From contig QZKS01000098.1 in assembly GCA_003599865.1 (NCBI GenBank), positions 1 through 64,000 on the forward strand: a DNA stretch of 64,000 bases. Direction: 5' to 3'. The DNA comes from Desulfobacteraceae bacterium (lineage in GTDB: Bacteria; Desulfobacterota; Desulfobacteria; Desulfobacterales; SURF-7). The notes below the pieces were generated by a model. The model made no database searches. It was not told the origin of the DNA and was given only the letters and a program-made list of their open reading frames with translations. Below, piece by piece: positions 1 through 64,000 of the stretch (the stretch's first letter is position 1; every line of letters starts with the position of its first letter). Made by a program: the position numbers and the translations under genes.

Positions 1-1
1 A

Positions 2-715
2 AGCGGTACGGTGGTATGGGCTGCGGATTATGATCCGTTCGGCACAGCCACGGTGATGGTCAGTGCGGTTGAAAACAATATGCGGCTCCCGGGCCAGTAC
101 TACGATAGTGAAACCGGACTGCATTACAACTACCATCGGTATTATGATCCGAGTATAGGGAGGTACCTGACTCCAGATCCGATTGGGCTTGATGGGGGGA
201 TAAACTTGTATGCTTATGTGAGTGGGAATCCTGTTAACTTTAGTGATCCATATGGATTGGATGCAATTACCATCACAGCAACTGATGTTGCAGTTCGTAC
301 AGCCGCCGCCAAGGCTACTGGAGGAACAGCAGCTACAATTGGATTAAGCGGCATAGCGTTTATTGCTACAGGAATCGTTCTTGGTACACCATCGAATCTT
401 GCTGATGGAACGTTGCCTCCATATTTGTTAGATGAGAATACTGAAGATAATAACTGCCCTATCCCTGATACCGAGCCAGGCAGATCGACCAAAGGCCGGA
501 CTGATCAACGTACAAAACCGGGTGACATTGAAACTGCAAATGGGGATTTTGACAGATTGAATCCAACTGATGTAAAAGATATTCCTTATGGAGGCCGCAG
601 AGGTATTTTACCTGATGGCAGAAAGATCAATGTAAGGCCAAATAGTTCAGATGGTAGACCAACAATTGAAATTCAAAATGGAAAAAGAAGAATTAAGATT
701 CGATATGGTAGATAA
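2..715 (+). CDS. Rhs-family polymorphic toxin, C-terminal end (5' partial)
   Basis: The reading frame is open to the left edge, so this is the 3' end of a larger gene. The first ~80 residues carry the hallmark Rhs core: WAADYDPFG, then [20 protein letters not shown], then [14 protein letters not shown] and DPYGLD. After DPYGLD comes the variable tip of ~150 residues, which in this family is the toxic domain released inside a rival cell. It holds an Ala/Gly-rich hydrophobic stretch (about residues 95-125 of the visible part) followed by a basic end with GRRGILPDGRK, RPNSSDGRPTIEIQ and KIRYGR. That end resembles tips of other Rhs/WapA proteins, but I cannot name its activity. A nuclease is an inference from its basic character. 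A small ORF follows after 15 bases, as expected for an immunity gene. Confidence 0.85.
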   Translation, partial: SGTVVWAADYDPFGTATVMVSAVENNMRLPGQYYDSETGLHYNYHRYYDPSIGRYLTPDPIGLDGGINLYAYVSGNPVNFSDPYGLDAITITATDVAVRTAAAKATGGTAATIGLSGIAFIATGIVLGTPSNLADGTLPPYLLDENTEDNNCPIPDTEPGRSTKGRTDQRTKPGDIETANGDFDRLNPTDVKDIPYGGRRGILPDGRKINVRPNSSDGRPTIEIQNGKRRIKIRYGR

Positions 716-730
716 AAAGGAAAGGTATTA

Positions 731-1126
731 ATGACAAATTCCCCTAAATACAAAAAATGGACTCCAGTTGATTCGATCCCTAAACGTATGTTTTGTGAAG
801 CCATACATGATGATTATGAAGGATTTCGGATATTATTGAAAGGCGAAGATCCAACATCTCCAATGCTCAGATTAAAATTTGATTCTGTACTTTTATACAG
901 GAATATAGACGAAGGAGCTATGCTTAAAACCTTGGATTCAATAAAAGATCGTGAGATCTTCCCTCTCTATATTGTCCATAATTCAAAATGGATCGAGTGG
1001 TTCCATGAAGAGAGCCACAATATGTTCATTGGAAATGAGATTGTACACTATTCGATCATGACACCTGATGATGTGATCGACATACTTTCTGAAAATCCAC
1101 CAAATGTTGAGTGGTTAAACAGATAG
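731..1126 (+). CDS. Probable immunity protein for the Rhs tip
   Basis: This 131-residue soluble protein starts at an ATG preceded by a purine-rich AAAGG element and lies 15 bases after the Rhs toxin stop. It is rich in acidic and aromatic residues (for example WIEWFHEESHN), has no signal peptide or membrane segment, and belongs to no family I recognise. The immunity role is inferred only from position: Rhs tips are almost always followed by a small cognate inhibitor that protects the producer and its kin. A REP palindrome begins five bases after its stop codon. A free-standing hypothetical protein is the alternative, but the spacing and size fit the toxin-immunity pattern well. Confidence 0.65.
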   Translation: MTNSPKYKKWTPVDSIPKRMFCEAIHDDYEGFRILLKGEDPTSPMLRLKFDSVLLYRNIDEGAMLKTLDSIKDREIFPLYIVHNSKWIEWFHEESHNMFIGNEIVHYSIMTPDDVIDILSENPPNVEWLNR

Positions 1127-1130
1127 ATAA

Positions 1131-1170
1131 AGCTTCGTAGGTTGGGCTGAATGGACATGAAACCCAACAT
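1131..1170 (+). repeat. REP palindrome, single copy A
   Basis: AGCTTCGTAGGTTGGGCTGA followed by ATGGACATGAAACCCAACAT. The arms GGTTGGG and CCCAAC can pair as a hairpin. The same element recurs at five other places up to 2551. This copy sits five bases downstream of the putative immunity gene and has no inverted partner close by. Confidence 0.8.
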
Positions 1171-1172
1171 AA

Positions 1173-1436
1173 ACATTATCGTTCTTTGACATAAAATTCC
1201 CCTGCGGAATAAGATCTCTTTACGGGGGAACGTGCATCAGAATATATCCGGGCCAGTACTATGACTCTGAAACCGGGCTGCATTATAACTACTATCGGTA
1301 TTATGATCCGAGTGTTGGAAGGTACTTGACACCTGATCCAATTGGGCTTGCTGGTGGGATTAATTTGTATGCTTATGCTCTAAACAATCCCACTAATTTG
1401 ATTGATTTTTATGGCCTGGATGTAACAGCTTCGTAG
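1173..1436 (+). pseudogene. Orphan Rhs core fragment
   Basis: This frame is open from the codon after a TAA at 1170-1172 to a TAG at 1434-1436. From 1248 it reads [20 protein letters not shown], then [18 protein letters not shown] and FYGLDVTAS. It is nearly the same protein and DNA as the Rhs core at about 85-260, so it is a displaced second copy of the pre-toxin segment. It has no plausible start codon or ribosome site. Its tip domain is lost after four residues, where a REP element begins and supplies the stop codon. Such silent Rhs tips are known to accumulate downstream of Rhs genes as donors for tip exchange. Here the toxin part is gone, so I call it a remnant. Confidence 0.75.
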
Positions 1437-1596
1437 GTTGGGTTGAATGAAATGAAACCCAACATTTTTGGGTGGATAAAAAAACGAATTGGAAAAAATG
1501 TATCAAAAGTGCTGAACGGTATTGGACAACAAAATAAACGGTGTGATTGCGACAACCATTGTTTGTTGGGTTTCGCTCCGCTCTACCCAACCTACG
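1427..1596 (+). repeat. REPIN 1: two REP palindromes in inverted orientation
   Basis: The left half (1427-1465) reads AGCTTCGTAGGTTGGGTTGA then ATGAAATGAAACCCAACAT. The right half (1564-1596) is the inverted form: TGTTGGGTTTCGCTCCGC then TCTACCCAACCTACG. They are separated by ~98 bases of AT-rich spacer. This inverted pair is the usual mobile unit (REPIN) moved by RAYT transposases. The two halves differ in their loop (GAATGAAATG versus the complement of CGCTCCGCTC) but share both arms. Confidence 0.8.
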
Positions 1597-1754
1597 ATGA
1601 TTGCTACGATGATTGCGCCTATGATACGTTCCAGGCAGGCGAAAACTTCGGAATCGGAAGACAGACCGGGATGACCGATCCAACCGGATCAACCACTATC
1701 AAATACAACAACCGGGGAAGGGCATTTGAAAAGACCAGCTTCGTAGCCGCGTAG
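1597..1754 (+). pseudogene. Rhs YD-repeat remnant
   Basis: Between two REPINs the + strand encodes YDTFQAGENFGIGRQTGM and then TDPTGSTTIKYNNRGR. The second part matches the Rhs/YD repeat pattern (TDPxGxxTxxYDxxGR). The frame stops at 1752-1754, just before the next REP. An ATG-initiated frame from 1443 covers this stretch, but its first half is simply translation of REPIN 1. I therefore treat only this piece as a decayed Rhs fragment, probably cut up by REPIN insertion or deletion. Confidence 0.6.
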
Positions 1755-1757
1755 CCG

Positions 1758-1919
1758 CGTAGGTTGGGTTGAATGAAATGAAACCCAAAATCAATGATGG
1801 GCAAATGAAAAAAATTTGAAATGGAAAAAATGTTGGAATGTCCGGAATTAAAAAAAAACGAATGATGTACATGCGTCAACGGTGTTTGTTGGGTTTCGCT
1901 CCGCTCTACCCAACCTACG
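1758..1919 (+). repeat. REPIN 2: two REP palindromes in inverted orientation
   Basis: The left half (1758-1787) contains CGTAGGTTGGGTTGAATGAA then ATGAAACCCA. The right half (1887-1919) is the inverted TGTTGGGTTTCGCTCCGC then TCTACCCAACCTACGA, identical to the right half of REPIN 1. The spacer is ~99 bases, nearly the same length as in REPIN 1, and its right end resembles that copy (GCGTCAACGGTGTTTG against GCGACAACCATTGTTTG). It lies 71 bases upstream of the RAYT gene. A short direct repeat GTAGCCGC GTAGCCGC abuts the left end. Confidence 0.8.
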
Positions 1920-1990
1920 AATGAAATATGGGAATGGGGGATGGGTTGATGTTGAATGAATGGGCCTAAACGGATGAATGTTGATTTGAT

Positions 1991-2536
1991 ATGCGGTATC
2001 GAAGGGCACGGATACGGGGAGGGACTTATTTTTTTACGGTGGTTACGTTTAGAAGGGCTTGTATTTTAACCGCTGGTGAAAATGTTGCCCTTTTGCGGGA
2101 AGCTTTTCGAACTGTCATGGAAAGGCATCCGTTTATTATTGAAGCGTTTGTTTTGCTTCCGGATCACATGCATTGCATCTGGACGCTTCCTGCAGGTGAT
2201 GCTGATTTTTCAAAACGATGGCGGCTGGTTAAAAGCTATTTCAGCAGAAAATGTGATGACCAATATAAACAACGGCCATTTTTATCAAGAGTACGAAAAA
2301 AAGAACAGGCCATATGGCAAAGAAGATTTTGGGAACATTTGATACAGGATGATCGAGATTTTTCAAGACACGTAGAATATATTCATTACAATCCTGTCAA
2401 GCATGGATTGGTTGACAGGCCGGTTGATTGGCCGTTTTCAAGTCTGCACATCCATATTAAACAGGGAAAGACCGATCAAGATTGGGCGGCCTGCCGCGGA
2501 TTCAAACAAACCCAAATCGCAGATTGGGTAGAATGA
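1991..2536 (+). CDS. REP-associated tyrosine transposase (RAYT, Y1_Tnp family)
   Basis: A 181-residue single-strand DNA transposase of the HUH/Y1 class, the domesticated IS200-like type that mobilises REP/REPIN elements. The HUH pair is H59-M-H61 in LLPDHMHCIW. The likely catalytic tyrosine is Y130 in VEYIHYNPVKHGLV. Both motifs and the length are typical of RAYTs. There are REPs on both sides: REPIN 2 upstream, and a single REP (2521-2551) in which the last codons (ADWVE) and the stop are themselves encoded. The gene appears intact, so the element may still be active. The ATG start follows an AT-rich leader without a strong ribosome site, which fits low expression. Confidence 0.92.
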   Translation: MRYRRARIRGGTYFFTVVTFRRACILTAGENVALLREAFRTVMERHPFIIEAFVLLPDHMHCIWTLPAGDADFSKRWRLVKSYFSRKCDDQYKQRPFLSRVRKKEQAIWQRRFWEHLIQDDRDFSRHVEYIHYNPVKHGLVDRPVDWPFSSLHIHIKQGKTDQDWAACRGFKQTQIADWVE

Positions 2537-2551
2537 AATGAAACCCAACAT
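2521..2551 (+). repeat. REP palindrome overlapping the RAYT 3' end
   Basis: AGATTGGGTAGAATGAAATG then AAACCCAACAT. The arms TTGGGT and ACCCAA pair. It overlaps the final five codons and stop of the RAYT gene by 16 bases. The broken deacetylase-like gene starts ten bases downstream. Confidence 0.8.
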
Positions 2552-2560
2552 CAACCTGAC

Positions 2561-3229
2561 ATGAATATACATTTCATAATCGAAAACTGGTCGGAAAACG
2601 AACGGGCAAAAATAGAGGCTGCAGCTTGTGAACTCTTGATCAGAATCGGAATTCCTTTTGTATTGCATCGATCTGGTTCGACGGTCCCGGCAGATGGCTT
2701 TTCAATTCGATATGCAGATATTGCATCATCTTCGAATTTTACAGGATATGATCTTCCAGTCGCCGGTGACTTTTATGCCGATACCAATAAAGATGATGCA
2801 AGAGAATATCATGATGACGATTCAATCATATGGGCCGCAAAGGTAGGTCAATCTTATGATATCATTGCAGGTTCCTATCATCTATTATCCTAATCACATG
2901 AAAAAGGAATCAAACAGGAATCATTGTTTTTGTATAATCAGATTAACCCCCAAAAACATCCGCTGTTTAAAAAAGGACTGTTGACAACGCCACTCTTGGA
3001 AAACAATGCAGCGTTTCTTTTAAGATTATTGCATTATGCCGGTATGCCAAATTTTAAGGGGTTCGAACCATGGGGGCCTGGAAAGTATGGCGTTTGCATG
3101 ACCCATGATGTAGACGGTCCGAGATTGTTGACTTTGTTCAGTATGTTGAGAAGTTTTTTGTTCGGTTCATTCAGGAGGGACACCTATGAACTGTCATCTT
3201 TTTTTCACGGGTTGCCCGCTTTATTTTAA
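2561..3229 (+). pseudogene. Broken polysaccharide-deacetylase-like gene
   Basis: Two segments in the same frame, 2561-2890 and 2894-3229, are separated only by an in-frame TAA (2891-2893). Read through, they look like the N-terminal half of a deacetylase-like protein: SYDIIAGSYHLLS (stop) SHEKGIKQESLF, then VCMTHDVDGPRL. The HDVD motif corresponds to the first metal-binding motif of NodB-type deacetylases. The intact protein at 12323-13693 has the same layout (LLYNAFVHLSRLEEW, then EFSHDVDYLW), so the two appear to belong to one family. The frame ends at 3229 after ~220 residues, where ~450 are expected, so the catalytic C-terminal half is missing. Loss of function is likely. A sequencing error at the TAA would not explain the truncation. 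Confidence 0.65.
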
Positions 3230-3278
3230 GCCCTAATGGAAAACATCGGATTGTGATTCGACAGGCTGAAGTAATTCA

Positions 3279-4307
3279 ATGAAAAATCTTTTAATTTTTA
3301 CACATTGTTCCCCTAAGGGTACACCTTCTCAGGGATTTCTGCTGGCCCGAAAGCTCATCCAGGCAGGTTATTCCGTTACTGTTTTAAGCAAGGCACTGAC
3401 CAGCATGGGAAGGTTTTTAGATGTGGCACTTAAGGGTTTTTTAGAAACCTATCGGAATGATATCATTATTGTTAACGTTTTTGGCTTTCGGTCATTTATT
3501 CATGAATCACTGGCGATCCTGTATGGATATCTTTTCCGAAAAAAAAGCATTGTAATGATTCGCGGCGGGTGGATGCCTGATTTTATCGACAAGTGGCCGA
3601 TCTGGACAAAGTTTATCCTGTCACTCCCTGATTTTGTATTGACTCCCCATGGCTTTCTGCTGGATCAAATGACGGAAAAAGGATTCCGGATTCATGGAAT
3701 TATCCCTAATTTTATTGAAATTGAAAAATATTCATTTCGTTTGCGAACAAAGATATTTCCAAAGTTTTTATATTTGAGAGGGATGCATTCCCTTTATAAT
3801 CCTGAAATGACACTTCGCGCATTTGCATTGGTTCAGAGCCAATATCCGGATGCCTCACTGACTATGTCCGGAAAGGACGATGAAAAAAATTTCATTTTAT
3901 GCCGGGAAATTATCAAAGAATTGAATATCCGGAATGTTAAAATTTTAGGAATTGTTCCCAAAGAAAAAATCCCTGAACTGGCGCAAGAACATGACATTTA
4001 TGTTCAATCCAACCGGATTGACAATATGCCGATAACGGTTCTGGAAATGTGGGCTTGCGGTTTGCCGGTAGTGGCAACAGGAGTTGATGGCATACCATAT
4101 TTAATAAATGATGGAACTGATGGTGTTCTTGTTCCATCTGAAGATCACCAGGCAATGGCTGACACATGCATGAAACTGCTAATCGATCCCCTGCTTGTCG
4201 AGCGATTGTCAAGAAACGGCAGAAAAAATGCAGAAAATTTTTCGTGGGAACAAGTATCTGAAAACTGGTTGAATTTGATAGCAGATAAAACCATTAACCT
4301 GAATTAA
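3279..4307 (+). CDS. Glycosyltransferase family 4
   Basis: A 342-residue cytoplasmic or membrane-associated retaining glycosyltransferase of the GT-B fold that probably adds one sugar to the lipid-linked glycan. The N-terminal donor-entry half has KNLLIFTHCSPKGTPSQGF. The C-terminal half has the family's EX7E-like region (NMPITVLEMWACGLPVVATG), the nucleotide-sugar phosphate and ribose binding segment. The length is slightly short for GT4 (usual 350-400). It is the first intact gene of the glycan cluster, lies 49 bases after the broken deacetylase, and is followed after 24 bases by a methyltransferase. Donor and acceptor cannot be read from sequence. Its AT-rich composition resembles the 17-22 kb part of the cluster. 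Confidence 0.88.
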   Translation: MKNLLIFTHCSPKGTPSQGFLLARKLIQAGYSVTVLSKALTSMGRFLDVALKGFLETYRNDIIIVNVFGFRSFIHESLAILYGYLFRKKSIVMIRGGWMPDFIDKWPIWTKFILSLPDFVLTPHGFLLDQMTEKGFRIHGIIPNFIEIEKYSFRLRTKIFPKFLYLRGMHSLYNPEMTLRAFALVQSQYPDASLTMSGKDDEKNFILCREIIKELNIRNVKILGIVPKEKIPELAQEHDIYVQSNRIDNMPITVLEMWACGLPVVATGVDGIPYLINDGTDGVLVPSEDHQAMADTCMKLLIDPLLVERLSRNGRKNAENFSWEQVSENWLNLIADKTINLN

Positions 4308-4331
4308 ATATTTAAAACAAAAGAGTAGGGT

Positions 4332-5504
4332 ATGAAAAAAAGATTATTGGAATTTTTGGTTTGTCCCATTGACCGGACAACCCTTGAACTCATTGTTTGG
4401 GAAACTAAACATATACCTGTTTCTGAAAAAGATAAGCTGAGGATTCAACGTTCAGGTCTGGATGAAACTCTTTTCACGGAAGAGGTCATGACCGGTCTTC
4501 TGATCAATCGGGATCGAAAAATATTTTACCCTGTTTACAAAGGCGTTCCAAGGATGACCGTTTTTCCTACAGGAGCTGCTGAACGATTTGCAAAACAATA
4601 TGAAAATCATATTCAAAAAGACTTTCCACATTATCATCTGCCGAATCAAAAAGGGATGCCGGGAGAAGAAGATGTACTGCGGACTTTTTCCAATGAATGG
4701 GTGGATTATGACTGGGATGGAAATTCCTACTGGAACCTGACTCCGGCCGAGATGTTTAAATGTATGGAATTTATGCTGGATATCCAATCCAAATTCTTGA
4801 AAGACAAGCTGGTTTTAGAGGCAGGGATCGGTATCGGTGGGATAGCGGATCATATTTCAAAATGCACGGAATGCGAACTGATAGGCGTTGATCTGTCCTA
4901 TGCCGTTGATGCGGCTTATGCAAATTTTGGAAGCAATCGTTTTTTTCATATTGTTCAGGCATCCATTTTTGCATTGCCGTTTCAAGAGCGATCTTTTGAT
5001 TATGTATACAGCCAAGGGGTTATTCATCATACCTTTTCCACAAAGACCGCTTTTGACAGTCTGTCGAAATTCCCCAAAGAAGGGTCGCGATTGTTTACCT
5101 GGGTTTACAGTCCGTATGATGAAGAAAGAAATGCATTGCGGCGCATTTTGATGCTGCTTGAGAATATTATCCGGCCGATATGCTGGCGATTGCCTTCCCA
5201 TGCACAGACAATCATTTTATTACCGATCATCATTGCCTATATTATATACCAAAATTTCTTTTCCTGTCATGAAGGTCCCAACCGTATCAAATACAGATGG
5301 AGACATGCGTTACATGCTGCTCGTGACCGGTTTACCCCCAGATACATCCACCGGCATGACAACGATGAGGTCTGCACATGGTTTCGCCAGGCCGGATATC
5401 AGAACCTGACCTGTTCCAGTGAACGTGAATGCCCATCCTTTGTTCCTGTTCCCTTTGTCGCCTGTACCGGAGTTGAAGGGGTAAAGGGCGGAAATCAAAA
5501 TTAG
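4332..5504 (+). CDS. SAM-dependent methyltransferase with Trm112-like N-terminus
   Basis: 390 residues. The first ~75 form a Trm112p-like small domain (LLEFLVCPIDRTTLEL, later GLLINRDRKIFYPVYKGVPR), often fused in front of glycan-cluster methyltransferases. The class I SAM fold follows, with glycine loop VLEAGIGIGGIADHI near residue 160 and a later YSQGVIHHT motif in the position of the usual post-motif II. The C-terminal ~100 residues contain a hydrophobic stretch (ILLPIIIAYIIY) that may contact the membrane. It lies 12 bases before an asparagine-synthase gene. The substrate is unknown; a sugar O- or N-methylation is the likely role. Confidence 0.85.
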   Translation: MKKRLLEFLVCPIDRTTLELIVWETKHIPVSEKDKLRIQRSGLDETLFTEEVMTGLLINRDRKIFYPVYKGVPRMTVFPTGAAERFAKQYENHIQKDFPHYHLPNQKGMPGEEDVLRTFSNEWVDYDWDGNSYWNLTPAEMFKCMEFMLDIQSKFLKDKLVLEAGIGIGGIADHISKCTECELIGVDLSYAVDAAYANFGSNRFFHIVQASIFALPFQERSFDYVYSQGVIHHTFSTKTAFDSLSKFPKEGSRLFTWVYSPYDEERNALRRILMLLENIIRPICWRLPSHAQTIILLPIIIAYIIYQNFFSCHEGPNRIKYRWRHALHAARDRFTPRYIHRHDNDEVCTWFRQAGYQNLTCSSERECPSFVPVPFVACTGVEGVKGGNQN

Positions 5505-5516
5505 ATCAGGTATCCA

Positions 5517-7397
5517 ATGTGCGGAATTGCAGTCATTCTGACAGATAAAAACACCCATTGCCCGGCATCCGATCTTGTTAAAATGAGGGACAGGATAGAA
5601 CACCGGGGACCGGATGACAGAGGCATGGTTTTGTTTGATCACAACACATGCCCAATGGAAGAAGGATGTTCCGATGAGAAAAAATGGGCCCTGGGTCTTG
5701 CTCATCGGCGGCTTTCCATTATCGATCTTTCCCTGGCCGGTCACCAGCCGATGTCCTTTCAGGATCGATACTGGATTGTGTATAATGGAGAGGTATACAA
5801 TTATATTGAGCTCCGCAGCCGCCTGCTAAATCTCGGTCATGTTTTTTCCTCATCAACCGATACGGAAGTCATCCTGGCTTCCTACGCGGAGTGGGGAACG
5901 GAATGTTTTTCCCTGTTCCGCGGAATGTGGGGGATGGTTATCTGGGATGCGGCTCAGAAAAAACTGGTTCTATCCCGGGACCGCATGGGGATAAAACCCC
6001 TTTACATATGGAAAAAGCCAGGGATGATCGCGATTGGTTCAGAGATCAAACAGTTTCTTCATATAAGGGGCTTTACCGCAGTGTGTAATCCGGATGCTGC
6101 AAGTGAATACCTGAATACCGGTTATGAAGACCCGGATATCACCTTTTTTTCAGACGTTCATCCGTTACCGGCAGGGAAATTCATGACCATTGATGTTGAC
6201 ACACTGAAACAATCCCAATCCATGCCTTTCTGGTATCCGGAACGTGTAAAACCGGTAATCTCCGATTTTCAGGAAGCAGGAGACCTGTTTTATCAAAAAC
6301 TGAATGAATCGATTCAAATCCACCTGAGAAGTGATGTCCCTGTGGGTTGCGCGCTCAGCGGTGGTTTGGATTCAAGCTCCATTGCGATGATCATAAATCA
6401 GCATATGGACAAACCTTTTTTTACTTTCACATCAACATTTCCCAATGATCCTTGCGATGAGCGGGTATATGTTGATGAAGTATTACGGAAGATTAAGGCG
6501 AAACCCTATTTTACAACTCCGGATCCAAAAACTTTTATTGGAGATCTGGATCATTTCCTATGGATTCATGACGAGCCGGTCGGAAGCATTTCCGTCTATG
6601 CTTCTTTTTTGATTTCCAAGCTTGCCAGAGAGGCCGGGGTTCCGGTAACCCTGAACGGGCAGGGTGGTGACGAGGTTTTTTCAGGATACTGGCAGACCTA
6701 CTTCCTGCATCTATGGTCGTTGCTTCGGGATAAAAAGATTTTTCATTTTGTCCGTCATTTTGCAGGCGCAATGCTGGGAGATGGAAATCCGGATTTATGG
6801 AAACAGGTTCCAGCCATGGTCAGGCGGTTTCGTTCGAGAAGAAAAGCCCCCGGGAAAATTTTATTTGAAAGCAATCTTCCGGGTACCCGGAAAAATGTGC
6901 TGGAAAAAGTAATGAACCTGGACAGCCGGAGCCGCCGTCTTTATGAATTGCGAAACCTGTTTTTACCGAGGCTGTTAAAGTGGGACGACAGAAACTCAAT
7001 GGCATTTTCCGTGGAAGGCCGTTATCCGTTTCTGGACCATGAGCTGATTGAGCTATGTCTGTCCTTTTTACCGGAAACCCTTTATTCAAAAGGATGGACC
7101 AAACAACCGCTGCGATCCGGACTGAACAATATCCTTCCTGAAAAAATCATTCACCGGCGTTCCAAATTTGGTTTTGAAGTTCCGCAGGACAAATGGCTTC
7201 ACGGACCTCTCAAGCCGGTTATCGGAGATTGGCTGAAAAAAGACCGGCCGGTCTGGGATTATGTGAATCATACATCGATTCAAAAACTCGCGGATGAAAC
7301 CTGGGCGCTTCGCGGCAAGCAGGATGAGCCGGGTCAGGCTCTTTTCCGTGTTTTCGCTTTTGACCGCTGGCTGGAAATTTTTTCCATTCAAGCATGA
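5517..7397 (+). CDS. asnB: Asparagine synthase (glutamine-hydrolysing), paralogue 1
   Basis: A 626-residue class II glutamine amidotransferase joined to an ATP-PPi synthetase. The catalytic Cys follows the initiator Met (MCGIAVI). The N-terminal domain shows HRGPDDRG, RRLSIIDLS, NGEVYNYIELR and TDTEVIL. The synthetase domain has the PPi-binding loop ALSGGLDSSSIA near residue 285 and GQGGDEVFSGY. All residues expected for activity are visible. Reaction: glutamine amide nitrogen is transferred to an adenylated carboxylate. In glycan clusters such enzymes are generally taken to amidate sugar carboxylates (uronamides) or precursors rather than aspartate, though this cannot be decided here. It is one of three in this locus. 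Confidence 0.92.
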   Translation: MCGIAVILTDKNTHCPASDLVKMRDRIEHRGPDDRGMVLFDHNTCPMEEGCSDEKKWALGLAHRRLSIIDLSLAGHQPMSFQDRYWIVYNGEVYNYIELRSRLLNLGHVFSSSTDTEVILASYAEWGTECFSLFRGMWGMVIWDAAQKKLVLSRDRMGIKPLYIWKKPGMIAIGSEIKQFLHIRGFTAVCNPDAASEYLNTGYEDPDITFFSDVHPLPAGKFMTIDVDTLKQSQSMPFWYPERVKPVISDFQEAGDLFYQKLNESIQIHLRSDVPVGCALSGGLDSSSIAMIINQHMDKPFFTFTSTFPNDPCDERVYVDEVLRKIKAKPYFTTPDPKTFIGDLDHFLWIHDEPVGSISVYASFLISKLAREAGVPVTLNGQGGDEVFSGYWQTYFLHLWSLLRDKKIFHFVRHFAGAMLGDGNPDLWKQVPAMVRRFRSRRKAPGKILFESNLPGTRKNVLEKVMNLDSRSRRLYELRNLFLPRLLKWDDRNSMAFSVEGRYPFLDHELIELCLSFLPETLYSKGWTKQPLRSGLNNILPEKIIHRRSKFGFEVPQDKWLHGPLKPVIGDWLKKDRPVWDYVNHTSIQKLADETWALRGKQDEPGQALFRVFAFDRWLEIFSIQA

Positions 7398-7444
7398 CCT
7401 GATTTGTTTTTTGAAATACCTGTTGCAATAGCGATCAACAACTC

Positions 7445-8680
7445 ATGAATATTGTTTTAATCAATCATTATGCCGGCTCCAGAGAACATGGAATGGAATA
7501 CCGGCCATATTATCTTGCAAGCGAATGGGTTAAGAAAGGGCATGATGTTACCATCATTGCCTCTTCATTTTCCCATGTTCGAACTTTTTCTCCGGAAATG
7601 AACGGCCCCTTGAGAACAGATGATATTGACGGCATAAAGTACGTCTGGCTAAAAACACCTTCGTATCCGGGTAATGGTGTAAAGCGGGCGATCAATATTT
7701 TTTCTTTTACATGGTCTTTATATCGATATCTGTCAAAGTTAACCGAAAACAAAATAGATGCATTTATCGCTTCTTCCACACATCCTCTGGACATGATTCC
7801 TGCCGGTATCATTGCCGGGAAAATGAATGCGAAAGTCATTTATGAAGTGCATGATCTGTGGCCGTTATCCCTGATTGAACTGGGTGGCATGTCTTCCAAG
7901 CATCCATTTATCCTCCTTCTGCAATGGGCGGAAAACCATGCCTATCGGAAGGCCGATATAGTTGTATCCATGCTTCCGAAAGCCAAAGATCATATGCTGC
8001 AGCATGGAATGGACAAAAGCAAGTTTCATTATATTCCAAACGGGATCAACGTTTCCGAGTGGAACAGCAGTCGAAGCAGTCTGCCTGAAACGCACAGCCG
8101 GATCCTGAATACGATAAAGGAAAACGGATCTTTTATGGTAATGTACGCCGGTGCGCACGGTATCGCAAATGCTTTACCTTCTTTGATTCAGGCGGCAAAT
8201 ATTGTAAAAAATGACCCGATAGCCTTTGTCCTTGTGGGACAAGGACCGGAAAAAGAGCATCTTCGTAATTTGGCGGATCAGCTTGGATTGAGGAATGTGA
8301 TTTTTCTCCCTCCCGTTGATAAGACAAGTGTTCCTGAACTGCTTTCCAGAGCAGACGCACTTTTCATCGGCCTTAAAAAAGAGCCATTGTTCCGATTCGG
8401 CATCAGCCCGAATAAATTAATGGATTATCTGATGGCAGGCAAACCGGTTATCCAGGCGATTGATGCCGGCAATGATATTGTAACCGACAGCGGAAGCGGT
8501 ATGACCACGGAACCGGAAAACCACAACCAGATCGCGGACGCCATATTGCAGCTTATGCGGAAAAGCATTCCGGAAAGAGAAGATATGGGGTTACGGGGCA
8601 GGGAATATGTGCTTCAACATCACGATTACCGTATCTTATCGGAACAATTTTTATCCATCCTGCAGGGACCGGTTTCGTGA
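7445..8680 (+). CDS. Glycosyltransferase family 4, WbuB-like
   Basis: A 411-residue GT-B glycosyltransferase. Its opening, IVLINHYAGSREHGMEYRPY, and the C-terminal FGISPNKLMDYLMAGKPVI place it with WbuB-type O-antigen enzymes, some of which transfer N-acetyl-fucosamine residues. The EVHDLWPLSLIELG segment is also typical of this group. The C-terminal Rossmann half begins near residue 225 (FMVMYAGAHGIANALPSL). Its stop codon overlaps the GTG start of the following methyltransferase by 4 bases, implying translational coupling. The donor is unknown; an amino-deoxy sugar is plausible by family. Confidence 0.88.
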   Translation: MNIVLINHYAGSREHGMEYRPYYLASEWVKKGHDVTIIASSFSHVRTFSPEMNGPLRTDDIDGIKYVWLKTPSYPGNGVKRAINIFSFTWSLYRYLSKLTENKIDAFIASSTHPLDMIPAGIIAGKMNAKVIYEVHDLWPLSLIELGGMSSKHPFILLLQWAENHAYRKADIVVSMLPKAKDHMLQHGMDKSKFHYIPNGINVSEWNSSRSSLPETHSRILNTIKENGSFMVMYAGAHGIANALPSLIQAANIVKNDPIAFVLVGQGPEKEHLRNLADQLGLRNVIFLPPVDKTSVPELLSRADALFIGLKKEPLFRFGISPNKLMDYLMAGKPVIQAIDAGNDIVTDSGSGMTTEPENHNQIADAILQLMRKSIPEREDMGLRGREYVLQHHDYRILSEQFLSILQGPVS

Positions 8681-9375
8681 AAAGAATAAACGACCTTGAC
8701 CGGCTGAGGAATGAGTATGCAGCCCGTGAAAAACGGCTGCCGGAATCGACACTCTATTCTGTATTTAACCCGTCCACGCTGTTCTCCGTTCAAAGCCGGC
8801 AGAGAGCGGAGTTGCGGATGCTGCGCGATCATTCATTCAATGCCATTGATCAGCTTCGAATTCTGGAAATCGGTTGCGGAGATGGGGGGATTATCAATGA
8901 TTATCTTCACTATGGTGCAAGGCCTTTACATTTGTCCGGGGTTGATTTATTGCCGGAAAGACTGAAAAGGGCAAAAAAGCGGTATCCGGATGTCAATTTT
9001 TCTTGCACGGATGCACAGGCACTGCCATACAAAGATGAATCATTTCATCTTGTTTTACAATATACTGCTTTTACATCAGTGCTTGATGATCGCATAAAGG
9101 GTAATCTAAGCTCGGAAATGCTGCGGGTCCTGAGAAAACAGGATGGAATGATCATCTGGTATGATTTCTGGCTGAATCCCAAAAATCCGCATACACGGGG
9201 AATCCGGAAGCAGGAGATCCGAAAACTGTTCCCCGGTTGTCATTTTTCGTTTCACAAAATCACACTGGCACCGCCGATCGCACGGAAACTTGTGCCGATT
9301 TCATGGCCGATCGCACGAATGCTTGAATCGCTTCGTCTATTCAATACCCATTATCTTGTCTCAATCATTCCCTGA
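8677..9375 (+). CDS. Class I SAM-dependent methyltransferase
   Basis: 232 residues with GTG start overlapping the upstream stop (GTGA), so probably translated by re-initiation. The SAM-binding loop is ILEIGCGDGGIINDY near residue 65, followed by acidic motif II (LSGVDLLPERL) and the CTDAQALPYKDESFHLV segment, the standard Methyltransf_11 pattern. The C-terminal region is basic and hydrophobic (ITLAPPIARKLVPISWPIAR). The substrate is probably a glycan or lipid-linked sugar, inferred from the neighbours. There is a 54-base gap to the next gene. Confidence 0.85.
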   Translation: MKRINDLDRLRNEYAAREKRLPESTLYSVFNPSTLFSVQSRQRAELRMLRDHSFNAIDQLRILEIGCGDGGIINDYLHYGARPLHLSGVDLLPERLKRAKKRYPDVNFSCTDAQALPYKDESFHLVLQYTAFTSVLDDRIKGNLSSEMLRVLRKQDGMIIWYDFWLNPKNPHTRGIRKQEIRKLFPGCHFSFHKITLAPPIARKLVPISWPIARMLESLRLFNTHYLVSIIP

Positions 9376-9429
9376 AATTTCAATTTTTCATGTCCGACCG
9401 TTTTTAAATTACAAACAGAAAGGTGTTGC

Positions 9430-10452
9430 ATGAAACTGTCAATCGTTATTCCGGTATTCAATGAAGAAGATGGTATTGAAAAACATCTTTATGAACTTGA
9501 AGAATATATGAATCAGTATGACGGATGCGATTCCTGGGAGATCATTACGGTGAATGATGGAAGCACGGATGCTACTCTCACCAAACTGCTGCAGATCGAG
9601 TATCGGAAAAAGTGGCTGAAAGTTGTCGACCTGGTTACAAATTTCGGAAGAGGAAAAGCTTTGCGAAAAGGAATTGAGAATGCGACAGGTGACATCATCA
9701 TTTCCCTGGATGCGGATTTGAGCTATGCACCCTACCATATTGAGCGCCTGGTTGACAAACTGGTCAAAAATAATGCGGATATCGTACTGGCTTCCGCTTA
9801 CGGGAAAGGCGGAACGGTCAAAAATGTGCCGTTCAAGCGCTTATGGATCAGCCGGGTCGGGAATAAGGTTTTGTCCTATATGTTTGGAGAGAACCTTTCG
9901 GTTCTAACCTGTATTGTCCGGGCTTACCGGAACGAATTCATCAAAAAGGTTGATCTGCACTCCAATGACAAGGATATTCATCTGGAAATTTTGTATAAGG
10001 CGAAAATCCTGGGTGCAAAAATTCTCGAAGTGCCCGCAGATTTGAGGTGGAGCGATGAAAAGGTTTCCGAGTTGGAGAAACCGGTAAAACGCCGTTCAAC
10101 AATGAAATTCAGAAAGACCACATCTTCTCATTTTTTCTTTGCATTGATGAACAAACCCGGTTTTGTGTTTCTGATGCCCGGGTTTTGTTTATTGACAGTT
10201 GCCGCGGTTGTTTTCCTGATTACCGCATCCGCCGTACTATCCCAGCTTATGGAAGGCATATCGCTCTATCATGCCCTGCGCAATTCCATGCTGACGGCCA
10301 CCCCTTCATGGCTGACATTCGCACTGTCTTTCATTCTGGCCTTCCAGTTTTTTTCTCTTGGATTTTTAACAAACCAGAACAAGAAGAACCATGAAGAATT
10401 ATATAAAACGATCAATAAAATCTTCAGAAATTCAAAAACAGGTGCGAAGTAA
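9430..10452 (+). CDS. Glycosyltransferase family 2, DPM1/GtrB-like with two membrane segments
   Basis: 340 residues. The GT-A domain occupies residues 1-230: LSIVIPVFNEEDGIEKHL at the start, EIITVNDGSTDATL, the metal-binding D-x-D in ISLDADLSYAP, and a later polyprenol-phosphate-transferase-like acceptor region. Two strongly hydrophobic segments follow (about residues 245-268 and 285-310), as in GtrB and dolichol-phosphate mannosyltransferase relatives that load a sugar onto polyprenyl phosphate. That product would suit the GT-C enzymes encoded further along. A good AAAGG ribosome site precedes the ATG. An asparagine-synthase gene starts 11 bases downstream. Confidence 0.87.
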   Translation: MKLSIVIPVFNEEDGIEKHLYELEEYMNQYDGCDSWEIITVNDGSTDATLTKLLQIEYRKKWLKVVDLVTNFGRGKALRKGIENATGDIIISLDADLSYAPYHIERLVDKLVKNNADIVLASAYGKGGTVKNVPFKRLWISRVGNKVLSYMFGENLSVLTCIVRAYRNEFIKKVDLHSNDKDIHLEILYKAKILGAKILEVPADLRWSDEKVSELEKPVKRRSTMKFRKTTSSHFFFALMNKPGFVFLMPGFCLLTVAAVVFLITASAVLSQLMEGISLYHALRNSMLTATPSWLTFALSFILAFQFFSLGFLTNQNKKNHEELYKTINKIFRNSKTGAK

Positions 10453-10463
10453 GGTTCTATTTC

Positions 10464-12320
10464 ATGTGCGGTATTGCAGGCATCATCGGTGACCTGTCCG
10501 GTTGCGGAATCACCCGGACAATGATTGACATGATGAAGCATCGCGGTCCGGATGCCGATGGATACTTTTGTAACAATGGGATTGAAATGGGTTTTTGCCG
10601 CCTGTCCATCAATGATCTTTCCAAATCAGCGAACCAGCCGTTTCAAGACAAAGAACGGAATATTGCCGTTTGCGTGAACGGGGAAATATACAATTTTGCG
10701 GAACTGAAAAAAGGACTTTTGGCAAGACAGTATCTGTTTCAATCCTATTCCGACTCCGAAGTGGTACTGCACGGATATCTGGAATATGGAATAGACTTTA
10801 TTCGGCAATTGAATGGAATGTTTGCAATCGCCGTCTGGGATGGCAGGACAAAAGAATTATTCCTTGTCAGAGACCGGCTTGGAATCAAACCTCTTTACTA
10901 TGCGGCAATCCGTCAGTCCGTATTTTTTGCTTCTGAAATAAAAGCGATCATGCAGAGCAGGAAATTGGAATTTTCCCTGGATTACCAGTCTTTCTCAGAA
11001 TATATGGCATTTGAGAACATGTTTTCGAACCGGACGATGAATGAACATGTCAGGATTGTCGAACCCGGAGAAGTTGTCAGGATTACTGCCGCGGGTGTAA
11101 AGCTTCACAGATATCACTACTGGGAACCTGATTTTGCTCCGGATGAAGCTATACAAGGTTCTGCTATTTATCGTCGATATATTGAGATACTGGAATCATC
11201 CGTCAGAAGACACCTCATCAGTGATGTTCCAATCGGTTTTTATCTGAGTTCCGGTATTGACTCCTCATCGGTGGTGCATACATCCAAACAAATTACCGGG
11301 AACCGTTTAAAAACCTATACCGGATGTTTTTCAGGAGTTGCATTTTATGATGAATCGATTGAAGCGGCAAAAGTTGCGGAAGAATTCGAGTGCTCCAATC
11401 GAAGGATTGAGATCCGGCCGCAGGATTTTATCAATCATATCGAAGATGTCCTATGGCATATGGATGAACCGCGCGTCGGAATGGGGTCATTCTCCCAATA
11501 TATGGTGGCAAGAACAGCTTCGGAGGAAGTCAAGGTTATCCTGACCGGACATGGAGGGGATGAATTTTTTGCCGGATATCCTGTATTCAAGGCAATATTC
11601 GGAAAACATGACCTGTTTGGTCTTATCAGTCACACAACTCCCCGCGAGATGATGTTTGTATTGTATTTCAATTTTTATAAATGGTTTCGAAAAGAAGCCG
11701 GATATTTTCTGCCGAATATTTTTTCCATAAAACAGATTCAAAATCTTATGGTTCCTGAATTTCATTCCGAACTAAAGGGAAGTGCGGATATTTTCAAGGA
11801 ATTGAAAACGCTGAAAGAGAAGTCGGAAAGCCCATATGAGCAACTGGTTCTGACCTATCTTACACTATACCTGCCAAGCCTTTTCATTGTCGAAGACAAA
11901 ATCAGCATGGCCTTTTCCCTTGAGTCCCGGACTCCTCTTTGTGACAATGAAATGCTTGATTTTGCCTTATCCATACCACTTGAACATAAGCTTAAGGGTT
12001 TTGAGTTGAAACACATACCCAAAACGGCAATGAGGGGGAGACTTCCCGGGACGTTATATGCATTGCCAAAAAGAGGGTTTCCAACTCCTTTCCGATTCTG
12101 GTTTAAAAAGGAATTAAAACACTATATCCGTGATTATATTCTCGACAACCGGCAGTACATCAGCATGTTTCAGATGGACAAGGTTGAGAACATGATTGAC
12201 CGCTTTCAACACTCAAGGCTGAACATACCCCTTGATGAAATTTCAGCTCATCAGATATGGATACTGTTTAATCTTATTGTATTTTTCAGGAATCAGAAAA
12301 AATACTATCAACGGCTCTAA
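10464..12320 (+). CDS. asnB: Asparagine synthase (glutamine-hydrolysing), paralogue 2, SSGIDS variant
   Basis: 618 residues: N-terminal Ntn amidotransferase (MCGIAGI with the catalytic Cys, HRGPDADGY, NGEIYNFAELK) and C-terminal synthetase. The PPi loop reads YLSSGIDSSSVV, so the usual SGG is SSG. This variant occurs in some glycan-linked subgroups and may mark a non-aspartate substrate. Also changed are SDSEVVL for TDTEVIL and SINDLS for SIIDLS. GHGGDEFFAGYP is intact. It is followed after two bases by the deacetylase-like gene, starting a run of genes with overlapping ends up to 18033. It is clearly diverged from the paralogues at 5517 and 49820. Confidence 0.9.
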   Translation: MCGIAGIIGDLSGCGITRTMIDMMKHRGPDADGYFCNNGIEMGFCRLSINDLSKSANQPFQDKERNIAVCVNGEIYNFAELKKGLLARQYLFQSYSDSEVVLHGYLEYGIDFIRQLNGMFAIAVWDGRTKELFLVRDRLGIKPLYYAAIRQSVFFASEIKAIMQSRKLEFSLDYQSFSEYMAFENMFSNRTMNEHVRIVEPGEVVRITAAGVKLHRYHYWEPDFAPDEAIQGSAIYRRYIEILESSVRRHLISDVPIGFYLSSGIDSSSVVHTSKQITGNRLKTYTGCFSGVAFYDESIEAAKVAEEFECSNRRIEIRPQDFINHIEDVLWHMDEPRVGMGSFSQYMVARTASEEVKVILTGHGGDEFFAGYPVFKAIFGKHDLFGLISHTTPREMMFVLYFNFYKWFRKEAGYFLPNIFSIKQIQNLMVPEFHSELKGSADIFKELKTLKEKSESPYEQLVLTYLTLYLPSLFIVEDKISMAFSLESRTPLCDNEMLDFALSIPLEHKLKGFELKHIPKTAMRGRLPGTLYALPKRGFPTPFRFWFKKELKHYIRDYILDNRQYISMFQMDKVENMIDRFQHSRLNIPLDEISAHQIWILFNLIVFFRNQKKYYQRL

Positions 12321-12322
12321 AC

Positions 12323-13693
12323 GTGCAGAAAAAAATCAGAATTGTATCAACCGATATCGAACCATGGATGATCTATATCCTGGGACAATTTGCGTCTGCA
12401 AACAGACTGGAAACAGAGTATTTCCTCTGCACGTACCGGGACTGTATCGTAGATCAGGCTGAAGATGATCATCTGATCGAATATTCAGAAAAAAAACAAT
12501 ACAAAAGCAGCCTTTTCATACCACGGAAAGAAAGATTCAGATCAAATGATTTTTATTGGCTGAACAAAGATCTGCCTGTTTTTTCCGATACCATCACCAC
12601 AGTAGACGGGAATATCGAATGTGACCTTCTATACAATGCCTTTGTCCACTTGAGCCGTCTTGAAGAATGGATGAGCGGGCAGAGGGGTAAGTCAATCCGG
12701 TCATACGCGATCAGGCATCCCAGGAAGAACCGCAGGCTCTGGAAAATTCCTTTGGTAAACCTGTTGTTCAATGAGTTGGAACAGAAAATACGGAAATCAC
12801 ATCCTGATGTTGAGTTCGGAAAAAGAGAAAAGCCCGTCATCGAATTTTCCCACGATGTGGATTATCTTTGGAAATCAAAACAATTAATCTTTAAACAATC
12901 CGTTCTCAATGTTTTAAAAATTTTTAAACTGCTATCCGGGTCACATCCTGAAAAAACATCACAGGAATTTCAAAAAGCGATCCGGTTTATCACCCAAAAG
13001 TCAACTTACTGGTGTTTTGATGAATGGGCCGCCCTGGAAACACCGTTTGCTCTGAGTGTAGTTTATTATATTTATGCAAAGGTTCGACAAAAGAGAAAAC
13101 AGACCTTGATGCAATGGCTGATCGACCCCCAGTACAATATTAAGACACATGTGAGGTTGCAGCAGCAATGTGCCGAACTGATCTCATCAGGGGGAGGAAT
13201 CGGTTTGCACGGAAGCGTTCTGTCGGCAACAGATGAAGCATTGTTTGCTCAGGAAAAACAGCTGCTGGAGAATTCTCTGGATCGGGTCATTACAAAGACC
13301 CGGCAACACTGGTTATGTTATTGTGAAAGCAAAACACCCTATATTCATGATTCATCGCAGATATGGGAGGACTCAACACTCGGATTTAACGATATTTCAG
13401 GTTTCCGTTCCGGAATCGCCTCGCGATACAACCCCTATGACCACCTTGCCCAAAAGCCGTTTTCATTTACCGAGATTCCGTTTGTCATCATGGATTCTCA
13501 CTTATACGATTCCCATACAGGTTCGGCCGGATTGAATTTCGAATGGTTTTTACAGTCGATGCGCAATATTAAACTGTTTGAAATTTCGGTTGGATGGCAC
13601 CAAAGAGTCATACATCCGGATTATGGTTGGGAAGCATCTTATGTTCAACTGATCAGGGATTATCAAAACAGGCTTAGCCATGAATCTCTATAA
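12323..13693 (+). CDS. Polysaccharide-deacetylase-like protein
   Basis: 456 residues from a GTG start two bases after the asnB stop. The N-terminal ~170 residues form a mixed domain (CDLLYNAFVHLSRLEEW) seen in front of divergent NodB-fold enzymes. The catalytic part starts at IEFSHDVDYLWKSKQ near residue 175, where HDVD replaces the usual TFDDG metal motif. Later GGGIGLHGSV and TEIPFVIMDSHLY fit the second and last strands of the barrel. The probable role is removal of an acyl group from, or other processing of, a glycan precursor; activity is inferred. The gene's last 14 bases overlap the next gene. It shares its layout with the broken gene at 2561-3229. Confidence 0.72.
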   Translation: MQKKIRIVSTDIEPWMIYILGQFASANRLETEYFLCTYRDCIVDQAEDDHLIEYSEKKQYKSSLFIPRKERFRSNDFYWLNKDLPVFSDTITTVDGNIECDLLYNAFVHLSRLEEWMSGQRGKSIRSYAIRHPRKNRRLWKIPLVNLLFNELEQKIRKSHPDVEFGKREKPVIEFSHDVDYLWKSKQLIFKQSVLNVLKIFKLLSGSHPEKTSQEFQKAIRFITQKSTYWCFDEWAALETPFALSVVYYIYAKVRQKRKQTLMQWLIDPQYNIKTHVRLQQQCAELISSGGGIGLHGSVLSATDEALFAQEKQLLENSLDRVITKTRQHWLCYCESKTPYIHDSSQIWEDSTLGFNDISGFRSGIASRYNPYDHLAQKPFSFTEIPFVIMDSHLYDSHTGSAGLNFEWFLQSMRNIKLFEISVGWHQRVIHPDYGWEASYVQLIRDYQNRLSHESL

Positions 13694-15284
13694 GGAAATC
13701 CTGGAATCCAATCTGCCGCGCCTTCTGTCATTATATAACCAGGACCGTTCTTCTGCAACCTATGGCTATGGAGACCGCCTTTACTGGGGCTGGAAAATTT
13801 CCGATTTTCCCAATGGTACCATGCAGGGAGGAGTGCATGCCCTGTCCATTGCTCTCAAACTCGATCTGATTGAAAATAAAAAATTTATGCTCTCTCTTAT
13901 TGACAGTGCGATTCGGGCGATCCGGGACATCAGATCAAACAATGGTTCGCTTTCAGAGGCATATCCCCAGGAGAATTCTTTTTGTGTAACGGCTGTTGCA
14001 GCGTTTGACACCCTTTCCGCTATTGATCACCTGAAACCGTATCTGGCATTCTCTCAGGTGAATGAGTACCTTGAGATTGTCCGGCCGTTAATATTGTTTA
14101 TCTGTAAGCATATTGAAAGCCACGCCATTATTTCCAATCATATCGCAACGGCGGCCGCAGCCTGCGCTGTATGGGAAAAACTGTCAGGAGAACAGTTGGA
14201 CAGGACCCATGCTCTGTTGGGGATCATATATCATCATCAGTCCGGAGAAGGATGGTATCGGGAATATGAAGGAGCAGATCCGGGCTATCAAACCCTTGCG
14301 ACCTACTATCTTTTCGCTGCATATGAAATAGTAAAGGATGAGAAGCTGCTGTCTTCGCTTGAAAAGGCAGGACGATTCCTGGAATATTTTATTCATCCGG
14401 ATGGAACCCTGGGCGGCTTGTATGGTTCGCGAAACACTGAGGTATACTATCCGGCCGGTGTTGTCGGGATGATGAAGTATTCCGACAGGTATAAGAGAAT
14501 CGCCGGATTACTCCATCATGGACTTCAGGAGCGCAATCATGTTTTACCGCAGGATATCGATATCGGGAATTTCATTCCCCTGATAAACGCCTATGCCGTA
14601 GCCGCCTTGCATTTTCACACAAGACCAGATGACGACGCTAAACCGGAAACACAGGCAAGGCATAAAACGGTATTCGCAAAAACGTTTCAGGACGCCGGGA
14701 TTTACATTCATTCCACGCCTTTCTATTATGCCATCGTAAACTTTAAAAAAGGAGGAACCATAAAAGTTTACGATAAAGCAACGGATACCCTGGATATAGA
14801 GGATGGAGGACTGTTCGGCCAACTGGAAACCAGACAGTCATTTTCGACCCAGCAATTTGATTCAAACCGGAAATTTACCGATCATACCATTGAAACGCCA
14901 TTTTATCTTGTAAATGAGCGGCTGCCAGGCGCTTTATCAACGATCGTGATCAGAATACTTGGATTCACTTTTTTCCGGGTGATCGCGATAGGGAACCTTT
15001 TTAAAAAAGCCATTGTCAGGGTGCTGATGACCGGTAAAAAACCGGCAGGCGGCAAAGCGGTTCGCAGGTTTTTTTTTTCAGACAATGAAATTGCAGTCAA
15101 AGAAACAGTCCTGAAACCAAAATCTTGTAAAAGTGTTGGGCATACTGGTAAATGCAAAGCCATACACATGGCTTCAAGCGGCTATTTTCTCGCCCAGGAT
15201 ATTCAGATAATGCCAACCTCCAAATATGTCCGTTTTTTACAGGAAGATGATTCCCAGATTAAAACCAGCCATAAATGCAGCTGA
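13680..15284 (+). CDS. Unknown protein, probable helical (alpha/alpha) toroid
   Basis: 534 residues, function not recognised. The first ~320 residues show repeating amphipathic helix pairs with short Gly/Trp-rich loops (YGYGDRLYWGWKISDFP, GEGWYREYEGADPGYQTL, HPDGTLGGLYGSRNT). This pattern resembles alpha/alpha-barrel enzymes such as heparinase-type lyases, glycoside hydrolases and C5-epimerases. The remaining ~200 residues look beta-rich (GGTIKVYDKATDTLDIEDGG) and have a hydrophobic stretch (TIVIRILGFTFFRVIAIG). No signal peptide is visible, so a cytoplasmic or membrane-surface site is likely. The start overlaps the previous gene by 14 bases and the end overlaps the next by 38-59. A lyase/epimerase-like glycan enzyme is a guess from fold and context. 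Confidence 0.7.
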   Translation: MNLYKEILESNLPRLLSLYNQDRSSATYGYGDRLYWGWKISDFPNGTMQGGVHALSIALKLDLIENKKFMLSLIDSAIRAIRDIRSNNGSLSEAYPQENSFCVTAVAAFDTLSAIDHLKPYLAFSQVNEYLEIVRPLILFICKHIESHAIISNHIATAAAACAVWEKLSGEQLDRTHALLGIIYHHQSGEGWYREYEGADPGYQTLATYYLFAAYEIVKDEKLLSSLEKAGRFLEYFIHPDGTLGGLYGSRNTEVYYPAGVVGMMKYSDRYKRIAGLLHHGLQERNHVLPQDIDIGNFIPLINAYAVAALHFHTRPDDDAKPETQARHKTVFAKTFQDAGIYIHSTPFYYAIVNFKKGGTIKVYDKATDTLDIEDGGLFGQLETRQSFSTQQFDSNRKFTDHTIETPFYLVNERLPGALSTIVIRILGFTFFRVIAIGNLFKKAIVRVLMTGKKPAGGKAVRRFFFSDNEIAVKETVLKPKSCKSVGHTGKCKAIHMASSGYFLAQDIQIMPTSKYVRFLQEDDSQIKTSHKCS

Positions 15285-16431
15285 ATTACTGGCCGCACTG
15301 CGTCCAGATGGCCTGGATGAAATCCGCCTGTTTGAAGAGGACTTCGCACAGCTTATGGGGCAAAAGCACGCGGTTGCTTTTCCATATGGCCGAACCGGGC
15401 TGATATATCTGCTGACCGCCCTTGGATTAAAAGGAAAAGAGATAATCTGCCCTGCCTATACCTGTGTGGTTGTTCCTCATGCAATCGTCTACAGCGGCAG
15501 CACCCCGGTATTTATCGATTGCGCACCGGACGGGTTTAATATGGATCTTGATCTGGCCGGGAAGTCTATCACCGGCAATACAGGCGCGATTGTTGCAACT
15601 TCCATATTCGGCTATCCTGTGGATCTTGACAGAATCAAGGCAATACAGGAAAAGCATCCCCAGATAAAAATCATTCAGGACTGCGCTCACAGTTTTGCCG
15701 CAGAGTGGAAGGGGAGGCCGGTTCAGAAACAGGGAGAGGCGGCCATTTTCGGATTAAACATCAGCAAATTGCTGACTTCCATTTTCGGCGGTATGGTAAC
15801 GACCGATTCAGATAAACTGTATCATGATCTGAAACAATTGCGTGACCGGCATCTGACGGTTTCGGATTGGAAAAAAACACTGCGCCGCCTGTTGTACTTT
15901 CTCTCCCTGTATCCGACTTTCTGGGAACCACTGTATGGCCTGGTGAACCGCTTGGAACGATCCGGAATACTGAATCATTTCACCCAATATTATGATGATG
16001 CAAAAATAGACATGCCCGATGACTACCGGCTTCAAATGTCGTCACTTGAAGCAAAGATCGGCAGGTGCAATATCCATAAATACCGGAAGATTCTTGCTGC
16101 CAGAAGGGTTGCGGCAAAAATATATTTTACCGGACTGCCCAATCTGCCTGAATTTCAGCTTCCGCCGGAGATAGACGGTGCGACATACTCCCACTTTGTC
16201 GTTCAGGTCCCGGACCGAAAACAATGGATGGAATACGGTTTGAAAAAGGGGATTCAACTTGGACAACTGATAGAGTACAATATCCCGGAAATGGAATCTT
16301 ATGGCAGCCATCCACGTGGATCTTATCCTTTGTCTGCAAAGTATTCCCGGTCAACCATCAATCTTCCGGTTTATGGCGGGGAAGAAGTCGCAAAATCCGT
16401 TGTCAGGATCGTAAAAAAACATATTCAATGA
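15226..16431 (+). CDS. DegT/DnrJ/EryC1/StrS-type aminotransferase, paralogue 1
   Basis: 401 residues from this ATG, or 394 from the ATG at 15247 (MIPRLKPAIN), which matches the usual start of the family. PLP-dependent fold type I. Recognisable are FPYGRTGLIYLL (substrate and cofactor pocket), ICPAYTCVVVPHAI, QDCAHSF with the Asp that contacts the PLP ring, and the Schiff-base lysine K181 in LNISKLLTSIFGG. These enzymes usually aminate a 3- or 4-keto nucleotide sugar. The SKLLTSIFGG form departs from the standard SxxKxxxxGEGG, placing it in a divergent subgroup. It overlaps the unknown helical protein upstream and the GNAT gene downstream (ATGA). Confidence 0.87.
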   Translation: MSVFYRKMIPRLKPAINAAELLAALRPDGLDEIRLFEEDFAQLMGQKHAVAFPYGRTGLIYLLTALGLKGKEIICPAYTCVVVPHAIVYSGSTPVFIDCAPDGFNMDLDLAGKSITGNTGAIVATSIFGYPVDLDRIKAIQEKHPQIKIIQDCAHSFAAEWKGRPVQKQGEAAIFGLNISKLLTSIFGGMVTTDSDKLYHDLKQLRDRHLTVSDWKKTLRRLLYFLSLYPTFWEPLYGLVNRLERSGILNHFTQYYDDAKIDMPDDYRLQMSSLEAKIGRCNIHKYRKILAARRVAAKIYFTGLPNLPEFQLPPEIDGATYSHFVVQVPDRKQWMEYGLKKGIQLGQLIEYNIPEMESYGSHPRGSYPLSAKYSRSTINLPVYGGEEVAKSVVRIVKKHIQ

Positions 16432-17012
16432 AGGATTCGAATCCACCATCAAGCTATTTATCGGCGCAGAAAAATCATATCAATGAAATTGTCGATATCC
16501 ATCTGGAAAGTCTGGCAGATGATTTTTTGCCTCAACTGGGGAAAACGGTTCTGACCACTTATTACAATGCTTTTATTGTTCATAATCCGATCATCATTGT
16601 CAAAATGGAAAACAAGGTGGTTGGATTTGCCGCGCTGGGAATTCATCCAATTGATATCCGGTCGTTATTTTTACGGCATTACAAACAGATCATATGCACG
16701 TTATTACGGAAACCGTTTTTATGGGGGCAGGCTGTCTGGCTTGCGGTTCCCAGAAAACATGCAACGATATACCCTGAAATTCAATTTATTGCGGTTCAAA
16801 AAAGGTATAGAGGTTTGTCACTGGGCTCAAACCTGATTGCCCATACCCAACGCTGCTTGTCTGAGAGAAATCAAACCTATCTTCAAGTGAAAACCCATGA
16901 CACCAATACACTCACAAATCATTTTTATCAGAAGAACGGATTTGTGGTAACGGGAAAGGAAAAAAGGTGCAACAAAACGTTTCACATTTATAGTAAGAAG
17001 ATAGATGAATGA
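16428..17012 (+). CDS. GNAT-family N-acetyltransferase
   Basis: 194 residues from the ATG that overlaps the upstream aminotransferase stop (ATGA at 16428-16431). The acetyl-CoA binding motif A is IAVQKRYRGLSLGSNLIAHT, and the C-terminal NHFYQKNGFVVTGKE is the usual final strand pair. Acetyl-CoA-dependent N-acylation of an amino sugar just made by the coupled aminotransferase is the obvious role, by context. A longer open frame extends upstream to 16224 but lies wholly inside the aminotransferase and is rejected. The 3' end overlaps the next gene by 8 bases. Confidence 0.85.
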   Translation: MKDSNPPSSYLSAQKNHINEIVDIHLESLADDFLPQLGKTVLTTYYNAFIVHNPIIIVKMENKVVGFAALGIHPIDIRSLFLRHYKQIICTLLRKPFLWGQAVWLAVPRKHATIYPEIQFIAVQKRYRGLSLGSNLIAHTQRCLSERNQTYLQVKTHDTNTLTNHFYQKNGFVVTGKEKRCNKTFHIYSKKIDE

Positions 17013-18033
17013 GAAAAAATCATTTTTTCAGAACATGAACAGAATACCTTCAAGTGTTCGTAAAATATTCCTTTTGCTATGCAAATTTCTGTTTGCCATA
17101 ATCATTCTATTGATTTTACAGAGATATGACATTCTTCAAATTGATTTGCTTGAAGATTTGTTCAGAAGACCGCTATTATTATCAGGGCTTGTTTTATACA
17201 TCGGGAGTACGTTTTTCCTCTGTGCCTTGCGGTGGCAGATGCTGATGAAAATTCAAAATATTGAAGTACTATTTTCCCATGTTTTTTCCGCTGTTTATGT
17301 ATCTGCATTTGTAAGCCTGTTTTTGCCTGGTGCCATTAGCGGAGATGTAGTGAGGACAGTAATCGGCTTGAAATTCAACAACAACCAGAAATTGAATATC
17401 GCTCTTTCCGTTATCATGGATCGGTTGATTGGAATGATGGGTCTGGTCACATTGGGATTTTTTGCAGGGGTTTTCATCTGTTTCACAAAAAAAGAAAGCA
17501 GCATTATTTTGATAAACATCTGTATGATTTTTTTCTTCATCATTATCCTTTTTTTAATGATTTCATTTTTCTCAAAGCGCATTCTGGAAATCATGAACAT
17601 AAAGAATTGGAATGAAAAAAAAAGCATCTACCAATTGATCCATAAGGCAGTCAATGCATTGGCAGTTTACGGGAGATCTCCCAAAAGCATGATGCACTGC
17701 TGGGGTATTTCAGTCATTGTGCACGCACAGCATTTAACACTATTGCTTGCCTGCGGAATCATTATCGGTATGAGCGGTGTCGAGTCATCTCTTTATGCAT
17801 TTGCTGGTGTTGTCGCATTTATCATTAACTTTCTTCCGGTTACACCTGGGGGCCTTGGCGTTGGTGAAATCACTTTTTCTCATGTTATTGAAGTTGTTTC
17901 ATCTCATACAAATGAATTTCAGGCATATGGAAGCATGATGCTTGCCTATCGAAGCGTTCTTGCCCTTTCTTTGGTCCCGGCCCTTCTTTTTTTATTTCAA
18001 ACATATCGATTGTTCAGAAAAATGGAAAAATAG
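17005..18033 (+). CDS. Lysylphosphatidylglycerol-synthase-type membrane protein (flippase-like domain)
   Basis: 342 residues with ~8 hydrophobic segments and no soluble catalytic domain. Two family signatures are clear: LFLPGAISGDVVRTVIG near residue 105 and INFLPVTPGGLGVGEITF near residue 275. The family (UPF0104 / MprF membrane domain) includes flippase-like proteins found in many glycan and lipid-modification clusters. Movement of a lipid-linked intermediate, or regulation of it, is possible but unproven. The start overlaps the GNAT gene by 8 bases. It is notably AT-rich. The module that starts with asnB 2 seems to end here (79-base gap follows). Confidence 0.87.
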   Translation: MNEKKSFFQNMNRIPSSVRKIFLLLCKFLFAIIILLILQRYDILQIDLLEDLFRRPLLLSGLVLYIGSTFFLCALRWQMLMKIQNIEVLFSHVFSAVYVSAFVSLFLPGAISGDVVRTVIGLKFNNNQKLNIALSVIMDRLIGMMGLVTLGFFAGVFICFTKKESSIILINICMIFFFIIILFLMISFFSKRILEIMNIKNWNEKKSIYQLIHKAVNALAVYGRSPKSMMHCWGISVIVHAQHLTLLLACGIIIGMSGVESSLYAFAGVVAFIINFLPVTPGGLGVGEITFSHVIEVVSSHTNEFQAYGSMMLAYRSVLALSLVPALLFLFQTYRLFRKMEK

Positions 18034-18112
18034 CATTTGATGGAACAGACAGGATAAGCTTGAGCCGTATTCAACAGATGATAAACTGTACGAAAAGAGA
18101 GAGCAGATCAAA

Positions 18113-18880
18113 TTGATTCGCAACTATCTGCCATACTCCCTTTATTCAAAACTTTGGGGTGATCGCAGAAAATACAGTAAGAAAACGTTTCATCATGCTG
18201 ACCTGGATTGGAAAAAATGGATCAATATCGGCTATACCCATTTTTATCAGCACATGCAGCAGGAAGGAATTGGAGATTGGGTCTGCCGATTGGGGTATCC
18301 CATTCTCTCTGATATGGATTTTTCGGATAAAAGGGTTCTTGAAATCGGTCCAGGCAGTATCCGTCATATAAAATATATTACAAAAGCGCCCGAAGTCTAT
18401 TTCACCATTGATATTGAAAAGCATTGTCTGAAGATGACCAGACAGATACTCACCGCAGCACAAATTCGAAATGAAGCAATATTAATGGATAATCGGCATG
18501 ATTGTTTTTTACCGTTACAGGATGAGTCCATTGACATCATTGTTTCGTTCTATTCATTAGAGCATCTTGACCCGCTGCCGTATTATCTTCGGGAGATAAA
18601 ACGAGTATTAAAAAAGGGTGGCAGCTTTATCGGAGCTATTCCATGTGAAGGCGGGTTTGTATGGGGTATAGGGCGGTATATTACAACCCGAAGGCATGCG
18701 ATGAAAGAGTATCATATAAACTATGACAAGATCATCTGCTGGGAACACCCGAATTTTGCCGACTTTATCATAAAAGAGCTGGATACCTGTTTTACTCGCT
18801 GTTCAGTTGCAAGGAAACCGTTTCCGGAACTGCCAATGGATCTGAACCTGGTAATGACATTTAACTATTCGAAAACTTGA
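18113..18880 (+). CDS. Class I SAM-dependent methyltransferase
   Basis: 255 residues. Glycine loop VLEIGPGSIRHIKYI near residue 75, acidic end FTIDIEKHCLKM, then IIVSFYSLEHLDPLPYYLRE and the RVLKKGGSFIGAIPCEGG segment, all typical of Methyltransf_11. The only start in frame near the gap is the TTG at 18113, preceded by purine-rich GAGAGAGCAG. The next in-frame Met would remove the first ~40 residues. The target is unknown, probably a sugar or lipid-linked glycan. It stands between the membrane protein and the first radical SAM gene. Confidence 0.82.
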   Translation: MIRNYLPYSLYSKLWGDRRKYSKKTFHHADLDWKKWINIGYTHFYQHMQQEGIGDWVCRLGYPILSDMDFSDKRVLEIGPGSIRHIKYITKAPEVYFTIDIEKHCLKMTRQILTAAQIRNEAILMDNRHDCFLPLQDESIDIIVSFYSLEHLDPLPYYLREIKRVLKKGGSFIGAIPCEGGFVWGIGRYITTRRHAMKEYHINYDKIICWEHPNFADFIIKELDTCFTRCSVARKPFPELPMDLNLVMTFNYSKT

Positions 18881-18937
18881 AACCGGATTTTCCATAAATA
18901 AATTCAGTAAGTCGATTTTTGCAAACAACATGACCAG

Positions 18938-18955
18938 CCATTTTTGAAAAAATGG
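18938..18955 (+). promoter_or_regulatory. Short inverted repeat before a radical SAM gene
   Basis: CCATTTTT GA AAAAATGG is a perfect 8-base inverted repeat with almost no loop, 20 bases upstream of the preferred GTG start at 18976. It overlaps an alternative ATG at 18952. It could be an operator or simply an AT-rich palindrome; there is no T-run for a terminator. Confidence 0.3.
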
Positions 18956-18975
18956 TGATGGGTGGGGAGATCAGT

Positions 18976-20025
18976 GTGAAAAATAACATTCATAAGTATT
19001 ACGCAAACAGATGGGTATGCAGCAGTCCATATTTCTTCATACGGATGATGAGGGGATTTATAAATGCCCATTTCTTTAAAAAAAACACATTACGGGTTGT
19101 GGAATTGTTTCCTACATTCAATTGTCAGCTCAAATGCACGATGTGTTCTGTTTCAAAATACAATGACAATTCACGTAAGCAGCTTGACCTGAATGACTAT
19201 GGAAGAATTGCCAGGAATGCTGCAAAACTAGGTGCCAACACCTTATCGCTCCTTGGCGGCGAACCGTTGTTATACAATCAGTTAGAAGAATTGATATCAA
19301 TCTTTCATAAAGAGCACTATTACATTGCCATTTCTACCAATGGGTACCGGGTCACAAAGGAAAAGCTTGATGATTTAAAAGCATCCGGCCTGGATGCTGT
19401 ATGTTTTTCACTGGAAAGCGTTTCAAAAGAAATAAATGATTCCATACTGGGGGAAGGACACTATGAAAGAACCATGAAAAATATTGAACTTGCTAAAAAA
19501 GCAGGTGTAAGGGTCTTTGTAGGAACGGTTGTCTTTCCCGGAAGAGTTGATGTGGCTCATGGTGTATTTCAGTACTGCCATTCCAATAACCTTAACGCCA
19601 GTGTCAATGCATTGGCCCCGGTAGGGAATGCCGAGAAATATTCCCAGCTTTCAAATGATGAATTTTCCAGGCTCAGGGAAATTATTGCAACATACCCAAA
19701 AGTAACTGCTGACTGGGCGTTTTCATATTTTCTAAAACAAAGATGTCCGGGAGGCAAAGAAAAAATTGGAATTACATGCTATGGTGATGTGACGGCCTGC
19801 TCTTATCTTCCGATTACATTTGGTAATATTTATGAAGAACCGTTACAGGCAATATGGTCCCGAATGGAAAATTTTTCTCAATTTAAAAAAGATTTTCCGG
19901 GGTGTCTTGCTGCCGGGGATGGTTTTTTCAGGAAGGAATATCTTAAACCAACCTATGACTTCCCCACTCATCCGGTTTCTTATACAAAACTGCCAAACAT
20001 ATACAACGAATATAAAAAATCATAA
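18976..20025 (+). CDS. Radical SAM protein with SPASM-like tail
   Basis: 349 residues from the GTG at 18976, chosen because GGGGAG lies 6 bases upstream. An ATG at 18952 would add eight residues. The [4Fe-4S]-binding cysteines are C50-x3-C54-x2-C57 in FNCQLKCTMCSV. LLGGEPLL is the SAM-binding GGE motif, and the rest of the barrel follows (AISTNG, ISTNGYRVTK, FSLESVSKEI). The C-terminal CPGGKEKIGITCYGDVTACS is a shortened SPASM-type region that may hold an auxiliary cluster. Radical SAM enzymes of this type perform dehydrogenation, epimerisation or rearrangement on sugars or peptides. The substrate is unknown. Confidence 0.88.
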   Translation: MKNNIHKYYANRWVCSSPYFFIRMMRGFINAHFFKKNTLRVVELFPTFNCQLKCTMCSVSKYNDNSRKQLDLNDYGRIARNAAKLGANTLSLLGGEPLLYNQLEELISIFHKEHYYIAISTNGYRVTKEKLDDLKASGLDAVCFSLESVSKEINDSILGEGHYERTMKNIELAKKAGVRVFVGTVVFPGRVDVAHGVFQYCHSNNLNASVNALAPVGNAEKYSQLSNDEFSRLREIIATYPKVTADWAFSYFLKQRCPGGKEKIGITCYGDVTACSYLPITFGNIYEEPLQAIWSRMENFSQFKKDFPGCLAAGDGFFRKEYLKPTYDFPTHPVSYTKLPNIYNEYKKS

Positions 20026-20037
20026 AATTAACCAACG

Positions 20038-20958
20038 GTGTCCGATATGAACACACATATCTGTTTGGCATGTGGAGAAGCCCGATTCCGGGTTCTGTAC
20101 TCCAATGTTTTGGATTATGAACATAACATCGCGAATCCTGATATCGATATAATAAAATGTCAACAGTGCGGACTTGTCCAGTTGTTTCCCATGCCGGCTC
20201 AGCGTGAACTGGTAACATATTATCCTGATGATTATGCCAATTTACAGGTTGAAAGTTCATTTTTAATGAAAACACTGATGGAAATATATTTTTCTTCAGT
20301 GCATGCATTTTTACGGAAACAGATACCCCGGAAAGCGAGAATTTTAGATGTTGGAAGTTCAAGCGGACATTTTATGGAATATGTTGAAACGATTGAAAGC
20401 GGCTGGGAGCTTATCGGAGTTGATATGAGCATCCACGCAGTTGAAGAGGGTAGAAAAAAAGGCAGAGAAATTATTCATAGTTCATTTGAAGAGTTGGATA
20501 TTCCTGATCAAACCTTTGATTTAATCATCGTTAAACACATTATTGAACATGTAGTTGATCCAAAACAGTTTTTATTAAAAGCAAACAGGCTGTTAAAAAA
20601 GAATGGAAAATTGTATCTTGAAACACCCAATACATCCTGTCTGGATTTTAAGATTTTCAAAAAATATTGGGGCGGCATACATTTCCCGCGGCATACCTAT
20701 ATGTTTTCAGATAAGAATATCGATGAATTACTGAAAACAACCATGTTCGGCAATACGAAAATCACTTCAACAATGAATTTGTTCGGCTGGGCATTAAGCA
20801 TTCAAAATTATATCGTGGATAAATATAAACTGCCGTTGAAGAATGGAAGGATCAAGATTTACCCGTTTTTAATGATATCCTTTTTGCCGGTTTTATTGAT
20901 ACAGAAGCTGTTTGCTCAGCCGGCGGGAATGCGTGTGATCACCGAACGAATATGTTGA
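20038..20958 (+). CDS. SAM-dependent methyltransferase with N-terminal zinc ribbon
   Basis: 306 residues from GTG (an ATG three codons later is also possible). The opening has two CxxC pairs, CLACG and CQQCG, about 35 residues apart. This zinc-ribbon-like domain is common in front of sugar C- and N-methyltransferases. The catalytic fold follows with ILDVGSSSGHFMEYV near residue 103, GVDMSIHAVEEG and VKHIIEHVVDPKQFL, then ETPNTSCLDF. By family this could be a C-methyltransferase acting on a keto sugar nucleotide, but other substrates are equally possible. It starts 12 bases after the radical SAM gene and precedes a second radical SAM gene. Confidence 0.87.
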   Translation: MSDMNTHICLACGEARFRVLYSNVLDYEHNIANPDIDIIKCQQCGLVQLFPMPAQRELVTYYPDDYANLQVESSFLMKTLMEIYFSSVHAFLRKQIPRKARILDVGSSSGHFMEYVETIESGWELIGVDMSIHAVEEGRKKGREIIHSSFEELDIPDQTFDLIIVKHIIEHVVDPKQFLLKANRLLKKNGKLYLETPNTSCLDFKIFKKYWGGIHFPRHTYMFSDKNIDELLKTTMFGNTKITSTMNLFGWALSIQNYIVDKYKLPLKNGRIKIYPFLMISFLPVLLIQKLFAQPAGMRVITERIC

Positions 20959-20993
20959 AATATGAAATGCACAATATAAAGAGCAATTGATCC

Positions 20994-22550
20994 ATGACTA
21001 ATCCGGTCAACAAAATTGATATTTTATTGATTTATCCACCTTTGGGAATCTTTGATGGCATTCTTCGCGATATACCATTGAGTCTGATTTATGCTGCTGC
21101 CGATTCCGTTAAAAAAGGCTATTCCGTAAAAATACTGGACTTGCGCCTGTACCCAAACAGTTGGCAACAGGAAATTGACCATTGTATCCGTGAGGGGTGT
21201 TCATTGATCGGAATCTCTGTAATGACCGGAAACCCAATCCGTTCTTCCCTCGCCATATCAAAATACATAAAAAAGCAGACAAGGATTCCAATCGTATGGG
21301 GTGGACCCCACCCGACGATTCTGCCTGAACAGACACTGGAAAATGAGAATATTGATTTCATCATAAGAGATTGGGGATCTGTTTCATTATCGATGCTGAT
21401 ACAGTATGTTAAAGATGGAACTGGTGAAATCGCAGACATACTGGGCCTGGGGTACAAGGTTGATGGAAAAGTTGTTTTAAATGAAACCCAATGCTGGTTT
21501 GAGATGCTTGATTTCCATGATTTGCCGTACCACCTTGTTGAAATAACATCCCGTAACTACAACCGGTTAAATAATGGGGAGGTCATTTTTCCGATTTTTA
21601 CCGCTGTGGGGTGTCCGTACAAATGCACATTCTGTATGTCTCCTGCTGTTTATAAGAAAATAAAGGGCAAAAAATGGATTCCATATCCGATAGACGCAGT
21701 GATTGAGCATATTGATTTTGTTAAGAAGAAATATGATTTCCAACGACTGCAGATCTATGATGACGATTCCTTTGTGGATATTCCAAGGATGCGGCTTTTT
21801 TTCGAGAAGTATATCGAAATGGGATTTCACAAGACCCTGAAAATCGACTTTCGAGGAGTTCGCATTAATGAACTATACCATATGGATACGGATTTCTTTT
21901 CCCTTATGGAAAAAGCAAATGTCGAACTGATGGCGATTGGTGTCGAATCAGGATCGGCAAGGATTCTTTCTGAAATGAACAAGGGGATAACCGTCGACCA
22001 GATACTTCATGTCAACAGACAATTGGCAAAATTCCCCACGATCAAACCTCATTATAACTTTTTTTGTGGTGTACCGGGTGAAACATATGAGAGTCTTCTT
22101 GAGACAAAGGACTTGATACTCACATTGGTAAAAGACAATCCGCATTGTTATCTTGGATTTGGCGGAGACTGGAAACCATTACCGGGTTCCATTATGACGG
22201 AGAGGGCGGTTAAAGAATATCATCTAAAACTTCCGGACAGACTGGAAGATTGGGCTGAAATCGACAATTTTGATTCAATTAAGATTTCTCATCCATGGTA
22301 TACCCCAAAGATGGATTCCATGATCAAGTTATTGCAGGTTGCAGGCCATTTATTAGATAAAAAAGTTGCCGAATACAGTGGAGATCTTGGACCGGTGCTT
22401 GGCAAAATGGTCAACATGCTGTCTGTATTATATCAACCACTATTGCGATTACGGCTGAAGTACAATATTACCTTTTTTTTAATCGAGTACGATGCCAAGA
22501 CTTATTTTTTCAGGTATCTGACAAAACTATTACGCATCTTCAAGGGATGA
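20994..22550 (+). CDS. B12-binding-type radical SAM protein
   Basis: 518 residues. The N-terminal ~150 residues have the cobalamin-binding Rossmann layout (LLIYPPLGIFDGILRDIPLS, then IGISVMTGNP and IVWGGPHPTILPE). The classic DxHxxG base-off signature is not obvious. The radical SAM core follows with C207-x3-C211-x2-C214 in GCPYKCTFC, then LQIYDDDSFVD, IGVESGS and FFCGVPGET. This resembles the BchE/P-methylase type, which does methylation or oxidative chemistry at unactivated carbons. In a glycan locus it could methylate a sugar or lipid carbon; this is inference. It begins 35 bases after the zinc-ribbon methyltransferase. Confidence 0.9.
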   Translation: MTNPVNKIDILLIYPPLGIFDGILRDIPLSLIYAAADSVKKGYSVKILDLRLYPNSWQQEIDHCIREGCSLIGISVMTGNPIRSSLAISKYIKKQTRIPIVWGGPHPTILPEQTLENENIDFIIRDWGSVSLSMLIQYVKDGTGEIADILGLGYKVDGKVVLNETQCWFEMLDFHDLPYHLVEITSRNYNRLNNGEVIFPIFTAVGCPYKCTFCMSPAVYKKIKGKKWIPYPIDAVIEHIDFVKKKYDFQRLQIYDDDSFVDIPRMRLFFEKYIEMGFHKTLKIDFRGVRINELYHMDTDFFSLMEKANVELMAIGVESGSARILSEMNKGITVDQILHVNRQLAKFPTIKPHYNFFCGVPGETYESLLETKDLILTLVKDNPHCYLGFGGDWKPLPGSIMTERAVKEYHLKLPDRLEDWAEIDNFDSIKISHPWYTPKMDSMIKLLQVAGHLLDKKVAEYSGDLGPVLGKMVNMLSVLYQPLLRLRLKYNITFFLIEYDAKTYFFRYLTKLLRIFKG

Positions 22551-22554
22551 ACCG

Positions 22555-24105
22555 ATGGTTGACTTTCCATCACCAGGACACAGAATAAGCCATATCCGAT
22601 ACTATTTCCCTTTGGCCTTACTGATATCAATATGCCTGATTGCAATCCTCCTCAGGCTGCTCATGCCTTTTTATTTGAAAAACAATGGGAAATCCTATTA
22701 CTATCATAACCTCGGCGCCGGCCCGTCAACGCTGATGTTGTCGCTCTCCGTCAATGTCGCAAAAAATGAAGATCTGAATCTGGATTACTATCAATACATC
22801 AAGAAAGATTTCATCAAAATGAACATGAACAGAATCCGTCTTGATGAGATACCGAAACAGCAATTGGATATCCCCTACAACATCAGCAGCGGATACGGGC
22901 ATATTTTGTTCACCGGCATGCTGATTTATCTGTTTGATGCATTGGACATTTTTAAGATTCAGGTCGTTCAGGCAATCATCGATGCACTCGGCTGCCTTTT
23001 GGTGTACGGTATTCTAAGGAATTTCTGCAAACGCGGTATCTCCATTTCGGGAGCAATATTGTATGCGATTTTTCCAGTATCCATTTTTTATTCCTACCAT
23101 TTGTTGGCGGAAGCATATGTTCCGGTTTTCATGCTTGGTATCGCCTTTTTTCTTGTAAAGGCCTTGAAAACAAAAAAATGGTACTGGTTTGTATCCGGAG
23201 GTATGCTCATGGGAGTTTCCTTTGGATTCCGGATGGACAATATCGGTATACTCCCTTTGTATATTATTTTTATTTTTTGGTACTGCCGAAAAGAGTTGCG
23301 GAAAGGATTCGTCATGGCGGCATTGCTTTTCTTCAGCTGCATTTTGTCGCACTACCCTTTGACAACGCCCAACACAAGCGGTGAGGGCTCCATAGGAGCA
23401 GCACTTTACAGCAATATGGCGGAATACCCAGCCAATTATCAGGGGCTGCGGTTTTTCAACAGCGGCCCGGCATTTGATCATGGCGTTGAGAAGGCTGCCG
23501 AATATCAAGCCCGGAATGATGAAGCCTTTCAATCCATGTGTCATTTTTACGAAACCTTGTTTTTTTATGGCAGGGGCATGAAGCTTCCCGAAGGCACTCT
23601 TGCGACGCTCGCGTATATCCGTGAAGTGATGATTGAAAAACCAGCTTTATTCATAAACCGGTTGCTCAGCCGATTCATCGTGTATCTTCCGTCCCATTCA
23701 TTTATCGGCGCCTTTACCTATTTTGTCGACAATAACTGGAACAAAGGCGCATGCATGCTGAAATACCGGTACAGCAATATCTATCAGTCTGCCAGGTGGA
23801 TCGACCACCTCCTGTTTGTTTTCTTTTTATACGGGGTATGGGTTACCCGGAACAACAGCCTATTCATGAGTGTTCTATGCATATACATCGGTGTACATAT
23901 GAGCCATGTGGTGCTGGGGAATGGTGAAGTGTTTTATCATATGAATGAAGAGTATGCCTACCTTGACCCAAGATATCTAGTTGGTATGGTCGCCATATGG
24001 CCTGTTTTTCTTGCGCCTGCGTTTGCAGCCGCCGGGGAAAAAACGAACAAACTAATAGTATCGAAGATGAAAAAAGCAATATGGAAATCAGAGATTAACG
24101 TATAG
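22555..24105 (+). CDS. GT-C-type membrane glycosyltransferase (family 39-like)
   Basis: 516 residues with about ten hydrophobic segments, starting with LALLISICLIAILLRLLMPF. Between the first and second segments is a long periplasmic-type loop (about residues 40-115). The following membrane part has YHLLAEAYVPVFMLGIAFF and FGFRMDNIGILP, the usual layout of ArnT/PMT-type enzymes that use polyprenyl-phosphate sugars outside the cytoplasm. The acidic pair expected in the first loop is not in the usual DE form, so the family match is structural rather than motif-based. It starts 4 bases after the radical SAM gene. Confidence 0.75.
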   Translation: MVDFPSPGHRISHIRYYFPLALLISICLIAILLRLLMPFYLKNNGKSYYYHNLGAGPSTLMLSLSVNVAKNEDLNLDYYQYIKKDFIKMNMNRIRLDEIPKQQLDIPYNISSGYGHILFTGMLIYLFDALDIFKIQVVQAIIDALGCLLVYGILRNFCKRGISISGAILYAIFPVSIFYSYHLLAEAYVPVFMLGIAFFLVKALKTKKWYWFVSGGMLMGVSFGFRMDNIGILPLYIIFIFWYCRKELRKGFVMAALLFFSCILSHYPLTTPNTSGEGSIGAALYSNMAEYPANYQGLRFFNSGPAFDHGVEKAAEYQARNDEAFQSMCHFYETLFFYGRGMKLPEGTLATLAYIREVMIEKPALFINRLLSRFIVYLPSHSFIGAFTYFVDNNWNKGACMLKYRYSNIYQSARWIDHLLFVFFLYGVWVTRNNSLFMSVLCIYIGVHMSHVVLGNGEVFYHMNEEYAYLDPRYLVGMVAIWPVFLAPAFAAAGEKTNKLIVSKMKKAIWKSEINV

Positions 24106-24134
24106 TGTAACGTCAAATCAGTCAAAGGAAGAAA

Positions 24135-25328
24135 ATGAAAGTACCTTTTGCCTTACCGGAATGCGGTGAAGCCGAAACAAATGAAGTTGTTGAGGTTATC
24201 AAAAGCGGATGGTTAACCACAGCCTCCCGGGCGTTTGAGTTTGAAAACAGGTTCAAGGAGTTTACCGGCGCAAAATATTGTCTGGCAGTAAACTCCTGTA
24301 CGGCAGCTTTGCATCTTGGACTGGAGGCTCTGGGGATTAAAAGGGGTGACAAAGTGATTGTTCCGGTTCACACTTTTACAGCTACGGCAGAAGTATTGCG
24401 ATATCTTGATGCAGACCCGGTATTCGTGGATTGTGATAAAGACACCTTTTGTATATCTATTCCTGAGTTGCAACAAAAAATAGCTGAAGATAACCTGAAA
24501 AGGCAAATCAAAGCAGTGATACCCGTTCATTTCGGAGGGCACTCTTGTGATATGGATCATGTTATTGATATTTCCAGAAAAGCGGCATTGTCCGTTATCG
24601 AAGATGCTGCGCATGCTTTCCCTGCCTTTTACGTAAGTTCAAATGAAAACGGGGAGGAGAAAAGAAGGATCATCGGCAAAATCGGAGATGTCACCTGCTT
24701 CAGTTTTTATGCAAACAAGACAATTACCACAGCTGAGGGCGGAATGCTGGCAACCGATAATGAGGCCATTGCAAGACGTGCAAAGGTCATGAGGCTGCAT
24801 GGCATTGACAGGGATGTATGGGATCGTTTCGGCAGTTTGAAATCGGACTGGATATATGATGTGGTAGCACCGGGTTTTAAATATAATATGCCGGATCTGT
24901 CTGCGGCGCTCGGCATACATCAGCTGCGGAAAGCAAATCTGTTCCGGGAAAAAAGAGAGAAGATCGCCCAGCGCTATTATGATGAATTGTCCGGCATTGA
25001 CGGCCTAACATTGCCGAAGATCAAGTGCTCAATGAAAGACCATGCATGGCATATATTTGCCATCCTGATCGATTCCCGGTATTCAAAACACAGTCTGAAC
25101 AGGGATGACTTCATTTTAAAGATGAAGGAAAAAAATATCGGAACCAGCGTGCATTATATCCCATTGCACCGGTTAACGTATTATCGTAACCGATACAATC
25201 TTCAGCCGGAAATGTTTCCCAATTCGGAATGGATATTTCAGAGGTGTGTGAGTTTGCCGATCTATTCAGCCATGACGGAAGATCAGATAGAATATGTCAT
25301 ATGTTCGATTCAGAAAATTTTAAATTAA
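24135..25328 (+). CDS. DegT/DnrJ/EryC1/StrS-type aminotransferase, paralogue 2 (PglE-like)
   Basis: 397 residues, PLP-dependent. Landmarks are SGWLTTASRAFEFE near residue 24, AVNSCTAALHLGL, PVHTFTATAEVL, EDAAHAF, and the Schiff-base lysine K195 in CFSFYANKTITTAEGG, a standard form of the motif. This subgroup aminates UDP-4-keto-6-deoxy sugars. The very next genes are a PglC-like phosphoglycosyl transferase and a PglF/CapD-like 4,6-dehydratase. Together they suggest synthesis and loading of a 4-amino-4,6-dideoxy-N-acetyl-hexosamine as the first sugar. It is distinct from the divergent paralogue at 15226. Confidence 0.92.
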   Translation: MKVPFALPECGEAETNEVVEVIKSGWLTTASRAFEFENRFKEFTGAKYCLAVNSCTAALHLGLEALGIKRGDKVIVPVHTFTATAEVLRYLDADPVFVDCDKDTFCISIPELQQKIAEDNLKRQIKAVIPVHFGGHSCDMDHVIDISRKAALSVIEDAAHAFPAFYVSSNENGEEKRRIIGKIGDVTCFSFYANKTITTAEGGMLATDNEAIARRAKVMRLHGIDRDVWDRFGSLKSDWIYDVVAPGFKYNMPDLSAALGIHQLRKANLFREKREKIAQRYYDELSGIDGLTLPKIKCSMKDHAWHIFAILIDSRYSKHSLNRDDFILKMKEKNIGTSVHYIPLHRLTYYRNRYNLQPEMFPNSEWIFQRCVSLPIYSAMTEDQIEYVICSIQKILN

Positions 25329-25364
25329 CCCAGGAAAGATGATTGACATTTGCCGTCCGGCATC

Positions 25365-25973
25365 ATGACCGATGACACTTTAAAAAGAATTTTCGATATT
25401 TTCATATCCCTCGGCGGAATTGTTTTTCTGCCGTTATGTATGGTTGCCGCGTTTCTGGTTGCCGCGGACGGCGGACCTGTTTTTTTCCGCCAAAAACGGG
25501 TAGGTCTGCATGGCAGACAGTTTGATATTTTCAAGTTCCGTTCCATGACAATCAATGCGGAACAAAAAGGGACGATGGTTACCGCCGGGAACGACAGCCG
25601 CATTACTCCAATAGGCCGGTTATTGCGAAGATATAAAATTGATGAACTGCCACAGCTTCTCAATGTGCTGATGGGTCATATGAGCATTGTCGGTCCCCGA
25701 CCTGAGGTCCCTGTGTATGTTGAGAAGTGGTCTGATCAGGATAAAAAGGTGATTCTTTCGGTGAAACCGGGGGTTACCGATTTCGCTTCTCTGCTTTTTA
25801 TAAATGAAGAAGCCCTTCTGTCCCGATACCCGGATCATGAGAGTGCATATATCAATATCGTCATGCCCCAAAAAATTTCCTGTTACCGGCAATATGTCAA
25901 TACAAGGAATTTTTTTGTGGACCTGAAAATTGTTATCGCAACCATTGTAGAGATTTTTCGGAAAAAAGGATAA
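25365..25973 (+). CDS. Initiating sugar-phosphate transferase (PglC-like monotopic PGT)
   Basis: About 202 residues from the ATG at 25365. A TTG at 25350, better spaced from AGGAAAG, is also possible. Signature segments are LKRIFDIFISLGGIVFLP (re-entrant membrane helix), FFRQKRVGLHGRQFDIFKFR, IDELPQLLNVLMG with the catalytic Asp-Glu pair, and MSIVGPRPE. The length equals the minimal PglC core without the WbaP extra membrane domain. It transfers a sugar-1-phosphate from a UDP-sugar to undecaprenyl phosphate, thus starting the glycan. A nine-codon frame (25339-25368) behind the AGGAAAG site ends across the ATG (ATGA) and may be a leader coupling translation. Confidence 0.92.
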   Translation: MTDDTLKRIFDIFISLGGIVFLPLCMVAAFLVAADGGPVFFRQKRVGLHGRQFDIFKFRSMTINAEQKGTMVTAGNDSRITPIGRLLRRYKIDELPQLLNVLMGHMSIVGPRPEVPVYVEKWSDQDKKVILSVKPGVTDFASLLFINEEALLSRYPDHESAYINIVMPQKISCYRQYVNTRNFFVDLKIVIATIVEIFRKKG

Positions 25974-25982
25974 GGAAGCAAA

Positions 25983-27887
25983 ATGAATTTTTTTTATATC
26001 CGCAGAAATTTGATTTTGTTGATTTTTATTGATCTCGTACTTCTGGCCCTGTCATATTTTTTTGCCTACCTGACACGATTTGAAGGAAACATCAGCGTTC
26101 AAGAAGTGGAGAATATTAAACTGTCCATAGCGCCCATCATTATCTGTAAAATTTTTGTGTTTTACTATTTTGACTTATACAAAGGGATGTGGCGCTATAC
26201 CGGAATTGTTGACCTGATTAACATTATCAAGGCAATTTTGACCAGCTCTCTTGTTATCGTATCGTTTCTGACCATGTATACCGGTTTTCTTGGCTTTTCC
26301 CGTTCCGTCTTTTTAATTGACGCAGTTTTTGCCTTGGTGCTTATATCGGGGGTAAGGCTTTTGATACGACTTATCCTGTCACCTTCCAGTCAGAACATTC
26401 ATCTTTTACCCAATACGAAAAGTAATGGATACAAAAAATTATTGATCATCGGAGCAGGTGACGCAGGTGAAAAGGTTGTCCGGGAAATCATTGACAATCC
26501 GAGAATGAAATACGAGGTCGTTGGTTTTCTTGATGATGATAAAAGAAAAAAAGGAAGGCATATACATGGTAAAAAAGTATATGGGGCTGTGGACGAGATA
26601 ATCAATGTGGTTCAAAACAATGAGATCGATGAAATCCTGATTGCCGTGCCTTCCGCTTCCGGCGATAGCATGAGAAGACTGGTTGAATTGTGCAGTTCCA
26701 GTAAAATTCCTTTCAAGACACTCCCGGGAATGGGTGAATTGATTGATGGACGTGTCAGTATCAAAACGGTCCGGGATATTTCCTATAAAGATTTATTAAA
26801 AAGGTCCCCGGTTCGATTGGAGAACAATAAAATTGCCGGTTTTTTAAAAGATAAATGCATTATGATAACAGGTGCCGGAGGGTCTATAGGATCTGAATTA
26901 TGCCGGCAGATCTGCAAGTATGAGCCTGCCCTGATTATACTGATCGATTCAAGCGAGAGCAATCTTTACGCCATCCAGATGGAGCTGAAACATGAAAAAA
27001 CATATCTGAAGTATCGTGCCGTGCTGGGGAGAGTACAGGACTCTTTACTGATGAACGACATCATGGCCAAATACAAACCCAATGTGATATTCCATGCTGC
27101 TGCCTATAAACATGTGCCCCTGATTGAAAGAAATCCATGGGAGGCAGTTTATTCAAATATCATCGGATCCAATGTCCTGGTCAAAGCCGCCATACATCAT
27201 AAGGTGGAAAGATTCGTCCTGGTTTCATCCGATAAGGCCGTGAGACCGACAAATGTAATGGGCACATCGAAAAGAGTCATCGAGAAAATAATCCAATCCA
27301 AGAACAATGACATCACCAGATTTATTGCCGTACGGTTCGGGAATGTTATCGGGTCCTCCGGATCGGTTGTGCCGCTGTTTTTGAACCAGATCAAAAAAGG
27401 CGGCCCCATCACAGTCACCCATCCGGAAATTACGCGGTTTTTCATGACCATAGAAGAAGCTGCGCAACTCATTCTTCAAGCGTTCACGATGGGGACAGGC
27501 GGTGAAATTTTTATTCTTGAAATGGGGATACCCGTCAAGATTGTGGATATGGCAAAAGATTTGATCAATTTTTCCGGGAAAAAACTCGAAGACATAAAAA
27601 TCGTATTCAGCGGATTGCGTCCAGGGGAAAAATTGTACGAGGAGTTGATCACGGAAGGAGAGGGGATCGTTAAGACAAATCATGAGAAAATAATGGTTCT
27701 CAGAAAAAACGGAGATATGAATTCACGTAACGATGATAATTTTCCGGAGGATACGCCTGCTTTTTTTGAAGAAAAATTTTCAAAATTAATTTCATTTGCT
27801 GAAAAGCATGATTCCATCAACATCAAACGAACGTTAAAAGAAATCGTCCCGGAGTACAGCATACAGGATGATGAGGCTGTGCTTTAG
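25983..27887 (+). CDS. Nucleotide-sugar 4,6-dehydratase, CapD/PglF/WbpM-like
   Basis: 634 residues. Four N-terminal membrane segments (to about residue 125) anchor it to the inner membrane. A first Rossmann domain follows (LLIIGAGDAGEKVV near residue 152), then the catalytic SDR-type domain (ITGAGGSIGSELCRQI near residue 295, HAAAYKHVPLIE, SSDKAVRPTNVMGTSKR, RFGNVIGSSGSVVPLF). The MGTSK form, with Met in place of the SDR Tyr, is typical of this membrane dehydratase family. It converts UDP-GlcNAc to the UDP-4-keto-6-deoxy sugar that a PglE-like aminotransferase uses. It is nine bases after the PGT gene. Length and motifs are complete. Confidence 0.94.
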   Translation: MNFFYIRRNLILLIFIDLVLLALSYFFAYLTRFEGNISVQEVENIKLSIAPIIICKIFVFYYFDLYKGMWRYTGIVDLINIIKAILTSSLVIVSFLTMYTGFLGFSRSVFLIDAVFALVLISGVRLLIRLILSPSSQNIHLLPNTKSNGYKKLLIIGAGDAGEKVVREIIDNPRMKYEVVGFLDDDKRKKGRHIHGKKVYGAVDEIINVVQNNEIDEILIAVPSASGDSMRRLVELCSSSKIPFKTLPGMGELIDGRVSIKTVRDISYKDLLKRSPVRLENNKIAGFLKDKCIMITGAGGSIGSELCRQICKYEPALIILIDSSESNLYAIQMELKHEKTYLKYRAVLGRVQDSLLMNDIMAKYKPNVIFHAAAYKHVPLIERNPWEAVYSNIIGSNVLVKAAIHHKVERFVLVSSDKAVRPTNVMGTSKRVIEKIIQSKNNDITRFIAVRFGNVIGSSGSVVPLFLNQIKKGGPITVTHPEITRFFMTIEEAAQLILQAFTMGTGGEIFILEMGIPVKIVDMAKDLINFSGKKLEDIKIVFSGLRPGEKLYEELITEGEGIVKTNHEKIMVLRKNGDMNSRNDDNFPEDTPAFFEEKFSKLISFAEKHDSINIKRTLKEIVPEYSIQDDEAVL

Positions 27888-27896
27888 CTGCGCCGT

Positions 27897-29672
27897 ATGA
27901 TCTGGAAAACAAATATAATAATTTCACGCATTCCGGCTGTTGTGTTTTTTCTGCTGATACTGGTGATTTCTGCCATTTCATTCGACTTTTTGTTCGCAAT
28001 ATTCGATGGTTTTTCGCCTTCAACAGATTTTGTCGGTATATTGGGCTGGGCAGGCTGCATTTCAGCCATTTTTGCACTTGGCAGAAAAAACATAAGGCAT
28101 ATTGTTTTTCTTTTCATTGTATTTTTTTTGATCGGATTTTATACCGGCCCATTTTTAGAACCTCCTTCAGACCCCATCAATCATCTGCATCGCACACATC
28201 AGATCAACAATCAAAGCATTAAAGAGTTATATCAGAAAGACACCCGTTTTGGGCTGAACCTCGGGATTTGGCATTACAGCATGATGAGTTGTATTCTGCA
28301 TTCATCAGATAGAGAAGAAACGCCGGGCAAGATTCTTCGGGACATCCATATTCTTCATGGCCTGTTTCTGGGGTTGATCGTATGCAGTCTGTTTCTCCTT
28401 GGGAAATTTACAGGTCTCCCAAACCGCTGGGCTGTTTTCAGTTGTTTCACAGCCATATTGTTTTTCGGAACAAACCTGTTCAGCTTCTTCCGTTATTACA
28501 GTTTCGGTCCGACATTTACATCGATCATGATATTCTGGCTCTGGACAGGCCGCTTCTTTTTCAGCGATGATCAGAAATCAATTTGGACAGGAATGCTATC
28601 AGGATTCCTTTTATTTCCAATCCTTCTCGTAAATCATTCCCAGGAAGCTGCATTTCTTGCCATTGCTATGACCTTATGGATACTGACGGCCATTTCTCAT
28701 TCAGATGCATTTCAGAAGATGCCGATGCGGCTATTTTTTCTGATGGCAACCCTGGTTGTTTTTTTTTTACTGCCCCAGTTCACGCTGATCCAAAAAATCG
28801 TTGCAGGTATGGTTGACTTCAACTGGTGGCCTTCCAATCAGAACATGCTTTTGACATATCATGACTTTTTTTTCGGCATAAAACCGTGGATAGATAGAAT
28901 CCCTGAAACAGCAGGTATCGCCGGCATTACTCCCATTTTTTGTTTTTTGATTATTCGTTTCATCCGTAAAAATACGGATTCCAGAGTGACAATTCGATTG
29001 CTGGTCCTTGGCGTATTGCCGTTTATTGCCTGTCTGGTTCCCATGATCGCTCTTTTCTGGCTTACCGTTACCTATCAGGATTCGGTTTATCGAATGTGTT
29101 ACATTTCATTTTTCTGGTTATCCATTGCCTATTGCCTGTTTGCCTGTGAAAGCCGCATTCAAAACAAAAATTTTTTTTTCGCCCTGTGTCTGACTTTTTT
29201 ATTCCTGATTGCAGGTGTCAGAACCAGCCCTGTGTATGGCAAATTGGACTTTTTCCTGCTCGACACCAATAACTGGTTGAAAGAATGGAAGCCACTGATT
29301 GAAGAAGCCTATTTAAAAAAAAATGAGCAAAAAATATTCTCTGATCCGCTTACCAGTTCCGCCTTGCTGGGTGTGTTCGACATTCCTGTTCAGTTTGCCG
29401 GCAAAAAAATTACCTCTGTCAATTTTCGTGAGTTTGAGCGCAATACAACTGTTGATATTGAAAAGATGATCTTGATGAATAAAAAAGGTGAATTTCATTG
29501 CGTCGTCAACCTGCACGGCTTTCAGCCGACCTGGGTCCCCACGGAAACAGGACACTGGCAGTCAGAGCTTTCTGATACTGCCCGTTATTACACTTATAAA
29601 GGCCTTACCGGGAATTCATTACAGAAGTATCTTCAAAAACATCCGCCGGCAAATTGCAAGGTATTCCATTGA
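27897..29672 (+). CDS. Polytopic membrane protein, GT-C-like, function unknown
   Basis: 591 residues with about ten hydrophobic segments up to residue ~450, then a soluble ~140-residue C-terminal domain. Between the third and fourth segments is a loop, FLEPPSDPINHLHRTHQ, in the place where GT-C enzymes carry an acidic catalytic residue. No confident family motif was found. Candidates are a GT-C glycosyltransferase or an O-antigen polymerase-like protein; the C-terminal soluble part argues for the former. It ends directly against the GTG start of the Wzm-fusion gene (zero bases between them), which implies shared translation and a role in the same export step. Confidence 0.62.
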   Translation: MIWKTNIIISRIPAVVFFLLILVISAISFDFLFAIFDGFSPSTDFVGILGWAGCISAIFALGRKNIRHIVFLFIVFFLIGFYTGPFLEPPSDPINHLHRTHQINNQSIKELYQKDTRFGLNLGIWHYSMMSCILHSSDREETPGKILRDIHILHGLFLGLIVCSLFLLGKFTGLPNRWAVFSCFTAILFFGTNLFSFFRYYSFGPTFTSIMIFWLWTGRFFFSDDQKSIWTGMLSGFLLFPILLVNHSQEAAFLAIAMTLWILTAISHSDAFQKMPMRLFFLMATLVVFFLLPQFTLIQKIVAGMVDFNWWPSNQNMLLTYHDFFFGIKPWIDRIPETAGIAGITPIFCFLIIRFIRKNTDSRVTIRLLVLGVLPFIACLVPMIALFWLTVTYQDSVYRMCYISFFWLSIAYCLFACESRIQNKNFFFALCLTFLFLIAGVRTSPVYGKLDFFLLDTNNWLKEWKPLIEEAYLKKNEQKIFSDPLTSSALLGVFDIPVQFAGKKITSVNFREFERNTTVDIEKMILMNKKGEFHCVVNLHGFQPTWVPTETGHWQSELSDTARYYTYKGLTGNSLQKYLQKHPPANCKVFH

Positions 29673-31184
29673 GTGACCGATAATCCGCCAAATAGTTTAA
29701 TCGGATCTATGAATTTTCTTTTTATACAGAACGCAGCAACATCAATGATGAATCGCGTCGCACTTGCCATTCTGATATCCGGCATCGTTCTGATTCCGGA
29801 TATGGTATCCGAATGGATCAACGCAGATCGCCTGGTCATCAGCTTTTCTGCCAGATCCTCCGTACCTTCCGAAATTCAGTTATTTTATGATAAGGGAAAT
29901 GGAATCAATGAGAAGGACAGCTGGCGAAACAAGATTGATGCTGAATTTCAACACGTTTCATTTCCGTTAAAAGGCTCCAGTATATACTACATCCGTATTG
30001 ATCCGCTTGATCAGGAAGGAGATATCGAAATTCGGAATATTCACCTCATGAACCATAGCGATCAAGCAAACAAGGCGTTTCATCCGAACTGTGTGAAAGC
30101 GCTTCATCAAATCAAGCAAATGATTCAGGGGGATGACACTCTGCATATCCAAACCATTCAGGGTGCAACCGACCCGATGGTATATCTTGATATCGACTAT
30201 CCGCTGATCTCAGGTGGAAACCCTTTGGGACCGGAAGAATATACCAGGATTGTTCATAAGCTTTTTCTTGTATTCCTTTTTATCCTGGCTGCCTTGCAAT
30301 ATCTGTATCCTGAACAGGGCCGGAAACCGGCAACCCTTTTCACTATAAAACCGGGAAATGCAGCACAAAAGTTTTTTTCCATGATGAACAATTTCTATTT
30401 GTTCTTACGATTGATCTTCACACAGCGGGAATTGATCCTCACACTTGCCAAGCGTGAGGTTTCCACACAATATGTCGGTTCTTCGCTTGGAGTAGTCTGG
30501 ACGTTTATCCATCCAATGGTCTTGATTCTGGTTTTCTGGGTTGTATTCAGTGTCGGTTTCAGGGTTACACCGGTTAACAATGTGCCTTTTGTTGTCTGGC
30601 TGACTGCCGGAATGGCCGCATGGACTGTTTTTGCTGAAATTGTAAACGGCTCTACCGGAATCATTGTTTCCAACAGGCATCTGATCAAAAAAACATTGTT
30701 TCAATCACAAGTACTGCCTCTTGTCCGGATTGTAGCCTGTCTGATCACGCATTCTGTTTTTTTGATGATTCTCCTGGGATTGATTGTATTTCAAAAAATG
30801 CCTTTCAGTCTGTATTATTTTCAGTTTATCTATTATTTGTTTGCAATGTCTGTCCTTGCACTGGGATTGGGATGGGCTTTTTCTGCGCTGAATGTGTTTA
30901 TCCGCGATATCGGCCAGATCGTTGGCGTTATTCTCCAGATTGGTTTTTGGGCCACACCAATTTTCTGGGATATTTCAATCATGCCCCAGAAAGCACAAAT
31001 CCTGTTCAAGCTGAATCCGATGTTTTACATTGTGCAGGGATACCGGGATTCATTTATTTATTTTTATCCGGTCTGGGATCGGCCGGTTTTATCCGTTTAT
31101 TTCTGGGGCGTGACAATGGCGGTTTTCGTTGCCGGGGCATTGATTTTCAAAAGGTTAAAACCCCAGTTTGCAGATATCCTATAA
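29673..31184 (+). CDS. wzm: ABC-2 polysaccharide export permease (Wzm) with extra N-terminal domain
   Basis: 503 residues, about twice the usual 260-270. Residues 240-503 are a normal Wzm permease: TQRELILTLAKREVSTQYVG, SSLGVVWTFIHPMVLILV, six hydrophobic segments and the FWATPIFWDISIMP motif before the last loop. In front lies a first membrane segment (28-45), a ~150-residue soluble region (46-195) with the beta-rich stretch YYIRIDPLDQEGDIEIRNIH, and a second membrane segment (196-212). With two flanking membrane segments that soluble domain should face the periplasm. Similar beta modules occur in large glycosyltransferases, so glycan sensing or binding is plausible. The reading frame is continuous, so this is a true fusion unless the start is internal. 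It pairs with wzt 15 bases downstream. Confidence 0.88.
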   Translation: MTDNPPNSLIGSMNFLFIQNAATSMMNRVALAILISGIVLIPDMVSEWINADRLVISFSARSSVPSEIQLFYDKGNGINEKDSWRNKIDAEFQHVSFPLKGSSIYYIRIDPLDQEGDIEIRNIHLMNHSDQANKAFHPNCVKALHQIKQMIQGDDTLHIQTIQGATDPMVYLDIDYPLISGGNPLGPEEYTRIVHKLFLVFLFILAALQYLYPEQGRKPATLFTIKPGNAAQKFFSMMNNFYLFLRLIFTQRELILTLAKREVSTQYVGSSLGVVWTFIHPMVLILVFWVVFSVGFRVTPVNNVPFVVWLTAGMAAWTVFAEIVNGSTGIIVSNRHLIKKTLFQSQVLPLVRIVACLITHSVFLMILLGLIVFQKMPFSLYYFQFIYYLFAMSVLALGLGWAFSALNVFIRDIGQIVGVILQIGFWATPIFWDISIMPQKAQILFKLNPMFYIVQGYRDSFIYFYPVWDRPVLSVYFWGVTMAVFVAGALIFKRLKPQFADIL

Positions 31185-31199
31185 GGTGTTTTGAATTCC

Positions 31200-32483
31200 A
31201 TGGTAAAGGGAAATGCCATATCCGTAAGGAATGTCACAAAAACATATAAACTGTATACCTATCCCATTGAGCGGGTGAAAGAGGCCTTTCATCCTTTCCG
31301 GAAAAGCTACCATCATCCGTTCCATGCCCTGACTGACATTTCGATTGATATTCAAAAAGGAGAAACCGCGGGCATTATCGGGAGAAATGGAAGCGGAAAA
31401 TCAACTCTGCTGCAAGTCATCTGCGGCATATTGCAGCCGTCATCCGGGAGTGTGTCTACAAACGGAAGAATATCAGCTCTTCTGGAACTGGGGGCTGGAT
31501 TTAATCCGGAATTTACCGGCAGACAGAATGTGTATATCAACGCGGCAATACTTGGTCTGTCAAGGGAAGAGATCGATGCCCGGTTTCAGGAAATCAGCAC
31601 CTTTGCAGCAATCGGTGAATATATTGATCAGCCGGTGAAATCCTATTCCAGCGGAATGTATATCCGGTTGGCTTTTTCGGTTGCGATACATGTTGAACCG
31701 GATATCCTGGTTGTCGACGAGGCCCTGGCGGTCGGCGATACACTTTTTCAGGCAAAATGTTTTGCCAAATTCCGGGAATTTCAGAAAAAAGGGGTAACCA
31801 TTATTTTTGTGACGCACTCCTTGGACATGATTACAAGATACTGCACAAAGGCCTATTTGCTGGAGCAGGGAACTCTTCTTGCCGGTGGAAATCCAAAAGA
31901 CATAGTAGATGAATATAACCGTATGATCGTGAACTGCAGCACCACAAAAGGTGAACTGACCGGCATCACATGTGTTGAAAACGATCAAACAAATCCTGTT
32001 GAGACTGAAACAGAGAAGTTAGCCGGTATTCCTGAAAACCGTTATGGAGTCGGAAAAGCAAAAATCACCGGGGCTGAAATCCGATCTTCTGATGGTCACC
32101 CTGTGAAGGTGCTATCCCAGGGGGAATGGTATGAAATCAGGATTACCGGAGAATTTTTTCAGACCATCGACAATCCGATTTTTGCCTTCACCATCAAAGA
32201 TGTCAGGGGTTTTGATATTTCCGGAACAAACACATCTTTTCTGAAAGTACCAACAGGCATTGTACAGGAAGGAGATATATTGACTGCCGGTTTCAAACAG
32301 AAAATAACATTGAATCCGGGTGAATACCTCCTCTCCCTTGGCTGCACAGGATTTGAGAAGGGTGAGTATGTGGTGTACGAAAGGCGATACGACTATATGA
32401 CATTTGAGGTTGTCTCCCATCGTGGCAGTGTCGGTATTTTTGATCTGGATTCAAGCGTAACCATAATAAAGGGATCGGCCTGA
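31200..32483 (+). CDS. wzt: ABC polysaccharide export ATPase (Wzt) with C-terminal glycan-recognition domain
   Basis: About 427 residues from the ATG at 31200; a TTG at 31191 would add three. Walker A is IIGRNGSGKSTLL near residue 60, the ABC signature is YSSGMYIRLAFSVA, and Walker B is ILVVDEALAVGD. Residues ~275-427 form the Wzt C-terminal beta-sandwich (QGEWYEIRITGEFF, NPIFAFTIKDVRGFDI, LNPGEYLLSLGC). In the O9a and O8 systems this domain binds the end-modified glycan before export. A terminally modified, for example methylated, chain is therefore likely. The next gene begins with a methyltransferase domain, which fits. Confidence 0.94.
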   Translation: MVKGNAISVRNVTKTYKLYTYPIERVKEAFHPFRKSYHHPFHALTDISIDIQKGETAGIIGRNGSGKSTLLQVICGILQPSSGSVSTNGRISALLELGAGFNPEFTGRQNVYINAAILGLSREEIDARFQEISTFAAIGEYIDQPVKSYSSGMYIRLAFSVAIHVEPDILVVDEALAVGDTLFQAKCFAKFREFQKKGVTIIFVTHSLDMITRYCTKAYLLEQGTLLAGGNPKDIVDEYNRMIVNCSTTKGELTGITCVENDQTNPVETETEKLAGIPENRYGVGKAKITGAEIRSSDGHPVKVLSQGEWYEIRITGEFFQTIDNPIFAFTIKDVRGFDISGTNTSFLKVPTGIVQEGDILTAGFKQKITLNPGEYLLSLGCTGFEKGEYVVYERRYDYMTFEVVSHRGSVGIFDLDSSVTIIKGSA

Positions 32484-32496
32484 CAACAAATTTTTT

Positions 32497-35400
32497 ATGA
32501 AGAAGTTTCCACTACAACAAGAAAATACCTTTCGCGAAGAGGAATCCAATATCTGGAGCATGGATATTTCCAAAAATATCGCTTACTCCGATGGAAGGGA
32601 ATCAGAGGCAAGGTTAAAAGCGATCCTGAAGGATGCATTTGATCTATCTTCAAGCTCCATGGAGCTGAGTTCCCATATTGAAGACACCGCAACAGAATAT
32701 CACCTCAGCCCGCAACGATCCAATCTGATCGGCGCTCTTAATCTGGAAGGTATGAAAAACATTCTTGAGCTAGGATGCGGCTGCGGTGCGATCACCCGGT
32801 ATATTGCCGAATCCGGTGCCGAGGTCGATGCAGTTGAAGGCAATGTTCACCGGGCGGAGATCGCCCGGATGAGATGCAGAGATCTTGCCAACGTGAATAT
32901 CGTGCATGCTGATTTTAACCAATTATCCTTTCCCCCGCACACATATGACGCTGTGTTTCTGATTGGAATCCTGGAGTACGCAAAAAAGTTCGGTCCGCAA
33001 AGTACAAGTGATATGGAGTGCGCTGCAAAAATCCTTAAAAAAGTCCATTCAGCGGTTACAAAAAATGGGATTATCATCACGGCAATTGAAAACCGGATGG
33101 GATTGAAGTACTGGCTGGGTGCATCGGAAGATCATTTTGGCGAGCCATATATCGGTTTGTATGACTACCCACACGATCATGGTGTCCGGACATATGACAG
33201 AAAAGAGTGGGAGGAGATATTCAGAATCGCAGGTGTCCGTCACCACTGTTTTTTGTATCCGTTTCCGGACTATAAGCTGCCCAAAGCAATACTGTCTGGT
33301 GAATACATCAGAAATGACAAGTATGCCCATTCGATTCTGCAGCAGATTCATTCCAGGGATTATACAAAAAAATGGCAGACAGACAGCCAGGAATTCCTTC
33401 TGTGGCGGTCGTTGCATCAAAAGGGAACTCTGGAGGAATACGCAAATTCGTTTCTGATTGTCATGTCGGATTCAGTTGAAAGTATTCGGAAACATACGCC
33501 CTATGATTTCATTTATTTTTCAGACCCGGGCCGGAAATTGCATTTTCAAACCCGGACAATGAAAGAAAGAGGGCGGGGTATGATTCAAAAGGAAAGAGTC
33601 ACGCCGCTAATATCTTTTTCCCATACCCGGAAATTCCAGCAGAATGTATCTGAATCCGAGTACATCTCCGGAAGCCTGCTGTCTGCTTTTTGGCTCTTAT
33701 CCATTGTCGGAACAACGGATTTGAGCAGGTTTGAACAGTTACTGGCAACATATTACGGATTTTTGCGAACCTGTCTGAAAAACCCCGAAAATATAAAAAC
33801 GGCAATCGATTATCTGCCCTTTAATATTATCATTGATGAGAACAACTCCTACAGGGTCATTGATCAGGAATGGCGTGCGGAGAAAGACATCAGCGCTGAG
33901 TTCATTCTGTTCAGATCCCTGTTATGGTTTGGACACCATCATAAAAAGCTTCTGCACCCGTTATGCATCCGGAAAAATATAAAAACCGTTTTTGAGTTTA
34001 TTGAATACGGTTTTCAACTCCTTTCCCTTCCCATTGAAACCCATATAGATGAGTTTCGCAAACTTGAGGAGGAGTTTCAGGAAACGGTGATCCTGAACAA
34101 AGAAAAAAATTCCATTTCCGGAATGCTGGTTGAACTGTTACAGAAGCCTGATGATCCGGATGGTTCGGATCAATTCCCGGTTCAGATTTTCTGGGATCGG
34201 CAGGGGGATGGCTTTTGCGAACAGGACAGCAAAACAATTCTGGCATCCATTGGATCAAAACAGCAGAAACTGGTATTTGAATTCCCCGGCACTGTGACAA
34301 AAATAAAACGTATCCGGTTTGATCCGTGCGACAGACCAGGTTTTTTTCAATTGTTTTCGGTCACTCTTCTCTGGAAGCCGGGAGACTGCCCATCAGCAAA
34401 CGTCATCTGGCGGCTGGAAAGCATAAAATCCATTCGGGAACATTCTGCAACGAGTGATATCGAGTCTTTCATTGACGATCTTGGGGAAACTTTTTGTTCA
34501 ACTTCGACAGACCCGCAGCTTGTTTTTGATACTCCTTTCGGGGTCCGGTCACCGGAAGGGAATGGTGCTTTTCTGTTCGAAGTTGAAATGGACTGGCCCA
34601 AGTCAAAGGAATATGAGATTGCCCGGTCGAACTGCATAAAAGAGGTGGATATCAAGAGGCTTCAGCTGCAAAACAGGGAAAAACAGATTCAAACCCTTCA
34701 GCATGAACTTCGTATGATCGAGGATTCCATCACCTGGCAAATCGCAAAACGCGTCAGAGGTCTCGCTGGAGCACTTACGTTTGGAAAGCTGCCGATCCTG
34801 AAAAAAGGAATCTTAACCTTAAAGAAGCAGGGTCTGATCGCTTTTTACGAAAAAACACGGATCTATTGTCTGCGGCAATGGAAAGGATTGAACGGGACTG
34901 CATTATCCGAAATAGACTACCGGTGGCTGAACGGGCCGCAAAAAACAGCCTATGATCGATGGATCACGGCAAATGAGCCGGATAAAAAAGAGCTGAACAG
35001 CCAGACAACGATCAGCCGGACATTCGTGCATAAACCGCTGATCAGTATTGTGGTTCCTGTATTCAACACCCATAAGAACATGCTGCGTCAGATGATCCAA
35101 TCGGTTGAAAATCAGTCATACCCGAACTGGGAGTTATGTATATCCGATGGGGCAAGCAGATTTGATCATGTCCGTCAGATGCTTCAGGATTATTCCAAAC
35201 AGGATAACCGTATCCGCTATACATTTTTACCGGAGAATCTGGGAATTTCCGGGAACACCAATGCCGCTATCCGGATTGCCCAAGGCGATTTCATCGCATT
35301 CCTCGATCATGATGATACCCTTGCTCCATTTGCCCTGTTCGAGATTGTCAGGCAGCTGAATAAAAAACCCCATACCGAACTCTTCTACTCTGATGAGGAT

Positions 35401-36594
35401 AAAATCACAAGCACCGGCAGATATCGATTTTTTCACCATTTTAAACCTGAGTGGAACCGGGAGTTTTTCAGAAGTTATAATTATATGGCTCACTTTCTGG
35501 TTGTCAAAAAAACACTGCTGGAAACGACCGGATACCTGCGGAGTGATTTTGATGGCGCTCAGGATTATGACCTGATTCTCCGGGCAACTGAAAAAACAGA
35601 TAAAATTCATCATATCCCCAAAATTTTGTATCATTGGAGGGTAAGCGAAAACTCAACAGCGCTGAATGCAGAAACCAAACCCTATGCCTATAATGCCGGT
35701 CAAAAGGCTCTTTCCGAACACCTTTGCCGGATCGGGACAAAAGGGGAGGTTCTGATCCCAAGGCTTGGAATATACCGGATTCAATATGAGATACCGGACC
35801 CCCCTCCTGCCGTGTCCATTATTATACCTGAAATTCAATCCCAAAAAGGCTTTGTCCGTTTTTTGCAATCCCTGGCAAAGACGGATTATCCCGGTTTTGA
35901 AATCCTTGTCGGTGTCGCTGCAACAGGCAATGAAGCGATTCATTGGAAGTCTGACATGGAACGGAATATGAATATCAGATCCATTGAAATCAAGAGAGAC
36001 AAAACAACCGCAGCCGGATGCAATGCCATTGTCCGTCATGCCGTTGGCGATCTTCTGCTGTTTGTAAATCCATGCGCTGAATGTATTCATGAGGACTGGA
36101 TCAGGCCGATGGCAGGGCATTGCTGCCGTGACGATAAGACGGGTGCTGCCGGCGCAATGCTTTATGGGGAAAACAACACCATTCATAACGCAGGGATCAT
36201 GTTAGGTGTTGACGGTATCTATGGATATCCTCATCGCGGGGAAGAAAAGGATTCCATGGGATATGCGGGACGGCTTCTGATTACCCAAAACGTTTCTGCG
36301 GTCAGTGCGGATTGTCTTATGGTCCGGAAAGAGTTGTTCGCTCGGGTGAATGGATTTGACGAAAACTATCAGCAAGAATGTCATGATGTGGATCTTTGCC
36401 TGTCACTTCAAAAATCAGGATATCAAAACGTCTGGACGCCTTTTTCCAGACTCAAGGTATATCCGGCCCCCGCGGCGGAGAACATGGAGGACAGGACGTA
36501 TTTTCAGAACAAGTGGCGGAAAGAGATTGATCAGGGAGATCCCTGCTACAATCCCAATTTTCTGAAAAAAAGCACACTTTTCCGGCTGGCCTGA
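32497..36594 (+). CDS. Large fusion: methyltransferase, coiled coil, two GT2 glycosyltransferase domains
   Basis: 1365 residues. Residues ~70-270 are a SAM methyltransferase (ILELGCGCGAITRYI at 89-103, then VEGN and FLIGILEYA). Residues ~300-700 are a long linker with IDYLPFNIIIDENNSYRVID and a beta-rich stretch. Residues ~712-752 form a coiled coil. The first GT2 domain starts near 846 (ISIVVPVFNTHKNM) with metal-binding acidic groups (IAFLDHDDTLAP, YSDEDKI). A second GT2-like domain starts near 1103 (VSIIIPEIQSQKGF); it ends with DVDLCLSLQKSGY but its donor site is less complete. Such methyltransferase-coil-GT proteins resemble chain-terminating enzymes like WbdD, which cap chains for Wzt-dependent export. 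That role is inferred from position after wzt. Confidence 0.87.
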   Translation: MKKFPLQQENTFREEESNIWSMDISKNIAYSDGRESEARLKAILKDAFDLSSSSMELSSHIEDTATEYHLSPQRSNLIGALNLEGMKNILELGCGCGAITRYIAESGAEVDAVEGNVHRAEIARMRCRDLANVNIVHADFNQLSFPPHTYDAVFLIGILEYAKKFGPQSTSDMECAAKILKKVHSAVTKNGIIITAIENRMGLKYWLGASEDHFGEPYIGLYDYPHDHGVRTYDRKEWEEIFRIAGVRHHCFLYPFPDYKLPKAILSGEYIRNDKYAHSILQQIHSRDYTKKWQTDSQEFLLWRSLHQKGTLEEYANSFLIVMSDSVESIRKHTPYDFIYFSDPGRKLHFQTRTMKERGRGMIQKERVTPLISFSHTRKFQQNVSESEYISGSLLSAFWLLSIVGTTDLSRFEQLLATYYGFLRTCLKNPENIKTAIDYLPFNIIIDENNSYRVIDQEWRAEKDISAEFILFRSLLWFGHHHKKLLHPLCIRKNIKTVFEFIEYGFQLLSLPIETHIDEFRKLEEEFQETVILNKEKNSISGMLVELLQKPDDPDGSDQFPVQIFWDRQGDGFCEQDSKTILASIGSKQQKLVFEFPGTVTKIKRIRFDPCDRPGFFQLFSVTLLWKPGDCPSANVIWRLESIKSIREHSATSDIESFIDDLGETFCSTSTDPQLVFDTPFGVRSPEGNGAFLFEVEMDWPKSKEYEIARSNCIKEVDIKRLQLQNREKQIQTLQHELRMIEDSITWQIAKRVRGLAGALTFGKLPILKKGILTLKKQGLIAFYEKTRIYCLRQWKGLNGTALSEIDYRWLNGPQKTAYDRWITANEPDKKELNSQTTISRTFVHKPLISIVVPVFNTHKNMLRQMIQSVENQSYPNWELCISDGASRFDHVRQMLQDYSKQDNRIRYTFLPENLGISGNTNAAIRIAQGDFIAFLDHDDTLAPFALFEIVRQLNKKPHTELFYSDEDKITSTGRYRFFHHFKPEWNREFFRSYNYMAHFLVVKKTLLETTGYLRSDFDGAQDYDLILRATEKTDKIHHIPKILYHWRVSENSTALNAETKPYAYNAGQKALSEHLCRIGTKGEVLIPRLGIYRIQYEIPDPPPAVSIIIPEIQSQKGFVRFLQSLAKTDYPGFEILVGVAATGNEAIHWKSDMERNMNIRSIEIKRDKTTAAGCNAIVRHAVGDLLLFVNPCAECIHEDWIRPMAGHCCRDDKTGAAGAMLYGENNTIHNAGIMLGVDGIYGYPHRGEEKDSMGYAGRLLITQNVSAVSADCLMVRKELFARVNGFDENYQQECHDVDLCLSLQKSGYQNVWTPFSRLKVYPAPAAENMEDRTYFQNKWRKEIDQGDPCYNPNFLKKSTLFRLA

Positions 36595-36610
36595 TGAGAT
36601 TGCAATCAAA

Positions 36611-38764
36611 TTGAAGGATTTCATAAAAATACATCCCCTGTTGACATATGGAAGAGTTCTTTTTACGGCGCACAATTTCAAAAGGCTTCTATGGTATTTG
36701 CGACATGGCAGATTTGACCTGATTGTTCAAAGAATCCGCTTTAAGCACGAGATCGGAAAACAGCAAGGCATCAGCAGTCAGCCAAGACAGATGAAATCGC
36801 TGAAGGATGTGATGAAGCAGTTTCATCCCTTTCCCCGGATCCCCCATCTCAAAACTGAGAAACCCATTGATATCATCATTCCCGTTTACAATGGTTTTGA
36901 ATTTCTTTCCGAATTGTTTTCCAGGCTGCTATCCGAACAGACAGTCCCGGTCAGATTGATTGTAGTGGATGACTGCAGTCCGGATAACCGCTGCGCCGGA
37001 TATATAAGCGGACTCGCTTCTTCCCGTCCGGACATTCTTTTTATCAGAAATAAAACCAATCAGGGATTTGTGAAAAGCGTGAATATGGCGGTTCAGCATG
37101 CCCGGAATCATTTCGTGATTCTGAATACCGATGTGCTGCCGCCGAAAAACTGGCTTGAGCGGCTGATGGTTCCTATCTTCCATGGAGACAAGATTGCAAG
37201 TACAACCCCTTTTACCAATTCCGGTGTGATTTGCAGTTTTCCTGATTTTTTACAGGACAACGAACTGTATGAAGGGCTCAGCGTTGATGAATTGGATACT
37301 TATTTCCAGTCCGTACATTCCGAAACCATACGATTTGAAATACCAACCGGCGTTGGATTCTGCATGGGGATCAATAAGGATGCCGTTGACCGGATCGGCA
37401 TGTTCGATGATGTCCTTTTCGGCAAAGGGTATGGCGAGGAAAATGACTGGTGCATGAGAGCCCATGAGGCCGGTTTTAAAAACATCATGGTTTCGGATCT
37501 TTTCGTTTATCATCGGCATGGCGGATCTTTCTCCGGGAAGGAAAAGCAGCGGCTTCAGGATGAAAACCTGAAGAAGATGTACATAAAGCATCCGGGCTAT
37601 TCCGCCAAGGTTCAGGAGTTCATTGCAGAAGACCCTGGCAAATCCATTCGAGATTTTATCATTCTTTGGATTTCCGCAACACGCAAAAAGGTGGCTCTTA
37701 TCATCGATCATACATTGGGGGGAGGTGCCAACCAGTATCGGGAGAAAATCATAGCCGAGCGCCTTCATGATAATCAATGTGTGCTGCTGTTATCCTATGA
37801 CATTATTGCCGGCAGGGGATTTGAGCTGACCTTTCTGGGAGGCGGTTATTCAATTGGTTATGATCTGGGAGAGGCAGAAGATATCCGGTTGCTGTACGAT
37901 TATATCAAAATCCACGAGATTATCGTGAATGAACTGGCGACCTTTGAGAAACCCTTGCAGATATTGGCTCTGGTTCAGGAGATCAAAGAACGTTATAACG
38001 CCAGACTGACTGTGCCGATACATGACTACTTCTCCATCTGTCCGAGTCTTTTTTTGTTGAATGACAGTCTTGTTTACTGCGACGTTCCGGGTGGAGAAGA
38101 GTGCCTTCGCTGTATCCACACCAACAAAGCTGAATTTATTCCCATCCGGTATACGGATATCGAAAAGTGGCGGGAAAAGTGGGGCAGCTTTTTGACAATA
38201 ACCGATGAAATCACCTGTTTCTCAAATTCATCAAAACAGATTGTTCTCAAGGCATACCCGTATATCGACCAGGCCAGGTTTTTTGTAAAACCCCATATGG
38301 TTGATGATATGGAAAAAATCCCCCACACGAACCGGAACGACGGGGTGTTGAATCTTGGAATTCTCGGCGTACTCACCACACATAAGGGAAGCGGAGTGGT
38401 CAGGAAGATTCTGGATATCATAGACCGGGAAAATCTGCCGGTGAAAATCATCCTGATCGGCGAAAGCCAGGAAAAAATTCAAAGCAGACACCTGATTGTC
38501 ACCGGTGCATATAAACGCAGTGAACTTCCGGAAATTGTAATGAACGCGGGAATCGACATGTTTTTTGTACCCTCAATCTGTCCGGAAACATTCTCATTTA
38601 CCACGGAAGAGATTATCGGAATGGGACTGCCGGTTGCGGTTTTCAACCTGGGAGCTCCTGCAGAAAAAATATCTTACTATCCAAAGGGTCTTGTGATCGA
38701 TGGGTTTGATCCTTCACATGCCATAAAATCAATCATGAAATTTTGGAAAAATGAATCTCCTTAA
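36611..38764 (+). CDS. Bifunctional GT2 / GT4-like glycosyltransferase
   Basis: 717 residues from a TTG start (no ATG in frame near the boundary). After a basic leader, a GT2 domain begins near residue 86 (IDIIIPVYNGFEFLSELF, VVDDCSPDNRC) and ends with YGEENDWCMRAHEAGFKNI near 275, typical of rhamnosyl-transferase-type GT2 proteins. A second half from about residue 359 (VALIIDHTLGGGANQYREKI) is GT-B-like and ends in MFFVPSICPETFSFTTEEIIGMGLPVAVF, the EX7E region of GT4 enzymes. Two linkages made by one polypeptide would be consistent with a repeating unit. Its last 14 bases overlap the following methyltransferase. Confidence 0.85.
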   Translation: MKDFIKIHPLLTYGRVLFTAHNFKRLLWYLRHGRFDLIVQRIRFKHEIGKQQGISSQPRQMKSLKDVMKQFHPFPRIPHLKTEKPIDIIIPVYNGFEFLSELFSRLLSEQTVPVRLIVVDDCSPDNRCAGYISGLASSRPDILFIRNKTNQGFVKSVNMAVQHARNHFVILNTDVLPPKNWLERLMVPIFHGDKIASTTPFTNSGVICSFPDFLQDNELYEGLSVDELDTYFQSVHSETIRFEIPTGVGFCMGINKDAVDRIGMFDDVLFGKGYGEENDWCMRAHEAGFKNIMVSDLFVYHRHGGSFSGKEKQRLQDENLKKMYIKHPGYSAKVQEFIAEDPGKSIRDFIILWISATRKKVALIIDHTLGGGANQYREKIIAERLHDNQCVLLLSYDIIAGRGFELTFLGGGYSIGYDLGEAEDIRLLYDYIKIHEIIVNELATFEKPLQILALVQEIKERYNARLTVPIHDYFSICPSLFLLNDSLVYCDVPGGEECLRCIHTNKAEFIPIRYTDIEKWREKWGSFLTITDEITCFSNSSKQIVLKAYPYIDQARFFVKPHMVDDMEKIPHTNRNDGVLNLGILGVLTTHKGSGVVRKILDIIDRENLPVKIILIGESQEKIQSRHLIVTGAYKRSELPEIVMNAGIDMFFVPSICPETFSFTTEEIIGMGLPVAVFNLGAPAEKISYYPKGLVIDGFDPSHAIKSIMKFWKNESP

Positions 38765-39503
38765 AAAAATTTTACATCGTGTTATGTCTTTTCAAGACTT
38801 GCCGACTGAAGCCTCCCAAGACTTGCCGACCGGCATCACTCGTAAATTGATTGCCGACAAATACTTGTCAGGCAATGGTATTGAAATTGGAGCCTTGCAT
38901 AATCCCTTACCGGTTTCAAAAAATACAGCCGTCAGATATGTAGACAGAATGCCGGTATCTGATTTAAAGACCCACTATCCGGAACTTGCGCGATATAATC
39001 TTGTGGATATTGATATTGTAGATGATGGAGAGTCTCTGCATACCGTCAAAAATGATACGCAGGATTTTGTCATTGCAAATCATTTTATCGAGCATTGTAA
39101 AAATCCCATTGCAGCGATAATAAGTATGTTCAGAGTTCTTAAATCCGGCGGAATTATATATCTTGCTATACCGGATAAACGCTATAATTTTGATAAAATT
39201 CGTGAGAATACTTCCTTTGATCATCTTGCAATTGATCATAGACAAGGCCCAAGTGTATCAAAGAAAAAACACTTTGAAGAATGGACTCTTTCCTGGAATC
39301 AAATTACAGATCCGGAAAAAGCCAAAAAACGAGTAGAATACCTTATGGGTATTGATTATAGTATTCACTATCATGTGTGGACCTCCGATACCTTCCTTGA
39401 TTTTTTATTCTGTCTGAAAAAAGAATTTTTAAGTGACTTTCAAGTACTTTTGTTTCTTCAAAATGAAGACGAATGTATCACTATTCTGAAAAAAGGATAT
39501 TAA
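38751..39503 (+). CDS. SAM-dependent methyltransferase, divergent
   Basis: 250 residues. The SAM loop is GNGIEIGALHNPLPV near residue 45, a form seen in a glycan-linked methyltransferase group, followed by NHFIEHCKNPIAAII and RVLKSGGIIYLAIPDKR. The early part holds an 8-residue tandem repeat (QDLPTEAS then QDLPTG) produced by a 24-base duplication. The start overlaps the previous gene by 14 bases. AT-rich compared with its neighbours, so possibly a later addition. Substrate unknown. Confidence 0.83.
   Translation: MNLLKKILHRVMSFQDLPTEASQDLPTGITRKLIADKYLSGNGIEIGALHNPLPVSKNTAVRYVDRMPVSDLKTHYPELARYNLVDIDIVDDGESLHTVKNDTQDFVIANHFIEHCKNPIAAIISMFRVLKSGGIIYLAIPDKRYNFDKIRENTSFDHLAIDHRQGPSVSKKKHFEEWTLSWNQITDPEKAKKRVEYLMGIDYSIHYHVWTSDTFLDFLFCLKKEFLSDFQVLLFLQNEDECITILKKGY
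38793..38830 (+). repeat. 24-base-period tandem duplication inside a methyltransferase gene
   Basis: CAAGACTTGCCGAC occurs at 38793-38806 and again at 38817-38830, a period of 24 bases (eight codons), so the frame is kept. It lies in the poorly conserved N-terminus of the methyltransferase. Confidence 0.8.
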
Positions 39504-39517
39504 TTGAATTTACGCAA

Positions 39518-41500
39518 ATGATAAAATACGCTTTTTTTGATCAAAAAAGACAATCCGGAACTATAGTAATCGTATTTATTCTGATGATTGTTTTTTTATT
39601 TTATAAATCTTTCTACTTATTTTATCCGGATTTAGCTTTTACCTATCCCTTTAAATCCTTTGATAGCTATCAGTGGATTTCAGATGCGTTATTATATGCC
39701 GGATATAATATTGATATTAGCTACCGAAATCCCGGCCTGCCGATTCTGATTGCCCTTTTGATGAAAATCGGATTTCCGAATCTGCTGCCGGTGCTTTCCC
39801 AGCTGCTTCTGGTTGTATTTTTTATCTATCTGACCTGTTTTCTGCGAAGATATTTTGAAGACGGAATCGTTGCGGTTACGATATTATTTTTCTTTTTTAA
39901 CTTCAGTATCCAGACCTTTTTTGATTATGTACTTGCCGATCAGTGGGCTGTCACATTACAGCTGATCGCTATCTATTATCTATCCGGAGTAAAAGAAAAC
40001 CGGCTTTACCTGATACCCTTTGTGATATTCGCATCCCTCAGTTTTCTTTTCCAGTTTGCCGTCGGCTTTCTGTTACCGGCTTTTGTGATCTATTTTATTT
40101 TTGAATGCAGGCACGTTATCCGGAATGAAAAACGTTTTTATGCCTTGTCGTTTGTAACCGTCTGCCTGGCTTTGGCCATTATTGCTCCGAATCTCATCTA
40201 CAAGTGGATCAGGTTCGGAACTCCCTTTTATTCCCAAGTCAATCCGTTTCAGCTGGTGCAATTTCATTTGTTTGGAATTCCCTATTACGGCATCAATTAT
40301 GTTTCGTTTTTCGGGTTACCGGTCGCGGTTTTTTCCATATACGGCATGTTCACCTCCCTGGCCAAAAGGGATATATGGATCCTGATTCATATCGGCGTCC
40401 TTTCCAGCTTCCTTTTCTGGATACTCTTCTATACCTGGCTGGATGTTCGTTTTCTTCTCTATTTTTTACCGTTTCTGCCGTTTTATTTTGCCAATGGTCT
40501 GAAAAAAAGCGGTCTGATTGTTTTTGTCAAGGGATATGAATCCGGAAAGAAAAATGCGGCAATCGCTGCCATTCTTGTTTTCTGCACGCTGTACGGGCTG
40601 CATGATAAAAAAAATCCATTTGAGCGAAGCAGGCTCCCCATATTGCCGTTTCTCATTGTCACATTTCCCACGGAACCGGTCTCCAAATGGGAGGGAAACC
40701 TGACCATTCTGCCTCAAAAAGCATCCATTGTCCTGGATGGAGACATGCTTTCCTTTTTCCGTTACTACCGGAAACATCGCAAGGAATTCAAAAAAAATGA
40801 CAGCGACCGGGAACGGATGATGCTCCAGAGCATACACAATGAAGCCATCAAACGATTTGGGACAGACTATATAATCGAGGAATGCGGGTATGAAAAAGCG
40901 GATTACTATTCTCAGATGAAAAGAAAGATTTTGTTTCAGCGTGATCCTGTCCCATGCGGCAAGGGCGGCGATGTGCGTTTGATCATCGGGGCCGGTGAGG
41001 TGGCTGATTATGAATTTTCACCGCTTGAAGATAACAGCCAACAGGCAGTCGTCATTTCCGGAAACCAGGAGATCCGGTTTGATCTGCAGCCGCAGTACCT
41101 GGAAAAGGAGATCCGGTTTACATACAAACCCATCATATTTTCCGGGGACCAGTCCAAAATTACCATCCGTTTTTCTTTCCATGATGGAAATCAAAAATTG
41201 CTTGGCGTGATCACCTATGTCCTGAACGGCCGGCAGGACTTCTGGAATCCTATGAATACCATTGACTCAGGCATCCCCCATATCACCAATGTACACGATT
41301 CATATCCTGCCGGTGAAAAAAGCCAGGTGGTTCTGAACAGCATCCTGGAGGATTACAACAAGGGTGCCAAAGCCATCCATGCGCCCCTTTACCGGAAGGA
41401 AGAGATATCCGGAATCAGAATGACGATCCATTCATGGTATCCGGATCGTGGAAAAATTCAAGCCTGTTTTTATGGTCTCAATTCCTTGTATAAACCGTAA
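39518..41500 (+). CDS. GT-C-type membrane protein with C-terminal soluble domain
   Basis: 660 residues from the ATG at 39518; an ATG at 39473 would add 15 residues but overlap the upstream gene. About ten membrane segments lie in the first ~350 residues, with the first outer loop containing SYRNPGLPILIALLMKIG, a common pattern of GT-C enzymes. Residues ~450-660 form a soluble beta-rich domain (QEIRFDLQPQYLEKEIRFTY, ITIRFSFHDGNQKLLG) that looks like a carbohydrate-binding sandwich. It probably transfers a sugar from a polyprenyl-phosphate donor outside the inner membrane. It is followed after 45 bases by a second enzyme of similar build. Confidence 0.72.
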   Translation: MIKYAFFDQKRQSGTIVIVFILMIVFLFYKSFYLFYPDLAFTYPFKSFDSYQWISDALLYAGYNIDISYRNPGLPILIALLMKIGFPNLLPVLSQLLLVVFFIYLTCFLRRYFEDGIVAVTILFFFFNFSIQTFFDYVLADQWAVTLQLIAIYYLSGVKENRLYLIPFVIFASLSFLFQFAVGFLLPAFVIYFIFECRHVIRNEKRFYALSFVTVCLALAIIAPNLIYKWIRFGTPFYSQVNPFQLVQFHLFGIPYYGINYVSFFGLPVAVFSIYGMFTSLAKRDIWILIHIGVLSSFLFWILFYTWLDVRFLLYFLPFLPFYFANGLKKSGLIVFVKGYESGKKNAAIAAILVFCTLYGLHDKKNPFERSRLPILPFLIVTFPTEPVSKWEGNLTILPQKASIVLDGDMLSFFRYYRKHRKEFKKNDSDRERMMLQSIHNEAIKRFGTDYIIEECGYEKADYYSQMKRKILFQRDPVPCGKGGDVRLIIGAGEVADYEFSPLEDNSQQAVVISGNQEIRFDLQPQYLEKEIRFTYKPIIFSGDQSKITIRFSFHDGNQKLLGVITYVLNGRQDFWNPMNTIDSGIPHITNVHDSYPAGEKSQVVLNSILEDYNKGAKAIHAPLYRKEEISGIRMTIHSWYPDRGKIQACFYGLNSLYKP

Positions 41501-41545
41501 ACCGAAAAGCAAACGCTTTTTCAGACCTGTTGCATACTGCCGGGC

Positions 41546-43570
41546 ATGAAATCAACCGCAAATACAAGACCGATCATCTGGTTATGCATCATCATTTTTA
41601 CGCTCGGATGTCTTCATACCGCTTATCTTGCCTTGTCTCAGGCACCGCCTTCATGGGATGAGGCCCATTACCTGCAGGGTGCCTTTGAGATTGCCAAGGG
41701 GCTTGATGTTTCCATGCGGGCGGCTTGCAGAGCATATCGACACGCCTTGTCCTTTAAACCGCCATTTGTCTGCATTCCTGCCGGATTCATGATCTGGATT
41801 TCCGGAGGTGAACTGTTTGCCGGTATGTTCACGATGGTGCTTGTTTTTCTATGCCTTGGATTTGCGGCCTACTCGCTGTTCCGCAATATCCTGGAGCCGG
41901 TTCCATCCGTGATCGCCGTTTCCTTCCTGCTGACAATGCCCATGGTTACAGGTCTCACGCATCGGTTTTATACGGAAAATCTACTTCTGACCCTGTGTGT
42001 CCTGACACTCGATATTCTATTGAGGCACCGGTTTCTTTCTGCCGGCGTGTCTGTTGGGATCGGTATCCTTTTCGGAATCGGTTTTTTAACCAAGCTGACT
42101 TTTTTGCCTCTTATGGCATTACCATTTTTTTATCTGATCATGATTGAATGTAAAAAAAGGGTTGGAGATCCGGATCGATCCGGAATATATCGGAAAATTT
42201 TTGTAAACACCGGCATGATTGTCATAATTGCAGCGCTGGTTTCCTTCACCTGGTATGGCAGCGGGAAAAATGCATCCATGACCTTTCATCATGCGGCAGC
42301 GGCTTCAAAATCCAGAGCATGCTGGTATCCGCTGATCGACTCGGTTATGGCCAATATCTCTTCAGGACCATCGGTAGTTATCTTTTTATTATCCGTGACT
42401 GGTTTTATCGCACTGATCCGCCGGATCTGGAACCGGCAGATTGAGAAAAAGAGGCTGGAGGCATGGATTACCATATTGCTGATAGCCGGAGTTACACTGC
42501 TTATCACGACCATCTCAACGAACAAGGCCACCCGGTTTACCATTACCTGGCTGGCTGCTGTCGCGGCACTTGCAGCCTATGCTCCTTTTGCATGGTTTGA
42601 ACATCAGCGGGCCGCCTTGTGGATCGCCTCTGCATTTGCCGCCCTGCTGTTTGTTATGACCCTGCACAACTCTTTTGATATACTCCCTTTCAAAGAAATC
42701 AAGATGGGAAATCTTACCCTGCTGGATAACCGGTATCCCTTGAATGTGCCCAACTGGTTTGACGATAATCATCCGGTTGACAGAAACCATTACCCATGGG
42801 AAAGGGCGGCGGATCTTATCGCAGATGACGCAAGACAGCAGTTTCCCGATGTAGCGACTCCGGTGGTAAGGTTAACGGTGAACAGTCTCATCTTCTGTCA
42901 TGATTATTTCAATCTGCTGTCAACCATCCGGAACCATCCGATGTTCTATCTCTGGTGGTATGGAACCACCCTGGAAGGCGCATCAGGACCGCACTATATT
43001 CTTCATGGCGTTAACCTTCATCAGTTTCATCAGGAAACCAAATTTGAGGAATTTTATCCGGATTTTCATCTTAAAGCTGGGGCAGGGGAGATTCCATACG
43101 AGCAGATCGGCCTGATTCAGGGGTCTGGAAATAGCAGACTCCATATCTATCGCAAAATCATTTCCTTTCCCGATTTCAAACAACTGGATACGGATATTAT
43201 TCAGGAGGCGGAAGCCTATACTCGGGGAAATGTTGTCAAGGATATTCATAATTTCGGTCAGGGAATTGGCGTGATCACCACACCGCATGAAAAAAAATCC
43301 TTTGCGGAATATGATCTGCATATTCCGCAAAAAGGCAGGTATCTACTGGAAATACGATATGCTTCCGACCAGTTGCGTCCCATTATGATCCGGATTAATG
43401 GAAAAGAGGTGGCATCGAACATTCAAAAGATTACAGGCGGATGGCATCCGAGATTCCAGGCCTGGGAGAGAATCGCCTTGACAGACCTGAATGAAGGAAA
43501 AAATACCATTCGTATTGAAAGTGAATCCCTGTTTCCGCACCTGGATAAATTTCTTTTAAGAAAGATGTAG
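41546..43570 (+). CDS. GT-C-type membrane glycosyltransferase (family 39-like) with C-terminal beta domain
   Basis: 674 residues. After the first membrane segment comes QAPPSWDEAHYLQGAFEIAK, where the D-E pair is the hallmark first-loop motif of ArnT/PMT-type (GT39/GT83) enzymes. About ten more membrane segments follow (for example FGIGFLTKLTFLPLMALPFF). Residues ~580-674 are a beta-sandwich resembling carbohydrate-binding modules (YDLHIPQKGRYLLEIRYAS, RPIMIRINGKEV, TIRIESESLF). It would use a lipid-phosphate sugar donor on the periplasmic side to decorate the exported or lipid-linked chain. The next gene starts three bases after its stop. Confidence 0.87.
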   Translation: MKSTANTRPIIWLCIIIFTLGCLHTAYLALSQAPPSWDEAHYLQGAFEIAKGLDVSMRAACRAYRHALSFKPPFVCIPAGFMIWISGGELFAGMFTMVLVFLCLGFAAYSLFRNILEPVPSVIAVSFLLTMPMVTGLTHRFYTENLLLTLCVLTLDILLRHRFLSAGVSVGIGILFGIGFLTKLTFLPLMALPFFYLIMIECKKRVGDPDRSGIYRKIFVNTGMIVIIAALVSFTWYGSGKNASMTFHHAAAASKSRACWYPLIDSVMANISSGPSVVIFLLSVTGFIALIRRIWNRQIEKKRLEAWITILLIAGVTLLITTISTNKATRFTITWLAAVAALAAYAPFAWFEHQRAALWIASAFAALLFVMTLHNSFDILPFKEIKMGNLTLLDNRYPLNVPNWFDDNHPVDRNHYPWERAADLIADDARQQFPDVATPVVRLTVNSLIFCHDYFNLLSTIRNHPMFYLWWYGTTLEGASGPHYILHGVNLHQFHQETKFEEFYPDFHLKAGAGEIPYEQIGLIQGSGNSRLHIYRKIISFPDFKQLDTDIIQEAEAYTRGNVVKDIHNFGQGIGVITTPHEKKSFAEYDLHIPQKGRYLLEIRYASDQLRPIMIRINGKEVASNIQKITGGWHPRFQAWERIALTDLNEGKNTIRIESESLFPHLDKFLLRKM

Positions 43571-43573
43571 TCA

Positions 43574-44491
43574 ATGAGTCAGCATAACAACACCTCCATC
43601 TGCTGTATCATGGTTACCTTTTATCCGGACATGGATACCATTGAGACGATTTTCGAATCCCTGCTGCCCCAGGTTGATCAGGTTTTGATTGTTGATAATG
43701 GATCTGACCGGTCTGCCATGATTCCGATTCTGGCAAAAAACAAGATCCATGTGATCTGGAATCCGAAAAACCTTGGAATCGGGGAAGCCTTGAATCAGGG
43801 GATCTCCTATGCTGAAAAAAACGGTTTTTCCCATGTTTTGTTTCTTGACCAGGACAGTATACCTTCAAGGAATATGGTGTTGAATCTGGTATGTGCTTCC
43901 GAAAGATTGAAACAGAAACAGCCTGATGTCGTTGTTGGCCCAAAGATCATGGACATGCAGACCGGTCGGGAAACCCACTTTGTCACATTTAAATTTCCTT
44001 TTGTCCGGCGGTCTCATTGCAGTGATTCCGGCAAGACGGCTATCCATGCCGATTTTTTAATCACATCAGGAATGCTGATCCCGGTTAGTTTATTCCGAAA
44101 GACCGGGAAAATGGATAAGCGTCTTTTTATCGACAATGTTGACCTGGAATGGTGTTTCCGGGCTAGAAAAAAAGGTGTCCTGTTTTATGGGGTCTGTGAT
44201 GCCTCTCTTGCACACAGCCTGAGCGATCAGACGATTCAGGTGTGGATCGGCAGAAATATGACCATTCACTGGCATCGTTCGCCGGTGAGGATTTACTATA
44301 TCACGCGAAATCGGTTATGGCTGTATTCAAGACCGTATACTCCTGTTGAGTGGATTATCCATGATTGCCTGCGAATGGTCATCAAACAACTGTTTGTGAT
44401 TATTTTTTTTCAAAACAGGGCGGACAATATCCGAATGTTTGCAAAAGGCATACGGGACAGATTTACCGGATATCTCGGAGAATATCACTGA
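43574..44491 (+). CDS. Glycosyltransferase family 2, rhamnosyltransferase-like
   Basis: 305 residues. The pattern CCIMVTFYPDMDTIETIFES, VLIVDNGSDRSAMIP, NLGIGEALNQGISYA, FLDQDSIPS and DNVDLEWCFRARKKG is that of the RfbF/WbbL rhamnosyltransferase subgroup of GT2. The dTDP-rhamnose genes at 52781-56235 could supply its donor. It ends the tightly packed run that began near 20 kb; a 210-base non-coding stretch follows. Confidence 0.9.
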   Translation: MSQHNNTSICCIMVTFYPDMDTIETIFESLLPQVDQVLIVDNGSDRSAMIPILAKNKIHVIWNPKNLGIGEALNQGISYAEKNGFSHVLFLDQDSIPSRNMVLNLVCASERLKQKQPDVVVGPKIMDMQTGRETHFVTFKFPFVRRSHCSDSGKTAIHADFLITSGMLIPVSLFRKTGKMDKRLFIDNVDLEWCFRARKKGVLFYGVCDASLAHSLSDQTIQVWIGRNMTIHWHRSPVRIYYITRNRLWLYSRPYTPVEWIIHDCLRMVIKQLFVIIFFQNRADNIRMFAKGIRDRFTGYLGEYH

Positions 44492-44646
44492 GTGACCTGT
44501 GAAAAACCAGCCGGTAGAGCCATCGAAATTTTACCTTGTCCGAGACTGATTTTGAGATGATCGTCCGGAATGTCAGGCCGGCGAATCCCAAGTTTTGATC
44601 CATTTTCTTTGAAGAAAAATCTTTAACCACTGAAGAGCGGCGCAGA

Positions 44647-44668
44647 TATACTTAAAATCTCGATTTTA
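44647..44668 (+). promoter_or_regulatory. Possible promoter -10 and palindrome
   Basis: In the 210-base gap before 44702 lies TATACT (44647-44652), a good -10 match, with only a weak TTTAAC about 19 bases upstream. It overlaps a perfect inverted repeat TAAAATC-TC-GATTTTA (44653-44668) that could be an operator. The rest of the gap (44492-44640) shows nothing I can name. Confidence 0.3.
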
Positions 44669-44701
44669 GTAGAATATGCAAAGGTCTCGTTAGGATAAAA
44701 A

Positions 44702-46183
44702 ATGAATACCGCTAAAAAAACGTCCCTTTCGGTTTTGGTCCCGGTTTACAATGAAGAATATCTTGTTGAATCAAGTTTGAATCGATTGCTTGTACTCGAA
44801 GAGTCCCCCATGCTGGAGAGGATTCAGGTTATTGTTGTGGATGACTGCTCAAAAGACAATACCCCCCAGGTGTTAAGCCGTCTTTCAACGGAACTGCCGG
44901 CAAAAAGCAGAATGATTGAATGGAAATTTTTAAAGCATTCGGAAAACGCCGGCAAAGGAAAGGCTCTCCAGACCGCCCTGCAAGAATCCGAATGTGAAAT
45001 CACCATTATCCATGATGCGGATCTTGAATATTACCCTCAGGATATTTTACGGATGATTCCTCTCTTTATCGAGGAAAATGCGGATGCTGTTTACGGGTCA
45101 CGATTTGTTACCCATCAGTATAGACGGATTCTGATGTTTCGGCATGAACTGGGGAACCGTTTTCTGACCTTTTGTTGCAATCTGATTTCGAACTTGAATC
45201 TGACGGATATGGAAACCTGTTACAAGGCCCTTCGGACGGAACTGTTCAAGAGTATCCCGTTATACAGCAATGATTTCAGAATAGAGCCTGAAATCACGAT
45301 CAAGCTTGGAAAAAGGAATGCCCGGATTTTCGAAATTCCGATTAATTACTGTGGGAGAACCTATAGTGAAGGAAAGAAAATCAACTGGAAAGATGGGATC
45401 AAGGCAATATGGGCGATTATCAAATTCGGTTTTTCAGATGATATTTTCACCGGAGATCGATTCGGAAGCAAAATACTGATGAGGATAAGCCGGGCCAACC
45501 GGTTCAATTCCTGGATGGCCGATACCATACGGCCGTATATCGGAAAGAGCGTGCTGGAAATCGGCGCAGGAATCGGCAACCTCACCAAAAAACTGATTCC
45601 AAAAGAGAGATATTATCTGACGGATATCAATTCGCTCTACCTGGAGATGGCAAAAAATTTAAAATTTGATAAGCCCTATCTGTCCGTAGAATATCTGGAT
45701 ATCAACGATGTTTCCGAATTCAGGAATGATCGGAAACGGTTTGATACCATTATCTGTCTGAATGTCATTGAACACATCGATGACGATGTAAAGGCAATGA
45801 AAAATATTTCAGATCTGCTGGAGGATGACGGCAATGCCATTATCCTGGTTCCCCGTGGACAGAATCTGTTCGGATCGCTTGATGAGGTTCTGGCGCATAA
45901 ACGGAGATACTCACAATCGGCAATCCAGTCTCTTGCCGGGAAAGCCGGACTTCAGATCACCCACGTTATCCCCTTTAACCGGGTGAGTACGATTCCCTGG
46001 TATATCAATGGTAAAATTTTCAAAAAACGAACTTTTGGTTTGTTTCAGATTTATATGATGGACTTATTGACTCCTGTTTTCCGAAAGATCGACAACATAC
46101 TTCCGGTACCATCTTTAAGCTACATTTTTATCATGGAAAAAAGAGGAAAATTTTCTTTTAACACTGGAGACCGGCGCAGATGA
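44702..46183 (+). CDS. Bifunctional glycosyltransferase family 2 / SAM methyltransferase
   Basis: 493 residues. Residues 1-240 are a DPM1-like GT2 (LSVLVPVYNEEYLVESSL, IVVDDCSKDNTP, IIHDADLEYYPQD as the D-x-D site, YGSRFV, DMETCYKAL). Residues ~265-493 are a class I methyltransferase (VLEIGAGIGNLTKKLIP, YYLTDINSLYLEM, ICLNVIEHIDDDVKAM). This fusion is a known architecture. Sugar loading onto polyprenyl phosphate coupled to methylation is a reasonable reading. A GGAT ribosome site precedes the ATG. It is bordered on both sides by non-coding gaps over 200 bases, so it may be a separate transcription unit. Confidence 0.9.
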   Translation: MNTAKKTSLSVLVPVYNEEYLVESSLNRLLVLEESPMLERIQVIVVDDCSKDNTPQVLSRLSTELPAKSRMIEWKFLKHSENAGKGKALQTALQESECEITIIHDADLEYYPQDILRMIPLFIEENADAVYGSRFVTHQYRRILMFRHELGNRFLTFCCNLISNLNLTDMETCYKALRTELFKSIPLYSNDFRIEPEITIKLGKRNARIFEIPINYCGRTYSEGKKINWKDGIKAIWAIIKFGFSDDIFTGDRFGSKILMRISRANRFNSWMADTIRPYIGKSVLEIGAGIGNLTKKLIPKERYYLTDINSLYLEMAKNLKFDKPYLSVEYLDINDVSEFRNDRKRFDTIICLNVIEHIDDDVKAMKNISDLLEDDGNAIILVPRGQNLFGSLDEVLAHKRRYSQSAIQSLAGKAGLQITHVIPFNRVSTIPWYINGKIFKKRTFGLFQIYMMDLLTPVFRKIDNILPVPSLSYIFIMEKRGKFSFNTGDRRR

Positions 46184-46279
46184 AATCGGAACTTCGGCTT
46201 TTTTTCAAGAAAATCCCTTAATCCGATTGTCTCATTAGTCAGTTCCATATAATATTTGCCGGCTTCCCAAAATAATGAT

Positions 46280-46306
46280 TTTACAAAACTTCAAAATCAG
46301 TATAAT
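46280..46306 (+). promoter_or_regulatory. Sigma70-type promoter upstream of a GT2 gene
   Basis: TTTACA (46280-46285) and a perfect TATAAT (46301-46306) with a 15-base spacer, about 125 bases upstream of the GT2 start at 46432. The spacer is shorter than ideal; TTTTAC at 46279 gives 16. The region between 46184 and 46431 is otherwise AT-rich and without a gene. Confidence 0.45.
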
Positions 46307-46431
46307 ATAGCGAATCATTATCTTCTTTTTATCGGCACCGGCGAGCCGAAGTAACTTTTCATGTATATCATTTCTGTAAAATAATATGAAATAACCATCA
46401 ATACAACATGCCGTATCTGGTCGGAGAAAAT

Positions 46432-47310
46432 ATGAAAAATTCGAAGAGCCTGTTGGATATTATCATAGTGAATTACAGGAGTACCGATTACCTGAAAAAC
46501 TGTCTACATTCCCTGTATGAATGCATTTCCGATATTCCGGTCAATGTTTTCATTCAGGATAATGCATCCGGTGACGGGCTGAAAGCTATCAAAGCGCTGT
46601 TCCCGGATATTCAGGTTTCCGTCAATTCAACTAATTTGGGATTTGCCAAAGCGGTCAACAATACCCTGAGAATGTGTTCGGCTCCCCATATTATGCTTCT
46701 GAATCCGGATACGATTGTGAAGCAGGGCTTTATTGAAACCATTATCGATTATATGCAAAACCATCCGGATGTCGGCATTGTCGGCCCCCGGATTTTAAAC
46801 AGGGATGGGACCGTGCAGGGTTCGGCCAGATCGTTTCCGACGCCTTTGACCGGATTTTTCGGACGAACCTCACTGCTGACAAAATGGTTCCCCAACAACT
46901 GGATTACGCGCAAAAGCATACTTTCACATCCGGACAGCGGCATGGAGCCAATCAATGTGGATTGGGTTTCAGGGGCCTGCATGGTGCTGAGGCAGCGTGC
47001 CATTCAAGAAGTAGGGATGATGGATGAGTGTTTTTTTATGTACTGGGAAGATGTGGACTGGTGCAGACGGATGTGGCTGAAAGGGTGGAAGGTTGTATAT
47101 TATCCCAAACCGACGATTGTTCATTATGTATGCGGGAGCAGCAACAAAAGACCGATCCGGTCCATTTATGCGTTCCATAGAAGCTGTTATCTTTATTTTG
47201 TCAAATATCCTGCCTGGCCGTTGAATATTTTAAAACCGGTTGCCTTATTCGGCCTCTCCATCCGCTTTGTTTTTGCAACGATACTGAATCGTATGCATTC
47301 CCTGTCTTAA
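46432..47310 (+). CDS. Glycosyltransferase family 2
   Basis: 292 residues from the ATG at 46432, chosen because GGAG lies five bases upstream; an ATG at 46408 has no such site. Segments: LDIIIVNYRSTDYLKNCLH, VFIQDNASGDGLK, NLGFAKAVNN, MLLNPDTIV (metal site), VDWVSGACMVLRQRAI and MYWEDVDWCRRMWLKGWKV. This is the WbbL-like rhamnosyltransferase subgroup that uses dTDP-rhamnose, which the rfb genes downstream could supply. The C-terminus has one hydrophobic stretch that may touch the membrane. It is followed by a broken flippase start. Confidence 0.9.
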   Translation: MKNSKSLLDIIIVNYRSTDYLKNCLHSLYECISDIPVNVFIQDNASGDGLKAIKALFPDIQVSVNSTNLGFAKAVNNTLRMCSAPHIMLLNPDTIVKQGFIETIIDYMQNHPDVGIVGPRILNRDGTVQGSARSFPTPLTGFFGRTSLLTKWFPNNWITRKSILSHPDSGMEPINVDWVSGACMVLRQRAIQEVGMMDECFFMYWEDVDWCRRMWLKGWKVVYYPKPTIVHYVCGSSNKRPIRSIYAFHRSCYLYFVKYPAWPLNILKPVALFGLSIRFVFATILNRMHSLS

Positions 47311-47322
47311 AATCAGATCATT

Positions 47323-47463
47323 ATGTCCCGACAAACCTATCGTCTTGAAAACTTAACCCACAGCGGACTGCTGGTAAAAAACACCTTTCTGAGTGTGCTT
47401 GGGCTGTTTGTCCCCTTGCGAGGAACAGCGTTCGAATCTTTCAATGGCACATATTTTTTATAA
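47323..47463 (+). pseudogene. Truncated Wzx flippase start
   Basis: A 46-codon frame from ATG 47323 reads MSRQTYRLENLTHSGLLVKN then TFLSVLGLFVPL before ending at TAA 47461-47463. The LLVKNTFLSVLGLFVPL part resembles the first membrane segment of O-antigen flippases. After that the sequence loses the family pattern. An intact flippase of different N-terminal sequence begins at 48276. This suggests the original flippase was cut when the 47.5-49.8 kb segment arrived. The match is short, so this is moderate evidence. Confidence 0.5.
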
Positions 47464-47466
47464 GAC

Positions 47467-47495
47467 TTTACATCTCGCATAGAGGTTGATATTAT
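47467..47495 (+). promoter_or_regulatory. Sigma70-type promoter before a methyltransferase gene
   Basis: TTTACA (47467-47472), exactly 17 bases, then TATTAT (47490-47495): 5 of 6 consensus bases in each box and ideal spacing. Transcription would start near 47502, about 38 bases before the ATG at 47540. It lies just after the truncated flippase frame. Confidence 0.55.
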
Positions 47496-47539
47496 CCGGC
47501 CAAATTAATACTACCTAACTTATTAATTATTTGATAAAA

Positions 47540-48214
47540 ATGACAAAAATATCAGAAGGGCTAAAACAAAAATATCAAGGCGGCGCTTATCATCAGACGG
47601 TTTTTTCGTCGGATTCATTTGTTGAAGAGTTTCTCGCTCGCAGACGGGCTCAAAAATTACAACCTTTTATATCTGATCAGGATAAAGTTTTTGAATTTGG
47701 TGTTGGTACTGGTCTGAATTTACGGTACCTAAAATGCCGAAAGCGGACAGGGTATGACTTAAGTGATCAGGCTGAGCGATATTGTTCCCAATATAGTATT
47801 GAGCATGTGGCGGACATGAACAGTATAGTAGGCCGTAAATTTAACATCATTCTCTGCCACCATGTCTTGGAACATGTGCCTGATCCAATCCAAACCATAA
47901 ATCTGTTAAATGATCATCTTGATGCTGATGGACGCATACTTCTCTACGTCCCATTTGAATTTACACGTGATTATCGTCGATATCACCCAAATGACCCCAA
48001 TATGCACATCTACTCCTGGAATGCATTGACTATAGGAAATCTCGTAACAACCGCCGGGCTGACTGTCGAACAAGTCACAATACTCCCATATGGATACGAA
48101 CAGCGACTTGCCAATCTATCCAAATTGGGAATGCCTGTTTTCAACGCAGCCATATGGGTGGCTAGATTGATTCGGCCATCCGATGAAATCCAGTTGATTG
48201 CACGTAAAAGTTAG
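47540..48214 (+). CDS. Class I SAM-dependent methyltransferase
   Basis: 224 residues from ATG 47540, or 227 from TTG 47531. The SAM loop is VFEFGVGTGLNLRYL near residue 47, then YDLSDQAERYCSQY, ILCHHVLEHVPDPIQTI and the DADGRILLYVPFE segment. AT-rich relative to the next genes. With its own promoter and next to a flippase fragment, it looks like part of an acquired insert. The glycan target cannot be told. Confidence 0.85.
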   Translation: MTKISEGLKQKYQGGAYHQTVFSSDSFVEEFLARRRAQKLQPFISDQDKVFEFGVGTGLNLRYLKCRKRTGYDLSDQAERYCSQYSIEHVADMNSIVGRKFNIILCHHVLEHVPDPIQTINLLNDHLDADGRILLYVPFEFTRDYRRYHPNDPNMHIYSWNALTIGNLVTTAGLTVEQVTILPYGYEQRLANLSKLGMPVFNAAIWVARLIRPSDEIQLIARKS

Positions 48215-48275
48215 CCGTCTTACCTGCTATGAAAAACCCAACCATCATATTTTACATAATCCTTGAAGATAAATC

Positions 48276-49817
48276 ATGACATCCCGGATGTCCGACAACA
48301 GGCCGCAAACTGCAAAAAAATTAATTCAGGGGCGCTTACTTTCCCGGAATATTGTGTTTAACCTTTTTGGATTTTGTTCCCCTCTTCTGTTTGCCGTATT
48401 TGCAATACCTTTTCTTATAAAAGGAATGGGCACCGATCGTTTTGGCGTTTTGACCCTTGCATGGGTATTGATCGGATACCTGGGGCTTCTGGATTTCGGT
48501 ATCAGTCGGGCCCTGACCAAACTTGTGGCGGAAAAGCTTGGGGAAAATAAGGTTGAAGACATTCCTTCCTTAATATGGACAGCTTGTTCCCTGATGTTTT
48601 TTGCCGGAATTTTGTTGACCCTTATCATTACTCCCATCGTGCCCTTTGTCGTTAAAGAGATGCTGAATATTCCTTTTGCCCTGCATGAAGAAACCATATC
48701 TGCATTTTACTGTCTTGCAGCTGTTATGCCGGTTGTGCTTATCAGTATCGGTTTTAGAGGAATCCTTGAAGCCTATCAACGTTTTGCTCTGATTAATGCC
48801 GTAAGAATTCCTTTGGGTATTTTCACTTTTCTGGCACCGCTTTTGGTTCTCCCCTTTTCCAGGAGCCTTTTTTATATTGTGGGCATACTTATTTTAGGAA
48901 GAATTGCTACTTCTTTTATCCAGCTTTTTTTTTGTTTGCTTGTTGTTCCATCCTTAAAAGATGGCATTGCGTTTAAAGTCAACATGGTGGGACCGCTGAT
49001 TCGTTTTGGAAGCTGGATGACGGTTTCAAATGTCATCAGCCCCCTCATGTTACATATGGAGCGATTTTTTTTAGGTACCCTTGTTACCGTAACTACAGTT
49101 GCATATTACTCCACTCCCCATGAAGTGGTGACAAAATTGTTGCTGGTCACATTGGCGTTTACGGGAGTTTTGTTTCCCGCATTTTCCACAAGTTCCGTTC
49201 AAGATCCAAAACATCTGGAACTCCTTTTCAGACGGGGGGTTAAATATGTTTTTCTTGCAATTTATCCCCTTGTGGTTGTGATTATTCTTTTTGCTAAAGA
49301 CGGTCTTGCTTTATGGTTGGGAAACGAATTCGCACAAAGAAGCGCACCGGTGATGCAATGGCAGGCCGGCGGTGTCTTGTTTTTATGTGTCGGATTTTTG
49401 CCTTACACGCTGATCCAGGGCGCCGGACGTCCAAAATGGACAGCGTGGCTTCATATCATTGAACTGCCGATATATTATTCGATATTATGGTGGCAGGTAA
49501 ATTTGTTCGGCATTATCGGCGCTGCGGTTGTATGGACAGTTAGGATCATAGTGGAAACAGCCATTTTGTTCTGCATGGCGCAAAGGATCGTCAGAACGGA
49601 TTTCGCTGCTGCGCGTCGAGGTTTAGTGTTGTTGACACCGGCTCTTCTAATTTTGTATGGAGCGACTCTGCCTTGGTGCATCACAACCAGGATATTGTTT
49701 TGCCTTGCCTTTTTAACCGTTTTTTCCTTGGCTGCATGGTTCGCGGTCCTGAATATCGAGGAAAGGACAATTTGCAAAGAACATTTCAAAACTTTTTTTA
49801 GAATCGGTAGTATATAA
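48276..49817 (+). CDS. wzx: Oligosaccharide flippase (Wzx-like)
   Basis: 513 residues with 12-14 hydrophobic segments. LLSRNIVFNLFGFCSPLLFA opens it, then FGVLTLAWVLIGYLGLLDFG, ISRALTKLVAEKLGE and HMERFFLGTLVTVTTVAYYS: the MATE/polysaccharide-transporter family pattern. It moves undecaprenyl-pyrophosphate-linked repeat units across the inner membrane. Such flippases normally work with a Wzy polymerase, and no Wzy was recognised in the window, while an ABC exporter is present at 29.7-32.5 kb. The asnB 3 gene starts two bases after its stop. Confidence 0.88.
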   Translation: MTSRMSDNRPQTAKKLIQGRLLSRNIVFNLFGFCSPLLFAVFAIPFLIKGMGTDRFGVLTLAWVLIGYLGLLDFGISRALTKLVAEKLGENKVEDIPSLIWTACSLMFFAGILLTLIITPIVPFVVKEMLNIPFALHEETISAFYCLAAVMPVVLISIGFRGILEAYQRFALINAVRIPLGIFTFLAPLLVLPFSRSLFYIVGILILGRIATSFIQLFFCLLVVPSLKDGIAFKVNMVGPLIRFGSWMTVSNVISPLMLHMERFFLGTLVTVTTVAYYSTPHEVVTKLLLVTLAFTGVLFPAFSTSSVQDPKHLELLFRRGVKYVFLAIYPLVVVIILFAKDGLALWLGNEFAQRSAPVMQWQAGGVLFLCVGFLPYTLIQGAGRPKWTAWLHIIELPIYYSILWWQVNLFGIIGAAVVWTVRIIVETAILFCMAQRIVRTDFAAARRGLVLLTPALLILYGATLPWCITTRILFCLAFLTVFSLAAWFAVLNIEERTICKEHFKTFFRIGSI

Positions 49818-49819
49818 TC

Positions 49820-51781
49820 GTGTGTGGTATTACAGGAATGATCGGGCGCTCCATTGCCGGGGATAGCTGGACAGAAACATTGAACCGGATGGCCCTTGCA
49901 CTGTCTCACCGGGGACCGGATGATGGCGGAATCTGGTTTGACCCGGAAGCGGGTGCCGGTCTTGCCCATCGACGACTTTCGATTATCGATCTATCCGAAG
50001 AAGGGCACCAGCCCATGATTTCCCACTCCGGACGATATGTGATCGCCTTCAACGGCGAGGTTTACAATTTCAAGGAGCTTCGAAAAGAACTTCATCAGGA
50101 GCCGATCGCCTGGCGGGGAAATTCCGATACGGAAGTGATGCTTGCCGCATTCGATCACTGGGGCATCAGGCGGGCCGTGAAGCAATTTATCGGGATGTTT
50201 GCGTTTGCCGTGTGGGACCGCCAGGACCATCTGCTGTATTTATGCAGGGATCGGCTCGGGATCAAACCGCTGTATTTTTCACGGATTTCAAAGGGGCTGC
50301 TGTTCGGATCGGAGCTGAAGGCCATCATGAAGCATCCTGATTTTGTGCCGGAAATCAACCCGGATGCGCTTTCGCTTTTTTTCCGCTACAGCAATATACC
50401 GGCACCGTATTCCATTTTTCAGCATACATGGAAGCTGATGCCCGGCACGATCCTCAGCATCTCACCGGAGGAGCTGCAGAAAGGCTCCCGGCATCCGGAG
50501 GCGGAGACATACTGGTCGGCCCTTGATATTGCGGAAGCCGGACAAGGGAATATGGTTTCCATCGGATTTCAGGAGGCTGCCGAACAACTGGAATCCCTGC
50601 TGGGTGATGCCATTCGCCTCCGGATGATCAGCGATGTACCCATAGGAGCGTTTCTGTCCGGAGGGGTGGATTCATCAGCCATTGTTGCCCTGATGCAGGC
50701 CCAAAGCACCCGGAAGGTGAAAACCTTTTCCATCGGATTCCGGGAAACCGGTTATGATGAAGCCGGTTATGCAAAAGCCATCGCCGAACATCTGGGGACG
50801 GATCATACGGAACTCTATGTTTCTTCGGAAGATGCCTTGCAGGTGATACCCGATTTGCCGGCTTTCTTTGACGAACCGTTTTCCGATTCATCGCAGATCC
50901 CGACCTATCTGCTTTCCAAGCTGACGCGGGAACATGTCACGGTCTGTCTTTCCGGGGATGGGGGAGATGAGGTGTTTGGCGGGTATAACCGTCATTTTTT
51001 GTGGGAATCGATCTGGCGGAATATCAAATGGATTCCTGCTCCGGCAAGGGTCACGCTGGCCCGCATGTTTCAGTCCGTGCCGCCTGGCATGTGGGATGCA
51101 GTGGTTTACAGACTGATTTCCGTATTGCCTGCAAAATTCAAACTGGATACGCCCGGAGACCGGATCTTTAAATTATCGGAAGCCATTGCCGCCGGGACAC
51201 CGGAGTTGATGTACCGCAGCTTTGTCTCCCATTGGAAACATCCGGAAGACCTTGTAAGGGGAACCAGGGAACCCTTGACCATGGCAACGGATGGACATCG
51301 CAAACTGCCGTTTCAGGATTTTACCCATGTGATGATGGCCCTGGATCTGGCAACCTATCTGCCGGACGATATCCTGACCAAGGTGGACCGGGCCAGTATG
51401 AGTGTGGCCCTGGAAACAAGGGTTCCGATTCTGGATCACCGCGTTGTGGAATTTTCCTGGAGGCTGCCTCTGGAAATGAAGGTGAAAAATCGCCAAGGCA
51501 AACGGATTCTGCGCGAGGTGCTGTACAAATACGTCCCTAAAAGCATGATCGAAAGGCCCAAAACCGGCTTTGCCGTCCCCCTGGAAACCTGGCTGCGGGG
51601 ACCGTTGCGGGACTGGGCCGAATCGCTGCTGGACAAGAGAAAGATCAAAGAGCAGGGCCTGCTGAATCCGGATCTGATTCATGGAAGATGGAGGGAACAC
51701 CTTTCCGGAAAACAGAACCGGCAGCATGAAATCTGGGATGTTTTGATGTTTCAGGAATGGAAAAAACAATACAACCTATGA
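49820..51781 (+). CDS. asnB: Asparagine synthase (glutamine-hydrolysing), paralogue 3
   Basis: 653 residues from a GTG start that places the catalytic Cys second (MCGITGM). N-terminal amidotransferase motifs are HRGPDDGG, RRLSIIDLSEEGHQPM, NGEVYNFKELR and SDTEVML. The synthetase domain has FLSGGVDSSAIVALM near residue 275 and SGDGGDEVFGGYN. All expected active-site segments are intact, and this paralogue is the closest of the three to standard glycan-locus AsnB (WbpS-type). From here the DNA is visibly GC-richer than upstream. Its stop overlaps the next gene's ATG (ATGA). Confidence 0.93.
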   Translation: MCGITGMIGRSIAGDSWTETLNRMALALSHRGPDDGGIWFDPEAGAGLAHRRLSIIDLSEEGHQPMISHSGRYVIAFNGEVYNFKELRKELHQEPIAWRGNSDTEVMLAAFDHWGIRRAVKQFIGMFAFAVWDRQDHLLYLCRDRLGIKPLYFSRISKGLLFGSELKAIMKHPDFVPEINPDALSLFFRYSNIPAPYSIFQHTWKLMPGTILSISPEELQKGSRHPEAETYWSALDIAEAGQGNMVSIGFQEAAEQLESLLGDAIRLRMISDVPIGAFLSGGVDSSAIVALMQAQSTRKVKTFSIGFRETGYDEAGYAKAIAEHLGTDHTELYVSSEDALQVIPDLPAFFDEPFSDSSQIPTYLLSKLTREHVTVCLSGDGGDEVFGGYNRHFLWESIWRNIKWIPAPARVTLARMFQSVPPGMWDAVVYRLISVLPAKFKLDTPGDRIFKLSEAIAAGTPELMYRSFVSHWKHPEDLVRGTREPLTMATDGHRKLPFQDFTHVMMALDLATYLPDDILTKVDRASMSVALETRVPILDHRVVEFSWRLPLEMKVKNRQGKRILREVLYKYVPKSMIERPKTGFAVPLETWLRGPLRDWAESLLDKRKIKEQGLLNPDLIHGRWREHLSGKQNRQHEIWDVLMFQEWKKQYNL

Positions 51782-52749
51782 AACGGATTCTGATTACCGG
51801 CGCTTCCGGCTATATCGGAAAAGCATTGGCATGGAAGCTGTCCGGTGAACATGAGGTGATGGGGCTGTATCATCGCAATCCGCCTGCCGATCATGGCAGC
51901 ATCATCTGGGAAAAAGCGGACCTGGCCAATGCGGATACCATCGAGAGGCTGATGCGGCAATTTTCTCCGGATGTGGTGATCCACAGTGCCGCGATCGCCC
52001 ACCAGAGCCTTCAACAGATTGACCGGAAAACCTATTTTGAAATCAACAGCATGGCAACCGAAAAGATCGCCCGGGCTGCCTGTCTGGCCAATCCGGATGT
52101 GCGGTTTATCTTTATGTCTTCCATTTCCGTATATGGGGAAAACAGGCTGGTTATTCCGGTAACCGAAACCCATCCATGCCGGCCATCCGGTGATTATGCC
52201 ATGAGCAAGCTGGATGCCGAGAATCGTCTGCTGGAGCTCTGTCATAAGGGGCAACTGCGTTTTCTGACCATATTCAGACTCGCGCCTGTTTATGACAAGA
52301 CCTGGAGTCACAATCTGGATCGAAGGGTATGGGGGCCGTTGAAACTCTTTTATCTGAAATTCGGTTCCGGGCGGCAGCGCATGTCGGCGCTGGCAAGGGC
52401 CAATCTTTCCGACCTGATGGCGTATTGGATTGCGGACGAAAAATGGAAAACGGAAAGTCCCATGATACTGAATGTCTGTGATGAAAAACCATACTCATTC
52501 CATGAGATGATCAGGACCTTTCGGAAGTCCGGAATCAGGCCGTCCGTGCCGGTGATTTCCTGTCCTTTGCCGATCATATTTGCGGCTACGAGAATCGCCG
52601 GGCTGTTTTTCCCCGGAAAAAGAGAATGGATTCATGCCTGTTATGAAAAGCTTGCATTCAGCCTGGTCTTTGATAATAAGAAAATGCTTGAAACCGGTTT
52701 TACCCCGGTGCATGATCTTGCCGGCGTTTTCGGCGTAACCGGCAGATGA
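51778..52749 (+). CDS. NAD-dependent epimerase/dehydratase (extended SDR)
   Basis: 323 residues from the ATG overlapping the asnB stop. NAD(P)-binding ILITGASGYIGKALAW at the N-terminus, HSAAIAHQSL, the catalytic Ser in FMSSISVYGE and the Y-x3-K pair in GDYAMSKLDAENRL. This is a 4-epimerase/4-reductase-type nucleotide-sugar enzyme. Such proteins beside a WbuB-like transferase often make UDP-FucNAc- or UDP-QuiNAc-type donors, but the exact product is not readable. A possible in-frame ATG at 51757 is inside asnB and is rejected. A 31-base gap separates it from rfbB. Confidence 0.88.
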   Translation: MKRILITGASGYIGKALAWKLSGEHEVMGLYHRNPPADHGSIIWEKADLANADTIERLMRQFSPDVVIHSAAIAHQSLQQIDRKTYFEINSMATEKIARAACLANPDVRFIFMSSISVYGENRLVIPVTETHPCRPSGDYAMSKLDAENRLLELCHKGQLRFLTIFRLAPVYDKTWSHNLDRRVWGPLKLFYLKFGSGRQRMSALARANLSDLMAYWIADEKWKTESPMILNVCDEKPYSFHEMIRTFRKSGIRPSVPVISCPLPIIFAATRIAGLFFPGKREWIHACYEKLAFSLVFDNKKMLETGFTPVHDLAGVFGVTGR

Positions 52750-52780
52750 ATAACAAAATGATATTTCCGGCAGGAGCAGC

Positions 52781-53857
52781 ATGATGGAGAAAAAAATACT
52801 GGTGACCGGCGGATCGGGTTTTATTGGTTCCAATTTTATCCGGCACACCCTGCAGATCCGGCCCGGATTTCAGATCCGGAACCTGGATGCATTGACCTAT
52901 GCGGGAAATCCGCTGAATCTGGAAAATCTGCCGGTGGATCACCAGGCCCGGTATGGTTTTATCCAGGGCGATATCTGTGATGCCCGATTCCTGAAAAACC
53001 TGTTCGAGCAGGAGACATTCGACGGGGTCATCCATTTTGCCGCCGAATCCCATGTGGACCGCTCCATTCATGGACCGGAAGCATTCATCAGAACCAATGT
53101 CAATGGAACCTTTCAATTGCTGGAAGCCTGCCTTGCCATGTGGAAGCAAAACGGCAGTCCTTCCGATTTCCGGTTTCTGCACATATCAACGGATGAGGTT
53201 TACGGAAGCCTCGGCAAAGAAGGGTATTTCACCGAAAAAACACCATATGATCCATCCAGTCCGTATTCCGCATCCAAGGCATCTTCCGATCATCTGGTAA
53301 AGGCATATCATCGAACCTTCGGACTTCCGGTTGTCGTGACAAACTGCTCCAATAATTACGGCCCGTATCAGTTTCCGGAAAAACTGATTCCCCTGATAAT
53401 CCTCAATATCATCGAACAAAAAGACCTGCCCGTATATGGAGACGGAAAAAATATCCGGGACTGGCTGTATGTGATCGATCACTGCGAGGCGCTGGTAACG
53501 GTTTTTCTCAAGGGAGTAATCGGCGAAACCTATAATATCGGGGGCGGGACCGAACTGGAAAATATCCGGATCGTTCATCTGCTTTGTGAACTGCTGGATG
53601 AAAAGCTGGGCCGATCCGGGAAGAACAGCAGCAAAAGTCTGATACGGTTTGTAACGGACAGACCCGGTCATGACCGCCGCTATGCCATCGATGCCTCTAA
53701 AATCGAGCGGGAGCTGGGCTGGAAAGCACGATTTGTTTTTTCAGAAGCGATCGCCCGGACCATTGACTGGTATATGGATCATATGGACTGGGTAAACTCG
53801 GTGCGAAGCGGTGACTACCGGAAGTGGATCGAGAATAACTACGGGAAACGAAAATAA
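52781..53857 (+). CDS. rfbB: dTDP-glucose 4,6-dehydratase
   Basis: 358 residues (a second ATG directly follows the first). NAD-binding [26 protein letters not shown], the catalytic TDE in [13 protein letters not shown]-x3-K in [12 protein letters not shown], and [14 protein letters not shown]. This is the second step of dTDP-L-rhamnose synthesis, removing water from dTDP-glucose to give the 4-keto-6-deoxy sugar. It begins the rfbB-A-C-D run, with an AGGAG ribosome site a few bases upstream. All family landmarks and the length fit. Confidence 0.96.
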
Positions 53858-53891
53858 TTTTCGCCGTCAAGATGAGAGGAGTGGAAGGTTT

Positions 53892-54776
53892 ATGAAGGGA
53901 ATTATTCTGGCGGGAGGCTCCGGCACCAGGCTGTATCCGATCACAAGGGTGGTCAGTAAACAGCTGTTGCCGGTTTATGACAAGCCCATGATATATTACC
54001 CCTTGTCTGTCCTGATGCTTGCAGGTATCCGGGATATCCTGATCATTTCAACACCGGAAGACCTGCCCAATTTCAGGAGACTTCTGGAAGACGGCTCCCA
54101 ATGGGGGATTTCTTTCACCTATGCGGTGCAGCCAAGTCCGGATGGCCTAGCCCAGGCGTTTACCATTGGAAAGGAGTTTATCGGAGATCAGAATGTCTGC
54201 CTGATCCTGGGAGATAATATTTTCTACGGGCATGGATTGATCGAACAGCTCCGGGATGCGCTTGCCAGAAAAGCCGGTGCCACTGTTTTCGGCTACTGGG
54301 TAAGAGATCCGGAGCGCTATGGTGTTGTTAAATTTGATCAAAACGGCCAGGCTGTCAATATTGTGGAAAAACCAAAGGAACCGCTCTCAAACTGGGCGGT
54401 AACCGGTCTTTATTTTTATGATAACCGGGTGGTGGATATCGCCTCAAACCTCAAGCCGTCTGCCAGGGGAGAACTGGAAATCACGGATGTCAACAAGACC
54501 TATCTGGAAATGGGGGAACTGTATGTTCAGAAGCTGGGGAGAGGAATTGCCTGGCTGGACACCGGTACACATAAAAGTCTGATTCAGGCATCCAATTTTA
54601 TCGAAGCCATTGAGCAGCGGCAGGGTCTGCGTGTTGCCTGTATTGATGAAATCGCCTACAAGATGGGATATATCAGCAAAGAGCAGGTGGAAGAGCTGGC
54701 CCGGACCCTGATTAAAAATCATTACGGGCAGTATTTGCTGGAAATGCTCAAACACGATGAGAAATTTATTTTATGA
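53892..54776 (+). CDS. rfbA: Glucose-1-phosphate thymidylyltransferase
   Basis: 294 residues from the ATG preceded by GGAAGG. An in-frame ATG at 53811 is inside rfbB and would add 27 residues unlike the family. The nucleotidyl-transferase signature [17 protein letters not shown] is at the start, then [33 protein letters not shown] with the metal-binding Asp, and [10 protein letters not shown]. It makes dTDP-glucose from dTTP and glucose-1-phosphate, the first step to rhamnose. Its stop overlaps the rfbC start by four bases. Confidence 0.97.
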
Positions 54777-55336
54777 AAGTGACATCAACCGATCTGAAAG
54801 AAGTGCTGCTCATAGAACCCAGGGTCTTTGCCGATAATCGCGGCTATTTCTATGAAGCCTATCACCGGGAACGGTATTTCGAAAACGGAATCCGCTCCAC
54901 GTTTATTCAGGACAATTTCTCCTATTCGGTTCAGGGCACCTTGCGGGGACTTCATTATCAGTCCCCCAAACCGCAGGCCAAGCTTGTCCAGATATTGCAG
55001 GGAGAGATATATGATATTGCCGTGGATATCCGCAAGGGGTCACCCACGTTCGGGAACTGGGTCGGTGTTTATCTGAGCGACCGGAACAAGCGGCAGTTAT
55101 TTATTCCCGAAGGATTTGCCCATGGGTTTGCGGTTCTGAGTCCGGTCGCGCTCTTTGCGTATAAATGCAGCGATTTGTTTTCGCCTGAGTGCGAGGGCGG
55201 TATCAAATGGAATGATCCGGATCTGGGAATCCGGTGGCCCCTGGACAAGCCGATCCTGTCTGAAAAGGATTCCGGATACCCTTGCCTGAAAGATATTGAA
55301 TCAGGCCGGCTGCCGGTCTATGGAGGGGACAGATGA
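54773..55336 (+). CDS. rfbC: dTDP-4-dehydrorhamnose 3,5-epimerase
   Basis: 187 residues, the usual length of the RmlC cupin. [33 protein letters not shown] with the catalytic His, [11 protein letters not shown] and [14 protein letters not shown] are all present. It epimerises C3 and C5 of the keto sugar. Overlaps of four bases on both sides (ATGA) show tight translational coupling with rfbA and rfbD. Confidence 0.96.
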
Positions 55337-56235
55337 CGATTCTGATTATCGGATGCAGGGGGCAGGTCGGGACCGAACTGGCCCTTCAGATGAAACAACG
55401 GGGCCGTGAAATCATTGCCGTGGATCTGCCGGAAATCGATATCACTGATTCATCATCCGTAAAAAATTACATTGCCCGTCCGGAAGTCAGCCTGGTTGTC
55501 AACGCCGCCGCTTACACGGCAGTGGACAGGGCGGAATCGGAAAGGGAACTCGCTTTTGCGGTAAACGCGCAAGGACCTGGTTTGATCGCCGAATCCTGCA
55601 GGATCGGAAACATTCCCCTGATCCATATATCAACGGATTATGTTTTTGATGGAACCAAGAGCAGTGCCTATGTGGAGACCGATCCGGTTTCTCCGGTCGG
55701 TATTTACGGGAAAAGCAAGGCTGCCGGCGATTCTCTGGTAGCAGGATGTCTTGAAAAATATATCATCCTCAGAACATCCTGGGTATGCAGCGCCCATGGT
55801 GCAAATTTTGTTAAAACCATGCTTCGTTTGGGCAATGAAAAAGAAACCATCCGGGTTGTCGACGATCAGAAAGGATGTCCCACCTTTGCCCATGATATTG
55901 CAGAGGCCATCGTAACGATCGCGGAAAAATACCTTGCCGAACAGGAATTACCGTGGGGATGTTATCATTATTGCGGAAAGGGGGAGACCACCTGGTTTGC
56001 GTTTGCCCAGGAAATTTTCAGGCAGGCAGGAGAGCGCCGGGAATTGAAGTTAAAATCCCTGCTGCCGATTCCATCCTCTGAATATCCCAGCCCCGTAAAA
56101 AGACCGATGAATTCCGTATTGAATTGCAGCAAGATCATCGAAAAATTCGGAATCCAGCCCAGGCCCTGGAAAGAAAGCCTGCAACAAACACTGAATGATC
56201 TGTATCTTCAGGAATCCGCCATTACATCTTCATAA
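55333..56235 (+). CDS. rfbD: dTDP-4-dehydrorhamnose reductase
   Basis: 300 residues. NAD(P)H-binding LIIGCRGQVGTELALQ, NAAAYTAVDRAESE, HISTDYVFDGTKSS and Y-x3-K in GIYGKSKAAGD; RTSWV and RVVDDQKGCPT are classic RmlD segments. It reduces the 4-keto group to give dTDP-L-rhamnose, the likely donor for the GT2 enzymes at 43574 and 46432. Last gene of the glycan cluster; a ~480-base spacer follows with no obvious terminator hairpin. Confidence 0.96.
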   Translation: MTILIIGCRGQVGTELALQMKQRGREIIAVDLPEIDITDSSSVKNYIARPEVSLVVNAAAYTAVDRAESERELAFAVNAQGPGLIAESCRIGNIPLIHISTDYVFDGTKSSAYVETDPVSPVGIYGKSKAAGDSLVAGCLEKYIILRTSWVCSAHGANFVKTMLRLGNEKETIRVVDDQKGCPTFAHDIAEAIVTIAEKYLAEQELPWGCYHYCGKGETTWFAFAQEIFRQAGERRELKLKSLLPIPSSEYPSPVKRPMNSVLNCSKIIEKFGIQPRPWKESLQQTLNDLYLQESAITSS

Positions 56236-56344
56236 CTCCTTCCAACCATCTCCCGTGTCCTTTTCATGAAAATCATCGACTCTTCCTTGTCTATTTTTCA
56301 GCAATAACCAATTGATCCACGGCTTGTTGATCCATCCGGCCGGT

Positions 56345-56521
56345 TTAATCCGTTGTGGTATAGGTGCAGGATATGCCTCTGGCCAGGATGCCCCGGATAT
56401 TGTCCAGAATATTACAGGCATCAAAACATTTGGGAAATTGGTCCCTATGCTCGCAATGTTTGCAAGGGCTTTGAATTAAAAAACCAATATCGAAATCGAA
56501 TGTATCTCGGTTTGTTGTCAT
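56345..56521 (-). CDS. Possible small Cys-rich protein
   Basis: A 58-residue minus-strand frame from ATG at 56521 (GTG at 56530 possible). It carries a compact cysteine cluster, CKHCEHRDQFPKCFDACNIL, with spacing C-x2-C-x8-C-x3-C, and a further Cys near the end (GISCTYTT). The pattern resembles small metal-binding proteins I associate with Desulfobacterota, but I cannot name a family. It occupies a region with no + strand gene and would be convergent with rfbD. The ribosome site is weak, so it is a candidate only. Confidence 0.4.
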   Translation of the reverse strand: MTTNRDTFDFDIGFLIQSPCKHCEHRDQFPKCFDACNILDNIRGILARGISCTYTTTD

Positions 56522-56587
56522 TTTATTCACCGGTCCGAGACTACCATATCATCGAAGGGTAAACAAGGCCAAATCGAATGCAGAAAG

Positions 56588-56626
56588 GGCTCAGGAATGA
56601 AAGGGCAAATTCAGCAAGCCTGAGCC
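56588..56626 (+). promoter_or_regulatory. 8-base inverted repeat upstream of the Hsp70 operon promoter
   Basis: GGCTCAGG (56588-56595) and CCTGAGCC (56619-56626) form a perfect inverted repeat with a 23-base loop, ending 9 bases before the -35 box at 56636. It does not match the CIRCE heat-shock operator. A binding site for an unknown regulator, or a terminator-like hairpin for incoming transcription, are both possible. Confidence 0.45.
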
Positions 56627-56635
56627 AAATGTTTC

Positions 56636-56664
56636 TTGACACTTCCGGCCGAAGCCCTTAGATT
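56636..56664 (+). promoter_or_regulatory. Sigma70-type promoter of the DUF2760-Hsp70 operon
   Basis: A consensus TTGACA (56636-56641), 17 bases, then TAGATT (56659-56664; 4 of 6). Transcription would start about 45 bases before the ATG at 56717, leaving a short leader with AAGGAG. No sigma32-like (CTTGAA/CCCCAT) pattern was seen. Confidence 0.55.
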
Positions 56665-56716
56665 TCACCTTTATTGCAATTCATCTTCCGGCATTCCGGG
56701 TAAGGAGAACCCCCAA

Positions 56717-57481
56717 ATGAATATAGGCAAGGCATATTCACGGACATCTTTTATCAGCATTTTTCTGGTGATCGTGATTCTTCTGGCATTGGTCGATTTC
56801 GCATTTTATTACGGCATGGATATGATTTTTTCCAAAATAACCATTTCCATGAAAGCCGGATCAGCAGGTCCCGAGCTGCCTGGTTTGATGGAAAAAATCA
56901 GCCGGATGGATATTTTGCTGCGAACCTATTTTGTACCGGTTTCCGCCGGAGTTTTTCTTTTGTTTGGACTGATGCTCTGGTTCTATCTGAAATCCGCTGT
57001 AAGAAAGCTTGCCAATCAGGCAGCAACTCCTTCGGCAAGAGAATCAAAATCGGATAGCGCCGCCCAAAAGGCTGCGGAAAAACAGAAAAAAGAATTGAGT
57101 GATCAGAGACTCTTCATACACCTCCTGTCTGTGTTTCAGCGTGAAGGAAGGCTGGTTGACTTTTTCTCCGAAAATCTGGATGAGTATGAAGATTCCCAGA
57201 TCGGTGCCGCCGTCAGAAACATTCATGAAAATTGTCAGAAAACTATTAATAAATATATGACATTAAAAGCAATTATCGATCAGAACGAGGGGGATAATGT
57301 CATTATCGAACCTGGATTTGATCCCAATGCCGTCAAACTGGTCGGTAATGTGGCCGGCGAGCCTCCTTTTAAAGGGATACTCCGACACCGGGGCTGGCAG
57401 GTTGCCAGGCTGGACCTTCCCAAGCTGTCCGATACCGGAAAACTGCAGGCCATCTCTCCGGCAGAAGTTGAGATTCAATAA
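56717..57481 (+). CDS. DUF2760-domain membrane-anchored protein
   Basis: 254 residues from the ATG with AAGGAG upstream; an earlier in-frame ATG at 56636 coincides with the promoter and is rejected. Two membrane segments (about 12-33 and 71-91) are joined by a short loop. A charged helical linker (93-130) follows, then the DUF2760 domain: FQREGRLVDFFSENLDEYED, IGAAVRNIHENCQK, DPNAVKLVGNVAGEPPFKG and LRHRGWQVARLDLP. The soluble part should face the cytoplasm. The function is undescribed. The constant neighbour is a pair of Hsp70 proteins, so a membrane platform or adaptor for them is a reasonable inference. Confidence 0.85.
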   Translation: MNIGKAYSRTSFISIFLVIVILLALVDFAFYYGMDMIFSKITISMKAGSAGPELPGLMEKISRMDILLRTYFVPVSAGVFLLFGLMLWFYLKSAVRKLANQAATPSARESKSDSAAQKAAEKQKKELSDQRLFIHLLSVFQREGRLVDFFSENLDEYEDSQIGAAVRNIHENCQKTINKYMTLKAIIDQNEGDNVIIEPGFDPNAVKLVGNVAGEPPFKGILRHRGWQVARLDLPKLSDTGKLQAISPAEVEIQ

Positions 57482-57505
57482 TATTTTCCACAAAGGAGTT
57501 GCCGT

Positions 57506-59338
57506 TTGTCTGACCCCGCATATATTATCGGTATTGACCTGGGTACCACCAATACGGTGGTTGCCTATACCGCAACAGAAGGTTTAAAAAAATCTCCTCC
57601 TGAAATCCATGTGTTTGATATACCGCAGGTTGTCAGTGAAGGAGTGGTCGAGACCCGGAATCACTTGCCCTCTTTTATCCTTATCCCTCAGGAACATCAG
57701 GTTTCACGGGAATCCCTGCATCTGCCATGGAAAAAGGAAGAACGGTTCTGTCTGGGAGAATTTGCGCGGGAACGCGGCAAAGAATTGCCGGATCATCTGA
57801 TTTCTTCGTCAAAATCATGGCTTTGTCATGAAATAGTGGACCGGAGCAAGGCGATCCTGCCGTGGAATTCCCATAAAGATCATTTTAAAATGTCTCCCAT
57901 TGAAGCCTCTTCCAAAATTCTGGAGCATATCCGCGATGCATGGAATCATACCATGGCTCATTCAGACCATCGCTGCCGGATTGAGGAACAGGAGATTTTC
58001 CTCACGGTGCCCGCCTCTTTTGATGCAATGGCAAGGGAGCTTACCGTCAAAGCAGCACAAATGGCCGGTCTTTCCAATTTTACCCTTCTGGAAGAACCCC
58101 AGGCGGCATTTTATGCATGGATTCAAAGCAATGGAGACAGATGGCGTGATGTTGTCAGGAAGGGGGATCTGATCATTGTTTGCGATATCGGAGGCGGAAC
58201 CAGCGACTTCAGCCTGATCAGGGTGTCGGAACAGCAGGGCGAGCTTGTTCTGGAACGAATCGCCGTCGGAGACCATCTTCTTGTCGGGGGAGACAATATG
58301 GATCTGGCCCTCGCATATACGGTGGCAAACAAGCTTTCCGGAACCGGGAAAAAGATCGATGCCTGGCAAATGCGCGGGTTGATGCACAGCTGCCGGATCG
58401 CAAAGGAAAAACTGCTTTCTGAAAATGGCCCGGAATCCTGCCCGATCAGCATATTGGGAAGAGGAAGCAGCCTGATCGGGAATACCATCAAAACCTCTCT
58501 GGACAGGGAAGAGGTGATAAAAGTCCTTGTCGACGGATTTTTCCCGTTCTGTGAAAAATCCGACAGGCCGGTCGGCAACCGAAAGATCGGGCTTCAGGAA
58601 CAGGGTCTTTCCTTTGAGGCAGATCCGGGGGTAACCAGACACCTGGCGAAATTTCTTTCCGGAAATGCCAATGATCCGATGAATACAAGGTTTCCGACGG
58701 CGGTGCTGTTCAATGGCGGCATCATGAAATCGGATTCGATTCGAAAACGGATCCTGAATATTCTTTCTGCCTGGAAACAGCAGGAATCCGACGGCTCCGG
58801 TAAAACCGAAACCACCCGTGAACTGCAATCCCATGATTTTGATCTTTCCGTGGCTAAAGGAGCCGCATATTATGGCCTTGCCGGACGGGGAGAAGGAGTA
58901 CGGATACGAGGCGGACTTGGCCGTTCCTATTACATCGGAATTGCCGCTTCCATGCCGGCTGTTCCGGGGATGCCGGCACCCATGAAAGCATTATGTGTGG
59001 CTCCTTTTGGAACGGAAGAAGGATCTTTGATCCGGATTGAGGATCAGGAATTTGTTACCATGATGGGAGAACCGATTCAATTCGATCTCCTGGGTTCATC
59101 GGTGCGGAAGGAAGATCAGGCCGGAATGATGATTGAAGACTGGAATGACGGAGAGATCGTACCGGTTGCCGCCATTGAAACCGTTCTGGAAGGCGATCAT
59201 GGAAAAAGCCTTCCCGTATTTGTCGAGATCGAAATTTCGGAAATCGGTACGTTGTCATTTCGATGCGTTTCACGGGAGGATGGCCGGAAATGGAAATTTG
59301 AATTCAATGTAAGGGAGAAAGAGAATCTTGCTGTCTGA
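57506..59338 (+). CDS. Divergent Hsp70-family protein, short form
   Basis: 610 residues from a TTG start with AAAGGAG eight bases upstream. The actin-like ATPase fold is complete: phosphate-1 loop IIGIDLGTTNTVVAYT (7-22), connector and phosphate-2 IIVCDIGGGTSDFSLI near 225, and adenosine motif VLFNGGIMKSDSIRKRI. Residues ~440-610 are a beta-rich region (IRGGLGRSYYIGIAAS, VFVEIEISEIGTLSFRC) in place of a typical DnaK peptide-binding domain and lid. It also carries SSKSWLCHEIVDRSKAILPW, shared with the next gene. ATP binding is expected; the client and co-chaperone are unknown. It overlaps the second Hsp70 gene by 11 bases. Confidence 0.9.
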   Translation: MSDPAYIIGIDLGTTNTVVAYTATEGLKKSPPEIHVFDIPQVVSEGVVETRNHLPSFILIPQEHQVSRESLHLPWKKEERFCLGEFARERGKELPDHLISSSKSWLCHEIVDRSKAILPWNSHKDHFKMSPIEASSKILEHIRDAWNHTMAHSDHRCRIEEQEIFLTVPASFDAMARELTVKAAQMAGLSNFTLLEEPQAAFYAWIQSNGDRWRDVVRKGDLIIVCDIGGGTSDFSLIRVSEQQGELVLERIAVGDHLLVGGDNMDLALAYTVANKLSGTGKKIDAWQMRGLMHSCRIAKEKLLSENGPESCPISILGRGSSLIGNTIKTSLDREEVIKVLVDGFFPFCEKSDRPVGNRKIGLQEQGLSFEADPGVTRHLAKFLSGNANDPMNTRFPTAVLFNGGIMKSDSIRKRILNILSAWKQQESDGSGKTETTRELQSHDFDLSVAKGAAYYGLAGRGEGVRIRGGLGRSYYIGIAASMPAVPGMPAPMKALCVAPFGTEEGSLIRIEDQEFVTMMGEPIQFDLLGSSVRKEDQAGMMIEDWNDGEIVPVAAIETVLEGDHGKSLPVFVEIEISEIGTLSFRCVSREDGRKWKFEFNVREKENLAV

Positions 59339-62099
59339 CGGAAATAAATACATCATCGGCATTGATCTCGGCACGACCAATTCGGCTGTTTCCTTTTTAG
59401 ATCTTGAATCCCGGGAAAAAGGCGAAGCCAAAAATATCCATCTGTTCCCTGTTCCCCAGCTTGTCGGTCCGGGGGAATGGAAAGCGCATGCGGTATTGCC
59501 GTCCTTTCTCTATATTCCGGGTGCATATGACATTTCCGATACGGCTGTTTCCATTCCATGGGAATCCGAAGTCACCCGTTTTGCCGGTGTTTTTGCAAGG
59601 GACCATGGTGTGAAAGTTCCGGCAAGACTGGTTGCATCGGCCAAGAGCTGGCTCTGCCATGGAGATGTTGATCGAAGAGCCGGGATATTGCCCTGGGGTT
59701 CCGGAGAGGATGTCCGGAAGGTTTCTCCTGTGGAAGCAACCAGCGCCTATCTCAACCATATTAAAAAAGCCTGGAATGTAAGATTCGGTGATGATGAGGA
59801 GCGGTATCTGGAAAACCAGATGATTATCCTGACGGTTCCGGCTTCCTTTGACGAGGTAGCCAGAGACCTTACCCTGGAAGCATCACGGATGGCGGGACTT
59901 CATCATGTCACCCTGATCGAAGAACCGCTGGCTGCTTTTTACAGTTGGCTGATTCAACATGAAAACAACTGGGACCGCTTTGTCAAACCCGACGAGCTGA
60001 TCCTGATCTGTGATGTGGGAGGAGGCACTACCGATTTTACCCTCATCTATCTGAGAGAAGTGGAAGGTTCTCCAAGGTTCGAACGCATTGCTGTCGGAGA
60101 CCATCTGATTCTCGGAGGGGATAACATCGATCTTGCATTGGCCCATCATGTGGAAACGGCTTCCGGCAGGAAAAAATTATCCTTGAATCAGGACCGATGG
60201 AAGGCTCTCTGCCACCAGTGCCGCCAGGCCAAGGAAAACATCTTCAACAACAAAACGGATTCTGAAAGAATTACGATCATGGGGGAGGGGCGAAGCCTGA
60301 TTGCCGGAACCCTTTCCGCCGAACTCCATCGGAAAGATCTGGAAAAAATTGTTCTGGAGGGCTTCTTTCCTCTTGTAGAGAAACAATCCGGACGATCCGT
60401 GGAGAAGCGGAAAGGCATTACGGAATTCGGCCTGCCCTATGAGCAGGAGCCTGCCATTACGCGTCACATCGGACAATTCCTGGAACGGCATGCCGAGGAT
60501 GTAAAGAGCATACTGGGACGAGCGCCGATTCCGGATCTGATCCTGTTTAACGGCGGGTCCCTGAAGTCCGGGGTCATTCAGGAACGGATACGACAGGCGA
60601 TTCGACACTGGTTTGGCTTAGATGACCCATCCGTTCCACGGATACTGGAAAACCCGGACCCGGATCTTGCGGTGGCCCTGGGCGCTTCCTACTACGGTCT
60701 GGTCAAAACCGGCAAAGGCGTCCGGGTGGGAAGCGGAAGCCCGCGCGGATATTATCTGGGTGTCGCCACGCAGGAAGGGGGCGGCAAAAAAAATGCCGTC
60801 TGTCTGGTGGAACGGGGCCTGGATGAAGGATCTCATATCGAATTGTCGGACAGACAATTTGAAGTGCTCACCAACCAGCCGGTTACCTTTGACGTTTACA
60901 GCTCCAGTTATCGATCCGGTGACAAAAAAGGGGATATTGTCGAGGTGGATGATTCCTTTTCCACTCTGCCGCCCATCCAGACCATCGTTCAATTCGGGAA
61001 AAAAGGCGTCAAAACAACACTTCCGGTTACGATTGAAGCCCACTACACGGAAATCGGAACGCTTGCCCTGTGGTGCAGTTCCCAGGTGAGCAAACACCGT
61101 TGGCGGCTTCAATTTCAATTAAGAACCCATGATGCGGAGACAGACGTCGCTGATACGGAAGTATTTGATTCCGAACTGATCGAAACAACCTGCCATGAAG
61201 TGAAGACGGCATTCATGAACAAAACCGGTAAAAAAGAGCTCGAGGGCTTGTCCAAAAAAATCTCCACCCTGATAGAGAGACCGAAAGAGGCCTGGCCTCT
61301 TTCTTTTATCCGGACCCTGTCGGACGAACTGATCAGGAACAGGTCATTGCGGAAGATTTCGGCCATCCACGAACATCGATGGCTCAATCTGGCAGGGTTT
61401 ACCATGCGGCCGGGATTTGGTGACGGCTTTGATGAACAGCGGATCAGGGTTTTATGGAAGGTCTATAACAAAGGAAGAATATTCCCCAATAACAGTCAGG
61501 TCGGATCGGAGTGGTGGATTTTGTGGCGGCGGATTGCCGGAGGCTTAACGCCTGGTCAGCAGAAGCAGTTTATACAGGATACAATACCGCTGCTGTTTCC
61601 CAAAAAAGGATCTGCCGCAAAATCCTCCCGGCAGCAGATCACCGAGATCTGGATGACTGTTGCCAACATGGAAAAGCTTCTCGTTAAAGACAAAATAAAA
61701 CTCGGCCGGCAGCTTGTCTCCGAACTGACCCCGAAAACCGCAAGCGCGCAGCTTTTCTGGGCCTTATCCCGAATCGGTGCCAGGGTTCTGCTGTACGGCT
61801 CGTCGGACCGGGTCATTCCGCCCGGAGAAATCCAGTCCTGGATCGAAGAGATCCTCATGAAAAACTGGCAGGACCCAGGACCGGTCGGGGCAGCCCTGAT
61901 TCAACTGGCAAGGAAAACAGGAGATAGAGCAAGGGATCTGGAATCCGGAATGCTGGATCAGATCATGATGTGGCTTTCGGAATATGAACTGTTTCCTTCC
62001 CGGATCAAGCTGCTGCAGGAAGTGGTACCCCTTGAAAAAAGGGAGCAGAGTGAGATGTTCGGAGAATCTTTGCCCACCGGCCTGGTGCTGTCAATCTGA
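59328..62099 (+). CDS. Divergent Hsp70-family protein, long form (DUF3731-type C-terminus)
   Basis: 923 residues from a TTG start with AAGGGAG upstream. The N-terminal part parallels the preceding protein (IIGIDLGTTNSAVSFL, SAKSWLCHGDVDRRAGILPW, LICDVGGGTTDFTLI, LFNGGSLKSGVIQERI), so the two arose by tandem duplication or co-evolved. After the beta region, about 290 extra C-terminal residues (from ~635) are mainly helical (AGFTMRPGFGDGFDEQRIRV, EWWILWRRIAGGLTPGQQ, SAQLFWALSRIGARVLLYG), matching the DUF3731 region of large Hsp70 relatives. This could be a substrate or partner platform. Likely translationally coupled to the short form. Confidence 0.9.
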   Translation: MLSDGNKYIIGIDLGTTNSAVSFLDLESREKGEAKNIHLFPVPQLVGPGEWKAHAVLPSFLYIPGAYDISDTAVSIPWESEVTRFAGVFARDHGVKVPARLVASAKSWLCHGDVDRRAGILPWGSGEDVRKVSPVEATSAYLNHIKKAWNVRFGDDEERYLENQMIILTVPASFDEVARDLTLEASRMAGLHHVTLIEEPLAAFYSWLIQHENNWDRFVKPDELILICDVGGGTTDFTLIYLREVEGSPRFERIAVGDHLILGGDNIDLALAHHVETASGRKKLSLNQDRWKALCHQCRQAKENIFNNKTDSERITIMGEGRSLIAGTLSAELHRKDLEKIVLEGFFPLVEKQSGRSVEKRKGITEFGLPYEQEPAITRHIGQFLERHAEDVKSILGRAPIPDLILFNGGSLKSGVIQERIRQAIRHWFGLDDPSVPRILENPDPDLAVALGASYYGLVKTGKGVRVGSGSPRGYYLGVATQEGGGKKNAVCLVERGLDEGSHIELSDRQFEVLTNQPVTFDVYSSSYRSGDKKGDIVEVDDSFSTLPPIQTIVQFGKKGVKTTLPVTIEAHYTEIGTLALWCSSQVSKHRWRLQFQLRTHDAETDVADTEVFDSELIETTCHEVKTAFMNKTGKKELEGLSKKISTLIERPKEAWPLSFIRTLSDELIRNRSLRKISAIHEHRWLNLAGFTMRPGFGDGFDEQRIRVLWKVYNKGRIFPNNSQVGSEWWILWRRIAGGLTPGQQKQFIQDTIPLLFPKKGSAAKSSRQQITEIWMTVANMEKLLVKDKIKLGRQLVSELTPKTASAQLFWALSRIGARVLLYGSSDRVIPPGEIQSWIEEILMKNWQDPGPVGAALIQLARKTGDRARDLESGMLDQIMMWLSEYELFPSRIKLLQEVVPLEKREQSEMFGESLPTGLVLSI

Positions 62100-62148
62100 T
62101 GCTGGTTGCCGCTTCCTTTTTTTTTGTCATTCCTGAAAAGAGGCAATC

Positions 62149-63273
62149 TTGAAATTTCTGTTTATCGAACCCTTTTACGGCGGCTCCCACAAAGACTTTG
62201 CCGATGGCCTGACCCGGTATTCCCGTTTTGAGATTGATCTGGTTACGCTGCCGGCCAGGTTCTGGAAATGGCGGATGCGCGGCGCGGCACTGTATTTTTA
62301 TCGGAAAATACCGTCATTTGATGCATACACCGGGCTGATCACCAGCGGCCTGATGAGTCTGTCCGATTTAAAAGCACTTTGCGGAGGGCGATTGCCGCCG
62401 TCAATCGTATACCTTCATGAGAATCAACTGACCTATCCGCTTGCTCCCGGTGAACAGATGGACTATCAGTTCGGCTTCACCGATATCACGACCGCTCTTT
62501 CCGCAGACCGGATCGTATTCAATTCCCACACCCATTACCGCTCTTTTTTTTCCCACCTCCCCGGATTCATCAATATGATGCCGGAGTTCACACCCAAATG
62601 GGTGATCCATGAAATACAGAAAAAGGCCGGTGTGATCTATCCGGGATGCCATTATCCGGCGGATGTTACCCTGCACGATCGCAAGCCCGGCAAACCGCCG
62701 CTGATTATATGGAATCACCGGTGGGAGTTTGATAAAAAACCGGAAGTTTTTTTTCAGGCTCTCTCGTTTCTGATGGAAAAAGGAGCCGACTTCCGGGTCG
62801 CCCTTCTCGGTGAGCACTATCAGCGTGTTCCTTCGGTGTTTTCGGATGCAAAGAAAAAATTCGGGGACCGGATTATCCGGTATGGTTATGTGGATTGCCG
62901 ATCAGAATATTACAACTGGCTCTCCAGAGGTGATATTGTCGTCAGCACGGCGGATCAGGAAAATTTCGGAATATCCATTATCGAGGCAATCCGCCACGGG
63001 TGTATCCCCCTTGTTCCCCGGCGGCTATCCTATCCGGAAATTCTGCCGGACGAATTCCATCCTTTGTTTTTATATGAGAATCCGAATGACCTTTTTGAAA
63101 AACTCCTGGCAATGGTTCTTTGTCCGGAACCGTTTTTTCCTCACCGGAAAGGTCTTTCCGAAAGCATGAAAAAGTTTGCATGGGAAAATCAGATTGTCCT
63201 GTTTGACGAGATGCTGGATAAACTTACTTGTACTGTAAATTCTGAAAAACAGCGATATCCCTCACCGGGATGA
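62149..63273 (+). CDS. DUF3524 glycosyltransferase (tRNA-queuosine mannosyltransferase family)
   Basis: 374 residues from a TTG start, with AAGAGG five bases upstream. The N-terminal domain is diagnostic: FLFIEPFYGGSHKDFADGL, then LPARFWKWRMRGAALYF, YLHENQLTYPL and ADRIVFNSHTHYRSFF, as in human GTDC1/QTMAN. A GT-B C-terminal half follows (LIIWNHRWEFDKKPEVFFQA, DIVVSTADQENFGISIIEAI with the EX7E-type region). The eukaryotic enzyme adds mannose to queuosine at the tRNA wobble base. Whether bacterial members do the same is not established to my knowledge. A 49-base gap follows the long Hsp70, so it may be in the same transcript. Confidence 0.88.
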   Translation: MKFLFIEPFYGGSHKDFADGLTRYSRFEIDLVTLPARFWKWRMRGAALYFYRKIPSFDAYTGLITSGLMSLSDLKALCGGRLPPSIVYLHENQLTYPLAPGEQMDYQFGFTDITTALSADRIVFNSHTHYRSFFSHLPGFINMMPEFTPKWVIHEIQKKAGVIYPGCHYPADVTLHDRKPGKPPLIIWNHRWEFDKKPEVFFQALSFLMEKGADFRVALLGEHYQRVPSVFSDAKKKFGDRIIRYGYVDCRSEYYNWLSRGDIVVSTADQENFGISIIEAIRHGCIPLVPRRLSYPEILPDEFHPLFLYENPNDLFEKLLAMVLCPEPFFPHRKGLSESMKKFAWENQIVLFDEMLDKLTCTVNSEKQRYPSPG

Positions 63274-63300
63274 GCGACCCGGACAAGGGGTATTGTTTTA
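63259..63300 (+). terminator. Candidate terminator after the DUF3524 gene
   Basis: CCCT-CA-CCGGG (63259-63269) can pair with CCCGG-ACA-AGGG (63278-63289), giving a two-part stem with a small internal bulge. It overlaps the stop codon and is followed by GTATTGTTTTA. The U-run is short, so efficiency is uncertain. The next gene, pncB, starts 227 bases later, which fits a transcript end here. Confidence 0.4.
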
Positions 63301-63516
63301 AGTCAGGGGGTATTGAACGAATAAACAAGCTGAAATGATAATATTTTCAATCCTGTTGATTTCTTCATGAAATGTTGATAGGAGGAATTCTCATACGAAA
63401 GCAATCCGTTAATACCCAATTGCACAAAGGTTGTTTTTGTCTTACAGATCGAGGTATGTAATATCATTAAAACCGGTTTTAACGACCATTTCAATTTTGT
63501 TCCGGAGAAGACCAAT

Positions 63517-64000
63517 ATGCCAATTATCAAGAGTTTACTTGATACGGAATTTAACAAGCTCACGATGGCACAGGCGGTTCTGCATACTTATCCCGCGGTT
63601 CCCGTAAAATATAAATTTGCTTGTCTGAATAAAAAGTTATCATTTCTTGACGAAGTCAAGCAGGAAATTGATCATCTCTGCTCCCTGCGGTTTACGGAAG
63701 AAGAAATCAGTTATCTGTCATCCATCCCATTTTTGAAAACGGATTTTCTGGAGTATCTTCGTTTGTTTCAGCACAACAGAAGATATATTAACGTCTATTC
63801 GGACAAGGAAGGCGGGATTCGGATCGATATTGAAGGGCCATGGATATCCACGATTCTGTATGAGACTCCTGTGCTGGCGATTGTCAGTGAAATTTATTCC
63901 AGACAGCAGAAAAATACCGATTCCGACAGCCACGATCCGGAACAGGCTATGAAAACAGGTGAAAAAATACTTTCTGAAAAAATCGATTATTTGACGGAAC
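63517..64000 (+). CDS. pncB: Nicotinate phosphoribosyltransferase, N-terminal part (3' partial)
   Basis: The frame runs from ATG 63517 (GGAGAAG six bases upstream) through the right edge, giving 161 residues. It begins IIKSLLDTEFNKLTMAQAVL, then RFTEEEISYLSSIPFLKTDF, GGIRIDIEGPWISTILYETP and VLAIVSEIYS, all characteristic of the PncB N-terminus (type I, bacterial). The enzyme joins nicotinate and PRPP to nicotinate mononucleotide in the NAD salvage pathway, in the cytosol. It is probably transcribed separately from the DUF3524 gene. The catalytic C-terminal half lies outside the window. Confidence 0.93.
   Translation, partial: MPIIKSLLDTEFNKLTMAQAVLHTYPAVPVKYKFACLNKKLSFLDEVKQEIDHLCSLRFTEEEISYLSSIPFLKTDFLEYLRLFQHNRRYINVYSDKEGGIRIDIEGPWISTILYETPVLAIVSEIYSRQQKNTDSDSHDPEQAMKTGEKILSEKIDYLTE

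Follow-up and report, generated by a model that had tools for sequence, protein, structure and literature searches.

A divergent protein family with an apparent lyase/epimerase-like fold recurs beside a carbohydrate deacetylase in a reassorting gene cassette

The scheme for polyprenyl-linked 4-amino-4-deoxy-arabinose (Arn) draws on DegT aminotransferase, formyl- or acyltransferase, deacetylase and GT2 glycosyltransferase classes. In P. gingivalis, an AsnB-type protein, WbpS, makes a uronamide, and VimE is a putative deacetylase, according to the available portion of PMC7468200. The roles of Asn and Tyr residues in PL33 lyases are described in the available sections of PMC11848413, and Agl32, an archaeal glucuronyl C5-epimerase with a toroid fold, is reported in the accessible part of PMC13308652 to work on a glycan that is still lipid-linked and not yet exported. 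We report here a gene neighbourhood with points in common with all of these; among open-licence PMC papers, titles and abstract openings yielded no description of its arrangement.

Gene content and packing

The window, by which we mean the whole stretch of 64,000 nucleotides analysed, comes from a Desulfobacteraceae bacterium. The relevant genes are as follows, with U denoting the protein at 13680.

9430..10452, + strand: GT2 glycosyltransferase (PF00535) with two C-terminal hydrophobic segments; variable glycosyltransferase slot
10464..12320, + strand: AsnB-type amidotransferase (PF00733/PF13537); conserved slot, gene non-orthologous in the window
12323..13693, + strand: DUF7033/VimE-like carbohydrate deacetylase (PF23019, 31.2 bits; VimE match weak); conserved core, partner of U
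13680..15284, + strand: U, apparently a new divergent family with a helical toroid and a beta domain (AF2 model, fold and profile matches); conserved core
15247..16431, + strand: DegT-family aminotransferase (PF01041, 178 bits); conserved core; probable start at 15247, in an ORF open from 15226
16428..17012, + strand: GNAT acyltransferase (PF13508/PF00583); variable N-acyltransferase slot
17005..18033, + strand: LPG_synthase_TM (flippase-like) membrane protein (PF03706, 92.7 bits); accessory
18113..18880, + strand: SAM methyltransferase (Methyltransf_11); recurring associate beyond the borders first drawn

A sequence-only reading had drawn the six genes from AsnB to the LPG-type protein as one module coupled by gaps of at most 2 bases or by overlaps. 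All six ORFs are present and tightly packed, and the gaps measure +2, −14, −59, −4 and −8. The −59 is counted from the opening of the DegT ORF; the overlap with U is probably −38, from the second ATG at 15247, because the orthologues in three sister loci (L001, L002, L004) start at that position or within three residues of it. The GNAT start at 16428 lies inside a longer mechanical ORF. Tight packing is common in the region, with 14 of the 38 gaps within 3279–56235 at 2 or less, and a run of five tight gaps arises in ~10% of gap-order shuffles. Packing alone is thus too weak to serve as proof of a module, whereas recurrence across genomes does mark one. The left border is not sharp, as just 11 bases separate AsnB from the glycosyltransferase before it, and the six-gene module does not hold as drawn. 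The methyltransferase at 18113 belongs to the neighbourhood and had been omitted. What stands is a recurring neighbourhood with a different core.

Recurrence and exchange of the cassette genes

The sequence-only reading had proposed looking for co-occurrence of U with the deacetylase and DegT families in other genomes, and the same order does recur in other genera and apparently in other phyla. The three genes are found together in Desulfobacterota, in one Nitrospirae MAG and on Campylobacterota-labelled contigs. DegT directly follows U at all seven close loci, the deacetylase precedes U at 6/6 readable close loci, and AsnB precedes the deacetylase at 6/6 readable loci (G636, by its length of 49430 identical with the L001 contig, was counted once). 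The suggestion of a portable system is borne out for the core of deacetylase, U and DegT but not for the six-gene unit, in which AsnB is a paralogue and the acyltransferase changes. An LPG-type protein is near U at only two of the seven close loci (the window and L093), with L003 and L004 being short contigs. Methyltransferase orthologues (43%–50%) occur at L001, L003, L093 and L094, and in L003 and L093 lie directly upstream of U. More distant U genes have GT2 and LPG-type neighbours and lack this deacetylase, and the pairing of U and deacetylase is therefore not universal; at these 19 distant loci the LPG-type gene is the immediate neighbour of U in seven, and in 11 U stands next to either a GT2 or an LPG_synthase_TM gene. 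In viral contigs, ten pattern matches to U gave no confirmed case, and plasmids gave a single match, at 24% identity, in a record that carries no annotation at that place.

Around the core, genes are exchanged. The window AsnB retains Cys2 and the SSGIDSS motif, but it is only 29%–33% identical to the sister AsnBs, which are 55%–69% identical among themselves; by sequence it is a non-orthologous paralogue occupying the same slot. After DegT, three unrelated acyltransferase families fill the slot at four of the five readable loci, with GNAT in the window, a formyltransferase in each of L002 and L093, and a transferase of the hexapeptide family in L094. The window GT2 resembles the GT2 proteins that adjoin distant U genes (L041, L029) and shows no orthology to the 287–288-residue GT2 of the sister cassettes. 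Across six loci, which give 15 pairs that are not independent, identity in U correlates with identity in the deacetylase at r = 0.85, compared with 0.14 for DegT and −0.31 for AsnB. U and its deacetylase partner have diverged in parallel; AsnB and DegT have not followed U. The deacetylase HDVD and GLH motifs are present in 6/6 aligned sequences. DegT is placed in its family by PF01041 (threshold 19.8 bits), and its NISK segment, the lysine of which we take to be the cofactor-binding residue, is found in 7/7 aligned sequences.

These gene classes invite comparison with known pathways. One reading, which we regard as unlikely, is a Wbp/Vim-like or XrtA-like pathway making a linking sugar, amidated or amino-acylated, through which surface proteins are anchored, with U as an extra step. 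VimE (NF053580) is the sole NCBIfam match of the deacetylases in the window, L001, L093 and L094, and one distant locus, L041, has U together with AsnB, CE4 and FemAB proteins resembling TIGR03108, TIGR03006 and TIGR03019; such genes are tied to linking sugars in the available portion of PMC7468200. An exosortase scores above cut-off in six of eight cassette genomes. The matches fall far below their cut-offs, however, with VimE at 51.1 bits in the window and 60.2, 59.7 and 81.8 bits in its sisters (cut-off 440) and the window AsnB at 374.6 bits against TIGR03108 (cut-off 816.9). No exosortase was found in the other two genomes (G465, G771), and the two in the genome of the window (G000) are both on other contigs.

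An Arn-like pathway, in which a polyprenyl-linked amino sugar would be added outside the inner membrane and U would edit the lipid-linked sugar, appears quite unlikely. The classes do match (DegT, formyltransferase, deacetylase, a GT2 with C-terminal hydrophobic segments and the flippase-like LPG-type protein), a PMT_2-type transferase is encoded at 22555, and the GT2 or LPG-type neighbours of distant U genes would fit. Against this, DegT scores 111.8 bits with the curated ArnB profile (cut-off 631), and the GT2 proteins of the four readable sister cassettes (L001, L002, L093, L094) lack hydrophobic segments. To our knowledge, the Arn scheme makes no use of an AsnB.

Fold and conserved residues of U

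No Pfam or NCBIfam family and no PDB sequence matches U, and PF07940 (Hepar_II_III_C) matches neither window U nor any other sequence in its genome. A Pfam assignment was sought from 21 U members (E ≤ 1) and rejected, as it returned only weak matches to Pec_lyase (nine members, best 0.0019) and GH127 (four members). Searching a 21-row U profile against the PDB likewise gave only insignificant matches (heparinase-like 6lja, E 0.014; 6hzn, E 0.24). The AF2 model, which is based on six sequences and has low confidence in conserved loops 21–47, 195–197 and 249–253, shows a helical toroid followed by a beta domain. Its best Foldseek matches are PL33, PL17 and GAG lyases. It superposes on human dermatan-sulfate epimerase 1 (DS-epi1) with Z 18.8 over 422 residues (rmsd 5.2, U positions 1–516) and on GAGase VII with Z 18.5 over 415 residues (rmsd 5.1, positions 1–534), and both matches span the two domains of U; in the VIA list most rows, including most of those above DS-epi1, match the toroid alone. 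The earlier description of an unknown helical protein thus suits the N-terminal part, while the whole looks like a protein of lyase/epimerase fold. A membrane hairpin in the beta domain (408–462) was considered and rejected: the hydrophobic stretch of window U reaches 1.95, but in most of nine other homologues it is not outstanding. We saw no obvious signal peptide.

Profile comparison points the same way. A U profile of 24 rows, trimmed to the columns of window U, matches heparinase II/III ORFs with probability 94.4 and score 70.6, compared with a maximum of 29.5 in 200 column shuffles. The rows were drawn from 29 loci, leaving out L020, L024 and L046 as well as L039, L040 and L097 (no U, or a weak or partial match). 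In an earlier control using an untrimmed 23-row alignment, 100 shuffles (mean 18) gave an outlier of 137, exceeding the real score of 83.8. Six polar residues, N153, E195, D200, Y203, S250 and R251, are invariant in all 24 rows, and in the sequence alignment N153 and Y203 fall on the conserved heparinase Asn (N-H) and Tyr. The histidine segment HxHxD of heparinase falls in a gap of U, so this beta-domain catalytic motif is missing and U may not catalyse lyase or epimerase chemistry; in its region U has K357-G-G, with position 357 being Lys in 23 of 24 rows and Arg in one. That U is a non-catalytic relative of the lyases, one that binds carbohydrate or serves as a scaffold and so presents glycan to the deacetylase, would agree with the missing histidines and the paired divergence, but is rather improbable given six invariant residues typical of an active site and distant U genes that lack the deacetylase partner.

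Proposed role and comparison with known systems

The reading that we favor, at about even chances, is a reassorting cassette making an N-acylated amino or uronamide sugar, in which U would have a uronic acid as its substrate, within an ABC-transporter-type O-antigen or polysaccharide cluster. Its core would be the deacetylase, U and DegT, with exchangeable AsnB, N-acyltransferase, methyltransferase and glycosyltransferase slots. In this scheme, the deacetylase would free the amino group of an N-acetylated sugar, DegT would add an amino group to a keto-sugar, and the slot acyltransferase would cap the amino group with acetyl or formyl. AsnB may convert a uronic acid to its amide, and the methyltransferase may attach a methyl. 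U would act at C5 of a uronic-acid residue, by epimerisation or, less likely, elimination, on a growing and probably lipid-linked glycan, with Tyr203 as candidate acid/base and Asn153 steadying the carboxylate. The amidated or acylated building block first suggested for these genes is reasonable; its transfer across the membrane is conjectural. Against this scheme, neither UDP-sugar dehydrogenase nor UDP-GlcNAc 2-epimerase has a match in the window, and both match only elsewhere in the genome; PF03721 matches lie on contigs C35, C39 and (weak) C5, C45, with none on C15. The Bordetella wbm cap genes were set aside as a model, as the available part of PMC3849452 contains no wbmS biochemistry.

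A bolder version of this reading, which we consider distinctly improbable, would make U and the deacetylase the bacterial equivalent of the two enzymes that tailor heparan and dermatan, with the deacetylase as N-deacetylase and U as a uronyl C5-epimerase of DS-epi1 fold. The pair would work on a lipid-linked O-antigen precursor with a new active site (Tyr/Asn, with Lys in the histidine's region), and DegT, amidotransferase and acyltransferase modules would be swapped around it, diversifying the antigen.

A family previously without a Pfam, NCBIfam or PDB sequence match, ranging from Desulfobacterota to Nitrospirae, Campylobacterota-labelled and Omnitrophota MAGs, now has a likely fold, a constant partner in the deacetylase and a set of residues that are candidates for its active site. 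This suggests that uronic-acid lyase/epimerase folds build surface sugars inside the cell and do not only degrade them. The locus is also an example of a surface-sugar cluster in which a core pair stays in place and the modules for amidation and acylation are exchanged. U and the deacetylase would form a small, testable two-enzyme system.

The Arn scheme and the cassette have DegT, formyl/acyltransferase, deacetylase and GT2 classes in common, whereas AsnB and U are foreign to Arn. Like the cassette, the Wbp/Vim set of P. gingivalis includes an AsnB-type amidotransferase, a VimE-related deacetylase, a GNAT-type acyltransferase and a DegT aminotransferase; the cassette differs in reaching no equivalog cut-off, in having no WbpA-type UDP-sugar dehydrogenase in the window and in U, for which the available portion of that source describes no counterpart. 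XrtA/PEP-CTERM polysaccharide genes show the same combination of AsnB, deacetylase and acyltransferase, most strongly in L041, but scores are below cut-offs, DegT and U are extra, and the window has no exosortase. Agl32, as far as its source is available, has an alpha-helical domain only, and its likeness to U, which has toroid and beta domain, is in the toroid fold. Heparinase II/III lyases and DS-epi1 (PL12, PL21, PL33; 6hzn) have the toroid and beta domain in common with U over its full length, and their catalytic Asn and Tyr positions align with it. U differs from them in its ~10%–12% identity, its lack of a Pfam match, the KGG in the region of the missing HxHxD, the absence of an obvious signal peptide, and its location in a biosynthetic locus.

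Recurrence of the packed genes in other genomes

The window holds a large locus for surface polysaccharide, in which several glycosyltransferases lie together with dTDP-rhamnose genes (recognised by reading translations) and an ABC exporter whose protein 31191 has a Wzt_C domain; the genome comprises 5.0 Mb in 100 contigs. All six ORFs noted by the sequence-only reading are present in this order:

10464..12320, forward, AsnB
12323..13693, forward, DUF7033 deacetylase that matches VimE weakly
13680..15284, forward, U, no family assigned in the family searches
15247..16431, forward, DegT aminotransferase
16428..17012, forward, GNAT
17005..18033, forward, LPG_synthase_TM protein

The tight coupling claimed for them is confirmed by gaps of +2, -14, -59 (probably -38, as the DegT ORF opens at 15226 and its likely start is 15247), -4 and -8. 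This packing is real, yet not special, since 14/38 gaps across the locus are ≤2 and a tight run of five gaps has a probability near 0.10 by shuffling. Elsewhere in the window, an IS200-like transposase (1991-2536; Y1_Tnp, 27.4 bits) lies 5' of the first glycosyltransferase, and a tandem pair of Hsp70-like proteins (57506-62099; 57506 matches PF00012, 59328 is similar by reading) lies outside the sugar genes. A QTMAN_N match (62149-63273; tRNA-queuosine alpha-mannosyltransferase N-terminal domain, 197 bits) is seen in this bacterial genome, and a row of three genes at 24135-27887 (a second, PseC-like DegT, 346.7 bits of 423.5; a gene resembling sugar-phosphate transferases; a CapD/PseB-like dehydratase) resembles an initiating diamino-sugar set.

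Scanning the genome collection with U returned five relatives, L001-L005. U-type proteins occur in 6/194 genomes among the window's relatives, 15/395 in its phylum and 12/389 in its class (own genome included in each), and these searches yielded close cassettes in G592 and G660.

Loci with U relatives (locus; source; U identity to the window; genes after DegT)
Window; this contig; self; GNAT
L001; Desulfobacteraceae MAG; 60%; methyltransferase, followed by a protein of 206 residues without a family
L002; Nitrospirae MAG; 55%; formyltransferase
L003; Arcobacter-labelled; 53%; contig ends
L004; Sulfurospirillum-labelled; 52%; contig ends
L005; Omnitrophota MAG; 32%; more distant locus
L093; G592; close cassette; formyltransferase
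L094; G660; close cassette; hexapeptide transferase

The cross-genome check proposed earlier, a search for U with its deacetylase and DegT neighbours, is positive. DegT directly follows U in 7/7 close loci (all in the table except L005), the deacetylase lies upstream of U, adjoining or one gene apart, in 6/6 readable loci, and AsnB lies upstream of the deacetylase in the same six; L003 is left out of the last two counts, as its contig starts too close to U. The 84 kb contig of L002 is stronger evidence than the labels of L003 and L004, because these two are short contigs in MAGs of a single isolate series.

A constant core and exchangeable positions

Across six loci (15 non-independent pairs), U identities correlate with those of the deacetylase at r=0.85, or 0.88 when the window is left out, against 0.14 for DegT and -0.31 for AsnB. 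The difference suggests joint movement of U and the deacetylase while other slots reassort, and the two may share one substrate. The AsnBs of five sister cassettes are 55-69% identical among themselves, whereas the window AsnB is 29-33% identical to them, hardly above its own paralogues; the position is thus a conserved slot, filled in the window by a replaced gene. Three AsnB-type genes in the window locus (5517-7397, 10464-12320, 49820-51781) share only 27-30% mutual identity.

N-acyltransferase-type enzymes of three unrelated families lie downstream of DegT in 4/5 readable loci. This pattern favours a DegT that forms an amine for subsequent acylation. An LPG-type protein is nearby in only 2/7 close loci (window, L093). 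Methyltransferase 18113 has 43-50% orthologues in L001, L003, L093 and L094, immediately 5' of U in L003 and L093. L001, L002, L093 and L094 have in common a 287-288-residue GT2 (410-454 bits mutually), to which none of the glycosyltransferases compared from the window is orthologous; the window's upstream GT2 is a different gene, with two hydrophobic C-terminal segments. The observation of six packed genes holds; what recurs in one order is the deacetylase, U and DegT, not the whole six-gene unit, and the borders of the module need redrawing.

In L005, L029 and L041, where U is about 30-32% identical, AsnB and GT2 lie within three genes of U in 3/3, as do a CE4 deacetylase in two (L005, L041) and a UDP-GlcNAc 2-epimerase in two (L005, L029). 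A further 19 loci are more distant still; directly next to U and on its strand, they have LPG_synthase_TM in seven cases, GT2 in seven and one or the other in 11, as counted by local HMMs (five LPG genes confirmed by Pfam). Among the 29 loci examined, the U match is weak in L097, and the local HMM found no U in L039. One genome, G005, has three different U-type proteins (L041, L042, L043) in three different polysaccharide neighbourhoods. The window's B12-binding radical SAM protein (20994-22550) has its best relatives among the fetched loci also near U genes (351 bits, L005; 162 bits, truncated end of L041), and possibly belongs to the extended U neighbourhood.

Fold and residues of U

The AF2 model of U (6 sequences, pLDDT 75.6, pTM 0.80) has a helical toroid (residues 3-313), after which comes a beta domain (332-521); noted as an unknown helical protein, U is helical in its N-terminal part only and needs re-description. 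Foldseek against PDB gave 23 matches with E≤0.001, led by PL33, PL17 and GAG lyases, with E down to 7e-6; on VIA re-alignment, the rows ranked above 40 are mostly toroid-only matches. Both domains are covered in the alignments to human DS-epi1 (422 residues, model 1-516; Z 18.8, rmsd 5.2) and to GAGase VII (415 residues, model 1-534; Z 18.5, rmsd 5.1). DS-epi1 is described as similar to bacterial lyases (PMC8006597), and the PL33 fold and catalytic apparatus as common to DS-epi1, with N238, Y291 and H444 as key PL33 catalytic residues (PMC11848413).

Independently of the model, alignment by hhalign of 24 U sequences with 12 heparinase II/III ORFs found in the window's phylum gave probability 94.4 and score 70.6 over 376 columns spanning both domains, against a maximum of 29.5 in 200 column shuffles; an earlier control (100 shuffles of an untrimmed 23-row alignment) had one unexplained outlier (137, real 83.8). 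In U, N153-H154 aligns with the N-H pair of the heparinases and Y203 with their tyrosine; N153, E195, D200, Y203, S250 and R251 are invariant in 24/24 sequences. The heparinase HxHxD segment, however, has no counterpart in the 24-sequence U alignment, and a near-invariant KGG occupies that region. Judged by the modelled fold and two of three catalytic positions, U is a relative; we do not file it as a heparinase family member.

Proposed product and known systems

In P. gingivalis the AsnB-type WbpS is reported to make a uronamide, with VimE as putative deacetylase of the pathway (PMC7468200). We infer all catalytic steps of the cassette mechanism: the product would be an N-acylated amino-sugar/uronamide residue, and U would act in the cytoplasm, on a uronic acid, at C5. 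UDP-sugar dehydrogenase and UDP-GlcNAc 2-epimerase have no match in the window and do have matches elsewhere in the genome. Rival readings are that the cassette makes a Vim/XrtA-like linking sugar or an Arn-like polyprenyl-linked amino sugar, or that U is non-catalytic. The AsnB, CE4 and FemAB proteins of L041 resemble the XrtA trio, with scores under its cut-offs. For the preferred tailoring step on a uronic acid, Agl32 is described as a toroid enzyme working on a lipid-linked glycan before export (PMC13308652), a precedent for U as proposed. The system is best read as a surface-sugar tailoring cassette, a known kind, and U represents a family of lyase/epimerase fold that is new and divergent.

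Follow-up and report, generated by a model that had tools for sequence, protein, structure and literature searches.

The locus raises the question of whether two divergent Hsp70 proteins and a DUF2760 protein, encoded one after another, form a chaperone machine of their own. According to one review, prokaryotic Hsp70 proteins are of three types, DnaK, HscA, and HscC (PMC8215388), and according to another, a single exchange factor type, GrpE, is known in bacteria (PMC4753570). The two Hsp70s of the locus are here called HspA and HspB. The window, the whole 64,000-nucleotide stretch analyzed, comprises bases 1-64000 of contig C15 in a 5.0-Mb draft genome.

Organization of the locus

The three genes lie on the + strand and run in one direction from DUF2760 through HspA to HspB, flanked by rmlD and a tRNA-queuosine mannosyltransferase gene. 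The closest named relatives of HspB are from Desulfobacteraceae. Profile matches confirm the first-pass annotation of three co-directional genes for DUF2760 and two divergent Hsp70s (PF10816, E 4e-49; PF00012, E 1e-18 and 7e-20), and the HspA and HspB frames do overlap by 11 bases (59328-59338), as it had stated. The features of the locus are as follows.

56636..56664, + strand: promoter-like site TTGACA-17-TAGATT, 5' of DUF2760; 10/12 positions match
56717..57481, + strand: DUF2760 protein, 254 aa, ATG start; PF10816 E 4.3e-49; AAGGAG at 56702-56707
56750..56806, + strand: DUF2760 predicted transmembrane segment 1, residues 12-30; from hydropathy; model helix 9-47
56912..56968, + strand: DUF2760 predicted transmembrane segment 2, residues 66-84; from hydropathy; model helix 55-102
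57110..57472, + strand: DUF2760 conserved domain, residues 132-252; PF10816 match; pLDDT mostly >90 over 141-230
57506..59338, + strand: HspA, 610 aa, TTG start; PF00012 E 1.2e-18; DnaK alignment
57806..57865, + strand: HspA segment SSKSWLCHEIVDRSKAILPW, with catalytic lysine K103; counterpart of DnaK K70-RLIGR
59328..62099, + strand: HspB, 923 aa, Hsp70 NBD, SBD-beta, and C-terminal DUF3731; PF00012 E 7.4e-20; PF12531 E 2.1e-86
59637..59696, + strand: HspB segment SAKSWLCHGDVDRRAGILPW, with K106; counterpart of DnaK K70-RLIGR
60744..61128, + strand: HspB SBD-beta, approximately residues 473-600; ten strands in model; Foldseek match to DnaK/Hsp70 SBD
61359..62090, + strand: HspB DUF3731, predicted armadillo/HEAT-like alpha-solenoid; PF12531; VIA-align

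The coding start of DUF2760 is most likely the ATG at 56717, with AAGGAG 9 bases ahead. An earlier start at 56636 is discarded, as that position is the TTGACA hexamer itself. The TTG start of HspA at 57506 is also preceded by AAGGAG. The hexamer belongs to a site that had been described as a consensus TTGACA promoter driving the operon. The site is well placed, and no second TTGACA occurs on the + strand between 56236 and 56716, an intergenic gap of 481 bp. However, a promoter scan of the region counted 5 promoter-like sites against 6.0 +/- 2.5 in shuffles. As such sites are no commoner here than in shuffled sequence, TTGACA-17-TAGATT is only a plausible promoter.

HspA and HspB are ancient paralogues

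PF00012 scores above its cut-off in both HspA and HspB, and the Pfam scores of DUF2760 (PF10816, 165.9 bits) and DUF3731 (PF12531, 290.3 bits) far exceed the curated cut-off of 25. NCBIfam has no equivalog for DUF2760, HspA, or HspB. On its HscA and DnaK models, the two Hsp70s reach 64-92 bits, compared with cut-offs of 620-822.

In a tree of 68 sequences, every HspB falls in one group with a support of 100, and HspA makes up the rest of the same block. The groups of HspA and HspB each contain multiple phyla, so the duplication predates their spread. The tree thereby shows HspA and HspB, as far as sequence can tell, to be paralogues of one ancient duplication. A very long branch with a support of 100 separates the block from DnaK, HscA, and HscC; a long-branch warning applies to this placement and the depth of the tree is unsure, while the split between HspA and HspB is unaffected by the outgroup. 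Subject to that caveat, the pair appears to lie outside the DnaK, HscA, and HscC branches.

Two other affiliations were considered and rejected. A defense system was rejected because the PADLOC match of the Hsp70s is weak and only at the level of the NBD (PDC-M61B, E 5e-5 and 1.5e-6) and DUF2760 has none. A phage origin was rejected because DUF2760 has no PHROG and the PHROG matches of the Hsp70s are likewise NBD-level.

The catalytic site is retained but the linker and J-domain contacts are lost

With E. coli DnaK as the reference, residues D8, T11, K70, E171, D194, T199, and D201 are kept in every aligned HspA and HspB. Both proteins would be expected to bind and hydrolyze ATP. The segment SxKSWLCH..VDR..ILPW, singled out earlier as a rare one shared by the two proteins, is indeed common to both, but it represents a diverged form of DnaK K70-R-L-I-G-R with the invariant catalytic lysine.

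The interdomain region is different. The DnaK linker V389-L390-L391-L392-D393 is replaced by polar or glycine residues in all HspA and HspB proteins (R-I-R-G-G or R-V-G-S-G type). In the alignment, DnaK R167 corresponds mostly to T, or else to L or S in most remaining cases, N170 always to E, and V218 always to R. In DnaK, R167 forms a bond with the HPD aspartate of the J-domain (D35), the HPD histidine contacts linker residue L391, and changes in the linker or D393 abolish linker-stimulated ATPase activity (PMC8215388). Since the linker and the R167, N170, and V218 contacts are lost, canonical J-domain coupling of HspA and HspB looks unlikely.

The absence of DnaJ and GrpE near the operon, noted in the first-pass annotation, is borne out. 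The same genome encodes two ordinary DnaKs elsewhere; its only GrpE is on contig C30, and none of its seven J-domain proteins is encoded on contig C15. Across approximately 70 loci, J-domain frames lie near the unit in only 2. As a counterpoint, the seven J-domain proteins and the GrpE could serve HspA and HspB in trans.

These observations bear on whether HspA and HspB could be conventional Hsp70s with specific clients, borrowing a J-protein and GrpE encoded elsewhere in the way that HscC uses membrane-anchored DjlB/DjlC, with DUF2760 acting as a membrane client or client adaptor. Partners are on hand on the other contigs, the catalytic residues are intact, and HscC provides a precedent for an Hsp70 at the membrane (PMC8215388). 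However, the J-domain docking residues and the hydrophobic linker are lost in all HspA and HspB proteins examined, and the unit has no recurrent J-domain gene as a neighbor. The whole unit is also found on two conjugative Bradyrhizobium plasmids with no DnaJ or GrpE listed alongside; on one of them, groES-groEL follows. We regard such borrowing as unlikely, at perhaps one chance among several.

Domain architecture of HspA and HspB

HspA is composed of an NBD (approximately residues 1-465) and an SBD-beta (approximately residues 473-610), the latter assigned from the alignment. The model of HspB residues 466-923, with a mean pLDDT of 86.6, consists of a ten-strand SBD-beta followed by an all-helical domain. 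The modeled SBD-beta matches DnaK/Hsp70 SBDs in Foldseek with a probability of 1.00 and an E of ~1e-3. The absence of a standard DnaK lid, claimed earlier for both proteins, is seen in HspA, the end of which aligns with the end of SBD-beta; HspB instead carries DUF3731 after SBD-beta.

An alternative function would make HspA and HspB actin/MreB-like or sensor ATPases, serving as a nucleotide switch for a scaffold or membrane process through DUF2760 and retaining SBD-beta as a structural element. The loss of the linker for DnaK allostery is in line with this idea, as is the lack of conservation of peptide-groove residues such as DnaK V436 in the alignment, and the Hsp70s do match MreB/Mbl weakly (E 1e-6 to 3e-7). 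Their Hsp70 scores are nevertheless far better, a profile search gives only DnaK/Hsp70 proteins as the nearest relatives of known structure, and HspA and HspB have both retained an SBD-beta throughout the phyla, with the HspB model matching those of Hsp70s. This function is therefore improbable.

The helical extension of HspB, previously put at ~290 residues, is present with ~250 residues and is already catalogued as DUF3731 in Pfam (PF12531, 'DNA-K related protein'), which covers residues 678-921. It is predicted to be an armadillo/HEAT-like solenoid. In VIA-align, the modeled domain pairs with armadillo and HEAT solenoids over 252-265 residues at an rmsd of ~5, among them a designed armadillo protein (Z 14.5, rmsd 5.2 over 252 residues), CAND1, importin, and beta-catenin, although helical repeats reach a Z of ~13 without relationship and solenoid folds are common. 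A profile of DUF3731 found no credible match among PDB sequences, including those of solved exchange factors. HspBP1/Sil1 structures are absent among the best 50 VIA-align matches, an absence that excludes nothing.

Eukaryotes have armadillo proteins, the HspBP1/Sil1 family, that act as Hsp70 exchange factors and wrap their concave face around lobe IIB of the NBD (PMC4753570). The analogy suggests that DUF3731 may be a nucleotide-exchange module. An exchange function had been proposed for DUF2760, for which no support was found; because of the eukaryotic armadillo factors, DUF3731 is the better candidate.

DUF2760 joins a constant domain to a variable N-terminal part

The conserved part of DUF2760 is its C-terminal ~120 residues, while the N-terminal part is variable. 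Q141, R145, D148, F149, D159, G163, E191, G210, G220, H224, G226, W227, and E250 are invariant in both alignments. The domain has no match in the PDB by Foldseek, with a best E of ~1. VIA-align matches cover mainly the transmembrane hairpin, and a profile search against PDB sequences yielded only chance matches to helical hairpins. No J-domain is detected in Pfam, where the only match at an E threshold of 0.001 is PF10816, and no HPD occurs among the invariant columns.

The two-pass membrane topology assigned to DUF2760 agrees with the two segments predicted in this protein, but it is specific to certain lineages. Desulfobacterota proteins have two hydrophobic segments and most gammaproteobacterial ones have one, whereas in Burkholderiaceae, Acidobacteria, Verrucomicrobia, and Cloacimonadota the protein lacks a transmembrane segment and carries a short hydrophobic amphipathic stretch at the N terminus. 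A variable N-terminal anchor attached to a constant domain fits a putative tether, and the suggestion that DUF2760 is a membrane anchor stays plausible in this form, without two-pass topology as a general feature. With four lineages lacking a transmembrane segment, docking at the membrane might not apply everywhere.

DUF2760 and HspB are inherited together

DUF3731 and DUF2760 occur together in 46 of 496 sampled genomes and are discordant in 4; most genomes have none of the three genes. Among 247 Desulfobacterota genomes, 29 contain DUF3731, 30 contain DUF2760, and 28 contain both, and the same 18 taxonomic families account for either domain. The three discordant genomes in this phylum are 85, 67, and 62% complete. 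Among 249 Pseudomonadota genomes, DUF3731 is present in 18 and DUF2760 in 19, with 18 shared. In the odd genome (G288), DUF2760 is accompanied by HspA, and only 85 bases lie between the end of HspA and a contig edge, where HspB would follow. The pooled table (46, 3, 1, 446) gives a Fisher p of ~4e-60, which is not a true probability as related genomes are not independent.

Exactly one DUF2760 was found in each of the 16 genomes reached through named loci. These include Desulfobacteraceae, Burkholderiaceae, Chromatiaceae, Vibrionaceae, Kuenenia, Lentisphaerae, Verrucomicrobia, Acidobacteria, Riflebacteria, Cloacimonadota, Planctomycetia, Rhodopila, and others. Genomes reached in this way that displayed HspA alone proved to contain DUF3731 too. 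DUF2760 is also present in 10/10 plasmid or second-chromosome records with DUF3731.

Where the genes are linked, the order is DUF2760-HspA-HspB (34 loci), or DUF2760-HspB where HspA is missing, and no other order was seen. The arrangement is constant over many phyla and is the same on conjugative plasmids. Adjacent genes often overlap by 1-4 bases. The distance matrices of DUF2760, HspA, and HspB correlate with r of 0.87-0.94 (permutation maximum 0.25), as expected from joint inheritance of the three proteins. Apart from one Desulfobacterota sub-clade, the wider neighborhood has no consistent companion gene. Linked operons may be co-inherited for reasons besides complex formation, and the relatedness of the genomes applies here as well.

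Frequent separation of the genes had been set beforehand as evidence against a joint system. Separation does occur: of the 28 Desulfobacterota genomes holding both, 10 have DUF2760 and HspB unlinked, either on different contigs or at a great distance from each other. On single contigs, they are 250 kb apart in G161 and more than 500 kb apart in G204. The pairing is still near perfect, and co-occurrence despite unlinking argues for joint function and not against it. DUF2760 and HspB are thus shown, on the genomes sampled, to be passed on as one unit in different phyla. Of the three, HspA is the most often missing, being absent from G134, G204, G155, G228, and G257, which keep DUF2760 and HspB. 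The term 'heteromeric' applied earlier to the Hsp70 machine fits the ancient HspA/HspB duplication but has to allow for a dispensable HspA, missing in at least five such genomes.

The plasmid copies show horizontal transfer of the unit, which also resides on large replicons of Burkholderia and Caballeronia. Such transfer, and the lack of all three genes in most genomes, might point to genes that are together by chance or in a loose cassette, share no function, and merely travel as an operon, but near-perfect co-occurrence in two phyla and the retention of both genes when far apart make that very improbable.

A possible Hsp70 machine at the membrane

On balance, we lean modestly towards HspA, HspB, and DUF2760 forming a dedicated Hsp70 machine apart from DnaK, HscA, and HscC, with the Hsp70 pair docked at the membrane. 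The first-pass suggestion of an undescribed three-component Hsp70 system gains support from the near-perfect co-occurrence, even of unlinked genes. The doubt rests mostly on the roles of the parts and less on their belonging together.

In the proposed mechanism, DUF2760 would dock HspA and HspB at the inner membrane through its variable N-terminal anchor and take over the recruiting role held elsewhere by J-domain proteins. HspA would be a lid-less client-binding subunit, and HspB might partner it in the manner of Hsp110. The C-terminal solenoid of HspB would replace the lid, possibly as a built-in arm for nucleotide exchange or client binding. As HspA can be lost, HspB with DUF2760 would constitute the minimal machine. 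As for clients, the best guess would be proteins in or close to the membrane. Recruitment by DUF2760 together with the built-in solenoid would explain a unit without DnaJ or GrpE, and the membrane-docked pair probably does not use these two in the usual way.

A bolder proposal, which we advance tentatively and hold to be somewhat doubtful, is a further bacterial Hsp70 class. It would have an obligate DUF2760-HspB core, usually joined by HspA, and act at the membrane without a J-domain protein or GrpE, with DUF2760 replacing the J-protein and DUF3731 serving as a built-in exchange or lid module.

Pfam already lists both domains, and existing annotation calls the proteins 'Hsp70 family protein'. 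In the open-access literature searched, no paper names DUF2760, DUF3731, or their Pfam accessions; a prior description in a classification of prokaryotic Hsp70/J-proteins that is likely fuller (Barriot et al. 2020) is possible. An ancient multi-phylum Hsp70 pair that has lost J-domain contacts and the allosteric linker and kept the catalytic site would show the extent to which the Hsp70 cycle can be remodeled. Two DUF domains would become parts of one system, and the three small genes are open to clear genetic and biochemical test.

Comparison with known Hsp70 systems

HspA and HspB share with DnaK of the DnaJ/GrpE system an NBD with all tested catalytic residues followed by SBD-beta. They differ in the loss of the VLLLDV linker and J-domain contacts, the lack of an alpha lid in HspA, the presence of two distinct paralogues per operon, the lack of a J-protein or GrpE partner gene, and a very long branch.

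E. coli HscC with DjlB/DjlC is similarly a specialized Hsp70 with membrane-anchored partners encoded nearby. However, those partners are J-domain proteins, whereas DUF2760 has no J-domain in Pfam. HscC also acts without a paralogous Hsp70 partner, has a better preserved linker, and groups with DnaK and HscA in the tree.

Yeast Ssz1/Zuotin (RAC) with Ssb likewise comprises an Hsp70 pair, one member of which is without a normal lid, and a dedicated partner. Unlike the HspA/HspB unit, it is ribosome-bound and J-protein dependent, and it shows no homology to DUF2760.

Eukaryotic Hsp70-Hsp110 also pairs two relatives with an Hsp70 fold, of which one is extended at the C terminus, and HspA and HspB would resemble it if they act jointly. 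The defining traits of Hsp110 are a heterodimer with the NBD of an Hsp70 and exchange activity towards that Hsp70. The two pairs are of separate origin, and DUF3731 is a predicted ~250-residue solenoid instead of the Hsp110 helical bundle.

Compared with HspBP1/Fes1/Sil1, DUF3731 is bacterial, is fused to an Hsp70, and does not match exchange factors of known structure in sequence. What they may have in common is an armadillo/HEAT-like solenoid linked with an Hsp70, which is predicted at ~250 residues for DUF3731 and comprises about 260 residues in HspBP1/Sil1.

Genes flanking the three-gene unit

The DUF2760, HspA and HspB genes are flanked in the window by the following features:

53811-56235, dTDP-rhamnose genes, upstream of DUF2760
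55333-56235, rmlD (Pfam/NCBIfam)
62149-63273, + strand, tRNA-queuosine alpha-mannosyltransferase-like gene (PF12038, E 2e-58)

The dTDP-rhamnose genes end 481 bases before DUF2760, and the two frames preceding rmlD look like rmlA and rmlC. The alpha-mannosyltransferase-like gene lies on the same strand as HspB and begins after a gap of 50 bases; it does not recur beside the unit in related genomes.

Arrangement of the unit in other genomes

The complete unit is carried by two conjugative Bradyrhizobium plasmids (L281, NZ_CP088103.1; L283, NZ_CP121651.1), and is followed by groES-groEL on one of them. At two loci of one family (f10), a gene that by eye resembles an acyl-CoA synthetase lies between HspA and HspB, splitting them by 3.5 and 9.3 kb (L104 and L102). 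In Cupriavidus sp. UYMMa02A (L160), all three genes are each fragmented into several frames; the unit is decaying there or else was poorly assembled.

In one Desulfobacterota sub-clade, HspB genes unlinked to DUF2760 are directly followed on the 3′ side by a membrane protein of ~155 residues resembling DUF3592 (L127, L118, L111, L121, and L124), with a small overlap between the two genes in four of the five loci. This protein may be an additional partner. The unlinked DUF2760 of the same sub-clade has a conserved alternative setting, downstream of a hisB-like gene and a ~670-residue protein that by eye is RNB-ribonuclease-like (L119, L122, L125, L128, and L130).
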